Positions 1 to 43,413 of a DNA stretch of 43,413 bases are shown here, in pieces. The notes beneath the pieces were generated by a model that worked only from the letters and a program-made list of their open reading frames with translations, ran no database searches and was not told the origin of the DNA. This DNA comes from Fibrobacter sp. UWT2 (lineage in GTDB: Bacteria > Fibrobacterota > Fibrobacteria > Fibrobacterales > Fibrobacteraceae): contig NZ_FRBF01000022.1 of NCBI RefSeq assembly GCF_900142545.1, positions 1 to 43,413 of the forward strand, given 5' to 3'. How positions within the stretch are numbered: the first letter of the stretch is position 1; every line of letters starts with the position of its first letter. The position numbers and the translations under genes are program-made.

Positions 1-95
1 TCGCCCCGGTGGCAATGGAAAAGCAGCTCCGCTTCGCAATCCGCGAAGGTGGCCGTACCGTTGGCGCTGGCTCCGTAACCGAAATCATCAAGTAA
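1..95 (+). CDS. tuf: Elongation factor Tu, C-terminal end (partial)
   Basis: This is the last 30 codons of EF-Tu, which carries aminoacyl-tRNA to the ribosome as a GTP complex. The reading frame starts inside the gene (first full codon at position 3) and ends with TAA at 93-95. The residues [14 protein letters not shown] followed by VTEIIK are the near-invariant end of the third beta-barrel domain of bacterial EF-Tu. The GTPase domain lies outside the window. It is followed after 12 nt by rpmG and then by tRNA-Trp, secE and nusG, a common bacterial order. Identification is near certain; only completeness cannot be judged. Confidence 0.95.
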
Positions 96-107
96 TCGGA
101 TAATAAA

Positions 108-260
108 ATGCCCAGAGAACTCATCACGCTCGAATGCACCGAATGCAATCAGCGCAACTATGACTGCGACAAGAACAAGCGTCTTCACCCCTCTCGCGTA
201 GAGTACAAGAAGTACTGCCCGTTCTGCCGCAAGCATACTGTTCACAAGGAAACCAAGTAA
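108..260 (+). CDS. rpmG: 50S ribosomal protein L33
   Basis: A 50-residue reading frame ([10 protein letters not shown] to HKETK) that matches bacterial L33 in length and pattern. It has two cysteine pairs, CTEC near the N-terminus and CPFC near the C-terminus, as in the zinc-binding form of L33. L33 sits on the large subunit near the E site. The start is ATG at 108, 12 nt after the tuf stop. It lies between tuf and tRNA-Trp, the usual place for rpmG ahead of secE. It is not pseudogenised, and the four-cysteine form suggests no zinc-free replacement is needed for this copy. Confidence 0.95.
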
Positions 261-272
261 GGAAGTCCGAAT

Positions 273-345
273 AGGTCGGTAGCTCAATTGGTAGAGTCAC
301 GGTCTCCAAAACCGTTGGTTGGGGGTTCGAGTCCCTCCCGACCTG
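273..345 (+). tRNA. tRNA-Trp (anticodon CCA)
   Basis: A 73-nt cloverleaf can be drawn. The acceptor stem AGGTCGG (273-279) pairs with CCGACCT (338-344) and G345 is the discriminator base. The anticodon stem ACGGT/ACCGT (299-303 with 311-315) closes the loop CTCCAAA, giving anticodon CCA at 306-308. The T loop contains the usual GGTTCGAGTCC-type sequence. The 3' CCA is not encoded. A tRNA-Trp gene just before secE-nusG is a widely seen arrangement, and the gene is probably co-transcribed with its neighbours. Confidence 0.96.
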
Positions 346-364
346 CTCACTTCCTGGAGTCATT

Positions 365-553
365 ATGCGCAAGATCCAGCAATATGTCAAGGAATCCATC
401 GAGGAACTGAAGAAAGTTACTTGGCCTACTTGGGAAGAACTTAAGGGTTCGACTTTGGTAGTGATGCTTTTTAGCGTCATTATGGGTCTGTACATTGCCG
501 GACTCGACATTGGTTTTTCTTGGATCATTGACAAAATTATGGGAAGAGGTTAA
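365..553 (+). CDS. secE: Preprotein translocase subunit SecE
   Basis: A 62-residue short-form SecE, the small clamp subunit of the SecYEG channel. The amphipathic stretch EELKKVTWPTWEEL is the conserved SecE signature and is followed by a single membrane segment (about residues 30-52, rich in V, L, I and G). The three-helix extension found in enteric bacteria is absent, which is normal for most bacteria. The start ATG at 365 follows GGAG at a suitable spacing. The stop is 5 nt before nusG, which indicates an operon. Confidence 0.95.
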   Translation: MRKIQQYVKESIEELKKVTWPTWEELKGSTLVVMLFSVIMGLYIAGLDIGFSWIIDKIMGRG

Positions 554-558
554 CTAGT

Positions 559-1098
559 ATGCTTTGGTATGCCATTCACACCTTTTCCGGTCAAGAAAAC
601 AACATTAAGAAACGTATCGAGCAGATGATTGAACGCGAAGGCGTTCGAGAAAAGTTCGGCCGTATCATTGTCCCGACCCGCGAAGTGGTTTCCACCGTTC
701 GCGGTCGTCGTCATGTATCGGTGCAGAACGCAATGCCCACTTACGTTTTCATTGAAATGGTGCTGGACGAGCTCACCCAGCATTTGGTGATGAACATTAA
801 TGGCGTCACCCATTTCCTCGGAATGACACCCACTAAGAGGGTGGCTATTCCTTTACAACAGAGCGAGGTCGATCGTCTTCTTGGAGTTGATCCTAGTGGC
901 TCCGCAGAAGGTGAGATCCAAAATCCGTACACAATTGGCGAAAATGTCCGCATCAAGGAAGGTCCGTTCAAGGACTTTGTGGGCGTCGTAGACGAAATCA
1001 TGGAAGACAAGACCAAGATCAAGGTCATGGTCACTGTTTTCGGTCGTTCTACGCCTGTCGAACTTTCCTACAACCAGGTTGAGTCCGACATCGCTTAA
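559..1098 (+). CDS. nusG: Transcription termination/antitermination protein NusG
   Basis: A 179-residue protein of normal NusG length. The N-terminal NGN domain opens with WYAIHTFSGQENN, and residues such as YVFIEM belong to the RNA-polymerase-binding face. The C-terminal KOW domain contains the GPFKDFVGVV stretch typical of the motif. NusG links RNA polymerase with Rho or ribosomal protein S10 and suppresses pausing. It follows secE by 5 nt and precedes rplK by 29 nt, the standard secE-nusG-rplKAJL order. Confidence 0.97.
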   Translation: MLWYAIHTFSGQENNIKKRIEQMIEREGVREKFGRIIVPTREVVSTVRGRRHVSVQNAMPTYVFIEMVLDELTQHLVMNINGVTHFLGMTPTKRVAIPLQQSEVDRLLGVDPSGSAEGEIQNPYTIGENVRIKEGPFKDFVGVVDEIMEDKTKIKVMVTVFGRSTPVELSYNQVESDIA

Positions 1099-1127
1099 GA
1101 CTACGGTTTTGAAACGGAGATAACACA

Positions 1128-1553
1128 GTGGCAAAGAAAATCACAGGTTATATTAAGCTCCAGATTCCTGCAGGCGCCGCAAACCCGGCTCCTCCGGTGG
1201 GTCCCGCCCTTGGTCAGAAGGGTGTGAACATCATGGAATTCTGCAAGCAGTTCAATGCAAAGACTCAGAACGACAAGGGCATGATTATCCCGGTCGTTAT
1301 TACAGTCTATGCCGATAAGAGCTTTACCTTCATCACGAAGGTATCGCCGGTTCCGGCCCTCATCAAGAAGGCCGCCGGCATTGAAAGCGGCTCTGGCGAA
1401 CCCAACCGTAAGAAAGTTGGTAAGCTCACCAAGGCCCAGGTCCAGGATATCGCCCAAAAGAAGATGCCGGATCTAAACACAATCGACCTCGAAGCCGCTA
1501 TGCGCATGGTCGCGGGTACTGCTCGCTCCATGGGCGTTGAAGTGGTTGACTGA
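1128..1553 (+). CDS. rplK: 50S ribosomal protein L11 (GTG start)
   Basis: A 141-residue L11, full length. The N-terminal domain carries the proline-rich [15 protein letters not shown] loop that contacts translation factors, and the C-terminal domain binds 23S rRNA at the GTPase centre. The initiation codon is GTG at 1128, preceded by CGGAGA; the residues [16 protein letters not shown] fix this as the true start. It is followed by rplA after 39 nt. Confidence 0.97.
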
Positions 1554-1592
1554 GGCAGGTAATTCACCGTTACGTATCTGACAGGAAACACC

Positions 1593-2279
1593 ATGTTCAG
1601 AGGAAAAAAATACAAGAAGATTGCAGAAAGCATCGATCGTAACAAGGCTTATGATCTTGCTGAAGCAGTCCAAATCCTTAAAAAGTCCGAATTGAAGTTC
1701 GACCAGACGGTCGAAATCCACTTCAATCTCGGTGTGGACCCAAAACATTCCGACCAAGTGGTTCGTGGCACTGTCGTGCTGCCGCATGGTACCGGTCGTC
1801 AGGTCCGCGTCTTGGTTTTCTGCAAGGACAATAACCTTGAAGTTGCTAAGAACGCAGGTGCTGACTACGCAGGTGGTGCTGACTTGGTTCAGAAGATTCA
1901 GGAAGGCTGGCTGGACTTTGATTCCGTCGTTGCTACTCCCGACATGATGCCGGTGATTAGTAAGGTCGCTAAGGTCCTCGGTCCTCGCGGTTTGATGCCT
2001 TCTCCGAAGGCCGGCACGGTTACGGTTAACGTGGCCCAGACGGTTAAGGAACTCAAGGCTGGTAAGATTCAGTACCGCGTTGACAAGGGCGCCAACGTCC
2101 ATGCCCCCGTAGGCAAGCTCTCCTTCGGCGTCGAACAGCTGGTTGAAAACACCAAGGCTGTGATCGATTCCGTTGTCAAGAACAAGCCTCAATCTTCTAA
2201 GGGCACCTACATTAAGAGCCTTACGTTGTCCGCAACGATGGCTCCGGGCATCAAACTTGATATGGCACTGACGCGATAG
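1593..2279 (+). CDS. rplA: 50S ribosomal protein L1
   Basis: A 228-residue L1, the protein of the mobile L1 stalk, also known in many bacteria to repress its own mRNA. The family signature is seen in [11 protein letters not shown] and in the LGPRG stretch before it. The start ATG at 1593 follows AGGAAACACC. The stop codon TAG at 2277-2279 overlaps the GGAG ribosome-binding site of rplJ, so translation of the two genes is probably coupled. Confidence 0.97.
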
Positions 2280-2287
2280 GAGATACC

Positions 2288-2824
2288 ATGAAAGCTGTAG
2301 TTAAAAAACAACAGACCGTGGATTCGCTCGTCGAGTCCTTCAATGGCGCTACCGCCGTCTATCTGCTCAATTATCAAGGCATGACCGTAGAAAAGGACAA
2401 TGCCCTTCGCAAGGCACTCGCATCTAAGGGTGTGAAGTACCACGCTGTGAAGAACACTCTTCTCAAGCGCGTGCTCGCTGCTCTTAAGGTCGAAGGTCTC
2501 GACGATTTGCTGACCGGCGCAACTTCTGTGATGGTCGGCTTTGAAGAAGACCCGCTTCTGCCTGCTCGCGAAATTGAAGCATTCCACAAAGCAAACCCCG
2601 ATTTCTTGGTTGCCAAGAGCGTGTACCTTGATGGCAAGGCGATGCCTGGCTCCGAAGTCGTGAACCTCTCCAAGATCCCGGATCGTAAGGGCATGATCGC
2701 TCAGATCGTCTCCATCGCTCTCGGACCTGGCTCCACGATCGCCGGTCAAATCAAGACACTCCAGGAAAAGCTGGAAAAAGAATCGGGCTCCGAAGCTGCC
2801 CCTGAAGCCGCTGCGGAAGCTTAA
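2288..2824 (+). CDS. rplJ: 50S ribosomal protein L10
   Basis: A 178-residue L10, the base of the L7/L12 stalk. The N-terminal rRNA-binding part shows NYQGMTV and the VKNTLLKRVL pattern, and the C-terminal helical part binds L12 dimers. Only 8 nt separate it from rplA, so there is no intergenic space for an enteric-type L10 leader; any autoregulatory site would have to lie inside rplA. The C-terminus is rich in alanine and glutamate. It is followed by rplL after 51 nt. Confidence 0.96.
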   Translation: MKAVVKKQQTVDSLVESFNGATAVYLLNYQGMTVEKDNALRKALASKGVKYHAVKNTLLKRVLAALKVEGLDDLLTGATSVMVGFEEDPLLPAREIEAFHKANPDFLVAKSVYLDGKAMPGSEVVNLSKIPDRKGMIAQIVSIALGPGSTIAGQIKTLQEKLEKESGSEAAPEAAAEA

Positions 2825-2875
2825 CAACAAACCACAAACCAAAAAATTTAAACGGAATAATCGGAGAAACACATC

Positions 2876-3247
2876 ATGACAACTGATATCAAGGCACTGG
2901 GCGATCAAATCGTTGGTCTTACCCTTCTCGAAGCCAAGGCTTTGGCTGACTACCTTAAAGAAACCCACGGCATCGAAGCTGCTGCCGGTGGCGCCGTCGT
3001 AATGGCCGCTGCTGCTGCCGCTCCTGCTGAAGAAAAGTCTGAATTCGACGTCATCCTCGTCGAATGCGGCGCTAAGAAGATGGACGTCCTCAAGGCCGTC
3101 CGTGCCATCACCGGTCTGGGCCTCAAGGAAGCCAAGGACCTGGTCGAAAAGGCCAACAGCGTGGTTAAGGAAGCAATGCCGAAGGCTGACGCTGAAAAGC
3201 TCAAGAAGGACCTGGAAGATCTCGGAGCAAAGGTCGCTCTGAAGTAA
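2876..3247 (+). CDS. rplL: 50S ribosomal protein L7/L12
   Basis: A 123-residue L12. An N-terminal dimerisation helix is followed by an alanine-rich hinge (about residues 38-52) and the C-terminal factor-binding domain, with the conserved [20 protein letters not shown] start and the [14 protein letters not shown] helix. It is the multicopy stalk protein that recruits translation GTPases. The start at 2876 follows GGAGAAACACATC. A hairpin 34 nt downstream probably controls how much transcription continues into rpoB. Confidence 0.97.
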
Positions 3248-3281
3248 TGCTTTCACTTCATTGACTTATTATATGCCAACT

Positions 3282-3306
3282 GCCTGCACTGTACGTGCGG
3301 GCTTTT
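3282..3306 (+). terminator. Attenuator-like hairpin between rplL and rpoB
   Basis: GCCTGCAC (3282-3289) pairs with GTGCGGGC (3295-3302), one G-U pair, across a 5-nt loop and is followed by only four T residues. A weak intrinsic terminator here would allow partial read-through from the ribosomal protein genes into rpoBC, as known for the rplL-rpoB gap in Escherichia coli. Seen: the stem and T4. Inferred: the attenuation role. Confidence 0.6.
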
Positions 3307-3310
3307 GGTG

Positions 3311-3316
3311 TATAAT
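3311..3316 (+). promoter_or_regulatory. Possible rpoBC promoter -10 element
   Basis: A perfect TATAAT hexamer lies 63 nt upstream of the rpoB start, just after the attenuator hairpin. No convincing -35 is at the right distance, because that position is taken by the hairpin (3282-3302). It may be a secondary promoter that tops up RNA polymerase synthesis, or chance. Confidence 0.3.
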
Positions 3317-3378
3317 GTTTGTCACTATTTTTTGCTATTTTTAGATAAAAAAGCTCTTCACCGGATGAGGTATTTCAA

Positions 3379-6300
3379 ATGACCACGGAGCGAAAAAGCT
3401 ATTCCTCCAACAAGTTCCAGCTGGAACTCCCGTACCTGATCGAAGTCCAGAAGGCTTCGTACGAGCAATTCCTCCAGAAGGAAATCTCGCCAGAAAAACG
3501 TCTCAAGGTAGGGCTGGAACGCGTGTTCCAGGATATTTTCCCGATCACTGACGTCAAGGGTCTTTACTCCCTTAATTATGAAGGTTATTATTTCGGTATC
3601 CCGAAGTACAGCATCCCCGAATGCCGTGAGCGCGGTCTCACGTATTCCATGGAGCTTTACGCAACTCTTTCTCTCCAGATTTTCGAAGAAGATGGCGAAG
3701 ATCGCAAGCTGAAGGAAGAAGTTAAGAACGACGTTCTTATTTGCGAACTCCCGATCATGACTGAAAACGGTACGTTCATCGTCAATGGCGCTGAACGCGT
3801 TGTCGTTTCCCAGTTGCACCGTTCCTACGGTATTAGCTTTGACGAAGAACTCCAGCCCAGCGGCCGCTCCGATTACAAGAGCCGTATTATTCCGCACTGT
3901 GGTGCCTGGGTCGAATTCAATACCGAAGGCGACACCCTTTATCTTATCATTGACCGCAAGAAGAAGCTCGCTGCTACGACCATGCTCCGCTGCATCGGTT
4001 TCGAAACCACGCAGGAAATTCTCAAGCTCTTCTACAAGAAGACCGAAGAAGTATCTATCGACGAGCTCAAGGGTCAGTTTGACGAAAATGGCGTCTGCGT
4101 CCTCATCGACCGCATCATTTTCGAAGACGTGATTGACAAGGATTCCGGCGAAGTCATCGTCCACGCCAACGACGTGATCGACGAAAAGAAGCTCGAATGC
4201 CTCATCGAAAACAAGGTGGAAACGGTTGTGCTCCTCTCCAAGGACGAAGACAACCTCCTCATCCACTACACCCTCGCTGCCGACAAGTCCAAGTCCCGCG
4301 AAGACGCCCTCAAGGCTATCTACTCCGTGACCCACCAGCAGCAGGACGAAGCTCCGGACATGCGCACTGCCGAACTCTATTTCGACAGCCAGTTCATTTC
4401 CGACCCGCACAAGTACGATCTCGGCGAAGTTGGCCGTTATCGCTTGAACGCTAAGATTTACAGCAAGCCCGAAATCTTGAAGGTCCTCGAAGAACAGGGC
4501 GACGAATTCAAGATTCCGTCTCTCACCACGATGACCATGAGCAAGGCAGACTTCCTTGCCATCATCGAATACATGGTTGGCCTCTACAGCGATACTGAAG
4601 GTTACACCCTCGACGATATCGACCACTTGGGCAACCGTCGTACCCGTTCCGTGGGCGAACTCCTTGCTAACCAGATTTCCGTGGGTCTCTCCCGTATGTC
4701 TCGCGTCATCCGCGAGAACCTGAACCTCCACGGCGAAGACGAACAGACCACTCCGCGCGACCTCGTGAATACCCGTATGGTCAGCTCCACGGTGCAGTCC
4801 TTCTTCGGTTCTTCTCAGCTTTCCCAGTTCATGGACCAGATGAACCCGCTTTCTGAATTGACTCACAAGCGTCGTCTCTCCGCTCTCGGTCCTGGTGGTC
4901 TTTCCCGCGAACGCGCAGGCTTCGAAGTCCGTGACGTGCACTACACGCACTACGGCCGTCTTTGCCCGATCGAAACTCCGGAAGGCCCGAACATCGGTCT
5001 TATCAACTCCCTCGCCTCCTTCGCCGTGGTGAACCACTTCGGCTTTATCGAAACCCCGTACCGTATCGTGGGTCTCATCGACTTCAAGGATGCCAAGGGC
5101 AACATCGTAAAGATTCCGGAAGCCAAGTGGCACTTCGGTATCTTCAAGGCTTTCGTGCATGACCCGCACCTCTTCCTGGAACTCGAACTTTCCAAGAAGC
5201 AGATCGATTCCGTGCGCATGAACCTCGACATCAAGCAGCGCGACCTCTTCGAAGGTTTCGTGAACAAGGTGTTTGCGTTCAAGGATGCCGAAGGCAACGT
5301 GACTTACTACCGTAACGGTTTCACCGTTGATGACTTCAACGGCAAGGCCGACTACGAACAGGTGGGCACTGTGGTCGAACAGATCGTTTCCGACTACATC
5401 ACCTTCCTCACTGCCGACGAAGAAGACGCTTTCAAGGTGGCTCCGGCTTCTACCGAACTCACCGAAGACAACCGCTTCAAGGGCGACATGGACGGTTACG
5501 TGATCGTTCGCGACAAGAGCGAATACCCGCACCTCATGCGCCAGGACAGCTTCGCTCTCGACGATACCGAAACCGAACGCATCGACCTCATGGACGTGGC
5601 CCCGATGCAGCTCGTGTCTGTGGCTGCCGGTCTTATTCCGTTCCTTGAACACGACGACGCTAACCGTGCATTGATGGGTTCTAACATGCAGCGCCAGGCT
5701 GTGCCTCTGCTCCGCGCCGAAGCTCCGGTCGTGGGTACGGGTCTCGAACGCCGCGCCGCTCTCGACTCGGGTACGGTCGTCCGCGCCAAGCACGACGGTA
5801 AGGTGACCTTCGTTGACGCTCGCAACATCACCGTGCAGCGTGGCAACATGGTCGACGGCAACTTCGTGCCGCTCACCGGTCTCGGCGAAGACTACGAATT
5901 CCTCGGCAAGGATCCGATTGACAATTACGTTCTCCGCAAGTTCGAACGTTCCAACCAGGATTCCTGCATCAACCAGAAGCCTATCGTGGATGTGGGCGAC
6001 TTCGTCAAGGCTGGCGATGTGCTCGCTGACGGTGTGTCTACCGACCACGGCGAACTGGCTCTCGGTAAGAACATTTTGATCGGCTTCCTCCCCTGGAACG
6101 GTTACAACTACGAAGACGCCGTTATCATTTCGGAAGAACTCGCCATCAAGGATACCTTTACCTCTATTCATATCGAAGAATATGAACTCGAAGTCCGCGA
6201 TACCAAGCGCGGTCCGGAAGAACTCACTCGTGAAATTCCGAACGTCGGCGAAGATGCTCTCCGCAACCTCGACGAAAACGGCGTGATCCGCGTGGGTGCC

Positions 6301-7650
6301 GAAGTTTCCGCTGACGATATCCTCGTCGGTAAGGTGACGCCGAAGGGCGAAACCGAACTCTCTCCGGAAGAACGTTTGCTCCGCGCTATCTTCGGCGAAA
6401 AGGCCGGCGACGTGCGCGATTCTTCTCTGAAGGCTCCTCCGGGAATGAAGGGTGTCGTGCTCGAAACCCGTATCTTCAGCAAGAAGGACAAGGCTGACAA
6501 GAACAGCAAGGAAAAGGACCAGGAAACCATCAACGAAATCCGCGCCAACTTCCAGGCTCAGATTGATAAGATCAAGGCTTCTTGCTCCGAACACTTGTTC
6601 GAACTTTTGGGTGGCAAGGCTGCCGGCAAGGTCATGGACAACGAAACCCATGAACTCTTGATTCGCGAAGGCCAGACTTACACCGAACAGAACCTCTCCG
6701 TCATCGACGTGACGAAGGTTTCTCCGGCTTCCACCTTCGTGGTGGGCGACGACGAACTCCAGGAAAAGGTTCTTTCGCTCGTGCTCGTTGCACGCGACAA
6801 CCTGGATACGCTCACCCGTACCATGGAAAAGGAAATCGACAAGGTCACTAAGGGTGACGAACTCAAGCCGGGCGTTCTCAAGAGCGTCAAGGTCTACATT
6901 GCCAAGAAGCGTTGCCTCTCTATCGGTGACAAGATGGCAGGTCGTCACGGTAACAAGGGTGTGGTCTCCAAGATCGTGCCTGTCGAAGACATGCCGTTCA
7001 CCGAAGACGGTCGTCCGCTTCAGATTCTTCTGAACCCGCTGGGCGTGCCTTCTCGTATGAACATCGGTCAGGTGCTTGAAGTTCACCTTGGCTGGGCTGC
7101 AAAGACCCTCGGTTTCAAGGTTTCTACTCCCGTGTTCGATGGTGCCAAGTTCGAAGACATCTGCAAGGAACTCGAAAAGGCTTACCAGAAGAACCCGATC
7201 GTGAACTACGAAATGGATCCGGACAACAACAAGATTATCGGTAAGGCAAAGCTTTATGACGGCCGTACCGGTGAAGCCTTCTTGAACCCGGTGACGATTG
7301 GTTACATGTACTACCTGAAGCTCGGTCACTTGGTGGACGACAAGATCCACGCCCGTTCTATCGGTAGCTACGCTCTCGTGACCCAGCAGCCTCTTGGCGG
7401 TAAGAGCCAGTTCGGTGGCCAGCGCTTCGGTGAAATGGAAGTGTGGGCTATGGAAGCTTACGGTGCCGCTTACACGCTGCAGGAACTCCTCACCGTCAAG
7501 TCTGACGACGTGCAGGGCCGTTCCAAGGTGTACGATGCTATCGTCCACGGTCAGAACACTCCGAAGCCGGGTGTTCCTGAATCCTTCAACGTTATGATCC
7601 GCGAAGTTCGTTCTTTGGGTCTCAATATTCAGACCAATGGAGATAAGTAA
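3379..7650 (+). CDS. rpoB: RNA polymerase subunit beta
   Basis: A 1423-residue beta subunit, somewhat longer than the 1342 residues of E. coli, consistent with lineage insertions. The rifampicin region lies at residues 475-510. It keeps the positions equivalent to E. coli H526 (H496) and S531 (S501), but residue 488 is Met where E. coli has Asn518. Downstream are the GRLCPIETPEGPNIGLI block and, near the end, the GGQRFGEMEVWA block before the C-terminal clamp-binding residues. The start ATG at 3379 begins MTTERKSYSSNKFQLELPYL. Its last codons overlap the ribosome-binding site of rpoC, so the two subunits are translationally coupled. Confidence 0.98.
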   Translation: MTTERKSYSSNKFQLELPYLIEVQKASYEQFLQKEISPEKRLKVGLERVFQDIFPITDVKGLYSLNYEGYYFGIPKYSIPECRERGLTYSMELYATLSLQIFEEDGEDRKLKEEVKNDVLICELPIMTENGTFIVNGAERVVVSQLHRSYGISFDEELQPSGRSDYKSRIIPHCGAWVEFNTEGDTLYLIIDRKKKLAATTMLRCIGFETTQEILKLFYKKTEEVSIDELKGQFDENGVCVLIDRIIFEDVIDKDSGEVIVHANDVIDEKKLECLIENKVETVVLLSKDEDNLLIHYTLAADKSKSREDALKAIYSVTHQQQDEAPDMRTAELYFDSQFISDPHKYDLGEVGRYRLNAKIYSKPEILKVLEEQGDEFKIPSLTTMTMSKADFLAIIEYMVGLYSDTEGYTLDDIDHLGNRRTRSVGELLANQISVGLSRMSRVIRENLNLHGEDEQTTPRDLVNTRMVSSTVQSFFGSSQLSQFMDQMNPLSELTHKRRLSALGPGGLSRERAGFEVRDVHYTHYGRLCPIETPEGPNIGLINSLASFAVVNHFGFIETPYRIVGLIDFKDAKGNIVKIPEAKWHFGIFKAFVHDPHLFLELELSKKQIDSVRMNLDIKQRDLFEGFVNKVFAFKDAEGNVTYYRNGFTVDDFNGKADYEQVGTVVEQIVSDYITFLTADEEDAFKVAPASTELTEDNRFKGDMDGYVIVRDKSEYPHLMRQDSFALDDTETERIDLMDVAPMQLVSVAAGLIPFLEHDDANRALMGSNMQRQAVPLLRAEAPVVGTGLERRAALDSGTVVRAKHDGKVTFVDARNITVQRGNMVDGNFVPLTGLGEDYEFLGKDPIDNYVLRKFERSNQDSCINQKPIVDVGDFVKAGDVLADGVSTDHGELALGKNILIGFLPWNGYNYEDAVIISEELAIKDTFTSIHIEEYELEVRDTKRGPEELTREIPNVGEDALRNLDENGVIRVGAEVSADDILVGKVTPKGETELSPEERLLRAIFGEKAGDVRDSSLKAPPGMKGVVLETRIFSKKDKADKNSKEKDQETINEIRANFQAQIDKIKASCSEHLFELLGGKAAGKVMDNETHELLIREGQTYTEQNLSVIDVTKVSPASTFVVGDDELQEKVLSLVLVARDNLDTLTRTMEKEIDKVTKGDELKPGVLKSVKVYIAKKRCLSIGDKMAGRHGNKGVVSKIVPVEDMPFTEDGRPLQILLNPLGVPSRMNIGQVLEVHLGWAAKTLGFKVSTPVFDGAKFEDICKELEKAYQKNPIVNYEMDPDNNKIIGKAKLYDGRTGEAFLNPVTIGYMYYLKLGHLVDDKIHARSIGSYALVTQQPLGGKSQFGGQRFGEMEVWAMEAYGAAYTLQELLTVKSDDVQGRSKVYDAIVHGQNTPKPGVPESFNVMIREVRSLGLNIQTNGDK

Positions 7651-7651
7651 T

Positions 7652-10600
7652 ATGGTCGAAGAAATTGAACGCGACAATTCTGGCGATATTTCGATTCACC
7701 TCGCCGCTCCGGAAATGATCCGCAGCTGGTCCCATGGGGAAGTGACCAAGCCCGAAACTATCAACTACCGTTCCTTCAAGCCTGAAAAGGATGGTCTTTT
7801 CTGCGAAAAGATCTTTGGACCGGTGAAGAACTGGGAATGTAACTGCGGTAAGTTCAAGCGCATCCGTTACAAGGGTGTGGTGTGCGACCGTTGCGGCGTG
7901 GAAGTGACTCACTCCAACGTGCGCCGTAAGTACATGGGCCACATTGAACTTGCTATTCCTCTGACCCACACCTGGTTCGTTCGTAACCAGCCGTGCGTCA
8001 TTGGCGCTCTCCTCAATTTGTCCACCAAGGATCTCGACAACATCATCTACTATGAAAAGTATGTCGTGATCGATCCGGGTGACGCTGACCTCGAACCCAA
8101 CGCCTTGATCGATGAAGCCCAGTATCAGGACCTCACCAACGAAGGCCGTACTTTCGACGCCAAGATGGGTGCCTCCGCTATCAAGCAGCTGCTTGACCGC
8201 GTTGACCTCACCGCTCTTTCTGCTGAACTTCGCACTCAGGCTATGTCCAAGTCCAAGACCAAGCAGGAAGACGCTCTCAAGCGCCTCAAGGTCGTGGATT
8301 CCTTCCTCAAGTCTCAGCGCGACAGTTTCCGTAGCTACTACGAAGATCCTGAAAAGGCCCAGAAGGCCGACAGCCAGCAGCCCTGGCTCCGTGGCCTCGC
8401 CGAAGCCGTTGCCGAATTCAAGGCTAACTACGAAGCCAAGCACGACAACTTTGTCGTGGCCGACGCTTACGAAGAATTCCGCAAGATGTACCCGAGCGAA
8501 GCACGCCTTCTCGCTAACCAGCCGTCTTGGATGATCCTCGACGTGCTTCCGGTGATTCCGCCTGATCTTCGTCCGCTCGTTCCGCTCGAAGGCGGCCGTT
8601 TCGCAACGTCTGACTTGAACGAACTTTATCGCCGTGTCATCAACCGCAACAACCGTTTGAAGAAGTTGATTGACCTCCGTGCACCGAACGTGATTCTCTG
8701 CAACGAAAAGCGTATGTTGCAGGAAGCTGTTGACCAGCTGTTCGACAGCGGCCGTCGCACTGCCCGTACGGGTTCTGCACGTCCGATGAAGAGCCTCGCC
8801 GAACTCTTGAAGGGTAAGCAGGGCCGCTTCCGTATGAACTTGCTCGGTAAGCGCGTGGACTACTCCGGTCGTTCCGTGATCGTGGTGGGCCCGGAACTCC
8901 GCATGCATCAGTGCGGTCTCCCGAAGCGCATGGCTCTCGAACTTTACAAGCCGTTCATTATCCACCGTTTGGAAGAAGAAGGTATCGTCTATACCCTCAA
9001 GTCCGCTAAGAAGTATGTGGACGCCGAACGTCCGGAAGTGTGGGATATCCTCGAAGAAATTATCGAAGACCACCCGGTGATGTTGAACCGCGCCCCGACG
9101 CTTCACCGTCTGGGTATCCAGGCGTTCTACCCGCGCCTGATCGAAGGTAACGCAATCCGCCTCCACCCGCTCGTCTGTACTGCATTTAACGCAGACTTCG
9201 ACGGTGACCAGATGGCTTGCCACCTTCCGCTGTCTTTCGAAACGCAGCTCGAATGCCGCGTTCTCATGCTCTCTTCGAACAACATTCTTCACCCGGCTTC
9301 CGGTCAGCCGATCGCTGTGCCGGGCCAGGACATCGTGCTCGGTCTGTACTACCTGACCAAGCCGCGTCCGGCTCGTAAGGGTGAAGGCATGCACTTCTTC
9401 GACTCCGCCGAAGCCGTGCGCGCTTACGAAAACGGTGTTGTCGATCTGAACGCAATCGTTTACTTGAAGCTCAAGGCCGGCAAGAAGATCTATATGGGCG
9501 CCCTCGAAAAGGATGCCGTCTGCTTGCGCGAATCTGCCGACGATAACGGCAATATCGAACAGGCTGTCAAGGCCGGCGAAAAGATCAAGTTCCTTACCCT
9601 TAAGGAAGACAATGTTATCAAGACGACCGTCGGTCGTATCATCTTCAACGAATTCGTTCCGAAGGAACTTGGCTACGCCAACGAAACCTTCGGCAAGAAG
9701 GTGATTGCCAAGTCCATTGACGACCTGTACCGCCGCACCGGTAACCGCGTGACCGTGGATTACCTGGATGACTTGAAGGCCAACGGTTACAAGTGGGCAA
9801 CTCGCGCCGGTTCTTCTGTGGCTATCGCCGAAATGGTGATCCCGAAGGAAAAGCAGGAAATGCTCGACAAGGCTGCCGAACAGGTTTCCCGCATCCGCGG
9901 CCTTTACGAAGACGGTGTGATTACTGACGGTGAACGTTATAACCAGACCATTGACGTGTGGTCCAAGACCACGTCCGAAGTTGCTGCCAAGCAGTGGGAC
10001 TTGCTCTCCAGTGACCGTGACGGCTTCAACCCGGTTTACATGATGGCCGACTCCGGCGCTCGTGGTAGCCGCGAACAGATTAAGCAGCTGTCCGGTATGC
10101 GTGGTTTGATGCAGAAGCCGATCAAGCAGCTCGGTGGTCAGGAAGTTATTGAAAACCCGATTAAGTCCTGCTTCCGTGAAGGCTTGAACGTGATGGAATA
10201 CTTCATCTCGTCTCACGGTGCTCGTAAGGGTTTGGCAGATACCGCTCTTAAGACGGCTGACGCTGGTTACCTTACCCGTCGTCTCGTTGACGTGGGCCAG
10301 GACCTCGTGATTACCGAAGAAGACTGCGGTACCACGAACGGCATCGAAGTGTCCGCATTCAAGGACGGCGACGATACCGTGATCGCTCTTGAAGAACGTC
10401 TCCTCGGTCGCGCACCGGTGGATGACATCAAGCACCCGGTGACTGGCGAAGTGATCGTCAAGGCCGGCGAACTCGTGACCGAACGCGATCTTCCGAAGAT
10501 CTCCGCTACGGGTCTCGAACACATCAAGATGCGTTCCGTGCTCACCTGCGATTCTCGCAATGGTGTCTGCTCCAAGTGCTATGGCCGTATGCTTGCTTCC

Positions 10601-12097
10601 GGTCGCCCGGTTGACCTGGGCGAAGCCGTGGGTGTGCTCGCTGCACAGTCCATCGGTGAACCGGGTACGCAGCTTACCCTCCGTACCTTCCACATCGGTG
10701 GTGCTTCTTCTCGTCTTACTGTCGAAAGTGACAAGAAGGCAACCGTCGATGGCCGCATCGAACTCGAACAGGTCGAAACTGTCGAACACGATGGCCAGAA
10801 GGTCGTTACCAGCCGCATGGCTGAACTCGTTATCTTTGACAAGACCGGCATCAACAAGGGTCGTTACCAGATTCCGTACGGCTCTATCCTCCATGTCGAA
10901 AACGGCGCCGCAGTTACTGCTGGCCAGGTAATGTTCGAATGGGATCCGTATAACAGCCCGATTATCAGTAACGTTTCTGGTAAGGTTGTTCTTACGGACA
11001 TGGTTGAAAACCGCACCTACCGTTCCGAAACTGACGAAGTGACGGGCGTGGAAACCTGGACCGTGATTAGCGACAAGCAGCACGGCAAGAAGGACCTCCA
11101 CCCGGCAGTTACCATCGTTGATTCTTCTAACACGAAGATCGGTAACTACATGCTTCCGGACGGCGCTATCCTTACCGTTAAGGCTGGCGACATGGTGACC
11201 GTCGGTCAGACTGTTGCAAAACTTCCGCGCGCTGCCGGTAAGACCCGCGATATTACGGGTGGTCTTCCGCGCGTGGCCGAACTCTTCGAAGCTCGTATTC
11301 CGAAGAACAAGGCATTCATCGCTCCGATCGACGGTCTCGTCGAAAAGATCGAAGAAGTCCGCAACAACCAGGTAGTTTATATTAAGATGGATGACCAGGA
11401 AGAGAAAGTGCTGGTTCCCCGCGGCGTCCATCTGGCGGTCAACGAAGGTGACCGTGTCCACATTGGTCAGAAGATCAGTGAAGGCAGCCTGGATCCCCAC
11501 GATATCCTCGACGTCCTTGGTCCTGAAGAGGTCCAGCGTCACTTGGTGAACGAAATCCAGGCGGTGTACCGCCTGCAGGGTGTGGCTATCGCAGATAAGC
11601 ACATCGAATGTATCGTCCGCCAGATGATGCGTAAGGTGAAGGTCAAGGATTCCGGAGACTCCGAACTGCTTCCGGGCGAAGAAATTTCCAAGGCCCGTCT
11701 CCGCGCAGAGAACGACCGCTTGGTCGCACTCGGCAAGACTCCGGCGACCTTCACGCCGATGCTCCTTGGTATCACGAAGGCATCCTTGGCGACAGACAGC
11801 TTCATTTCTGCCTGCTCGTTCCAGGAGACCACCAAGATCCTTACCCGCGCTTCCATCGAAGGTAGCGTTGACCCGCTCCTGGGTCTTAAGGAAAACGTGA
11901 TTATGGGTCGTCTTATTCCGTGCGGTACTGGCGCACGCCACCTGAGGAACGTCCAGGTGGTGGATGCCGATGCCGAACTGGATGCCGCGGCTCGGCCTAT
12001 GGGTATCCAGGGCGATTATACCGTGTCTGACGATAACGATATCCAGATGTTGGATAACGAAATCGGCATCAATGACGATGATGATTCGGATAATTAA
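7652..12097 (+). CDS. rpoC: RNA polymerase subunit beta-prime
   Basis: A 1481-residue beta-prime subunit. The start is set at ATG 7652 because GGAG (7639-7642) is 9 nt upstream; an in-frame ATG at 7637 inside rpoB would add only five residues and has no site of its own. The N-terminal zinc site is C63, C65, C78 and C81. The catalytic magnesium loop NADFDGDQ has Asp515, Asp517 and Asp519. A second cysteine cluster lies in the CDSRNGVCSKCYG region. The protein ends in an acidic tail rich in Asp. The rpoB stop at 7650 is 1 nt before this start. Confidence 0.98.
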   Translation: MVEEIERDNSGDISIHLAAPEMIRSWSHGEVTKPETINYRSFKPEKDGLFCEKIFGPVKNWECNCGKFKRIRYKGVVCDRCGVEVTHSNVRRKYMGHIELAIPLTHTWFVRNQPCVIGALLNLSTKDLDNIIYYEKYVVIDPGDADLEPNALIDEAQYQDLTNEGRTFDAKMGASAIKQLLDRVDLTALSAELRTQAMSKSKTKQEDALKRLKVVDSFLKSQRDSFRSYYEDPEKAQKADSQQPWLRGLAEAVAEFKANYEAKHDNFVVADAYEEFRKMYPSEARLLANQPSWMILDVLPVIPPDLRPLVPLEGGRFATSDLNELYRRVINRNNRLKKLIDLRAPNVILCNEKRMLQEAVDQLFDSGRRTARTGSARPMKSLAELLKGKQGRFRMNLLGKRVDYSGRSVIVVGPELRMHQCGLPKRMALELYKPFIIHRLEEEGIVYTLKSAKKYVDAERPEVWDILEEIIEDHPVMLNRAPTLHRLGIQAFYPRLIEGNAIRLHPLVCTAFNADFDGDQMACHLPLSFETQLECRVLMLSSNNILHPASGQPIAVPGQDIVLGLYYLTKPRPARKGEGMHFFDSAEAVRAYENGVVDLNAIVYLKLKAGKKIYMGALEKDAVCLRESADDNGNIEQAVKAGEKIKFLTLKEDNVIKTTVGRIIFNEFVPKELGYANETFGKKVIAKSIDDLYRRTGNRVTVDYLDDLKANGYKWATRAGSSVAIAEMVIPKEKQEMLDKAAEQVSRIRGLYEDGVITDGERYNQTIDVWSKTTSEVAAKQWDLLSSDRDGFNPVYMMADSGARGSREQIKQLSGMRGLMQKPIKQLGGQEVIENPIKSCFREGLNVMEYFISSHGARKGLADTALKTADAGYLTRRLVDVGQDLVITEEDCGTTNGIEVSAFKDGDDTVIALEERLLGRAPVDDIKHPVTGEVIVKAGELVTERDLPKISATGLEHIKMRSVLTCDSRNGVCSKCYGRMLASGRPVDLGEAVGVLAAQSIGEPGTQLTLRTFHIGGASSRLTVESDKKATVDGRIELEQVETVEHDGQKVVTSRMAELVIFDKTGINKGRYQIPYGSILHVENGAAVTAGQVMFEWDPYNSPIISNVSGKVVLTDMVENRTYRSETDEVTGVETWTVISDKQHGKKDLHPAVTIVDSSNTKIGNYMLPDGAILTVKAGDMVTVGQTVAKLPRAAGKTRDITGGLPRVAELFEARIPKNKAFIAPIDGLVEKIEEVRNNQVVYIKMDDQEEKVLVPRGVHLAVNEGDRVHIGQKISEGSLDPHDILDVLGPEEVQRHLVNEIQAVYRLQGVAIADKHIECIVRQMMRKVKVKDSGDSELLPGEEISKARLRAENDRLVALGKTPATFTPMLLGITKASLATDSFISACSFQETTKILTRASIEGSVDPLLGLKENVIMGRLIPCGTGARHLRNVQVVDADAELDAAARPMGIQGDYTVSDDNDIQMLDNEIGINDDDDSDN

Positions 12098-12107
12098 CCC
12101 GAGATAC

Positions 12108-12136
12108 TTGAAAAAAATTGGAAAAGAAACTATATT
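12108..12136 (+). promoter_or_regulatory. Promoter for rpsL-rpsG
   Basis: TTGAAA (12108-12113), a 17-nt spacer and TATATT (12131-12136) form a good sigma-70-type promoter in the 66-nt gap between rpoC and rpsL. It would let the two small-subunit genes be transcribed apart from rpoBC. The same TATATT or TATTTT -10 type recurs in front of other genes in this window. Confidence 0.65.
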
Positions 12137-12163
12137 TGCACTCCAAAATCTAGGAGATTAACA

Positions 12164-12553
12164 GTGCCAACTATTCAACAGCTCGTCCGCAACGGACGTG
12201 AACAGATCTGCAACAAGACCGCTTCCGTGGCCTTGAAGTCCTGCCCCCAGAAGCGCGGTGTTTGCACCCGCGTGTACACCAGCACCCCGAAGAAGCCGAA
12301 CTCTGCTCTTCGTAAGATCGCCCGTGTGCGTCTTTCCAACAAGATGGAAGTGACCGCATACATTCCTGGTGAAGGCCACAACCTCCAGGAACACTCCATC
12401 GTGCTCATCCGCGGTGGTCGTGTGAAGGACGTCCCCGGTGTTCGTTACCACATCATCCGTGGTACTTTGGATACCCAGGCTGTGAACGGTCGTCAGAACG
12501 GCCGCTCCAAGTACGGTGTTAAGAAGAAAGGTGCCGCTCCGGCCAAGAAGTAA
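12164..12553 (+). CDS. rpsL: 30S ribosomal protein S12 (GTG start)
   Basis: A 129-residue S12, the decoding-centre protein. The initiation codon is GTG at 12164 behind TAGGAGATTAACA, and MPTIQQLVR fixes the start. The [10 protein letters not shown] loop has Lys43 and Lys44, and Lys88 is present in [10 protein letters not shown], so the streptomycin-contact residues are of wild type. It is followed 12 nt later by rpsG. The usual next genes fusA and tuf do not follow. Confidence 0.97.
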
Positions 12554-12565
12554 GGAAGGTAGAAT

Positions 12566-13042
12566 ATGTCTAGAAGAAGAAAGGCTCTCCATCGCTCCAT
12601 CCTCCCGGATCCGCGTTACAAGTCCACGCTCGTTACCGAACTCGTCGGTGTCGTGCTGAAGCAGGGCAAGAAGACTATCGCTGAACAGATTGTCTATACC
12701 GCTCTCGAAACCCTCGGCCAGAAGCTCGAAGGCCCGGAAACTCCGCTTGAAAAGTTCGAAATCTGCCTCGAAAACATCAAGCCGCGTCTCGAAGTGAAGT
12801 CCCGCCGTATCGGTGGTGCAAACTACCAGGTTCCGATGGAAGTTGCACCGGATCGCGCCAAGGCTCTCGCTCTCCGTTGGTTGCTCGACGCTGCCCGTAA
12901 CCGCAACGAAGCCAACATGGCTGACCGCCTTGCTGCAGAACTCGTTGCTGCCAAGAACGGTGAAGGCAACGCTGTCCGCAAGAAGAACGACACGCACAAG
13001 ATGGCCGAAGCCAACAAGGCTTTCGCTCACTTCCGTTTCTAA
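12566..13042 (+). CDS. rpsG: 30S ribosomal protein S7
   Basis: A 158-residue S7, which nucleates assembly of the 30S head and binds the 3' domain of 16S rRNA. The start MSRRRKALHR and the stretch IKPRLEVKSRRIGGANYQVP are diagnostic, and the C-terminal DTHKMAEANKAFAHFRF matches the family end. A strong terminator lies 35 nt after the stop, closing the large cluster; fusA is not next. Confidence 0.97.
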   Translation: MSRRRKALHRSILPDPRYKSTLVTELVGVVLKQGKKTIAEQIVYTALETLGQKLEGPETPLEKFEICLENIKPRLEVKSRRIGGANYQVPMEVAPDRAKALALRWLLDAARNRNEANMADRLAAELVAAKNGEGNAVRKKNDTHKMAEANKAFAHFRF

Positions 13043-13076
13043 TTCTTGCATTAGCACAGAATTATCCTAGAGGAAG

Positions 13077-13102
13077 GGCTCGCTGTAAACAGCGAGCCTT
13101 TT
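13077..13102 (+). terminator. Intrinsic terminator after rpsG
   Basis: GGCTCGCTG (13077-13085) pairs perfectly with CAGCGAGCC (13090-13098) across a TAAA loop and is followed by TTTTCTGTTTT. This closes the ribosomal protein and RNA polymerase supercluster. Confidence 0.9.
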
Positions 13103-13219
13103 CTGTTTTGTGCCGTTTATCCTTGCGTTTTTCCCGTTTATCAAAGGATTGGGCTTGGGGAGGTCTTTCCCGGGGAAAAGGAATTACTTTTAGGGAGAAT
13201 TTGTTGTGATAGGAATTTT

Positions 13220-13888
13220 ATGGGTCGGTTAGGTAGATTTACTTTGTCTGTGCTGCTTTTCACTGCAGTGTCTGCGGTGCATGCCTTTGCGCAGCCGGCC
13301 GAAGTGGACGAACCCGTTTTGCAGGATTATTGCCCTAGCTGCGATGACAACAAGACGCCTGAATATATGCCGTATGGGTTTACGGCGGAGATCGCCTATG
13401 CAGGGCCGACCGTATTGAGGATGCAACTTTTGGGGTTGCGTATTTTTTCTATAAAGAAAAAGGCTCTTATTGGATTGCCCCTGATTGCTGCGGATATCGA
13501 TTTTGATGAGTGGAATGAAGGGTGGAAGATTTCCGATGAAGGTATATTAGGTTTTTTCATCTGTTTTGCCGCCATAGAAGGGGGTGGTGACCTTGGAACT
13601 TGGCTGGGTTATCTCTTGTTCGGTAATATGTATTACCCCTTGACAGAAGATGCTAGTATCGGATTGTTCGAATCGCATCATATTGTAGATTACCTGATTT
13701 ATGATACGAGCCTTGGAAAACCCTGGGAATTCGGCTTCTCGGAAGCGGCGGGCGTCAAGTTCATTTATAGTAAAAGTAGAACGGGTGACGTGTACTATCT
13801 TGACGTGGGCGCTAATGTTCGGTTGACGAATAAGGCATTCCGCTTCGGAGCGTTTGTACAGTTTGGATTCACTGGAACACATACGTAG
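13220..13888 (+). CDS. Hypothetical exported protein, possibly outer-membrane
   Basis: A 222-residue protein that I do not recognise. It begins with a clear signal peptide: MGRLGRF, then a hydrophobic run, then a VHAFA-Q cleavage region near residue 25. The mature part starts with a CPSC pair (YCPSCDDN). It has alternating aromatic and polar segments and ends with RFGAFVQFGFTGT, which resembles the strands of a small beta-barrel, but barrel topology is only a guess. It stands alone between the rpsG terminator and the GH8 gene, about 175 nt after rpsG, so it is probably its own unit. Confidence 0.6.
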   Translation: MGRLGRFTLSVLLFTAVSAVHAFAQPAEVDEPVLQDYCPSCDDNKTPEYMPYGFTAEIAYAGPTVLRMQLLGLRIFSIKKKALIGLPLIAADIDFDEWNEGWKISDEGILGFFICFAAIEGGGDLGTWLGYLLFGNMYYPLTEDASIGLFESHHIVDYLIYDTSLGKPWEFGFSEAAGVKFIYSKSRTGDVYYLDVGANVRLTNKAFRFGAFVQFGFTGTHT

Positions 13889-14038
13889 ACAAAAAAACTA
13901 ACACAAAATTGCAGAATTTGCTCAAATTTGGGCGTTTAAAACCGAACAACGCAAATAGTTGGACTTTTATTGCTTTTGTATACAGCGGGATTTATCTTTG
14001 CGGTAAAGGGTAAAAACAAAACACTTATGGGAGTGAAA

Positions 14039-14072
14039 ATGAAAAAAACACCTGAAATCCTTTGCCGGCATT
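14039..14072 (+). other. Frameshifted signal-peptide start of the GH8 gene (A7 run)
   Basis: ATG at 14039 has a good ribosome-binding site (GGGAG, 14029-14033) and is followed by seven A residues (14042-14048). With seven A the frame runs out of phase and ends near 14152. With six A it would read MKKHLKSFAGILASAACLGAF, a textbook signal peptide joined in frame to the GH8 enzyme. An in-frame TGA at 14040-14042 prevents the enzyme frame from starting further upstream. The cause may be a sequencing error, a phase-variable tract or polymerase slippage. Confidence 0.75.
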
Positions 14073-15743
14073 TTGGCGTCTGCCGCTTGCCTTGGCGCAT
14101 TCGCGACCACCACATCGATGGCTGCAGAAACCTACGCAGGAACCTTCTTTGACGAAAACGGAGCCTATTACGGTCCGGATTGCGACAAGGATAAAAACTA
14201 TTCCGGTGCCTATTATACGGGTAATTACGAAAGCCCGTTCAAAAAGGTTTTGGGCAAGACCGATGCCGAAATTCAGGAAAAGATGGATGCCCTTTGGAAT
14301 CATTATTTTAAGGGTGATGATAATTCCAAGGTTTATTATGACAGGGGTAGCGAAGCCTACATCAAGGACATTAACAACAACGACGTCCGTTCAGAAGGCA
14401 TGTCTTACGGCATGATGATTGCCGTGCAGACGGGTCACAAAGAAGAATTCGACAAGCTCTGGAACTGGGCGAAGAACCACATGTGGCACAAAAGTGGCGG
14501 CTGGGACGGCTATTTCGCATGGCAGCGTAACGACAGCGGTACTGGTGGCGATGACAACTGCGCACCTGATGGCGAAATGTACTTTATGATGTCTTTGCTT
14601 TTCGCAGCCAACCGCTGGAACGACAGCAAGTACATGGAAGATGCCCAGTACATCTTGAAAAAGATGTGGGACAACGGCCAGCATAGCCTTTTCAACCCGC
14701 AACACTATGTGATTACATTCCAGCCGCAGGGTAACGAAAACAACTTCTCTGACCCGTCTTATGACTTGCCGGCATACGTCGATCTTTTCGCCCGTTGGTC
14801 CACCTCCAATCAGGACAAGTGGTCTAAGGCCGCGAAGGCAACGCGCGATCACTTGTACAAGTCTTCCAACACCAAGTCTGGCTTGTTCAGCGACTATAAC
14901 AACTTTGACGGAACCCCGCACGGCGTAAGCTACAATGGTAACGCCGAAAAGTACATGTACGATGCCATGCGCTGTGCCATGAACTTCGGTATGGACTACT
15001 ATCTGTTCGGTGTTGATTCTGCCCGTCAAGAAGAAATGGCCCGCCGCATTATCGATTTCTTTGAAAAGGATGGCTACAAGCACGCCCGCTTTAACTGGGA
15101 TGGCTCTAATCCGCAGGAACAGTATACGCAAGGCGAAGCCGGTGCAAATGCAGTTGCTGCCATGGTTTTGATTAACGATTCCAAATACGATGCCGCCGTC
15201 AAGAAAAACTTGGAGTTGGCATGGGATACTAAGTTCATGACCGGTCAGTACCGCTACTACGATGGCCTGGTGCATTACCTTGCCATGCTCCACTTGAGCG
15301 GCACCTTCAAGATTTGGAAGCCGAAGCCGAATGTCGAATCTGAAGAAAAGACCATTACCGAAACCGAAATCAACGGCGTGACCTATAACGACGGCGACAA
15401 GATCGATTACTTCGAAGGTTGCAAGCTCTACAAGGCAACGATTGCTGCAAAGTCTACTCCGGACTCTACCGTTACGAAGCCTGATTCTACCATCACTTCG
15501 CCGGATTCGACGATTTCCATTGGCGCTTCTGTTGCCTTGAACAACAACGTTCGCGTGTGGTCCACCAACAGCGCAATCGTTATCGAAAACGCACCGGCAG
15601 GCACCAAGTATACGGTCACTGACCTCAACGGTCGCGTGCTCTCGGCATCGAAGATTGCAACTTCGACCCAGGAAGTCCGCCTCGCCAAAACGGGCCCGAT
15701 GCTTGTCATTGTCGGCAACAAGGCATACAAGGTCGTGAAATAG
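14073..15743 (+). CDS. Glycoside hydrolase family 8 enzyme, probably xylan-active (5' frameshift)
   Basis: The open frame is 556 residues from a TTG at 14073; the natural start is probably ATG 14039 in another frame. The (alpha/alpha)6 barrel of GH8 is indicated by RSEGMSYGMMIAV, whose Glu (codon 14394-14396) matches the general acid, and by the APDGEMYFMMSLLFAANRW block, the family signature in the form I recall from reducing-end exo-oligoxylanases. Xylan oligosaccharides are therefore more likely substrates than cellulose, but this is inference. After about residue 400 come a spacer with repeated PDST units and a C-terminal domain (TVTDLNGRVL to NKAYKVVK) that resembles a type IX secretion sorting domain. 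It is convergent with the GH26 gene across a shared terminator. Confidence 0.85.
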   Translation: MASAACLGAFATTTSMAAETYAGTFFDENGAYYGPDCDKDKNYSGAYYTGNYESPFKKVLGKTDAEIQEKMDALWNHYFKGDDNSKVYYDRGSEAYIKDINNNDVRSEGMSYGMMIAVQTGHKEEFDKLWNWAKNHMWHKSGGWDGYFAWQRNDSGTGGDDNCAPDGEMYFMMSLLFAANRWNDSKYMEDAQYILKKMWDNGQHSLFNPQHYVITFQPQGNENNFSDPSYDLPAYVDLFARWSTSNQDKWSKAAKATRDHLYKSSNTKSGLFSDYNNFDGTPHGVSYNGNAEKYMYDAMRCAMNFGMDYYLFGVDSARQEEMARRIIDFFEKDGYKHARFNWDGSNPQEQYTQGEAGANAVAAMVLINDSKYDAAVKKNLELAWDTKFMTGQYRYYDGLVHYLAMLHLSGTFKIWKPKPNVESEEKTITETEINGVTYNDGDKIDYFEGCKLYKATIAAKSTPDSTVTKPDSTITSPDSTISIGASVALNNNVRVWSTNSAIVIENAPAGTKYTVTDLNGRVLSASKIATSTQEVRLAKTGPMLVIVGNKAYKVVK

Positions 15744-15776
15744 TAAAGCTTCTATTTAAGGCTTGTATATAAAAAG

Positions 15777-15806
15777 TCCCGAAAGGAAAACCTTTCGGGA
15801 TTTTTT
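15777..15806. terminator. Bidirectional terminator between GH8 and GH26 genes
   Basis: TCCCGAAAGG (15777-15786) pairs perfectly with CCTTTCGGGA (15791-15800) across AAAA. An A5 tract lies just before the stem and a T6 tract after it, so it can stop transcription from both the + strand GH8 gene and the minus-strand GH26 gene. Confidence 0.92.
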
Positions 15807-15829
15807 GGTTGTTTGGGTTGGAGTGATGA

Positions 15830-16978
15830 TTATTGTTTAATAGAAAGTTTGTAAATGCTCCGTGTATTTGCCTCGGGTGCGTCGATAGCGTGTACGCCCG
15901 GGGTGAAGTGCTGTACGGCGCTCTGCCACAGGATGCGCCCCTGGTAGTCGAACTGCACGACGCTTGCCTTTAGCGCTTTGTCGGTTTGCACGTAGAGCTT
16001 GCCGTCTTGCAGGCGAAAGGAGCTATCGGCGGCCCTCCCGGTAGGCTTGATAGCCGTGTTACTCTCCAAAGCCTTCATTTTGGCGATGCCGGCCTTCCAG
16101 GCGTCAACGGCGGCCTGCGAGGTGTTGAGCGCCCAGTCGCCTTCGTTGGCTTCTTTGCTCTGGCTGAACCACATCACCGCGAATACGCGGGAGAAGTCCG
16201 TGGTAAAATGCTCGAACATGTCGGTAATCCATTCGGCCTTATTCCCGCCGAGTTCGGAGCTCGAAATTTCGGCGATGAAGAGTGGCTTGTCGATGTTCGC
16301 GAGCGCGTTGTACGCCTTCTTGAATACCTGCGTGAATGTCTGCCAGCTGGACCAGCTCTGGCATTTGCCCCAGTTGTAGCCGTCGATGGAGATGTAGTCG
16401 ACGTATTCGTCGCCGGGGTAGTTGCCGGTGAGCGTTGTGCCCGTTCCTGCGTTAGAAGCGTTGGTGGTCCAGACCCATTTTACGTTAGTGACGTTTTCTT
16501 CGCGGAAGATATTCACGATATGGCGGAATGCCTCGGCGACATTCGCGTCGGTATTCCCGGCGCCAGCCTTACCCACGCCCCAGTCGTACCAGTCGCCGTT
16601 CGCTTCGTGGAGCGGCCTGAGCCAGATTTCTTCGCCGTAGTTCTTGACCCCTTTCGCATAGTCGCGAATATAGGTGTCGGCCTTACCGTCGACCAGGTCC
16701 TGGGCGTTGTAGCCGTTCGCCATCCAGGTGACCACCAGTGTGGAACCGTTTTCCTTGGCGACGTTGGCGTATTCTTCGGTTGCGTTCCAGTCGTTGATGT
16801 CGAAGAGCGCAAAGTAGCTGATCAGGTCGAGGTGCGTGCCCTGCAAATCCTGGAACGCCTGCACGTTCTGTTGCGTGGGCTGCGGATACTGACCCGGGCC
16901 ACCGACCCATGCGCCGACCTGGAATGCCATGGCCGCGACAGGTGCGACACACATAGAGAGGAATAATTTCTTGTTCAT
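15830..16978 (-). CDS. Glycoside hydrolase family 26 enzyme (beta-mannanase or mixed-link glucanase)
   Basis: A 382-residue secreted protein with a signal peptide (MNKKLFLSMC, hydrophobic core, cleavage near residue 18-20). The TIM-barrel motifs of GH26 are clear: RPLHEANGDWYDWG holds the acid/base Glu125 and FIAEISSSE holds the nucleophile Glu237. Family 26 cleaves beta-1,4-mannan, or in some branches beta-1,3-1,4-glucan or beta-1,3-xylan, and the sequence alone does not decide. The last 60 residues (VVQFDYQGRILW to YKLSIKQ) look like a type IX-type sorting domain. The gene is divergent from the dual winged-helix regulator, and a 13-nt palindrome lies 14 nt upstream of its start codon, suggesting local repression. 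Confidence 0.9.
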   Translation of the reverse strand: MNKKLFLSMCVAPVAAMAFQVGAWVGGPGQYPQPTQQNVQAFQDLQGTHLDLISYFALFDINDWNATEEYANVAKENGSTLVVTWMANGYNAQDLVDGKADTYIRDYAKGVKNYGEEIWLRPLHEANGDWYDWGVGKAGAGNTDANVAEAFRHIVNIFREENVTNVKWVWTTNASNAGTGTTLTGNYPGDEYVDYISIDGYNWGKCQSWSSWQTFTQVFKKAYNALANIDKPLFIAEISSSELGGNKAEWITDMFEHFTTDFSRVFAVMWFSQSKEANEGDWALNTSQAAVDAWKAGIAKMKALESNTAIKPTGRAADSSFRLQDGKLYVQTDKALKASVVQFDYQGRILWQSAVQHFTPGVHAIDAPEANTRSIYKLSIKQ

Positions 16979-16991
16979 ATAAACCCCGATA

Positions 16992-17004
16992 GGCGTTAAA
17001 CGCC
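16992..17004. promoter_or_regulatory. Palindromic operator candidate upstream of the GH26 gene
   Basis: GGCGTT-A-AACGCC is a perfect 6+1+6 inverted repeat. It begins 14 nt before the GH26 start codon in the region shared with the divergent regulator gene. A repressor bound there would block GH26 transcription. It could alternatively be a small hairpin in the GH26 5' leader. Seen: the palindrome. Inferred: binding by the neighbouring regulator. Confidence 0.45.
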
Positions 17005-17109
17005 GGTGATGTTGTTTTACGTTTTAAAGATATGTTCGGGATTTTGTGAAATATGATTTAATTGTTTATATTTATATTAAAGTGTATCTAGTGTTATAGC
17101 GGAGGCTCC

Positions 17110-18429
17110 ATGACTGTCGATGAATTTTGCAAGTGGATAGAATCGTCCGGATTCAAGGACGGCGCAAGGCTTCCATCTGTGCGCAAGGTGGCTGCGTCAT
17201 TGCATGCCTCGACCTTTACGATCTTCCAGGCGTACAAGCGCTTGGTAGAACAAGGGAAAATCTACGGAGAGCACGGTAATGGTTACTTTTGGGGCCAAAA
17301 GCCCGAAATCGTGGTAGACGCGAGCGAACACGAAACTGAACGCTTGGAGCGCCTGCTTTTAGAAGACTGGAAATCCGGCAAGATTTCGGTAGACAGTACG
17401 CTGCCGTCGATTAAGGACTTGTGCTTAGTTTACAGGACCACGTCGGGCTCCATGAGCCGTACCCTTGAAATGCTGCGTGAAAGGGGAGTGCTCGACCGCA
17501 AGGGCCGCGGGCGTTACTACTTCAAGAATACAAGGTCGTCTGCGTCCAACTTGAAGGAAATCCTCTTGATTATGCGTTGCAATCCGAACGGGGATTTTAA
17601 CGGGCTTGGCGAACGTGAACTGACGTTCATGCAGAAGGTGTATGCCGAGGCGCGTCGCAACAAACTTAAAGTCAAGGCGCTCGGGTATTATGAAAAAGAG
17701 GGCCTTTTTCTAGATGCCGCCGGAAACCGGGTCAGGCTGGAGGACTGCGGCGAATACTTCGGTGCCGTCGTTTCGACCATGCTGGTGTTCAATATAAGCA
17801 AACTCTTTGCCTTGCTTGCCTGCACGCGGTTCCCGATTTCGGTGTGGTGGGAGCACCCGCTATACGACATTCCCCGCGCGTTAAAAAAAGAAAAGCGCTA
17901 TGCGTTTTTCAACTTGGCCTTTGGTGATTTTCCGGGGCGCGCGGTGGGGCGGTTCCTGAAAGAAAAGGGAATGGAGCGTGTCGCCTTTATTTCGCCTTAC
18001 CACATGAGTATGTGGTCGAGGGACCGCCTGAAAGGACTCAAGAAGGTGGGGCTCGATGTAATCGAGGCAACCGATGCGAGCCATGCGAGCCATTTTGATT
18101 TTATGCAGGAGAAGGGGGCGTACGAACTTTTCAGCCGTATTTTGCTTAAGCTGGTGAAAGAGATCCCGCCTGTAGATGCGTGGGTCGTGTCTAACGACAG
18201 GGTAGGGGTGGAACTTTTGTCGCTTGTGGAGCAGGGTAAGCTCAAACGCCCGCCTTACATGGTATCGTTTGATAATTCTAACGACAGTTACCGCAACCGC
18301 CTGGATTCCTTTGAGTTCAGCCTCGATGCCCTTGCGGAACAGTCTGTGTTTCATCTGATTTCCCCTGGCGTTACTTTGTACAAAAAAGACGATTTTCGTG
18401 AACTTTCGGGGCATGTCGTGGAAAAATGA
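17110..18429 (+). CDS. Transcriptional regulator with two GntR-type winged helices and a LacI-type sensor domain
   Basis: A 439-residue protein. The first winged helix (about residues 1-65) has LPSVRKVAASLHAST, a GntR-type recognition helix, and the wing IYGEHGNGYFW. A second similar unit follows at residues 78-140, with LPSIKDLCLVYRTTSGSMSRTLE and the wing LDRKGRGRYYF. From about residue 150 a periplasmic-binding-protein-like domain follows (ILLIMRCNP, later GMERVAFISPYHMS and a PVDAWVVSNDRVGVE strand), as in LacI-family regulators. Such proteins sense a sugar and control nearby catabolic genes. It is divergent from GH26, so control of that gene is the simplest guess. The doubled DNA-binding domain is unusual. 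Confidence 0.8.
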   Translation: MTVDEFCKWIESSGFKDGARLPSVRKVAASLHASTFTIFQAYKRLVEQGKIYGEHGNGYFWGQKPEIVVDASEHETERLERLLLEDWKSGKISVDSTLPSIKDLCLVYRTTSGSMSRTLEMLRERGVLDRKGRGRYYFKNTRSSASNLKEILLIMRCNPNGDFNGLGERELTFMQKVYAEARRNKLKVKALGYYEKEGLFLDAAGNRVRLEDCGEYFGAVVSTMLVFNISKLFALLACTRFPISVWWEHPLYDIPRALKKEKRYAFFNLAFGDFPGRAVGRFLKEKGMERVAFISPYHMSMWSRDRLKGLKKVGLDVIEATDASHASHFDFMQEKGAYELFSRILLKLVKEIPPVDAWVVSNDRVGVELLSLVEQGKLKRPPYMVSFDNSNDSYRNRLDSFEFSLDALAEQSVFHLISPGVTLYKKDDFRELSGHVVEK

Positions 18430-18508
18430 CGGTTTTTTCTGCCAACCATTAATCACTAAATCTTCACATTTTTTCTTCCGACTGTCTACTTCCTACTTCC
18501 TACTTTTT

Positions 18509-18514
18509 TATATT
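18509..18514 (+). promoter_or_regulatory. Possible -10 element of the enolase gene
   Basis: TATATT lies 43 nt upstream of the enolase start, after a pyrimidine-rich stretch that contains a tandem repeat of CTTCCTA. No good -35 hexamer is seen at 17 nt. The assignment rests on similarity to the -10 elements before rpsL and rubrerythrin. Confidence 0.35.
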
Positions 18515-18556
18515 TAAGGCACAAAATTTTTTTCACTTTAACAGAAGGTTAATAAA

Positions 18557-19972
18557 ATGGCTAAAATCGCTAAAGTTTGGGCTCGTCAGATCCTGGATTC
18601 CCGTGGCAATCCGTCTCTCGAAGTCGATGTTACTCTTGACAACGGTATCGTTGGTCACGCTGCTGTTCCGAGTGGTGCTTCCACCGGCGAACGCGAAGCT
18701 TGCGAACTCCGCGACGGTGACAAGAAGACTTACTGCGGTAAGGGCACTCTCACTGCTGTGAAGAATGTGAACACCAAGATTGCTAAGAAGATCATCGGCA
18801 TGGATCCGTCCAAGCAGACTGAAGTTGACGACGCCATGATCGCTCTCGACGGCAACCGCATGCTCAAGAACAAGCTCGGTGCAAACGCCATCCTCGGCGT
18901 TTCCATGGCTGTTTGCGTTGCTGCCGCTAAGGACGCTGGCCTTCCGCTTTACCAGTACATCGCCAAGCTCCATGGCACCAAGAAGCTCACGCTCCCGTGC
19001 CCGATGTGCAACGTGATCAACGGCGGTGCTCACTCCTCCGCTCCTATCGACTTCCAGGAATTCATGATCGCTCCGGTTGGCGCCAAGACTTTCTCCAAGG
19101 GCCTCCAGATGGTCACCGAAATCTTCCACGCCCTCAAGGCTGTGCTGAAGAAGGCCGGCTTCGACACCACCGTTGGTGACGAAGGTGGCTTCGCTCCTGG
19201 CGTTTCTATCAAGCCGGCTAAGAACAAGTTCGGTTACGAAATCACTGGCGTGATGACCCTCGAAAAGGCTCTCGACGCCCTCAAGGCTGCAACCACCAAT
19301 GCCGGTTACAAGTTCGGCACTGACATCAAGATCGCTCTTGACGTTGCTTCTTCTGAATTCTGCGACAAGAACACCAAGGCTGGCAAGCCGGAAACCTACA
19401 CCTTCAAGAAGAGCACCAAGAAGACTGTCAAGTCTGCCGATATGGTGAAGCTCTACGAAAAGCTCATCGACAAGTACTCCATCTTCTCCATTGAAGACGG
19501 TCTCGACGAAGCTGACTGGGCTGGCTGGAAGGTCATGACCGACAAGCTCGGTGGCAAGATCAACCTCGTGGGTGACGACCTGTTCGTTACCAACCCGACC
19601 ATCTTCGACGAAGGCATCAAGGCTGGCATCGCCAACGCTATCCTCATCAAGGTGAACCAGGTGGGTTCTGTGTCCGAAACTCTCGCTGCTATCAAGCGCG
19701 CTCAGAACGAAGGCTATGCTCCGATCGTTTCTCACCGCTCTGGCGAAACCGAAGACACCTTCATTGCTGACCTCGCCGTCGGTACCGCCGCTGGCCAGAT
19801 CAAGACCGGTTCTCTCTCCCGTACGGACCGCGTTTGCAAGTACAACCGCTTGCTCCGCATCGAAGAAGAACTCGGCAAGGCTGCCGTGTACGCCGGTGAC
19901 CCGCGCAAGGCTTGCAAGGCCCCTGCTAAGAAGGCTTGCGGTTGCAAGAAGGCTTGCAAGAAGGCCAAGTAA
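18557..19972 (+). CDS. eno: Enolase with an unusual Cys/Lys-rich C-terminal tail
   Basis: A 471-residue enolase, converting 2-phosphoglycerate to phosphoenolpyruvate in glycolysis. Hallmarks are the N-terminal [12 protein letters not shown], the mobile loop [27 protein letters not shown], the [11 protein letters not shown] strand with the catalytic lysine, the SHRSGETED loop and [25 protein letters not shown] near the end. The usual length is about 430. Here the last 22 residues (450-471) form an appended tail of Lys, Ala and four Cys (453, 461, 463, 467) after the family end. The start follows AGAAGG. A terminator follows, so it is a single-gene unit with strongly biased, highly expressed codon use. 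Confidence 0.97.
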
Positions 19973-20000
19973 TTTTCTAAACCAATAGAACTTACTGAAA

Positions 20001-20033
20001 GAGGCGTCCCTATCAAGGGATGCTTCTTTTTTT
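20001..20033 (+). terminator. Intrinsic terminator after eno
   Basis: GAGGCGTCCCT (20001-20011) pairs with AGGGATGCTTC (20016-20026), two G-U pairs, across ATCA and is followed by T7. Confidence 0.9.
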
Positions 20034-20199
20034 GTGCACCGTAAGGTGTCCACGAAAATAAACCGTTGATCTGTTTTTGTACAAACTAACGCCCGCATTA
20101 CATTCTTTTTTATGGTAAAAAATCGTGACGCCGTTCTCATATTCCGGGGTTTTGTGCACGTTTCGTGAACATTTATTCTTTTAATAAGCTCTTTTTGCT

Positions 20200-20227
20200 T
20201 TGAAATTCGGGGTACAAAATTTATTTT
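20200..20227 (+). promoter_or_regulatory. Promoter of the GH45 pair
   Basis: TTGAAA (20200-20205), a 16-nt spacer and TATTTT (20222-20227) lie 48 nt before the first GH45 start. The rest of the 242-nt gap (20034-20275) is AT-rich, with a small CACC-GTAA-GGTG inverted repeat near 20038-20049 and GTGCAC motifs. I see no gene in it. Confidence 0.5.
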
Positions 20228-20275
20228 TAGAAAGTAAATTGCCAATATTGGGGTTGGCGCATAAAAAGAGGTTTT

Positions 20276-21895
20276 ATGAAACGTAAATTGTTCAAGTCTA
20301 TGCTTACGGCCGGTGCGGTCGCCATGATCTGCGCTTGCGGCGATGACGCCAATTCGAGCGGAGCTTCTGACCAGCAGCCGTTATCGGGTCTTTCTTCGGA
20401 GACATCCAATCCGCAGAATCAGCAGAATCCGGGACTGTCTTCGGCGATTACCGATCCCCAAAACCCGACGTCTTCTGCTTCGGAACCCGTTGCAGCCAAT
20501 CCTTGCGACAAGCTGGTGCTGACTTCTGCGGCATGGCTGCTTAATGTGGATACGGAATGGCTCATTTATCCCGATGGCCGCGTGACGGATTTCACGGGTA
20601 ACAATGTCGGCTCTTATGCAGATGGCGTAATCCACAATTTTGCAGGCGAACCAGTGATGCAGGGTGTTGACCTGACGGTGCTTCCCATTTGCCAACCGAA
20701 TGCGACGGTGGATCCCCATACGGGTGAAGTGACGGTTGTGAGCTCGTCTTCTGTGGGTGGCACGGAACCGACCGACCCGACTTCCAGTGTGGAAGGTACT
20801 GAACCTGTAGAAGCCAGCTCTAGCAGCGCCGAACCTGTCAAGACGACTGGCAACCCCGAAGAAGACATCAAGAAGTATCCTGTGCCTACGCTCAAGAACA
20901 TTTTGGGCAACGGTACCAGCGGCTGGAACACCCGCTACTGGGATGCCTGTAAGCCCCACTGCTCCCAGACGAGTACTGATGGCGCAGAAGGCAAGCCGAA
21001 AATTAATACTCAGGAAGAATACGAGGCCAGCCATTACACGGCCCGCGTTTGCAATATCCACGATATTGAAATTCCGACATTCACCTACAGCAAGGGTCTG
21101 GAACGTTACTGGATCGGTATCCAGAATACTCCTAATGCATGCGATGAAGCCCAGCCTGCAACGGGCGGCGGCTTTACCTGCACCGACATGGCTCCTGTGG
21201 CTGTGAACGATACGTTGGCATACGCTTTCGTTGCCGGTAGCGCCTCGACAACTTCTTGCGGCAAGTGCTTCCACTTGCAGTATGACGGTTCGTTCAAGGA
21301 TGCCGACGGTGGCAATGCCGCCAAGGCAACGCACAAGGCCCTTAAGGGTAAGCATATCATTGTCATGGCTTCCAACATCGGTCACGATGTGAAGGCCGGC
21401 CAGTTCGACCTGATGGTACCGGGCGGTGGTCCGGGTATCTTCAATGCGCTCAACCTGATGGTTGATCGTAGCGATATCGTATGGGGCGCCCAGTACGGTG
21501 GCTTCTTGACATACTGCCAGAGCAACGACAAGTGCGGTTATGATGGATCGCTGGATTGCTACCAGAGCTGCATCAAGGATATGTGCGACGCTGCATTCGC
21601 CGACTCCAAGTATCCGAACTTGCTCCGCGGTTGCCACTGGTTTGCCGATTGGTACATGGCTGCCGACAATCCGACCTACCAGTGGGAAGAAGTGGATTGC
21701 CCGCAGTACTTGCTTGACAAGTATTCTACGACCATCAGCACTTCCATTGAAACCAAGATTCTGTTCCAGTCCGATTGGTCTGCCTATAAGGGCGGTGACT
21801 TTATCACGACGGACGCTTGCAACAGTACTCCCAATGCACAGGGCGAATACTGCGACCCGGAACAGTTGGCTGCTGACAAGGCCAAGACCTACTAG
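20276..21895 (+). CDS. Glycoside hydrolase family 45 endoglucanase, lipoprotein (copy 1)
   Basis: A 539-residue protein. The signal peptide ends in the lipobox ICAC, followed by GDD, so it is predicted to be lipid-anchored. Residues 24-210 form a low-complexity Ser/Pro/Asn/Glu linker with an intervening cysteine-containing stretch (ANPCDKLVLTSAAW). The GH45 domain starts with NTRYWDACKPHC (218-229), where Asp223 is the expected catalytic base; the catalytic acid is expected at Asp378 in FDLMVPGGG. Many cysteines suggest disulfides, as is normal in this family. It hydrolyses internal beta-1,4-glucan bonds of cellulose. The second copy follows 21 nt later with the same ribosome-binding leader (GAGGTTTTATGAA), indicating tandem duplication and an operon. 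Confidence 0.93.
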   Translation: MKRKLFKSMLTAGAVAMICACGDDANSSGASDQQPLSGLSSETSNPQNQQNPGLSSAITDPQNPTSSASEPVAANPCDKLVLTSAAWLLNVDTEWLIYPDGRVTDFTGNNVGSYADGVIHNFAGEPVMQGVDLTVLPICQPNATVDPHTGEVTVVSSSSVGGTEPTDPTSSVEGTEPVEASSSSAEPVKTTGNPEEDIKKYPVPTLKNILGNGTSGWNTRYWDACKPHCSQTSTDGAEGKPKINTQEEYEASHYTARVCNIHDIEIPTFTYSKGLERYWIGIQNTPNACDEAQPATGGGFTCTDMAPVAVNDTLAYAFVAGSASTTSCGKCFHLQYDGSFKDADGGNAAKATHKALKGKHIIVMASNIGHDVKAGQFDLMVPGGGPGIFNALNLMVDRSDIVWGAQYGGFLTYCQSNDKCGYDGSLDCYQSCIKDMCDAAFADSKYPNLLRGCHWFADWYMAADNPTYQWEEVDCPQYLLDKYSTTISTSIETKILFQSDWSAYKGGDFITTDACNSTPNAQGEYCDPEQLAADKAKTY

Positions 21896-21916
21896 TCTTG
21901 GCTCCCGAGAGGTTTT

Positions 21917-23365
21917 ATGAATCGTAAGTTATTCAAGAGTCTGATTGCTGCAAGTGCAGTCGCCATGATTTGCGCTTGCGGTGACGAAGCTGCTTCTAAT
22001 AATGCTACAAATCCGAATTCGGTTGTTGATCCGGGTACGGGCCTGGTAGATAATCCCGGTTCTACTCCTGTGGTGACTGACCCGAGCAATCCGGGCAACA
22101 CGCAGAATCCGGGAACTGTCACGGACCCGACATCGAATGTGAGCGACACGAGTGTTACCAATCCGACGAATCCGGGAAACACGACAAACCCTGGTGACCC
22201 GCAGAATCCGGCGTCGAGCTCGGGAGTGAATCCGCAGAATCCGGACGATCCGATTACGACGCCTATAACAAGCAGTAATTCTGTGAATACGGAGCCGGAA
22301 CTCGGCCCCGACGGATTCCCGACTCTTGAATCTTACGGTGCACCTTCGCCTGAATACACCAAGGACATTAGCGCTACGGCAAAACGCGGCTGGAATACCC
22401 GCTACTGGGATGCTTGCAAGCCGCATTGCTCCTGGCTTAAGGAAAGTTCTAACGATAAAACTCGTGCAGATACTTCTTCTAACGAGGCGTTCCTTGCCGA
22501 CTATGGCACTGCACGTAACTGCAACATCCACGATGTCGAAGTCCCCACCTTTACCTTGGGTGACGTCAGTAAGGCTTGGTTCGGTTACAACGGGACCAGA
22601 AGCGCTTGCGGCGACGAAAAGGAAAAGGGCGTGTTCACCTGCACGGACATGGCGCCGATTGCCGTGAACGACACTCTTTCCTATGCATACGTTGCAGGCA
22701 CTGCCGACAGCAAGTGTGGCAAGTGCTATCACTTGCAGTACGACGGTCATTTCGCGAACGAGATGGAAAACAACCCGCCCAGGGAAACCCACAAGGCTCT
22801 CAAGGGCAAGCACATGATCGTGATGGCCTCTAATATCGGTATGGATGTGGCTGGCGGCAATCCTAATCTTCCGGCAGGTCAGTTCGACTTGATGGTGCCG
22901 GGTGGTGGCGTGGGCGCTTTTGACGCTCTTACTACCCAGGTGAAAAAAGGCAGCGACTTTAACTGGGGTGCAGGCTTTGGCGGGTTCCTGACTGAATGCC
23001 AGAACCAGCTCGGCTACGATGCTACTCTCGTTGCATACCAGACCTGCATCAAGGATATGTGCGACGCGGCCTTCGGCGACGCCGGCCTCCCGAACCTGTT
23101 GCGCGGTTGCCACTGGTTTGCCGACTGGTACATGGCCGCAGACAATCCGACCTACTACATCGAAGAAGTGGAATGTCCGCAGTACTTGATTGACCATTAC
23201 ATGAGCCGATACAACACCTCTCTAGAAAACAACTTCAAGAAGGTGACGGACTGGTCCACGTTCAAGGAAGGCGACGTGCTCGATACGCTCCACTGCTGGA
23301 AGGCGGGCGAAGCTCCTCCGGAAAACGGCTGGCAGAATCCGAGCGCCGGTTGCGACGTGCAATAA
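21917..23365 (+). CDS. Glycoside hydrolase family 45 endoglucanase, lipoprotein (copy 2)
   Basis: A 482-residue paralogue of the preceding gene. It has the same signal peptide and lipobox (ICAC-GDE) and a linker with many Asn-Pro units (about residues 25-115) instead of the Ser/Glu linker of copy 1. The catalytic domain is NTRYWDAC (160-167) with Asp165, and FDLMVPGGG with Asp324. The stretches CHWFADWYMAADNPTY and CIKDMCDAAF are shared by both copies. The catalytic halves are conserved while the linkers differ. A strong terminator follows, so the two genes probably form one transcript for cell-surface cellulases. Confidence 0.93.
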   Translation: MNRKLFKSLIAASAVAMICACGDEAASNNATNPNSVVDPGTGLVDNPGSTPVVTDPSNPGNTQNPGTVTDPTSNVSDTSVTNPTNPGNTTNPGDPQNPASSSGVNPQNPDDPITTPITSSNSVNTEPELGPDGFPTLESYGAPSPEYTKDISATAKRGWNTRYWDACKPHCSWLKESSNDKTRADTSSNEAFLADYGTARNCNIHDVEVPTFTLGDVSKAWFGYNGTRSACGDEKEKGVFTCTDMAPIAVNDTLSYAYVAGTADSKCGKCYHLQYDGHFANEMENNPPRETHKALKGKHMIVMASNIGMDVAGGNPNLPAGQFDLMVPGGGVGAFDALTTQVKKGSDFNWGAGFGGFLTECQNQLGYDATLVAYQTCIKDMCDAAFGDAGLPNLLRGCHWFADWYMAADNPTYYIEEVECPQYLIDHYMSRYNTSLENNFKKVTDWSTFKEGDVLDTLHCWKAGEAPPENGWQNPSAGCDVQ

Positions 23366-23385
23366 GCTAGAATCAATATGATTTG

Positions 23386-23421
23386 AATAGTCCTGCGATA
23401 TTTTCGCGGGACTATTTTTTT
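23386..23421 (+). terminator. Intrinsic terminator after the GH45 pair
   Basis: AATAGTCCTGCGA (23386-23398) pairs with TCGCGGGACTATT (23404-23416), one G-U pair, across TATTT and runs into T7. Confidence 0.92.
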
Positions 23422-23435
23422 GTATCTTGTAGGGC

Positions 23436-24380
23436 ATGAATAAGAAGATCCTTGCCTTAAGTCTCGTTGCTTGTTCCCTTGTGTTTGCCGGGGAGCATTG
23501 GAATGTTGATGCGGGTGCGGTATCGATGAAGTACCTGAGTATGCAGGTGTCGGCTAGGACGGCGGCCCTTTCGGGGGCGGGCGTCGCCGATGCGACTCGC
23601 GCTTCTGACGTTTCGAGGAATCCGCTGGCGATGACCGACGTGGCCGAAGCTGAAGCGGGAATCAACCACATTATTTTCCCCGAGTATACTGCCGACGATT
23701 ATACGACGGCTTATGTGGTGCTTCCTTTTGCGGCGTTCAACTATCCGCTGGCTTTTTCGGCGGGTGCTGAATTTTTAGGCTACGACGGAATCGAGGGCCG
23801 CGACGAAGAAGGCTTCAAGACTTCTGACTATGGTGCTTATGCCTGGGCGCTTCAGGCGGGTCTCGGTAACCGCGACAAGGCTTTTAACTGGGCGCTTTCT
23901 GCTCGCTTTAGCCAGCAGACGATCGACGACGAATCGGCAATCGCCTTTTTGGGTGATGTCGGTGGCGCCTATCATGTGAACGAGTATTTTGCCTTTGGCG
24001 CAACACTCACGAACTTCGGTTACATGGGTGATTACGATGGCGAAAAAGAGACTGCTCCCATGGCCTTGCAGGCTGGCGTAACGGGTATTCTGCCCATAGC
24101 GAAACTCTTTAGCCTGGAAAGCGAATGGAACCTTCATGTATCTGCCGACGCTTACCGCCGTGCCGATATGCAGGATCCTGAATGGCGTTTTGGCGGCGAA
24201 CTCGATTACATGCAGACGCTTTTGCTGCGTGTAGGTTATGCGGCCCGCCCCGATACCGAAGATGGCGTGAGTGCGGGTATCGGACTCAATTTCGGGATGA
24301 TCTCCTTCGATTATGCCTACAGTCCCAAGAAGGCCTTTGATGGTGGCTACCACTATCTGACCCTTGGCATGAGATTCTAG
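23436..24380 (+). CDS. PorV/PorQ-like outer-membrane protein
   Basis: A 314-residue protein with a signal peptide cleaved near FAGEH (residue 19). The start of the mature part, SARTAALSGAGVADATRASDVSRNP, resembles the N-terminal hatch region of PorV, PorQ and UPF0164 proteins, which form FadL-like 14-stranded barrels. The C-terminus (GLNFGMISFDYAYSP to [10 protein letters not shown]) has the alternating pattern and terminal Phe of outer-membrane barrels. In type IX secretion, PorV shuttles cargo with sorting domains to the attachment complex. It lies right after two cellulases, and sorting-like tails occur on GH8 and GH26, so a role in secretion is plausible but unproven. Its stop overlaps that of the convergent activator gene. 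Confidence 0.72.
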   Translation: MNKKILALSLVACSLVFAGEHWNVDAGAVSMKYLSMQVSARTAALSGAGVADATRASDVSRNPLAMTDVAEAEAGINHIIFPEYTADDYTTAYVVLPFAAFNYPLAFSAGAEFLGYDGIEGRDEEGFKTSDYGAYAWALQAGLGNRDKAFNWALSARFSQQTIDDESAIAFLGDVGGAYHVNEYFAFGATLTNFGYMGDYDGEKETAPMALQAGVTGILPIAKLFSLESEWNLHVSADAYRRADMQDPEWRFGGELDYMQTLLLRVGYAARPDTEDGVSAGIGLNFGMISFDYAYSPKKAFDGGYHYLTLGMRF

Positions 24381-25279
24381 CTTCCGTGCTTTCTGATTTG
24401 ATAATATAGGCATCCTCGGCTGATGCCTAATTTTTTTGCGGTGGCCTTCCGGTTGCCCTTGTTTTTTTCTAGTTCCGAGTAGATCAGGTTCCATTCGGGC
24501 GAACTAGAATTGCGTCGAATGGGGCTTGTGTCGTAAAGGGAGGCGGGCTCGGTGACGGAGCGGACTTCGATTTGCTCGAGGAATTCTTCTTCCAGTATTT
24601 TAGATAAAGTAATTCCGTAGGGTTTGAGCAGAGAATAGCGCTGCAGGACATTCTTGAGTTGACGCACGTTGCCGGGCCATTCCTTGTTTGCGAGTAGCGG
24701 CATTTCTCTTGCAGAGAGGGCGGTACTGTCGCCGACTTCTTTCCAGATTTCCTGTGCGATAAGGGCGAAGTCCTCGCGATCCCGCAGGGGCGGAATCTTG
24801 ATGGGGAATACGTTTAGTCGAAAGTAAAGGTCTTCGCGGAATCGCCCGGCCCGGACTTCGGAACGTAAGTCGCGGTTGGTGGCGCAGACTAGCCGGAAGT
24901 CTACGGGGAGGGCGGTGGAGCTGCCGAGCGGCATGACGGAACGTTCCTGCAGAATGCGCAGCAGCTTGCATTGTATTTCGAGCGGCATCTCTCCGATTTC
25001 GTCGAGAAAGAGCGTGCCATGAGCCGCCGCCCGCACGATTCCCAGGCGCTCTTCGGAGGCGCCGGTAAAGGCGCCCTTGTGGTGACCTTCCAGGATGCTT
25101 TCGGAAAGCCCCTTGGCCACGGCCCCGCAATTGAGGGCTATAAAGGGGCCTTCCGAACGCTTGCTGTGGGCGTGGATAAAGCGGGCGGCAACTTCTTTGC
25201 CGCTGCCCGATTCCCCAAGCAGTAGCACCGAGATGTCGGAGCTTGCCGCAATGCGTAACATGGATTCGTGTCTGTTCAT
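24377..25279 (-). CDS. Sigma-54-dependent transcriptional activator without sensor domain
   Basis: A 300-residue protein consisting of an AAA+ domain and a Fis-type DNA-binding helix-turn-helix. Walker A is GESGSGKE (22-29). The sigma-54 contact loop GAFTGA is intact (69-74) and Walker B is [10 protein letters not shown] with Asp93 and Glu94. The arginine-containing [15 protein letters not shown] and the [12 protein letters not shown] sensor II block follow, and [19 protein letters not shown] is the C-terminal helix-turn-helix. Members usually carry an N-terminal receiver, GAF or PAS domain; here the AAA+ domain begins at once, as in PspF. Its target is not evident: I found no clear -24/-12 promoter. 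The last codon overlaps the stop of the PorV-like gene (shared CTAG, 24377-24380). Confidence 0.9.
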
Positions 25280-25327
25280 AAAGCCTCTATACTATACACG
25301 CTTTTTTTGAGGCTCTGAATACCAAAA

Positions 25328-25361
25328 GCGCGAATAATTTACATTCGCGCCTGTTTTTTTT
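25328..25361. terminator. Hairpin terminator in the gap before the sigma-54 activator gene
   Basis: GCGCGAAT (25328-25335) pairs perfectly with ATTCGCGC (25343-25350) across a 7-nt loop. On the minus strand it follows the lipoprotein gene and runs into TTTTGG; on the + strand it is followed by T8. It separates two minus-strand genes. Confidence 0.75.
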
Positions 25362-25375
25362 ACAAAATTAGTCGA

Positions 25376-26365
25376 TTAGTCTACGGCTATGCTTTTAAGG
25401 CAATTGTTGAATTCGGGGACATTTGAAACAGTGTAGAAGTCCACTACTCTAGATTGTGAACCCCTTTTGGAATCCGGTAAGAACCCATTACGGATCTTTT
25501 CTAGATCTGTTTCGGGCTTAGCTTTGCACAAGTCCTTGTTCACTACTTTTTGCGTGTAGCTGCCGGTACATGTGGTAGAACCGCTCGATACTTCCAGGCT
25601 CAGGTCAGCGGAAAGCAGGCCGTTTTTTTCATAATTCAGTTCGACCTTGTTGACCTTGAATGTGTATGTCTTTTCGCCTATCGAAAATGTCTGGCTTGTT
25701 TTCGATGTCTCGATGATTTTGATGTTGTTGTCCTTGATGGCCGCTTCGTTATTCTTGGTTGTTTCTTTATTGATCTGCAGGAGGCTAGGGAAGCTGGGAA
25801 AGATATAGTCTATTTGGCCTGCCAGGATACCGTACAATGTGGGCATGAACAGAGAATTCGTGTAGACGGCTTTTTCGATGTCTTCGAGGTACTTGTCGAA
25901 GAAGTATTCAATCTCCTTTTTGATTATCCCCTTGGAGAAGGACAACGAGATTGCCTTGAAGGCGTCGTCGCATGTGGCTTGCGGATTGTCCTTATCGTGG
26001 TAGCAGCCGGTATTGGTCCATGAGCCTTCGATGTCTCCGTTATTGTCTCCTACATAGATGTCCCCGTGGACGGTGTGGTTGGGGTACAATACCAGCGTAT
26101 CTCCGGTTAGCTCGAATTCAATGCTGTCGACATTGTCGGTAGGCGAGAGACTTTCCCAGGAAAAATCGTTGCCGTCCTGGACGCATGCGTCTACGGCATC
26201 ATCGGGCGTGATGATTAACAGCTGTTTCGCCTTGTCTACGGTATAGGTACCCGAGGTGGAAACGGAGTAGACGGTTTCGTCGTTGTTGGCGCTTGAAGAG
26301 TTGTCGTCACCGCAGGCAACAATAAAGAATACCGATGCCGCAGCGGCAATCAGCTTTTTTTTCAT
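25376..26365 (-). CDS. Hypothetical lipoprotein
   Basis: A 329-residue protein that I do not recognise by function. The signal peptide MKKKLIAAAASVFFIVAC ends in the lipobox IVAC and is followed by GDDNSSSANND, the short acidic/serine stretch common after the lipid cysteine in this organism (compare the GH45 lipoproteins). The mature part contains short beta-like segments (YSVSTSGTYTVDKAKQLL) and paired cysteines. A ribosome-binding site AAAGGAG precedes the ATG. It is probably an outer-membrane lipoprotein of the Fibrobacter type. Confidence 0.7.
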   Translation of the reverse strand: MKKKLIAAAASVFFIVACGDDNSSSANNDETVYSVSTSGTYTVDKAKQLLIITPDDAVDACVQDGNDFSWESLSPTDNVDSIEFELTGDTLVLYPNHTVHGDIYVGDNNGDIEGSWTNTGCYHDKDNPQATCDDAFKAISLSFSKGIIKKEIEYFFDKYLEDIEKAVYTNSLFMPTLYGILAGQIDYIFPSFPSLLQINKETTKNNEAAIKDNNIKIIETSKTSQTFSIGEKTYTFKVNKVELNYEKNGLLSADLSLEVSSGSTTCTGSYTQKVVNKDLCKAKPETDLEKIRNGFLPDSKRGSQSRVVDFYTVSNVPEFNNCLKSIAVD

Positions 26366-26479
26366 GATATGTTCTCCTTTAAGGGGTGTTTAGTTTGTCT
26401 GTACCGCTAAATTACTAAATCACTTTTGGGAAAAAAGTAAAAGGATTGTCCAATTTTTGCTTGGATTCGTGACATTTTT

Positions 26480-26508
26480 TTGACAATGCACTTGGATTTG
26501 AATATTTT
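26480..26508 (+). promoter_or_regulatory. Promoter of the GLUG-repeat protein gene
   Basis: A perfect TTGACA (26480-26485), a 17-nt spacer and TATTTT (26503-26508) precede the ribosome-binding site AAAGGAG at about 26516-26522. Confidence 0.7.
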
Positions 26509-26528
26509 TTATATAAAAGGAGAATATG

Positions 26529-28487
26529 ATGAACAAAGTTTGGATTCTGCTGTTCGCTTTGGTTGCTATGGTAAATGCAGCCGACAGCTTGTCATTCGTA
26601 ATACATGCCGACCAGAATGGCGGAACAGGATTGAAGTATGAGTACAAAAATTGTACTGCTACAAAGTGCATTCTTTTTTGGCAGGATTCCATAAAGCGCG
26701 AAGGCTATATTTTCCAAGGATGGACGTTGCAAAAAGATGCCCTTGACACTTTTTATGTTGCAGGGTCCAGAATAGAACTGCCGTCTGTTGCAGACGGCGA
26801 CACCATAACTTTTTATGCGAAATGGTTTGAAGTCAAAAAACCGAAGAAGGTGAATGGGTGCTACCAGATTGCTAATGCCAACGAACTTTACGGATTGGCA
26901 TACACCGTAAACGGGCAAGACAGTTTTGAAGAAGAAAGCAATATATGCGCTGAATTGATTGCGGATATTGTGGTGAACAAGAATGTCTTGGATTCCAAGG
27001 ATTCACTGGCTGCGGATGCGAAACGACTGTTGCAATGGCTCCCCATAGGTAATTCTTACCATCATTTTTCAGGGCGAATCAACGGAAAGGGCCATACTAT
27101 TAGTGGTTTGTATTTTGACAATTCTCAGCAAGGTGTTATAGCGCTTGTGGGGTACGCTAAGGACAGTGTTATCATTGATAGTTTGGGTATAGTTGATTCT
27201 TATTTTGTTGGTGAGAATTCGATTGCCGGATTTGTTGGCGGCACAAGCACGCATACGAAAGTCGCTATCAACAATTCCTATGTCCACATGACAATTAAAG
27301 GAAATATGGCTGGCGGCCTTGTAGGCATGGTGCGGGATTCGTCTTCTGTTTCCGTAAGTCGATCTCATTATTCAGGCTTGTTGACCCATTATAATAAAGT
27401 TTATGAACTGGGCGGTTTAATTGAATGTGTCGGGCCAAAGTCTGTGATACAGATAAAAGATTCCTACAACGAAGGATATGTCTATACGTCTTATCACGAA
27501 TCTTTAAGCGATTCTGTTATCGTGGGAGGCCTTATTGGAAGTGTAGGGGAGCTGAGCGGTATATTTACCCCTAATGAAAAATATATTGATACGTTGATTA
27601 TCGAAAATAGTTGCAACAAGGCTCCGCTTGAAAGCAGTGGCGAGGTTGGCGGCCTTGTCGGCAGGATCTTTAGCAAATATAGCGTTATCAAAAATTCGTA
27701 CAATACGGGTGAATTGAACGGCCTGACGTCTGTTGGCGGGCTTGTTGAGTATATGAGCGGGACGATGGTAATGTCTAATTCCTATAATAGCGGTGCGCTT
27801 CGGGGTGGTAAAAAAGTTGCCGGGTTAATTGCTCGTATAGAGGACTCCGACCTGAATATTTCTACCTCGTATAATACCGGCAATGTGGTTGCTTTTGACA
27901 GGGGTGGTTACGTGAGTCCAGACGCAAGCGGTCTTATTGGAATCCTGAGCGAAAGTAAAGTGAAGGTCGCCAATTCGTACAATCAAGGTTCAGTACAAGA
28001 AGAATATGGTGAGCGTACGCTTAAAGGTGCAGGATTGATAAAAACCCAGAATGTGGGGGCTTCTTTCAAAAATTCTTATACTGTAGGCAGCGCCTTGGCT
28101 TACGATGCGCTGCTGACTTGCCAAAATTGCGAGTTTCCTGACATGTTCGAAAATGTCTTTTACGAAACGCTGACGGCTGACGATTCTGTTGTTGCGCATG
28201 CTCCGGAGGATTTTACCAATGGGACAATTGCGTACTTGTTGAACAGTTTCCGTGGTGATGGCGTGAATGGCCAGGTATGGGGCCAGAAGGTCGGCACGGA
28301 TCCGTATCCGGTCTTGAACGGTGCTGGCGTTGAAGGGTATAATCCGGGCAAAACTGCTATAAGGGCCATGAAGGGTCCCGCTAAAAAGGCGAAATTCGGC
28401 ATTTATGACGTTAAGGGCCGTTTCATCCCGAATATGAACCCTAGACATCGCTTCCAGAAATTTCTATTATTGCCCCCGCAACGGTAA
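26529..28487 (+). CDS. Secreted GLUG-repeat protein with InlB-type B-repeat
   Basis: A 652-residue exported protein. ATG 26529 is preferred over 26526 because it sits 6 nt from GGAG. A signal peptide (MNKVWILLFALVAMVNAA) is followed by an InlB B-repeat-like unit at about residues 22-105 (GGTG, then EGYIFQGWTLQ, ending in ITFYAKWFE). The rest is a series of GLUG-type repeats with GGLVG or GGLIG cores and NSYNTG-type turns, forming a right-handed beta-solenoid. Such proteins are surface adhesins or are exported by dedicated routes. The end, KFGIYDVKGRFIPNM, starts like a sorting domain but then stops after about 15 basic residues, so it looks truncated. The aspartokinase promoter lies inside this end. 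Confidence 0.78.
   Translation: MNKVWILLFALVAMVNAADSLSFVIHADQNGGTGLKYEYKNCTATKCILFWQDSIKREGYIFQGWTLQKDALDTFYVAGSRIELPSVADGDTITFYAKWFEVKKPKKVNGCYQIANANELYGLAYTVNGQDSFEEESNICAELIADIVVNKNVLDSKDSLAADAKRLLQWLPIGNSYHHFSGRINGKGHTISGLYFDNSQQGVIALVGYAKDSVIIDSLGIVDSYFVGENSIAGFVGGTSTHTKVAINNSYVHMTIKGNMAGGLVGMVRDSSSVSVSRSHYSGLLTHYNKVYELGGLIECVGPKSVIQIKDSYNEGYVYTSYHESLSDSVIVGGLIGSVGELSGIFTPNEKYIDTLIIENSCNKAPLESSGEVGGLVGRIFSKYSVIKNSYNTGELNGLTSVGGLVEYMSGTMVMSNSYNSGALRGGKKVAGLIARIEDSDLNISTSYNTGNVVAFDRGGYVSPDASGLIGILSESKVKVANSYNQGSVQEEYGERTLKGAGLIKTQNVGASFKNSYTVGSALAYDALLTCQNCEFPDMFENVFYETLTADDSVVAHAPEDFTNGTIAYLLNSFRGDGVNGQVWGQKVGTDPYPVLNGAGVEGYNPGKTAIRAMKGPAKKAKFGIYDVKGRFIPNMNPRHRFQKFLLLPPQR
28442..28470 (+). 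promoter_or_regulatory. Promoter of the aspartokinase gene, inside the preceding gene end
   Basis: TAGACA (28442-28447), a 17-nt spacer and TATTAT (28465-28470). It overlaps the last 15 codons of the GLUG-repeat gene and predicts a start of transcription near 28477, leaving a leader of about 135 nt before the aspartokinase ATG. Confidence 0.55.
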
Positions 28488-28611
28488 AACACCGTCGCAG
28501 ACATAGACAAATAAACCAAGTGGCTGGCCAGATGGGTAGGCTTGGGCACGACAACCGCGAGGAAAGTGGTTGCGCTCGAAGCCGAGAGGTTTGGTGGCCC
28601 GAAAGGAAAAA
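28477..28611 (+). promoter_or_regulatory. Structured leader of the aspartokinase gene, candidate regulatory RNA
   Basis: The leader can form several helices: ACGGT/ACCGT (28481-28485 with 28491-28495), CCAAG/CTTGG (28516-28520 with 28541-28545), CAACCGC/GTGGTTG (28552-28558 with 28566-28572, loop GAGGAAA) and CTCG/CGAG (28575-28578 with 28583-28586). AAACC (28513-28517) can instead close the set with GGTTT (28589-28593). GGGC (28544-28547) can pair with GCCC (28597-28600), next to the ribosome-binding site. There is no T tract, so any control would act on translation. It does not match the lysine riboswitch as I know it. Confidence 0.45.
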
Positions 28612-29934
28612 ATGAGTCAAAGAATCGTATGCAAGTTCGGCGGCAGCTCTGTCGCCGATGCCGGCCAGTTCAAGAAGATCAAGGCCATCGTTGAATCCGA
28701 CAAGAACCGCAAGGTCATCGTCGTTTCCGCCCCCGGCAAGCGCAATCCTAAGGAAACCAAGCTTACCGACCTCCTCTACAGCACCTACGACCTCGCCTCC
28801 AAGGGCCTCGACTTCTCGACCCCGTGGAACCTGATCCGTCAGCGCTATGACGAAATCTGCAAGGACCTCGGTCTCGAAGACAAGCTGACCGAAGACCTGG
28901 ACAGTCTCGAGGACAAGCTCAAGAACCACCCCGAATCCGTGAGCACGGACTTCCTCGTGAGCCGTGGCGAATTCCTGTGCGCACGCCTCATGGCCAAGTA
29001 CCTGGGCGCAAACTTCGTCGACACCTTCCCGCTGATTACCTTCGACGACAAGTACCGCATTACGCCGAAGACCTACGAAGATATCGCGAAGACCTTGTCT
29101 GACGAAAACCAGCTTTACGTGCTGCCGGGCTTCTATGGTAGCAACCTCCGTGGCGAAGTCAAGACCTTCAGCCGTGGCGGTTCCGACATCACGGGCGCAA
29201 TCCTTGCCAACGGCATCGATGCCGCCAAGTACGAAAACTGGACCGACGTTTCGGGCATGCTCATGGCTGACCCGCGCATCGTCGAAAATCCGCTGCCCAT
29301 CGAATACGTGAGCTACCGCGAAATCCGCGAACTTGCCTACTCCGGCGCAAGCGTGCTCCACGACGAATCCATCGCCCCGTGCCGCGCGAAGAAGATTCCT
29401 ATCAACATCCGCAACACGAACCGCCCGCAGGATCCGGGTACCATCATCGGCCCCACTCCGGAAGAAGCAAAGCTCCCGATTACGGGTGTTGCCGGCCGTA
29501 AGGGCTTCTCGATGATTTACATCGAAAAGTCCATGATGAACAAGGAAGTCGGTTTCGGCCGCCGCGTGCTCGCCGTGCTCGAAAGCGAAGGCCTCTCCTA
29601 CGAACTGTGCCCGAGCGCCATCGACTCCATGAGCATCGTAGTGGATAGCAAGGCCCTCGACGCCGTGCAGGACGTGGTCCTCGAAGACATCACGCAGCAG
29701 ATGCGCCCCGACCGTATCAAGGTGTTCCCGGGTATCTCGCTGATTGCAACCGTGGGTCATGGCATGACGAACAAGATCGGTGTGGCTGCAAAGCTCTTCA
29801 CCGCTCTCGCCGAGAACAAGGTGAACGTCCGCATTATCGACCAGGGTTCTTCGCAGATCAACATCATCACTGGTGTTGACGAAGCCGACACCGAGAAGGC
29901 CATCAAGGCCATCTACGGCGCCTTCGTGAAGTGA
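28612..29934 (+). CDS. lysC: Aspartokinase
   Basis: A 440-residue aspartate kinase, catalysing the first step to lysine, threonine and methionine. ATG 28612 is chosen because AAAGGA lies just upstream and MSQRIVCKFGGSSVADA is the classical start; Lys8 is in the KFGGSS ATP-binding loop. The aspartate and nucleotide sites follow (VSRGEFLCARLM, then FSRGGSDITGA, and WTDVSGMLMADPRIV). Two ACT domains fill the C-terminal third (GFSMIYIEKSMM, and ISLIATVGHGM to NIITGVDE), where end products bind in this family. It is a mono-functional enzyme with no homoserine dehydrogenase fusion. A structured leader precedes it. Confidence 0.95.
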   Translation: MSQRIVCKFGGSSVADAGQFKKIKAIVESDKNRKVIVVSAPGKRNPKETKLTDLLYSTYDLASKGLDFSTPWNLIRQRYDEICKDLGLEDKLTEDLDSLEDKLKNHPESVSTDFLVSRGEFLCARLMAKYLGANFVDTFPLITFDDKYRITPKTYEDIAKTLSDENQLYVLPGFYGSNLRGEVKTFSRGGSDITGAILANGIDAAKYENWTDVSGMLMADPRIVENPLPIEYVSYREIRELAYSGASVLHDESIAPCRAKKIPINIRNTNRPQDPGTIIGPTPEEAKLPITGVAGRKGFSMIYIEKSMMNKEVGFGRRVLAVLESEGLSYELCPSAIDSMSIVVDSKALDAVQDVVLEDITQQMRPDRIKVFPGISLIATVGHGMTNKIGVAAKLFTALAENKVNVRIIDQGSSQINIITGVDEADTEKAIKAIYGAFVK

Positions 29935-29943
29935 CACCTTCGG

Positions 29944-29985
29944 TGTCATCCTGAGTGAGGCGCGAAGCGCTGAATCGAAGGATCT
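29944..29985 (+). repeat. Intergenic dispersed repeat of the CCTGAG...GAAGGATCT type
   Basis: The 42-nt segment contains GTCATCCTGAGTGAGG, the small inverted repeat GCGC-GAA-GCGC and then GAATCGAAGGATCT. I know this pattern as a short intergenic element found in many copies in diverse bacterial genomes. Only one copy lies in this window. Its left end overlaps a perfect hairpin TGACACC-TTC-GGTGTCA (29932-29948) that includes the aspartokinase stop codon. Confidence 0.6.
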
Positions 29986-29994
29986 GCCTTTACC

Positions 29995-30027
29995 GCCCCC
30001 GACCTTAACGGCCGGGGGCTATTTTTC
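29995..30027 (+). terminator. Intrinsic terminator after the aspartokinase gene
   Basis: GCCCCCGACC (29995-30004) pairs with GGCCGGGGGC (30010-30019), one mismatch, across TTAAC and is followed by TATTTTTC. Confidence 0.85.
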
Positions 30028-30045
30028 TAAAATTGATGTATTCAT

Positions 30046-30489
30046 ATGAGTAATTTGTTTAAAGTGGTTCTTCTGTTTTCTTGCGTTTTGTTTGCGCAGG
30101 TAGTGCCTGCGCCCGTTGATTCTTTGTCGCAGGAAGATGACGAGGAAGAAACTGCAAAAGAACATCATTTGATTTATTATGATTATGAATTATTTTTTGG
30201 TGACCAGTATTATCTAGACGGGAAACCCGTAGACGACTTGTCTGAGATAAGGGAAATTTTGCTTGCGAACGAAAATTCCAGGCATTCTGCCAAGGTTTCG
30301 AATGTGCTTATGGGAGTTGCATATGTATTTGGAGGGGTGGCAGGTTTTTTGCTTGGATATGGGCTTATCCAGGATCCTCCTTATCGCAACTACATGTTGA
30401 TTGGTTCTGCCGCTTCTTTTACTATAGGTGTTGTCGGTGCAGGAATCTCATCGAATTACCTTGAAAAAGCGATTGACGAATATTGGTAG
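30046..30489 (+). CDS. Hypothetical membrane protein
   Basis: A 147-residue protein of unknown function. An N-terminal signal peptide (MSNLFKVVLLFSCVLFAQ) is followed by an acidic stretch (QEDDEEETAKE) and two membrane segments at about residues 88-105 and 115-133, both rich in Gly and Ala. It precedes a lipoprotein with the Fibrobacter major paralogous domain by 8 nt, so the two are probably co-transcribed. No enzyme motif is seen. Confidence 0.6.
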   Translation: MSNLFKVVLLFSCVLFAQVVPAPVDSLSQEDDEEETAKEHHLIYYDYELFFGDQYYLDGKPVDDLSEIREILLANENSRHSAKVSNVLMGVAYVFGGVAGFLLGYGLIQDPPYRNYMLIGSAASFTIGVVGAGISSNYLEKAIDEYW

Positions 30490-30497
30490 GTGAAATA

Positions 30498-31070
30498 ATG
30501 CGTTCTATTGTTTTGTTGCCTTTGATTTCCTTGGTGGCCTTGATTACAGCCTGTTCCGAGTCATTCACCGATCCGCGTGACGGGCAAAGTTACGACATCG
30601 TACAAATCGGTTCGCAGACCTGGATGACTGAGAATTTGAATTACGAAGTCGAGGGGAGCGCGTGCCCCGAAGGTGAGAATCGCAATTGCTCCAAGTACGG
30701 GCGGCTCTACACTTGGGATATGGCCCGCACCGTATGCCCCGAAGGCTGGCACTTGCCCGACAGCGCAGACTTCGAAAAACTGATGGCAAGCGTCGGTGGC
30801 GCCGATGTGGCAGGCTATGCGCTCAAGTCGACAAGCGGCTGGTTCAAGAAAGGGAACGGCTCAGATGATCATGGCTTTAATGCACTGCCCGCTGGTTACA
30901 GGCAGGGCAACGGCAAGTTTGACGGCATCGGCGGCTATGCGCACATCTGGAGCGCCGTTGAAACACCTGACGGCCTCGCTTACTACATGCTCCTAGATTT
31001 CAGCATCAAGGCCGCCAAGCTCAGCGCCTTCGGCAAGGATGAAGCAAGATCCGTTAGGTGCGTGAAGTAG
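30498..31070 (+). CDS. Lipoprotein with Fibrobacter succinogenes major paralogous domain (copy A)
   Basis: A 190-residue protein. ATG 30498 is preferred because AGGTGA lies just upstream and it gives a clean lipoprotein signal peptide ending ITAC; an in-frame TTG at 30483 would add five residues. The mature part is almost entirely the domain I know as TIGR02145/Fib_succ_major: DGQSYDIVQIGSQTWMTENL, then YGRLYTWDMARTVCPEGWHLP, then GFNALPAGYR, IWSAVE and a final RSVRCVK. The function is unknown; these domains occur in many copies per genome on surface lipoproteins. It ends directly against the stop of the convergent AT-rich gene. Confidence 0.9.
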   Translation: MRSIVLLPLISLVALITACSESFTDPRDGQSYDIVQIGSQTWMTENLNYEVEGSACPEGENRNCSKYGRLYTWDMARTVCPEGWHLPDSADFEKLMASVGGADVAGYALKSTSGWFKKGNGSDDHGFNALPAGYRQGNGKFDGIGGYAHIWSAVETPDGLAYYMLLDFSIKAAKLSAFGKDEARSVRCVK

Positions 31071-32435
31071 TTATTTCTTCTGCTTGCTTTTCAAAGGGAT
31101 TTTATTTTCCTTTAAAGCAGTAACTGCATCGGATGCGAGTTTTTTTACTGCTTCAGTATGATCTTGAATTAATTTTCTTAGTAGAGGGACATATGGTTGC
31201 AGTTTTTCTTTGCACAAATCTCCTGTAATACCAAGAAATGGAAATAGTTTAGATAGCAACATCCAATCGGTTTTATTTGTAGGAGAGTCCGATTCAATTT
31301 TATCTAACACGTGTGTGAGATTGGATGAGAAATCGGGATCTTCTAGTTGTTTTTTTGCATTTTCTGGAATGTGATTGCTAATCACATTCAAAGTGTGCTT
31401 TAATTGAGTGTCTATTCCTTTTACATTAAATTCCTTTCTCAGAGAATCTTTGTACGGATCTAGTTTGCGTGCGAAAATTTGTTCTATGGGCTCTTTAATT
31501 TCTGGATTCTCTAGTATGGGAATCAGATTCTTAAATTTCCCTAAATCAAAGCCTTTTTTATATTCTTCTTTTCTTAGAATCAATTTTGAAAGGTCGTCAA
31601 GTTTTTCTTCAGGCATCCATTCGAATGAATTTCCTAATTGGGTGTATTGGTCTATCCACTTATTGGGATGTTTAGCACCATTATGCGCTAACAGATTAGG
31701 ATTGTTAAGAATACGTTCAAGAACTTTACTGAAGAAGTGATATTTTTCATCATAAGCAAAGCGCCCGAACGGAATAGAAAATGCTAACGCTTTATCTTGC
31801 TGCGTCCAGTTTTCCAAATTCTTTGTGAGAAGTTCTTGATAGTTATTGGAATTAAATAATGTTTGGTGAAATAGTTCGTCGTATTTTTTCTTGCACTCAT
31901 CTTGATATTCTCTTCCAAGATAATTGCATACAATTGCAACGCATATGTTCTTGACGCGTTGTTCTTCTTGATATGATATACAATCATGAATATATTTATC
32001 CCATTCTTGATTGTACTTAGATTGATCAGGGAATAATTGAGCTAAAGATCGACCGAATTCTCTTATCTGAGATTCATTTTGAGGGATATAATTGCGGATT
32101 TGGAGAAAATAGTCTTTTATACATAGAGGAGCTAACTCTATGTAGGTTTTATCATGACTTAACGGCTCAAGCGTAAGGGTGCTTTTCCATGGGCTTTTAG
32201 GAAATTTGCCTAACTTCTGTTTCTTTTGGGCTTCTTCAACAATCTGTTTGAGTATGTCAACGGCATTGACTCCGCCATTTTCATTGGCAACAGGCAAATA
32301 ACCGATTTCATAGAAGGTTTTGTTGTTTCCCCATACGGTAGCCTTTGTTCCGAGCCCAAGAACGGAAGCGATTAAATTCAAAAATTCCCAAAAATTAGGG
32401 AAAAGCGTGTATTTTGTGCCTGCTGGTTTGCTCAT
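31071..32435 (-). CDS. Hypothetical protein in AT-rich block (454 residues)
   Basis: I do not recognise this protein. It has no signal peptide and begins MSKPAGTKYTLFPNFWEFLNLIASVLGLG. It looks largely helical and is rich in Lys, Glu, Asn and Leu, with the C-terminal third (about residues 300-450) resembling a helical bundle. The base composition is clearly more AT-rich than the flanking genes and codon use is different, suggesting horizontal acquisition. It is last in a three-gene minus-strand series with a 106-nt gap to the next gene. It ends one base from the stop of copy A of the major paralogous lipoprotein. No catalytic motif is visible. Confidence 0.6.
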   Translation of the reverse strand: MSKPAGTKYTLFPNFWEFLNLIASVLGLGTKATVWGNNKTFYEIGYLPVANENGGVNAVDILKQIVEEAQKKQKLGKFPKSPWKSTLTLEPLSHDKTYIELAPLCIKDYFLQIRNYIPQNESQIREFGRSLAQLFPDQSKYNQEWDKYIHDCISYQEEQRVKNICVAIVCNYLGREYQDECKKKYDELFHQTLFNSNNYQELLTKNLENWTQQDKALAFSIPFGRFAYDEKYHFFSKVLERILNNPNLLAHNGAKHPNKWIDQYTQLGNSFEWMPEEKLDDLSKLILRKEEYKKGFDLGKFKNLIPILENPEIKEPIEQIFARKLDPYKDSLRKEFNVKGIDTQLKHTLNVISNHIPENAKKQLEDPDFSSNLTHVLDKIESDSPTNKTDWMLLSKLFPFLGITGDLCKEKLQPYVPLLRKLIQDHTEAVKKLASDAVTALKENKIPLKSKQKK

Positions 32436-32541
32436 ATTGATTTTCGTTTTTAAAGAGAACGTTTACTTCGGAATTATATAATTTAGGAGCTATTCTCTAA
32501 AAAAGCGGGGTACGAATGTATTTTTTGAGGAGAACCTGAAC

Positions 32542-33009
32542 TTATTTCCAGTTTTCCTGCGATTCTTCGTTTTCTACACGCTTTATGACTTTTTTGTGGA
32601 AATCATTCCAGAAGTCTATTCCGAATTTTCTTATGACGGCCCTTTTGGCATCGGAATTTTGTTTGCCTACGACAAGGCCTTCGTTCTCAAAAAGATAATT
32701 CCGTAAGGCGTTCAAGTATGCTAGCGCTTTCGCTAGTCTGGCTGCTTCTGGGTGATCATCTTCTAAAGTCTTTTGAGATGCGTTTGCCTTGGGAGGCTTT
32801 TTCCAAAATTTTTTTACCCGCTCGTAACTGAATTCAAAGTCTAAATCGTCTTCGTGTTGCGCTAACTCGTAGCGTTCCGCCGCTTTTGAAAAATCCAATT
32901 GTCTTTCCTTGAACATTTCGGAAAGATCGTTGCGAACGGCACGCCATTGTTCCGCTAGCTCTTTTTCTGCAGAGGTTAAATCTCTTTTATTGCAACGGGC
33001 AGCTGTCAT
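32542..33009 (-). CDS. Hypothetical charged helical protein in AT-rich block
   Basis: A 155-residue cytoplasmic-looking protein of unknown function, very rich in Lys, Glu, Ala and Asp, with long predicted helices and no membrane segment. It overlaps the end of the cysteine-rich lipoprotein gene by 23 nt (32987-33009), which indicates translational coupling. An ATG inside the upstream gene is used as start; a later start cannot be excluded. It has the same atypical composition as its neighbours. Confidence 0.55.
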   Translation of the reverse strand: MTAARCNKRDLTSAEKELAEQWRAVRNDLSEMFKERQLDFSKAAERYELAQHEDDLDFEFSYERVKKFWKKPPKANASQKTLEDDHPEAARLAKALAYLNALRNYLFENEGLVVGKQNSDAKRAVIRKFGIDFWNDFHKKVIKRVENEESQENWK

Positions 33010-33424
33010 TTACGAGATGCTTAATCTTGTCTTCGGGTAGTTTTTGTGAGCATTCCATATCCTGAATTGCTTTAGCGCATTTAGAAAGACGGCTGCTTTT
33101 TTCGGCAACACCACTGCATGAATGGAGACATGCGTCTAGGAGGATATACTCTACTTCGATGTCAAAACGATCACAATGAAGTTTGTTGGCTACGACAGCT
33201 CCGGCAAGTGCCGCGCCGCCTATTTTGGCTGCTTCTCCGGCAAATTTTTTCCATTTGGAGGGTTCCTCTTTTATTTCAGGAGTTTTTTCATTGCCGTCAC
33301 ATTTGCATTCGACTTGAGGACAGTTTGACTCTTCGTTAGAAGCGGATTGTTTAGCATGGGACTCGTTGCAGCTGCACACGAGAGCGAGGAGAGAGAGCGA
33401 AAAGGGAAATAACAGTTTTTTCAT
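32987..33424 (-). CDS. Cysteine-rich lipoprotein with glycine-zipper segment in AT-rich block
   Basis: A 145-residue protein. ATG 33424 is preferred over an upstream TTG (33433) because it gives MKKLLFPFSLSLLALVCSC, a lipoprotein signal with the lipid cysteine at residue 19. The mature part has nine more cysteines in three groups (NCPQVECKC, HCDRF to LHSC, and KCAKAI to SCPLQ), suggesting disulfides or metal binding. Between them is a Gly/Ala segment (GEAAKIGGAALAGAVVANK) that could insert into a membrane. It is first of the three-gene minus-strand unit. The function is unknown. Confidence 0.6.
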   Translation of the reverse strand: MKKLLFPFSLSLLALVCSCNESHAKQSASNEESNCPQVECKCDGNEKTPEIKEEPSKWKKFAGEAAKIGGAALAGAVVANKLHCDRFDIEVEYILLDACLHSCSGVAEKSSRLSKCAKAIQDMECSQKLPEDKIKHLVNDSCPLQ

Positions 33425-33433
33425 GGTAATCAA

Positions 33434-33620
33434 TATAAATAAAAAATTGTTCTTCGGAAAAAAATTGAGGAAAAAGTGACATTTTCTTGAAAATGAGCAA
33501 AAATGGCTTTTCTAAAAAAAGATTCGTGCCCCGTTTTGCCCCTTTGGGGGGACCTAAATTTAAAGCGTATCCGGGCTGGATGCGCTTTTAACAATCCATA
33601 ATCAAAAAGGATTCAACTCT
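33434..33620. other. AT-rich intergenic region with strong hairpin between divergent units
   Basis: This 187-nt gap separates the minus-strand AT-rich genes from the + strand HicA-like gene. It holds a CCCCTTTGGGG inverted repeat near 33539 and a strong hairpin, AAAGCGTATCC (33562-33572) with GGATGCGCTTT (33578-33588), one T-G pair, loop GGGCT. A TTGAAA near 33486 with TTCTAA 17 nt later is a weak promoter candidate. It may be a leader, a small RNA with its terminator, or a shared control region. Confidence 0.4.
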
Positions 33621-33863
33621 ATGTCAAACATCTCAAATGATTCCAAAATCAATGAAATGTGCAACGCGATGCTGAAAAGTGGTCGATGGGAACTTACCCG
33701 ACACTCGAAACATCCGATTCTACGGCATCTGGCTGATGGGGCGACCAAGTTCTTCATTGTCCCATGCACGCCAAGTGACCCGCGCGCCTTTGCGAACTTC
33801 CGAAGGGATTACAATCGCTATATCCGCGCATTCCTCATCCAAACCGGCGTCATCATCGCCTAA
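33621..33863 (+). CDS. HicA-like small protein
   Basis: An 80-residue protein. The segment RWELTRHSKHPILRH, followed by FFIVPCTPSD and FANFRRDYNRYIR, resembles the dsRNA-binding fold of HicA toxins and related phage proteins, with a His in the position of the catalytic residue. HicA proteins cleave mRNA and normally pair with HicB; no HicB is visible next to it. The next gene starts 31 nt later on the same strand and encodes a radical-SAM-like protein, an odd partner. It could also be a free-standing regulator. Confidence 0.45.
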   Translation: MSNISNDSKINEMCNAMLKSGRWELTRHSKHPILRHLADGATKFFIVPCTPSDPRAFANFRRDYNRYIRAFLIQTGVIIA

Positions 33864-33894
33864 ATCACAACAAAAATAACAACAGGAGATTAGC

Positions 33895-34794
33895 ATGTCT
33901 AAGTTTATTCCGCTTACAATCATTCCACAAAATAATTCCAAAGATTCTTTGGGGTTCTCACTCTGTTATTTCGAAGAAGAAATTTATGGTGATGGCGCTT
34001 GCGCAGTGCAAGCTGTCAAGAAAATACGAGATAGCCACAAGGATGTCGGTATTCGTTTGCGTATTCCCACTACAAGGAGCTCTTTCGATCCGGAAGAGAT
34101 TCTGAGGGTCTCGAAAATCGCCAAAGAAAATGGCGTTGGCATCTCGGTATTGGTTGATTATTCGCAACTCGGCATTCTGCGTCCTATGGCGCATCTGATT
34201 ACAGAGGTGGAGGTTCCCGTTGATTTCCTTGTTCCCGAATTTGTCGAAAAAAAAAATCGCGACGCCTTTGCTCAGAATATTTCGTTTGAAGGTCTTTACC
34301 GCAAGATTGAATCACTGCGTCAAGTTAACGAGAAGTTGAGCGTCAAATTCAGGACGGTAGTGAGCGAAAACAACTACACCGAAATCTTGGCGGATTCTCT
34401 TCAAAGATTCAAGAACTGCCAGTGGAAAATTTTACGACAGGATGCTTCCGGAATGCAAAAAGCCTCTGACTTCAAGTTTTTCTCGTTTCTCCGTAATAAC
34501 GTTATGGATACGACGCTCTCTGTACAAGTCAAGAACTCTACGAAAGAGCGTGCCTTGGTAGTGTCTTCCAACGGGAGCCTCTGTCAGACTGAAAATGTTG
34601 AATGTATGCCTTTGAAGGGGCTTACCGAAGTATCGATGGATGATTTGTGTAGTTGGTTGGAGTTTTCTTCTGAAGACAAGGTACAAGATTGCGAAACAAC
34701 CCAACTTGTATTCTCGATGAAGAAGATGTTTGGCCTCTTCACGGATGCTGATGCTTCTGATGAAATGTGGATTAATTCCATCCTTAATGGGTAG
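33895..34794 (+). CDS. Radical-SAM-like protein lacking the iron-sulfur cysteine motif
   Basis: A 299-residue protein. Its middle (DVGIRLRIPTTRSSFDPEEIL, then SKIAKENGVGISVLVDYSQLG, then SVKFRTVVSENNYTEI and CQWKILRQDASG) follows the strand and helix order of a radical SAM TIM barrel. The last part recalls the N-x-x-E and RWKVFQ-type block of viperin-like enzymes. Yet the N-terminal CxxxCxxC cluster is absent and the seven or so cysteines are scattered, so it cannot be a normal radical SAM enzyme. It may be a degenerate partner of the true radical SAM enzyme that follows 36 nt later. The assignment is from pattern only. Confidence 0.45.
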   Translation: MSKFIPLTIIPQNNSKDSLGFSLCYFEEEIYGDGACAVQAVKKIRDSHKDVGIRLRIPTTRSSFDPEEILRVSKIAKENGVGISVLVDYSQLGILRPMAHLITEVEVPVDFLVPEFVEKKNRDAFAQNISFEGLYRKIESLRQVNEKLSVKFRTVVSENNYTEILADSLQRFKNCQWKILRQDASGMQKASDFKFFSFLRNNVMDTTLSVQVKNSTKERALVVSSNGSLCQTENVECMPLKGLTEVSMDDLCSWLEFSSEDKVQDCETTQLVFSMKKMFGLFTDADASDEMWINSILNG

Positions 34795-34830
34795 GATTTG
34801 ATTCTGTAGCTACCTATAATGGAGGCTCTC

Positions 34831-36087
34831 ATGAAAAACTCCTTCATCTACACTCCGCTTCGCGTGCTGCTTGTGAGCAGTAATTTCTGCCGCAAGAACG
34901 AGCCTCGCGAGGCTTATGGAGCCAGCTGCCTTGCCGGAGCGTTCTGGAATAGTCCTGCTAATGCTGGCGATACGCTTGACGTGTTCACCAGCGACTTGAA
35001 TCGCTTTCAGAAGATGAACAGCGATTTCGATATCGACTGGAATCTCGTGGCTAGCGAGGTTGTCACCAGGGCGCTTATCGGTGGGTACAATGTGGTCGCG
35101 TTCAGCGTTTTCGGCTGGTGTGAGAAGATGGTTGCGCTCGCTGGCGCGGAACTTCGCCGACGCGTTCCGAACATCTTCATTATGCTGGGGGGAGCCTCCA
35201 TTTTTGGGAGTGAAGAGGAACTTCGCAGGCGTTTTCCGTTCGCGGATATGTTTACGCTCAGCTACGGCGAAAAGATATTCGCGAATTTACGCCATTATAT
35301 CAACCTGGGAGTTTCGCGTATGATGGATTTGCCCAAGTTTGGGGAACTTGAATCCCCGTATCTGTCGGGCGTCATCTCCCTTGGCGGTGGTGTTGATACC
35401 GTGCGGGCTGAAACTCGCCGCGGTTGCTCTTTCCGTTGTTCCTTCTGTAAGCATCGTGATACGCTTTCGGGAAAGGTGTACCGCATCGATAATTACGAGC
35501 GACATCTTGACGAACTCAAGTTGTTCAAGGATCGCGGGGTGAAAAAGCTGAACGTTCTGGATCCGCTCTTCAACGATTACGAAGGGCACGGGGAACAGTA
35601 CCTAAAGTTGATTCGCAAAGTCGGTTTCGCTGGAAAAGTCACGCTGCAGATTCGCCCGGAACTGCTGACGGAACGCTTCATGGAAGAGGCTTCGCTGAAT
35701 CCGAATGTGAGTTTCGAGATAGGCGTGCAGAGTCTTGATCCGGCTGTGTTGAAGACTATTCAGCGTGGCGGTTACAAGACCGAGGCGCAACTTCGCGAAA
35801 AGCTGGATCGTTGCAGGGAACTTGGGATCGCGACGATGGTCACCTTGATTTATGGGCTCCCGCTGCAGTCTTACGATTCTTTTGCCCGCGATATTGGGAT
35901 TGTCAAGAGCTATGGTGTCGGGAAGGTGGGTGCGTTCCCCTTGCAGGTTTACGAAGGGACGAAACTTGCCGAAGATATCGGGCAATATGGCCTTACCCTG
36001 AAAGAGGATGCCTTCGGTATCCCCGAAGTGGTTGACAATCCCTCGCACGATTTCGAGAAGATGCGGAGGCTTGCGGAGACCGCCTAG
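34831..36087 (+). CDS. B12-binding-type radical SAM protein
   Basis: A 418-residue protein. ATG 34831 is chosen because GGAGG lies 5 nt upstream; an in-frame ATG at 34819 would start before that site. Residues 10-150 form a Rossmann-like N-terminal domain of the kind that binds cobalamin (RVLLVSSNF, then NVVAFSVFGWCEKM, then FIMLGGASIFG), without the DxHxxG motif. The radical SAM cluster is C199, C203 and C206 in RRGCSFRCSFCKH. The barrel continues with FEIGVQSLD and GIATMVTLIYGLP, typical of this class. Members methylate unreactive carbons or modify peptides and cofactors. It follows the cluster-less radical-SAM-like protein, which suggests a two-protein modification system of unknown product. 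Confidence 0.85.
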   Translation: MKNSFIYTPLRVLLVSSNFCRKNEPREAYGASCLAGAFWNSPANAGDTLDVFTSDLNRFQKMNSDFDIDWNLVASEVVTRALIGGYNVVAFSVFGWCEKMVALAGAELRRRVPNIFIMLGGASIFGSEEELRRRFPFADMFTLSYGEKIFANLRHYINLGVSRMMDLPKFGELESPYLSGVISLGGGVDTVRAETRRGCSFRCSFCKHRDTLSGKVYRIDNYERHLDELKLFKDRGVKKLNVLDPLFNDYEGHGEQYLKLIRKVGFAGKVTLQIRPELLTERFMEEASLNPNVSFEIGVQSLDPAVLKTIQRGGYKTEAQLREKLDRCRELGIATMVTLIYGLPLQSYDSFARDIGIVKSYGVGKVGAFPLQVYEGTKLAEDIGQYGLTLKEDAFGIPEVVDNPSHDFEKMRRLAETA

Positions 36088-36099
36088 AAAAAGGTTCTT

Positions 36100-36126
36100 T
36101 CCCCGATGCTTTGCTAGGGGAGTTTT
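36100..36126 (+). terminator. Weak terminator after the radical SAM gene
   Basis: TCCCC (36100-36104) pairs with GGGGA (36117-36121) around a loop that can form a further GC/GC pair, then GTTTT. It lies in the 37-nt gap to the convergent GH11 gene. Confidence 0.45.
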
Positions 36127-36997
36127 ATCTCGTGAACTTTCTCACTCTCTGGCCGGGCTGGGCTCTTGCTCCGTCCGGCTTGTAGTATTTGAGAGGGGCT
36201 AGATTGCGGTCACTGGCGTGCGCATTGGGGGCACGGCGTTTTGCGATGGCCGTGGTGCCGGTGCTGTCTGCCGATTCGGTGATGTTGAAGTAGTCAATTT
36301 GAAAATAGTTGATGGAACTCTGCCCCTTATACCCTTCCACAAGCGCCATGACATCGGTTATCTTGCCCACCTTCAGGCCGTGCTCTTCCCACTTCTTGAA
36401 GTGGGCGGTAATGTCGACGTGCCCGCTATCGCGCTTGGTGCGTCGGATGCTGAAATACTGCTTGAACGAGGAGTCGCCCTGGACGCCCATGTGACTGTTG
36501 GCGGTGTTCTGCCAGATGTCGTAGGTGTCGCCATCGACGGTGAATTCGCCGAGCCTGGTTCCGAAAGTGGATGTGTCGGCTGTATCTTTGATTATCCAGT
36601 AGTCTATGATATAGAATTCGGTTTTCGGCTCGGTGGTATTGCCTTGGATGCCAACCAGAAAATAGGGGGTGCCGAAGCCGCCGCCTTTTGTGCGAAACTT
36701 GTAGTCCGCCGCAAAGTTGCCATGCTGGTCGAAGGTCTTTGGCTCGTCGAACTTGGGACCAAAGCGCACGATAGCGTCCGCGACCTTGGAGTAAACTAAG
36801 TAGCCGCCATCATCGTAGCACTCCAAATAAGCATTGTAGCCATCGCGCCAGACTTCGTAACTGTAGTTTGTACCGTCTATCGTGCCGGAGGCGTAGTTTT
36901 CGCCCTCCGCGGGCCATGCGTTAGGACACCTTTCCGCATAGATAGTCGTAGCCAAGCCCATGGTGAGGGCGATTCCTAAACCCACTAGATTCTTCAT
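36125..36997 (-). CDS. Glycoside hydrolase family 11 endo-1,4-beta-xylanase
   Basis: A 290-residue secreted xylanase. The signal peptide MKNLVGLGIALTMGLATTIYA is followed by the jelly-roll GH11 domain at about residues 30-240: YSYEVWRDGYN, GGYLVYSKV, then TEFYIIDYW with nucleophile Glu127, DTYDIWQNT, YFSIRRTKRDSGHVDITAHF and VEGYKGQSS with acid/base Glu221. It cuts internal bonds of xylan. After the domain come a short linker and a basic tail (residues 253-290, many Arg and Lys) with a YYKPDGAR motif also seen in the tail of the next secreted protein. Fibrobacter xylanases are known to carry basic terminal domains, and this may be a short form. Confidence 0.92.
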   Translation of the reverse strand: MKNLVGLGIALTMGLATTIYAERCPNAWPAEGENYASGTIDGTNYSYEVWRDGYNAYLECYDDGGYLVYSKVADAIVRFGPKFDEPKTFDQHGNFAADYKFRTKGGGFGTPYFLVGIQGNTTEPKTEFYIIDYWIIKDTADTSTFGTRLGEFTVDGDTYDIWQNTANSHMGVQGDSSFKQYFSIRRTKRDSGHVDITAHFKKWEEHGLKVGKITDVMALVEGYKGQSSINYFQIDYFNITESADSTGTTAIAKRRAPNAHASDRNLAPLKYYKPDGARAQPGQRVRKFTR

Positions 36998-37032
36998 GCT
37001 ACTAATATATACTTTTTGCGGCCCGGTGGGCG

Positions 37033-38193
37033 TTAATTCTGCTTAACCTTCGCGCCGTTCGCCTTGAAATACTGCGAATTCTCGTTCAGGGAACGGCTGT
37101 TCTGTAAACGCCCGTTCAGGAACAATTCGCGTTTTTGCGATTTTTCGTCGCGGGCATGGGATGCGTGGCGATTTTCGCGGGGTGCTTCGTAGATGCGGGT
37201 CGGCGGCTCCACGCTTGATTTCAGTTTCCACTTTTCAAGGGAGTCGAGGCCGGCGTTTCCGAGGACGGCAAGATCGTAGGCGATGGCTTTTATGGCGCCT
37301 GCGGCGTATGCGGTGTCGAGTTGTGCGGAGATTCTCGCACTGTCGGCGAGCGCGTGCGAGTCGTCGGTGCGGAACAGTTCCATGTCGACCCAAAATTCGA
37401 TTTCGTATTTTTTGCAGGCTTGCGCTACGGCGCGTTCGTAGTTGCCCACTGTCGTAGTTTCGGCATGGGCTTTGCCTGCGTCACTTGCGCCCACGCCATC
37501 TTGTACGGCGATAATGTCGGGCTTGAATCCGGCGGCAAAGAGTTCTTCGAAGAATGATTGCAACTTTTCCGACGTTTCCAGATTCTGGTTGTAGAACGGC
37601 GCGGCCATCACCTTCCAGCCCTTCGCCTGTGCGGCTTCGGTGACAGGCTTCAGGAAATGTTCCGTGAGTATTTCCGGCGTCGCATCGTCGCGTAGTCTGT
37701 CCCAGTAGTAGCGCGCGATTTCTTGCGGAATGTACACGCCTTCGACAACGCTCTCGCTCCCGTATAGCGAATGGATTTCTTCGAGTACCTTCAGGTTCCT
37801 TGACGCGAGCGTATCGAGTTGCTCGGCGGTTGGCGGGGTGTACCAATTTTCGCCATTGTAGTAGAGCCCGAGCCAAATCTTGGTTCCGGCCGTTTTGGCG
37901 GCCTCGATGCTTTTCGGGAACAGCTGATTGTTTTTGTATTGGGTATCTTGCAGAAACTCTAGTTCCGAAGGATAATACAGGTGTGTCGCTTCGACGGCGG
38001 CGTATTGCAAAACGACTTCGTCCATGCCGAGCGCGTGTAAGCGCTGGTGCATGTGCGTAATGGAATCTTGCGACTGGTAGGCGGTTGTCCAGCCTGCATC
38101 AAAAACGCCCGCGATTCCAGCGGCGTTTGCGCCGACAGCTCCGCACAAGAGTGCGGAGAATGCTAAGCGAGATATTGATCGCAAGGTGAACAT
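37033..38193 (-). CDS. Secreted DUF4434-like TIM-barrel protein
   Basis: A 386-residue exported protein. ATG 38193 is used because GGGGAG precedes it; an upstream TTG would add three residues. A signal peptide ends near ANAAG (about residue 25). The body resembles the DUF4434 family of putative glycoside hydrolases (GIAGVFDAGWTTAY, then KIWLGLYYNGENWYTPP, VEGVYIPQEIARYYW and FKPDIIAVQDGVGA). Acidic residues in the PQEIARYYW and WVDMELF strands are candidate catalytic ones. The C-terminus is basic and ends with QYFKANGAKVKQN, similar to the GH11 tail. Its substrate is unknown. It lies 35 nt upstream of GH11 on the same strand, so both may be in one unit. Confidence 0.65.
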   Translation of the reverse strand: MFTLRSISRLAFSALLCGAVGANAAGIAGVFDAGWTTAYQSQDSITHMHQRLHALGMDEVVLQYAAVEATHLYYPSELEFLQDTQYKNNQLFPKSIEAAKTAGTKIWLGLYYNGENWYTPPTAEQLDTLASRNLKVLEEIHSLYGSESVVEGVYIPQEIARYYWDRLRDDATPEILTEHFLKPVTEAAQAKGWKVMAAPFYNQNLETSEKLQSFFEELFAAGFKPDIIAVQDGVGASDAGKAHAETTTVGNYERAVAQACKKYEIEFWVDMELFRTDDSHALADSARISAQLDTAYAAGAIKAIAYDLAVLGNAGLDSLEKWKLKSSVEPPTRIYEAPRENRHASHARDEKSQKRELFLNGRLQNSRSLNENSQYFKANGAKVKQN

Positions 38194-38217
38194 GCTCCCC
38201 AAAAAATCAAGGAACCC

Positions 38218-38844
38218 CTAGGCGCGAGCTTCTGCGTGTTCCTTCAATTCCAAATAGAACTTACTTTTGGCGGTCAAATAGTACGGATACAGCCATAGGC
38301 ACGCTATGCCGAGCGTAAAGGTGCTCAGCAGCCACCAAGCCCAGAAACGGGCCTGCAGACAGAAAAATTCCCAGCGGTGGCCGTACATCATTTCTTTGCT
38401 TGCGGTAATGGCTTGCAGCGGAGTGTATTCGGGATGTTCGACGAGGATCAATTCCGTCATCGTGTAGGAATACGATTTCATGATGCCGGGAACGATCAAA
38501 AGAAGGAACCACAGCAGAAGCATGAGGTATTGGAGAATTTCTGTCGCGATGATTTTCAGGAAGTATCCTATGCTGCGGTATCCCCAAAACAGTCGTGCGT
38601 AAGAAGGTTTGATCTTAAGCGCTATATCCAAATAGCAAGCGATAAGGCCGATCCACAAAACCCATGTAAACGGCGTGCAGATGATTTCCCAGGCATAGTA
38701 GAGCGCGGAGCCTTCTTCCATAAAGAGCTGAGGGACCGAAATCCCCATAACGACTGCCAGGAATAGTAATAAAACCAGAGCCCCGTAAAGCCAGTGGCCG
38801 CCCATTGCGTTCCAGGCAAATTCTTTGATTTCTTTGTTATCCAT
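38218..38844 (-). CDS. DUF975 family membrane protein
   Basis: A 208-residue integral membrane protein with about five hydrophobic segments. The order of motifs fits DUF975: WLYGALVLLLFL, then LLWFLLLIVPGIMKSYSYTM in the centre, then ITASKEMMYGHRWEFF and TLGIACLWLYPYYLTAKSKFY. The function of the family is unknown. It ends 24 nt before the start of the DUF4434-like gene and could be first in a unit with it. It is divergent from the GDSL esterase gene. Confidence 0.85.
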   Translation of the reverse strand: MDNKEIKEFAWNAMGGHWLYGALVLLLFLAVVMGISVPQLFMEEGSALYYAWEIICTPFTWVLWIGLIACYLDIALKIKPSYARLFWGYRSIGYFLKIIATEILQYLMLLLWFLLLIVPGIMKSYSYTMTELILVEHPEYTPLQAITASKEMMYGHRWEFFCLQARFWAWWLLSTFTLGIACLWLYPYYLTAKSKFYLELKEHAEARA

Positions 38845-38912
38845 ATATAATCCCTTCTTATAGTGTTGCTATGGCAAAAACATAATAAATTGATATTAGC
38901 TATTTTTGAGTT

Positions 38913-40058
38913 ATGCCAGAAAAGTTTTCAAAATGGGTGGCTTGCTGGGGCAACGCTACCTCTATTACAGACCGCAAAGAAGCAACTTACGCAAAAGACT
39001 TGACGCTGCGCTATCCGATTCGCGCCTGTTTTTCGGGAAGCAAGTTGCGGTTCCACTTTTCAAACCTCACCGGCACGGAACCGGTGACAATTACTGAGGC
39101 TTATGTCGCGAAGGCCGCGCATGAATACGCGCCGACTCCCGTTACGTTCGGTGGCTGCACCACGACGAGTATCCCTGCGGGTGAAGAAATCTTGAGCGAC
39201 GAAATCGCCTTTGATGTAATTGCTGGCGAAACCTTTGAAGTGAGCATGTACTTCGGCGATTTTACGCAGATGAACGCCGGTACGGCTATAACGGGCCCGC
39301 TTTCGGGCGGCAAGTACAGTTACGGCAATTTTGCGAAGAGCGCTACTCTTCCGGACGATCTCACGCGTAAAACTAACTGGATTTATTTCCTCAATACCGT
39401 CGACATTCTGACTGAAGAAAAAAACTTTGCGCTTGTGTGCTTTGGGGATTCCATTACGGCGCAAGACTGGCCGGATTATCTGACGCTGCGCTGCGCCCGC
39501 GATGGTTTCAACAACGTTGCGATTATTCGCCGCGCTGTAAGCGGTACAAGAATCTTGCGTGAATACAGCTGCATTACTTATGCGGCTTATGGCTTGAAAG
39601 GCGCTACGCGTTTCCCCATCGAAATGAATGTGGCCGGAGCCCGCTCGGTCATTGTGCAGCATGGCATTAACGATATTATTCACCCGGTCGGTGTCGAAGT
39701 CAACAAGTTCCGCCCCTGGAGCGATATGCCCACGGCCAATGACTTGATTGACGGAGTCCGCTCTCTTTACATTACGCATGCGAGAAAGCTCGGCCTCAAA
39801 GTTTATAGCGGAACGCTTTTGCCGATATACGGTTGGCGCACCTACAACGAAAATCGCGACATTATCCGCATGGCTTTTAACGAATGGCTGAGAACCGCTC
39901 CTGAATTCGATGGTTGTGTGGATTTTGACAAGGCTGTCCGTGGTCACGATGACCCGAAAAGATTTGCCGACAACTTTGATTCGGGCGATCACCTTCACCC
40001 CAGCGCCAAGGCGTACGAAGCAATGGCGGAATGTGTTCCTGAAGAACTGCTGAAATAA
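38913..40058 (+). CDS. GDSL/SGNH-family hydrolase (esterase) without signal peptide
   Basis: A 381-residue two-domain protein. Residues 1-165 form a beta-sandwich (TLRYPIRACFSGSKLRFHFSN, then VTFGGCTTTSIPAGEEILSD) of the kind found before the SGNH domain in a family of secreted GDSL esterases. The hydrolase domain has block I FGDSIT with Ser180, Gly211 in SGTRI, block III GINDI with Asn253, and block V DHLHP with Asp359 and His362. It probably deacylates a carbohydrate or ester. It starts MPEKFSKWVACWG with no signal peptide, so it seems cytoplasmic, which is unusual for this architecture. The stop is immediately followed by the ATG of the next gene. Confidence 0.85.
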   Translation: MPEKFSKWVACWGNATSITDRKEATYAKDLTLRYPIRACFSGSKLRFHFSNLTGTEPVTITEAYVAKAAHEYAPTPVTFGGCTTTSIPAGEEILSDEIAFDVIAGETFEVSMYFGDFTQMNAGTAITGPLSGGKYSYGNFAKSATLPDDLTRKTNWIYFLNTVDILTEEKNFALVCFGDSITAQDWPDYLTLRCARDGFNNVAIIRRAVSGTRILREYSCITYAAYGLKGATRFPIEMNVAGARSVIVQHGINDIIHPVGVEVNKFRPWSDMPTANDLIDGVRSLYITHARKLGLKVYSGTLLPIYGWRTYNENRDIIRMAFNEWLRTAPEFDGCVDFDKAVRGHDDPKRFADNFDSGDHLHPSAKAYEAMAECVPEELLK

Positions 40059-40727
40059 ATGCTTATGAAAAATCTTGCGAGAAAAATTTTCGTCTGTGTC
40101 GGACTTGTGGCCTCTTTTATGCTGGCAGCGTGCGGTGGCGGCTCTTCTGTAGATGAGAATGCTGTTGGCAGTGAATATTCTGTGGAATCGGGTACGCTCA
40201 GAGATTTGCGAGACAACCAGACTTATAATGTGGCTGTTATCGGTAAACAAACTTGGATGGCTGAAAATCTGAATTACGAGACGGAAAGCAGCGTTCAGTA
40301 TCCTGACTACGACGGAAATTCCCGAGAAAAGTATGGTCGCCTCTACCATTGGGAAGAAGCAATGACCGTATGCCCGACTGGCTGGCGTCTGCCTGAAGAA
40401 TCCGATTGGAATGCCTTGCTTGCGTTTATTGGCGATTCAACTACTGCGGGCACGAGGCTCAAGGCGACGCATGATTGGGACAAGCATAAAAGTGATGTTG
40501 CTGGTACGGACCAGTACGGCTTTGCCGCATTACCTGGAGGTGCTTCCCATGTGAATGGATACGGCGTCAGATCTTTCAGCGATAACGGAGCGTTCTTCTG
40601 GAGCGCTACCGAGAGCAGTGATGTAAGGGCCATTCTCTTCGTGATGCATTTCGAAAAAGAAATCGTTGAAAGCGCTCACTTTCCCAAGGAGACTTGGCTT
40701 AGCGTTCGCTGCATCAAGAAGGATTAG
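40059..40727 (+). CDS. Lipoprotein with Fibrobacter succinogenes major paralogous domain (copy B)
   Basis: A 222-residue protein. The ATG at 40059 touches the stop of the esterase gene; a second ATG at 40065 is equally possible, and neither has a clear ribosome-binding site, so translational coupling is likely. The lipobox is LAAC, followed by GGGSSVDEN. The Fib_succ_major domain shows RDNQTYNVAVIGKQTWMAENL, YGRLYHWEEAMTVCPTGWRLP, GFAALPGGASH, FFWSATE and SVRCIKKD. The function is unknown. Its stop abuts the stop of the convergent DXS-like gene. Confidence 0.9.
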   Translation: MLMKNLARKIFVCVGLVASFMLAACGGGSSVDENAVGSEYSVESGTLRDLRDNQTYNVAVIGKQTWMAENLNYETESSVQYPDYDGNSREKYGRLYHWEEAMTVCPTGWRLPEESDWNALLAFIGDSTTAGTRLKATHDWDKHKSDVAGTDQYGFAALPGGASHVNGYGVRSFSDNGAFFWSATESSDVRAILFVMHFEKEIVESAHFPKETWLSVRCIKKD

Positions 40728-42476
40728 CTAACAAATCGTCTTTAATGCGTCTTCTGCAATCTGCTTGGGCGTGAGGCGGTTCCTTTCCATCAACTCGCCG
40801 TAGGGCACCTTGTCGTAGAATTCCTTCTTGAGACCTTTCACGAGTACGCGCATGTCGGTGTTGCCGTAGAAGCGTGCAATCTTTTCGCCGAAGCCACCGT
40901 CGATAACGCCGTTTTCGAGCGTTACGACCACCTGATGGTCAGCGCACAGTCCTTCCAACACTTCGCGGTCCACACCCGTTGCAAATCGCGGGTTGATGAT
41001 CGTCGCGTCGATTCCTTGCTTTGCAAGTTCTGCCGCGGCTTCTTCGGCGAGGGCATAGTAGCTGCCGAGACCGATTAATGCCACCTTGCTCCCGCGCTTG
41101 TCAACCTTGAATGTGTTCAGCTTGGAATAATCCGAGTCGAATTTTACGCTGCGGTGTGCGACTCCGTTCGGGATGCGGATGGCCATCGGGTGCGCGGTCT
41201 GTTCGATCGCGAAATCCATCATGGCGATTGCTTCTTCCACGCAAGTGGGGCAGAGGTACACCAGGTTCGGAATATTGCTCATCATCGGGATGTCGAAAAT
41301 GCAGAGGTGCGTGGTGTCGTTCATGCCGTCGGCGCCGGACATGGTAATGAGCAGTGTGGCCGGGTTGTTGTTCGCGCACAGGTCCTGCGAAAGCTGGTCG
41401 TAGGTGCGCTGGATAAACGTGCTGTGCGTGCTGTACACGGGCTTTGCGCCGCCCTTCGCGAGTCCGGAGGCGAGTGCCACCGCGTGTTCTTCGGCGATGC
41501 CCACGTCAATGAACTGCTTGCCCGCCGCTTTACGCTGCTCGGCAAAGAAGCCGATACCTGCGGGTACTGCGGAATGGATTACGACGACTTTCGGGTCGGC
41601 CTTGATTTTCTTCATCAGGTATTCGCCGAGAATGTTGCCGTACGATTCGCCGTTGCCCCAGTTGACGACACCGGTCGGGATGTCGAACGGTGCGGCCCAA
41701 TGGAAACCTTCCTTCGCATTTTCAGCGAAGCTGTAGCCCTTGCCCTTGAGCGTGTGGATATGAACGACCACGGGCTTCGCGGAATCCTTCACCTGCTTGA
41801 ATGCGGCGATAAGCGATTCGATGTCGTTACCTTGTTCTACATACAGGTAGTCAAAGCCGAGGCTCTTGAAGTAGTTGTTTTCGCTTTTGCCCTGCGTGGC
41901 GCGGAGTTCTGCGAGACTCCCATAAAGGCCGCCGTGGTTTTCGGCGATGGACATCTCGTTATCGTTCACGACTACGATAAAGTTGGTAGCGTATTCGCCG
42001 GCGTTATCAAGGCCTTCGAACGCTTCGCCGCCGCTGAGCGAACCGTCGCCGATGACGGCGATGACGTTGCCCTTTTCGCCCTTGATATCGCGGGCGGTTG
42101 CAAGCCCGAGTGCAAGGCTCACGGAAGTCGAAGTGTGGCCAATCATGAACTGGTCGTGTTCACTTTCGCAGGGTTCGGTGTAGCCGGTAACGCTCCAGTA
42201 CTTTTCCGGATTCAGGAACGCCTCGGCGCGGCCAGTGAGAATCTTGTGTGTGTAACTTTGGTGGCTAACGTCATAGACAATCTTGTCCTTGGGCGATTCA
42301 AATACATAGTGCAGTGCGATGGTCGGCTCCACGAATCCGAGGTTCGGGCCCAGGTGTCCGCCGCAGTGTGAAATCTTGTTGATGAGGGCTGTGCGGATTT
42401 CAGCCGCGAGTGCCTTGAGGCTTTCCATGTCCATCTTTTTCACATCTGCAGGGGATGCAATCTTTTCCATCAGCAT
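40728..42476 (-). CDS. DXS-like thiamine diphosphate enzyme with altered substrate pocket
   Basis: A 582-residue protein of the 1-deoxy-D-xylulose-5-phosphate synthase type (E. coli enzyme 620 residues). Thiamine-binding parts are intact: GDGSLSGGEAFEG with NDNEMSI (142-176) for the diphosphate and metal, and DVGIAEEHAVALASGLA with Glu329. His390 matches E. coli His431 and Arg357 matches Arg398. But by my hand alignment the residues that hold the glyceraldehyde phosphate differ: Tyr392 is His351, Arg420 is Met379, Asp427 is Asn386 and Arg478 is Asn437. The true reaction may therefore use another acceptor. If the genome has no second copy it must still make isoprenoid precursors, so the function is open. 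It ends against copy B of the major paralogous lipoprotein. Confidence 0.75.
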   Translation of the reverse strand: MLMEKIASPADVKKMDMESLKALAAEIRTALINKISHCGGHLGPNLGFVEPTIALHYVFESPKDKIVYDVSHQSYTHKILTGRAEAFLNPEKYWSVTGYTEPCESEHDQFMIGHTSTSVSLALGLATARDIKGEKGNVIAVIGDGSLSGGEAFEGLDNAGEYATNFIVVVNDNEMSIAENHGGLYGSLAELRATQGKSENNYFKSLGFDYLYVEQGNDIESLIAAFKQVKDSAKPVVVHIHTLKGKGYSFAENAKEGFHWAAPFDIPTGVVNWGNGESYGNILGEYLMKKIKADPKVVVIHSAVPAGIGFFAEQRKAAGKQFIDVGIAEEHAVALASGLAKGGAKPVYSTHSTFIQRTYDQLSQDLCANNNPATLLITMSGADGMNDTTHLCIFDIPMMSNIPNLVYLCPTCVEEAIAMMDFAIEQTAHPMAIRIPNGVAHRSVKFDSDYSKLNTFKVDKRGSKVALIGLGSYYALAEEAAAELAKQGIDATIINPRFATGVDREVLEGLCADHQVVVTLENGVIDGGFGEKIARFYGNTDMRVLVKGLKKEFYDKVPYGELMERNRLTPKQIAEDALKTIC

Positions 42477-42594
42477 AAAGTACCGCCTAGGGGTTTAAAG
42501 TGATTCAAGATAAATATACAACAAAGGGGGTGTTTTTCGCCCTCAAAAAAGAAAATTTTTGGTTCGTTCTGGAAACAGGGGCTATAAAAAAGTG

Positions 42595-42600
42595 TATATT
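42595..42600 (+). promoter_or_regulatory. Possible -10 element of the rubrerythrin gene
   Basis: TATATT lies 34 nt before the rubrerythrin ATG, with GAAACA 17 nt upstream as a poor -35. The 157-nt gap 42477-42633 also serves the divergent DXS-like gene and is AT-rich. Confidence 0.4.
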
Positions 42601-42633
42601 CTTTTCGAGACACTTCAACCAAGAGAGGAATTT

Positions 42634-43173
42634 ATGGCAAACAAGTACGCCGGAACCCAGACCGAAAAGAACCTCCAGGCCGCCTTCGCAGGCGAATCCC
42701 AGGCTCGCAACAAGTACACCTACTTTGCAAGCTGCGCCAAGAAAGAAGGCTTCGAACAGATCGCAGAAATCTTCCTGAAGACAGCCGAAAACGAAAAGGA
42801 ACACGCCAAGCTGTGGTTCAAGGAATTGGACGGTATCGGTGACACCGCTGCTAACCTGAAGGCTGCTGCCGACGGCGAAAATTACGAATGGACCGACATG
42901 TACGAAGACTTCGCAAAGACTGCCGAAGCCGAAGGCTTTGCCGCTCTCGCCAAGAAGTTCCGCATGGTCGCCGCTATCGAAAAGCGCCACGAAGAACGTT
43001 ACCGCGCTCTCCTCAAGAACGTGGAAACCGCGGCCGTGTTCGAAAAGAGCGAAGTCAAGGTGTGGGAATGCCGCAACTGCGGTCACATCGTAGTTGGCAC
43101 CAAGGCTCCGGCCGCATGCCCCGTGTGCGCCCACCCGCAGTCCTTCTTCGAAGTGACCGCTGAAAACTATTAA
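42634..43173 (+). CDS. rbr: Rubrerythrin
   Basis: A 179-residue rubrerythrin, a non-haem di-iron peroxidase protecting anaerobes from hydrogen peroxide. ATG 42634 follows AGAGAGGA and gives [14 protein letters not shown]; the longer frame from 42559 has no such site. The ferritin-like four-helix part has the ligands in [26 protein letters not shown] and EKRHEERY. The rubredoxin-like C-terminal domain has [10 protein letters not shown] and [11 protein letters not shown]. It is a single-gene unit that would use reducing power from rubredoxin, fitting a strict anaerobe. Confidence 0.96.
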
Positions 43174-43223
43174 GACCGCTCGGCTCTATCGCATCAACAA
43201 GAATGTGATATCGCCTCGCTCTC

Positions 43224-43258
43224 GCAACCACGCCTCGTTAATACGAGGCGTTTGTTGC
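43224..43258. terminator. Long hairpin after rubrerythrin
   Basis: ACGCCTCGT (43230-43238) pairs perfectly with ACGAGGCGT (43243-43251) across TAAT, and GCAAC/GTTGC (43224-43228 with 43254-43258) extends the stem. The T tract is poor (TTTGTTG), so it may act as a terminator or simply protect the 3' end. Confidence 0.55.
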
Positions 43259-43290
43259 TCACAAACAATGCTGCATTTAATAGCAACAAG

Positions 43291-43323
43291 AAAAACCCCG
43301 CGATTGTATCGCGGGGCGTTTTT
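43291..43323. terminator. Bidirectional intrinsic terminator near the window end
   Basis: CCCCGCGAT (43296-43304) pairs perfectly with ATCGCGGGG (43308-43316) across TGT. An A5 tract precedes the stem and T5 follows after CG, so it can work on both strands. A gene beyond the window on the minus strand may share it. Confidence 0.85.
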
Positions 43324-43334
43324 GTAAGAACGAA

Positions 43335-43357
43335 AACCACCAGCTAGGCTGGTGGTT
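43335..43357. repeat. Perfect 10-bp hairpin, possible REP or IS-end element
   Basis: AACCACCAGC (43335-43344) pairs with GCTGGTGGTT (43348-43357) across TAG, with no T tract. Its look recalls REP-like hairpins and the ends of IS200/IS605 elements, but no transposase gene is in the window. The following bases up to 43413 hold a GAAGCCTTC palindrome and nothing else recognisable. Confidence 0.4.
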
Positions 43358-43413
43358 CTAAAGAAGCCTTCTGGCGGTGCTGAAAAAAAGAAATCCTTTG
43401 ATTATAATTGAAA

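Follow-up and report, generated by a model that had tools for sequence, protein, structure and literature searches.

A candidate envelope-anchored anti-phage gene pair and a separate accessory gene in a swappable slot downstream of lysC in Fibrobacter

Do three adjoining minus-strand genes of Fibrobacter sp. UWT2, a member of a genus that is a main rumen fibre degrader, form a single unit, and what might they do? The window analysed here is the whole 43,413-nucleotide stretch of DNA in which they lie, and the genome from which it comes measures 3.49 Mb. An earlier note on this DNA had described an AT-rich, horizontally acquired unit of three minus-strand genes, comprising a cysteine-rich lipoprotein, a charged helical protein and a longer helical protein, without recognisable families and possibly linked to envelope stress, competition or defence. 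All three open reading frames are present:

c0, 32987..33424, minus strand: predicted exported protein with a C-terminal six-cysteine domain
c1, 32542..33009, minus strand: charged, all-helical protein of 155 aa, predicted cytosolic partner of c0
c34, 31071..32435, minus strand: protein of 454 aa, a module separate from c0/c1

The open reading frame of c0 extends from a TTG codon (32987-33433, 148 aa), and its start appears better placed at the ATG at 33424 (145 aa), a choice backed by relatives. The overlap of c0 and c1 is 23 nt (32987-33009), as first read, and c34 follows c1 on the same strand after a gap of 106 nt. From sequence comparison, all three are judged to be genuine genes, because homologues exist elsewhere (the closest homologues of the window c1 are 54-67% identical and lie in other genomes, and those of c34 show 28-33% identity over near full length), because the cysteines of c0 are invariant, and because dN/dS is low (0.09 for c1 and 0.11 for c0) in the single close pair measured, L040/L041, as saturation affects most of the others. 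GC content is 35.4% in c34, 42.5% in c1 and 45.0% in c0, against 51.1% for the window, and GC at third codon positions (GC3) is 0.32, 0.42 and 0.42, respectively, versus 0.48-0.79 in the five neighbours measured. The unusual composition and codon use attributed to the block therefore hold as low GC and low GC3, the latter being the sole codon measure, but the AT-rich dip is mainly that of c34, because the GC of c0 is no lower than that of the nearby viperin-like gene (43.2%).

Profile searches of 167 Fibrobacterota genomes were used to survey the three genes. c1 is present in 18 genomes and c34 in three (G000, G052 and G143); the clear relatives of c34 are two, those of G052 and G143, and profile searches found neither c0 nor c1 in these two genomes. 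Of the 18 genomes with c0/c1, 17 lack c34, apart from a marginal match in G044 that covers 63 residues and lies on a different contig from c0/c1. Because each thus occurs without the other, c0/c1 and c34 are two independent modules. Whether the block moves as a unit, a check that the earlier note had proposed, was thereby answered in the negative across the 167 genomes, and the one-unit reading is rejected, as c34 and c0/c1 are largely non-co-occurring. A shared strand and the short distance from c1 to c34 would suit an operon-like unit in which c34 serves as the effector of c0/c1, but the separate distributions make such a unit extremely improbable and strongly disfavoured, and a promoter-like match (32501-32473) lies just upstream of c34, although such matches stand near shuffle level in the region (8 versus a shuffle mean of 6.1, about equal). 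All that can be stated about c34 is its rarity, its accessory nature and its association with HicA-like genes, one of which lies 417 nt upstream of it in G052.

The pairing of c0 with c1, on the other hand, is strict, as c0 directly adjoins c1 in all 18 c1-bearing genomes among the 167 searched. c0 is present in 19 genomes, one by a marginal match (8.9e-4) in a genome without c1. The order is c0-c1 in the window, G032, G058, G064 and G100, c1-c0 in G029, G044, G059, G061, G066 and G075 (the G066 contig begins just before c1), and c0-c1-c0 in G022, G026, G031, G042, G047 and G094, while G151 has c0 followed by a doubled c1 match, resembling G026. In G026 itself (L049 9269-10270 and 10292-11152), c1 has been duplicated in tandem and fused, and a second Cys-rich repeat is present in one c0. 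The neighbourhoods of c0/c1 vary between genomes. By profile search the pair falls in one family, within two genera; searching with a single sequence added a weak match of c0 over 51 residues (2.2e-4) in G006, from a third genus of the family, which the c0 profile search did not return. A peptide-pattern scan of genome contigs, conducted with one pattern and for c1 only, found seven loci, all titled Fibrobacter. c0/c1 is thus a strict two-gene cassette, known to date only from Fibrobacter and a close relative. Plasmid or phage origin was considered and rejected: tblastn found no match for c0 or c34 in plasmids or phages and none for c1 in phages, and viral contigs contained no relatives of c0, c1 or c34.

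The place that these genes occupy is bounded as follows:

swappable slot, 31071..33620, no strand: from the FISUMP lipoprotein gene stop codon to the HicA-like gene start
HicA-like gene (c3), 33621..33863, plus strand: PADLOC HicA-like match at 1.5e-13, right border of the slot
viperin relative, 33895..34794, plus strand: pVip profile match at 2.3e-15 over residues 70-260, neighbour outside the cassette
B12-binding/radical SAM protein, 34819..36087, plus strand: PADLOC candidate PDC-M51A at 2.2e-67, neighbour

To the left of the slot, the gene at 28615-29934 is one that we take to be lysC (aspartokinase). The immediate left neighbour, described earlier as a housekeeping-type lipoprotein, is indeed a lipoprotein and was identified as one with a FISUMP domain; no literature joining Fibrobacter with FISUMP was found. 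The HicA-like gene and the radical SAM group that had been recognised beside the block are both borne out by the PADLOC matches above.

Comparison of 20 lysC-adjacent stretches of 1.5-20 kb, some of them ended by contig edges, showed that relatives beside lysC hold differing cargo. In the eight genomes whose FISUMP copy is at least 76% identical (G026, G029, G036, G038, G046, G059, G062 and G066), a cut chosen after seeing the alignment results, similarity to the window ends no more than two bases from the FISUMP stop codon (31070), and with the less similar FISUMP copies of other genomes it ends earlier. In G038, similarity resumes at the HicA-like start (33621) and runs for 3.4 kb at 91.7% DNA identity, and the slot holds 4.2 kb comprising an AriA-like ATPase gene (best 7.7e-13), a small gene and an open reading frame that is P-loop ATPase-like by eye. 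An AriA-like module (3e-21) also lies to the left of the HicA-like gene in G036. G026, whose LysC is 100% identical, carries a distant c0-c1-c0 set (c1 28% identity) ~9.6 kb downstream of lysC; with eight lysC places used, c1 is within 5 kb of lysC in 1 of 16 genomes and within 20 kb in 4 of 16. We conclude that 31071..33620 is a slot with exchangeable contents in a defence island downstream of lysC, filled here by two independent modules. Horizontal acquisition is thus upheld by the patchy occurrence of c1 and c34, by the other cargo of G038 and by the solely distant c1 of G026, and the comparison across related genomes, a check set beforehand, showed that the same three genes are not constant at this place.

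There is no tRNA near the slot, the window's only one being a tRNA-Trp at 273-346, and repeats in 30400-37200 are weak and short. Rfam gave no match above gathering score in 28000-38500, and no integrase family was found among the eight genes scanned (block and borders). A mobile element bounded by an integrase or by repeats was rejected on the tRNA, repeat and Rfam results, and because no tRNA is nearby, repeats are weak and no integrase family was found, the cargo is likely exchanged by homologous recombination in the flanks. In G059 (L053 15180-15248 and 16702-17309), a second copy of the final 55-69 nt of the FISUMP gene stands beyond an open reading frame that is P-loop ATPase-like by eye, hinting, in one genome among the loci searched, at integration at the FISUMP 3' end. 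Two other low-GC stretches were noted in the window, at 13001-14500 (about 44-45%) and at 25501-28500 (42-47%), the latter containing a 653-aa open reading frame (26526-28487) that adjoins lysC.

The genes of the right flank are oriented divergently to c0/c1/c34. The HicA-like gene had no Pfam or NCBIfam match at E <= 1. In the viperin relative, the CxxxCxxC radical SAM motif is absent, the aligned positions reading NSKDSLGFSL where two intact Fibrobacter viperins have CNYGCKHC and CNYHCNFC, and the GGEP stretch of these two is absent as well. The gene is 86-96% identical in G038 and G046, with dN/dS of 0.13-0.30, and likewise sits between HicA-like and B12/radical SAM genes in both; we read it as a conserved viperin, probably inactive, that is partnered by another radical SAM enzyme. 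HicA-like genes are a recurrent companion in Fibrobacter islands, with copies in 27 of the 80 genus genomes (L115-L144). In four genomes the distance to a high-scoring viperin, taken between match edges, is 41-97 nt, and 7 of 31 copies are within 5 kb of MkoA-like helicases.

The c0 protein is predicted to comprise a signal sequence with a relaxed lipobox (VCSC), a linker, a Gly/Ala-rich hydrophobic segment at about residues 61-79 and a C-terminal six-cysteine domain of about 60 residues (84-142). Its description as cysteine-rich proved apt, with the six cysteines kept in 21 of 21 c0 sequences, and a hydrophobic stretch stands just N-terminal of the cysteine domain in 19 of the 21, being Gly/Ala-rich in 18 of these. 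The N-terminus is more variable: 11 of the 21 carry the relaxed lipobox pattern (by pattern match), in five the N-terminus is hydrophobic in another way, weakly so in one, and in the other five, which belong to the triple form, it is a charged stretch lacking a signal peptide. Modelling of c0 gave a poor result (mean pLDDT 51), with helices at 89-102, 109-126 and 131-140 at middling pLDDT, and the fold search with it was uninformative (best Foldseek E 2.5, VIA Z 5.0). Three library matches of c0 fall below cutoff, to blaZ (0.009), the pore-forming toxin BSAP5b (0.092) and phrog_8801 (0.024), and all three start at the signal region. The partner c1 is, as had been noted, both charged and helical, with 37-45% charged residues and a top 19-residue hydropathy of at most 1.21 in 16 of 16 sequences and an all-helical AlphaFold2 model (mean pLDDT 78, pTM 0.67). 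The fold search with this model was uninformative too (best Foldseek E 3.4 against PDB and 1.8 against viral structures, VIA Z 3.6). One of 16 c1 members matches NNH3 (NACHT N-terminal helical domain 3) at E 0.0019, at 18.6 bits against a curated cutoff of 27; we place no reliance on this or the three weak c0 matches. The idea, formed by eye, that c1 is an XRE/Cro-type helix-turn-helix protein found no such family among the Pfam matches of the 16 members at E <= 0.1, and comparison of the model with the PDB gave no convincing match to that fold, which is not proof of absence.

Homology searches of all three proteins returned nothing above cutoff, in agreement with the earlier note. No library match at curated cutoff was found for c0, c1 or c34, nor any family of PADLOC-DB (2023) at E <= 0.1, and the c34 relative of G143 had no PADLOC family at E <= 0.01. 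Among solved structures searched by sequence, A1 and A3 had no match and A2 had two insignificant ones. Literature searches on Fibrobacter defence systems or islands and on viperin pseudoenzymes gave, among the matches listed, no title in which c0, c1 or c34 is named.

The link to defence that had been suggested as a possibility is supported by genomic context, although co-location in a hotspot is no proof of defence function. The position test covered 80 genus genomes, 16 of them with c1 (G022 and G031, which belong to the other genus, were left out), with distances measured from match edge to match edge; uniform gene placement in a 3.2 Mb genome was assumed and contig ends were ignored, and the thresholds for MkoA-like helicases (at least 228 bits) and viperins (at least 200 bits) were chosen after seeing the matches listed. 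Among those matches, 5 of the 16 genomes have a high-scoring MkoA-like helicase no more than 5 kb from c1 (binomial P 4e-11), and 1 of the 16 has a high-scoring viperin at that range (P 0.006). A HicA-like gene lies within 5 kb of c1 in 7 of 16 (P 4e-15) and of c34 in 3 of 3 (P 7e-8). The expected co-location rates are 0.04-0.42% per gene, and the counts are not fully independent, because the G029 and G059 loci are near-identical. Taken singly, neighbouring genes have matches to models of MkoA/MkoB, viperin, type IIG restriction and PDC-M72A, and five of 10 scanned have no PADLOC match at 1e-5. Counting PADLOC families did not separate the neighbours from 16 random 10-kb regions (32/83 versus 72/119 families/proteins, at 1e-10), and this control contains generic helicases and a type I restriction enzyme. 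PMC11834463 places Fibrobacter among the rumen genera richest in defence systems.

Our main reading, to which we give a probability of roughly 0.4, is that c0/c1 would be an envelope-anchored candidate anti-phage pair in the swappable island slot downstream of lysC, with c34 separate from it. c0 would be exported and tethered to the membrane, either through a lipid anchor or through one hydrophobic segment, presenting a disulfide-type six-Cys helical domain outside the cytosol, with c1 as its putative obligate cytosolic partner. Phage contact at the envelope might then bring about a change in c0, whose hydrophobic Gly/Ala segment could occlude or permeabilise the membrane, and c1 may either hold c0 in check or relay the signal. 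c34, the second module, would be a separate accessory gene keeping company with HicA-like genes.

Strict pairing with short spacing or overlap would also be expected of a toxin-antitoxin-like addiction pair, in which c0 is a membrane-active toxin and c1 a cytosolic antitoxin, kept for stabilising the island; the patchy distribution, the Gly/Ala hydrophobic segment and the weak similarity, below cutoff, between c0 and a pore-forming toxin model are consistent with this as well. Most c0 proteins, however, combine export signals with a disulfide-type domain, the triple form carries two copies of c0 for one of c1, and G094 has a further c0-like copy ~4 kb from the pair, though without the hydrophobic segment, so that we regard an addiction pair as unlikely. 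The same export signals and cysteine-rich domain could point to a function at the surface or in competition (an immunity lipoprotein, an adhesin accessory or a redox protein), carried in the hotspot as accessory genes generally are, and FISUMP-type proteins are common in the same regions. Set against this are the constant cytosolic partner of c0 and close neighbours that are repeatedly defence-type genes, and such a function seems improbable to us. That c0, c1 and c34 are neutral open reading frames hitchhiking in a recombination hotspot, with no selected function of their own, would agree with the patchy distribution and the lack of above-cutoff family matches, but the dN/dS of about 0.1 in L040/L041, the invariant cysteines of c0 and the strict pairing across divergent subtypes make it very unlikely.

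Several known systems resemble the candidate anti-phage pair in part. Mokosh is close in position, as in 5 of 16 genus genomes high-scoring MkoA-like genes are found 0.9-1.8 kb away from c1 (among the matches listed), the pair is flanked by two MkoA-like helicases in G029 and G059, and G029 has a weak MkoB match beside one of them; however, c0/c1 match no PADLOC model, and 11 of 16 genomes have no high-scoring MkoA-like helicase less than 5 kb from c1 among the matches listed. PARIS/OLD-type ATPase modules (AriA, GajA, OLD) are represented in the same slot in G038 and to the left of the HicA-like gene in G036, a likeness of position and not of homology, whereas c0, c1 and c34 have neither a PADLOC match nor an above-cutoff ATPase or nuclease domain. 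Phage superinfection-exclusion lipoproteins are small envelope proteins that stop infection either on the surface of the cell or during injection. c0, as a small, apparently exported protein, would be like them by analogy of function alone, but it has a constant cytosolic partner, and neither c0 nor c1 was found in the phage records and viral contigs searched, nor c0 in plasmids. The HicA-prokaryotic viperin modules (classes 9/10 of PMC10865869) recall the right border of the slot, where a HicA-like gene is followed by a viperin relative, and c34 and c1 are often near HicA-like genes; nevertheless, these are neighbours only, c0, c1 and c34 have no HicA or viperin profile match, and the viperin relative here lacks the CxxxCxxC motif.

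A bolder proposal, which we put forward tentatively and with some doubt, is that c0/c1 may represent, as the first member to be described, a new anti-phage system of the Fibrobacter lineage, made up of an exported, membrane-tethered six-cysteine sensor/effector and an obligate cytosolic helical partner, with c0-c1, c1-c0, c0-c1-c0 and fused c1-c1 subtypes exchanged between defence islands, and that c34 may be another new defence gene, unrelated to the pair and linked to HicA-like genes. Part of the Fibrobacter defence islands matches no family, and c0/c1 stands out as a compact candidate whose genes are strictly paired and whose unusual architecture would join an exported Cys-rich protein to a cytosolic partner. 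The region downstream of lysC is a natural place to seek further Fibrobacter defence genes.

Finally, a four-gene set adjoins c0-c1-c0 in four genomes (L042 4357-8242, L043 11677-15562, L045 4114-7999 and L046 11724-15609). In L043 it consists of an HTH-PIN-ankyrin gene (PDC-M72A), a viperin-like radical SAM gene, an AAA_17-HAD gene and a phosphoribosyltransferase gene, and the set looks like a nucleotide-modifying defence operon.
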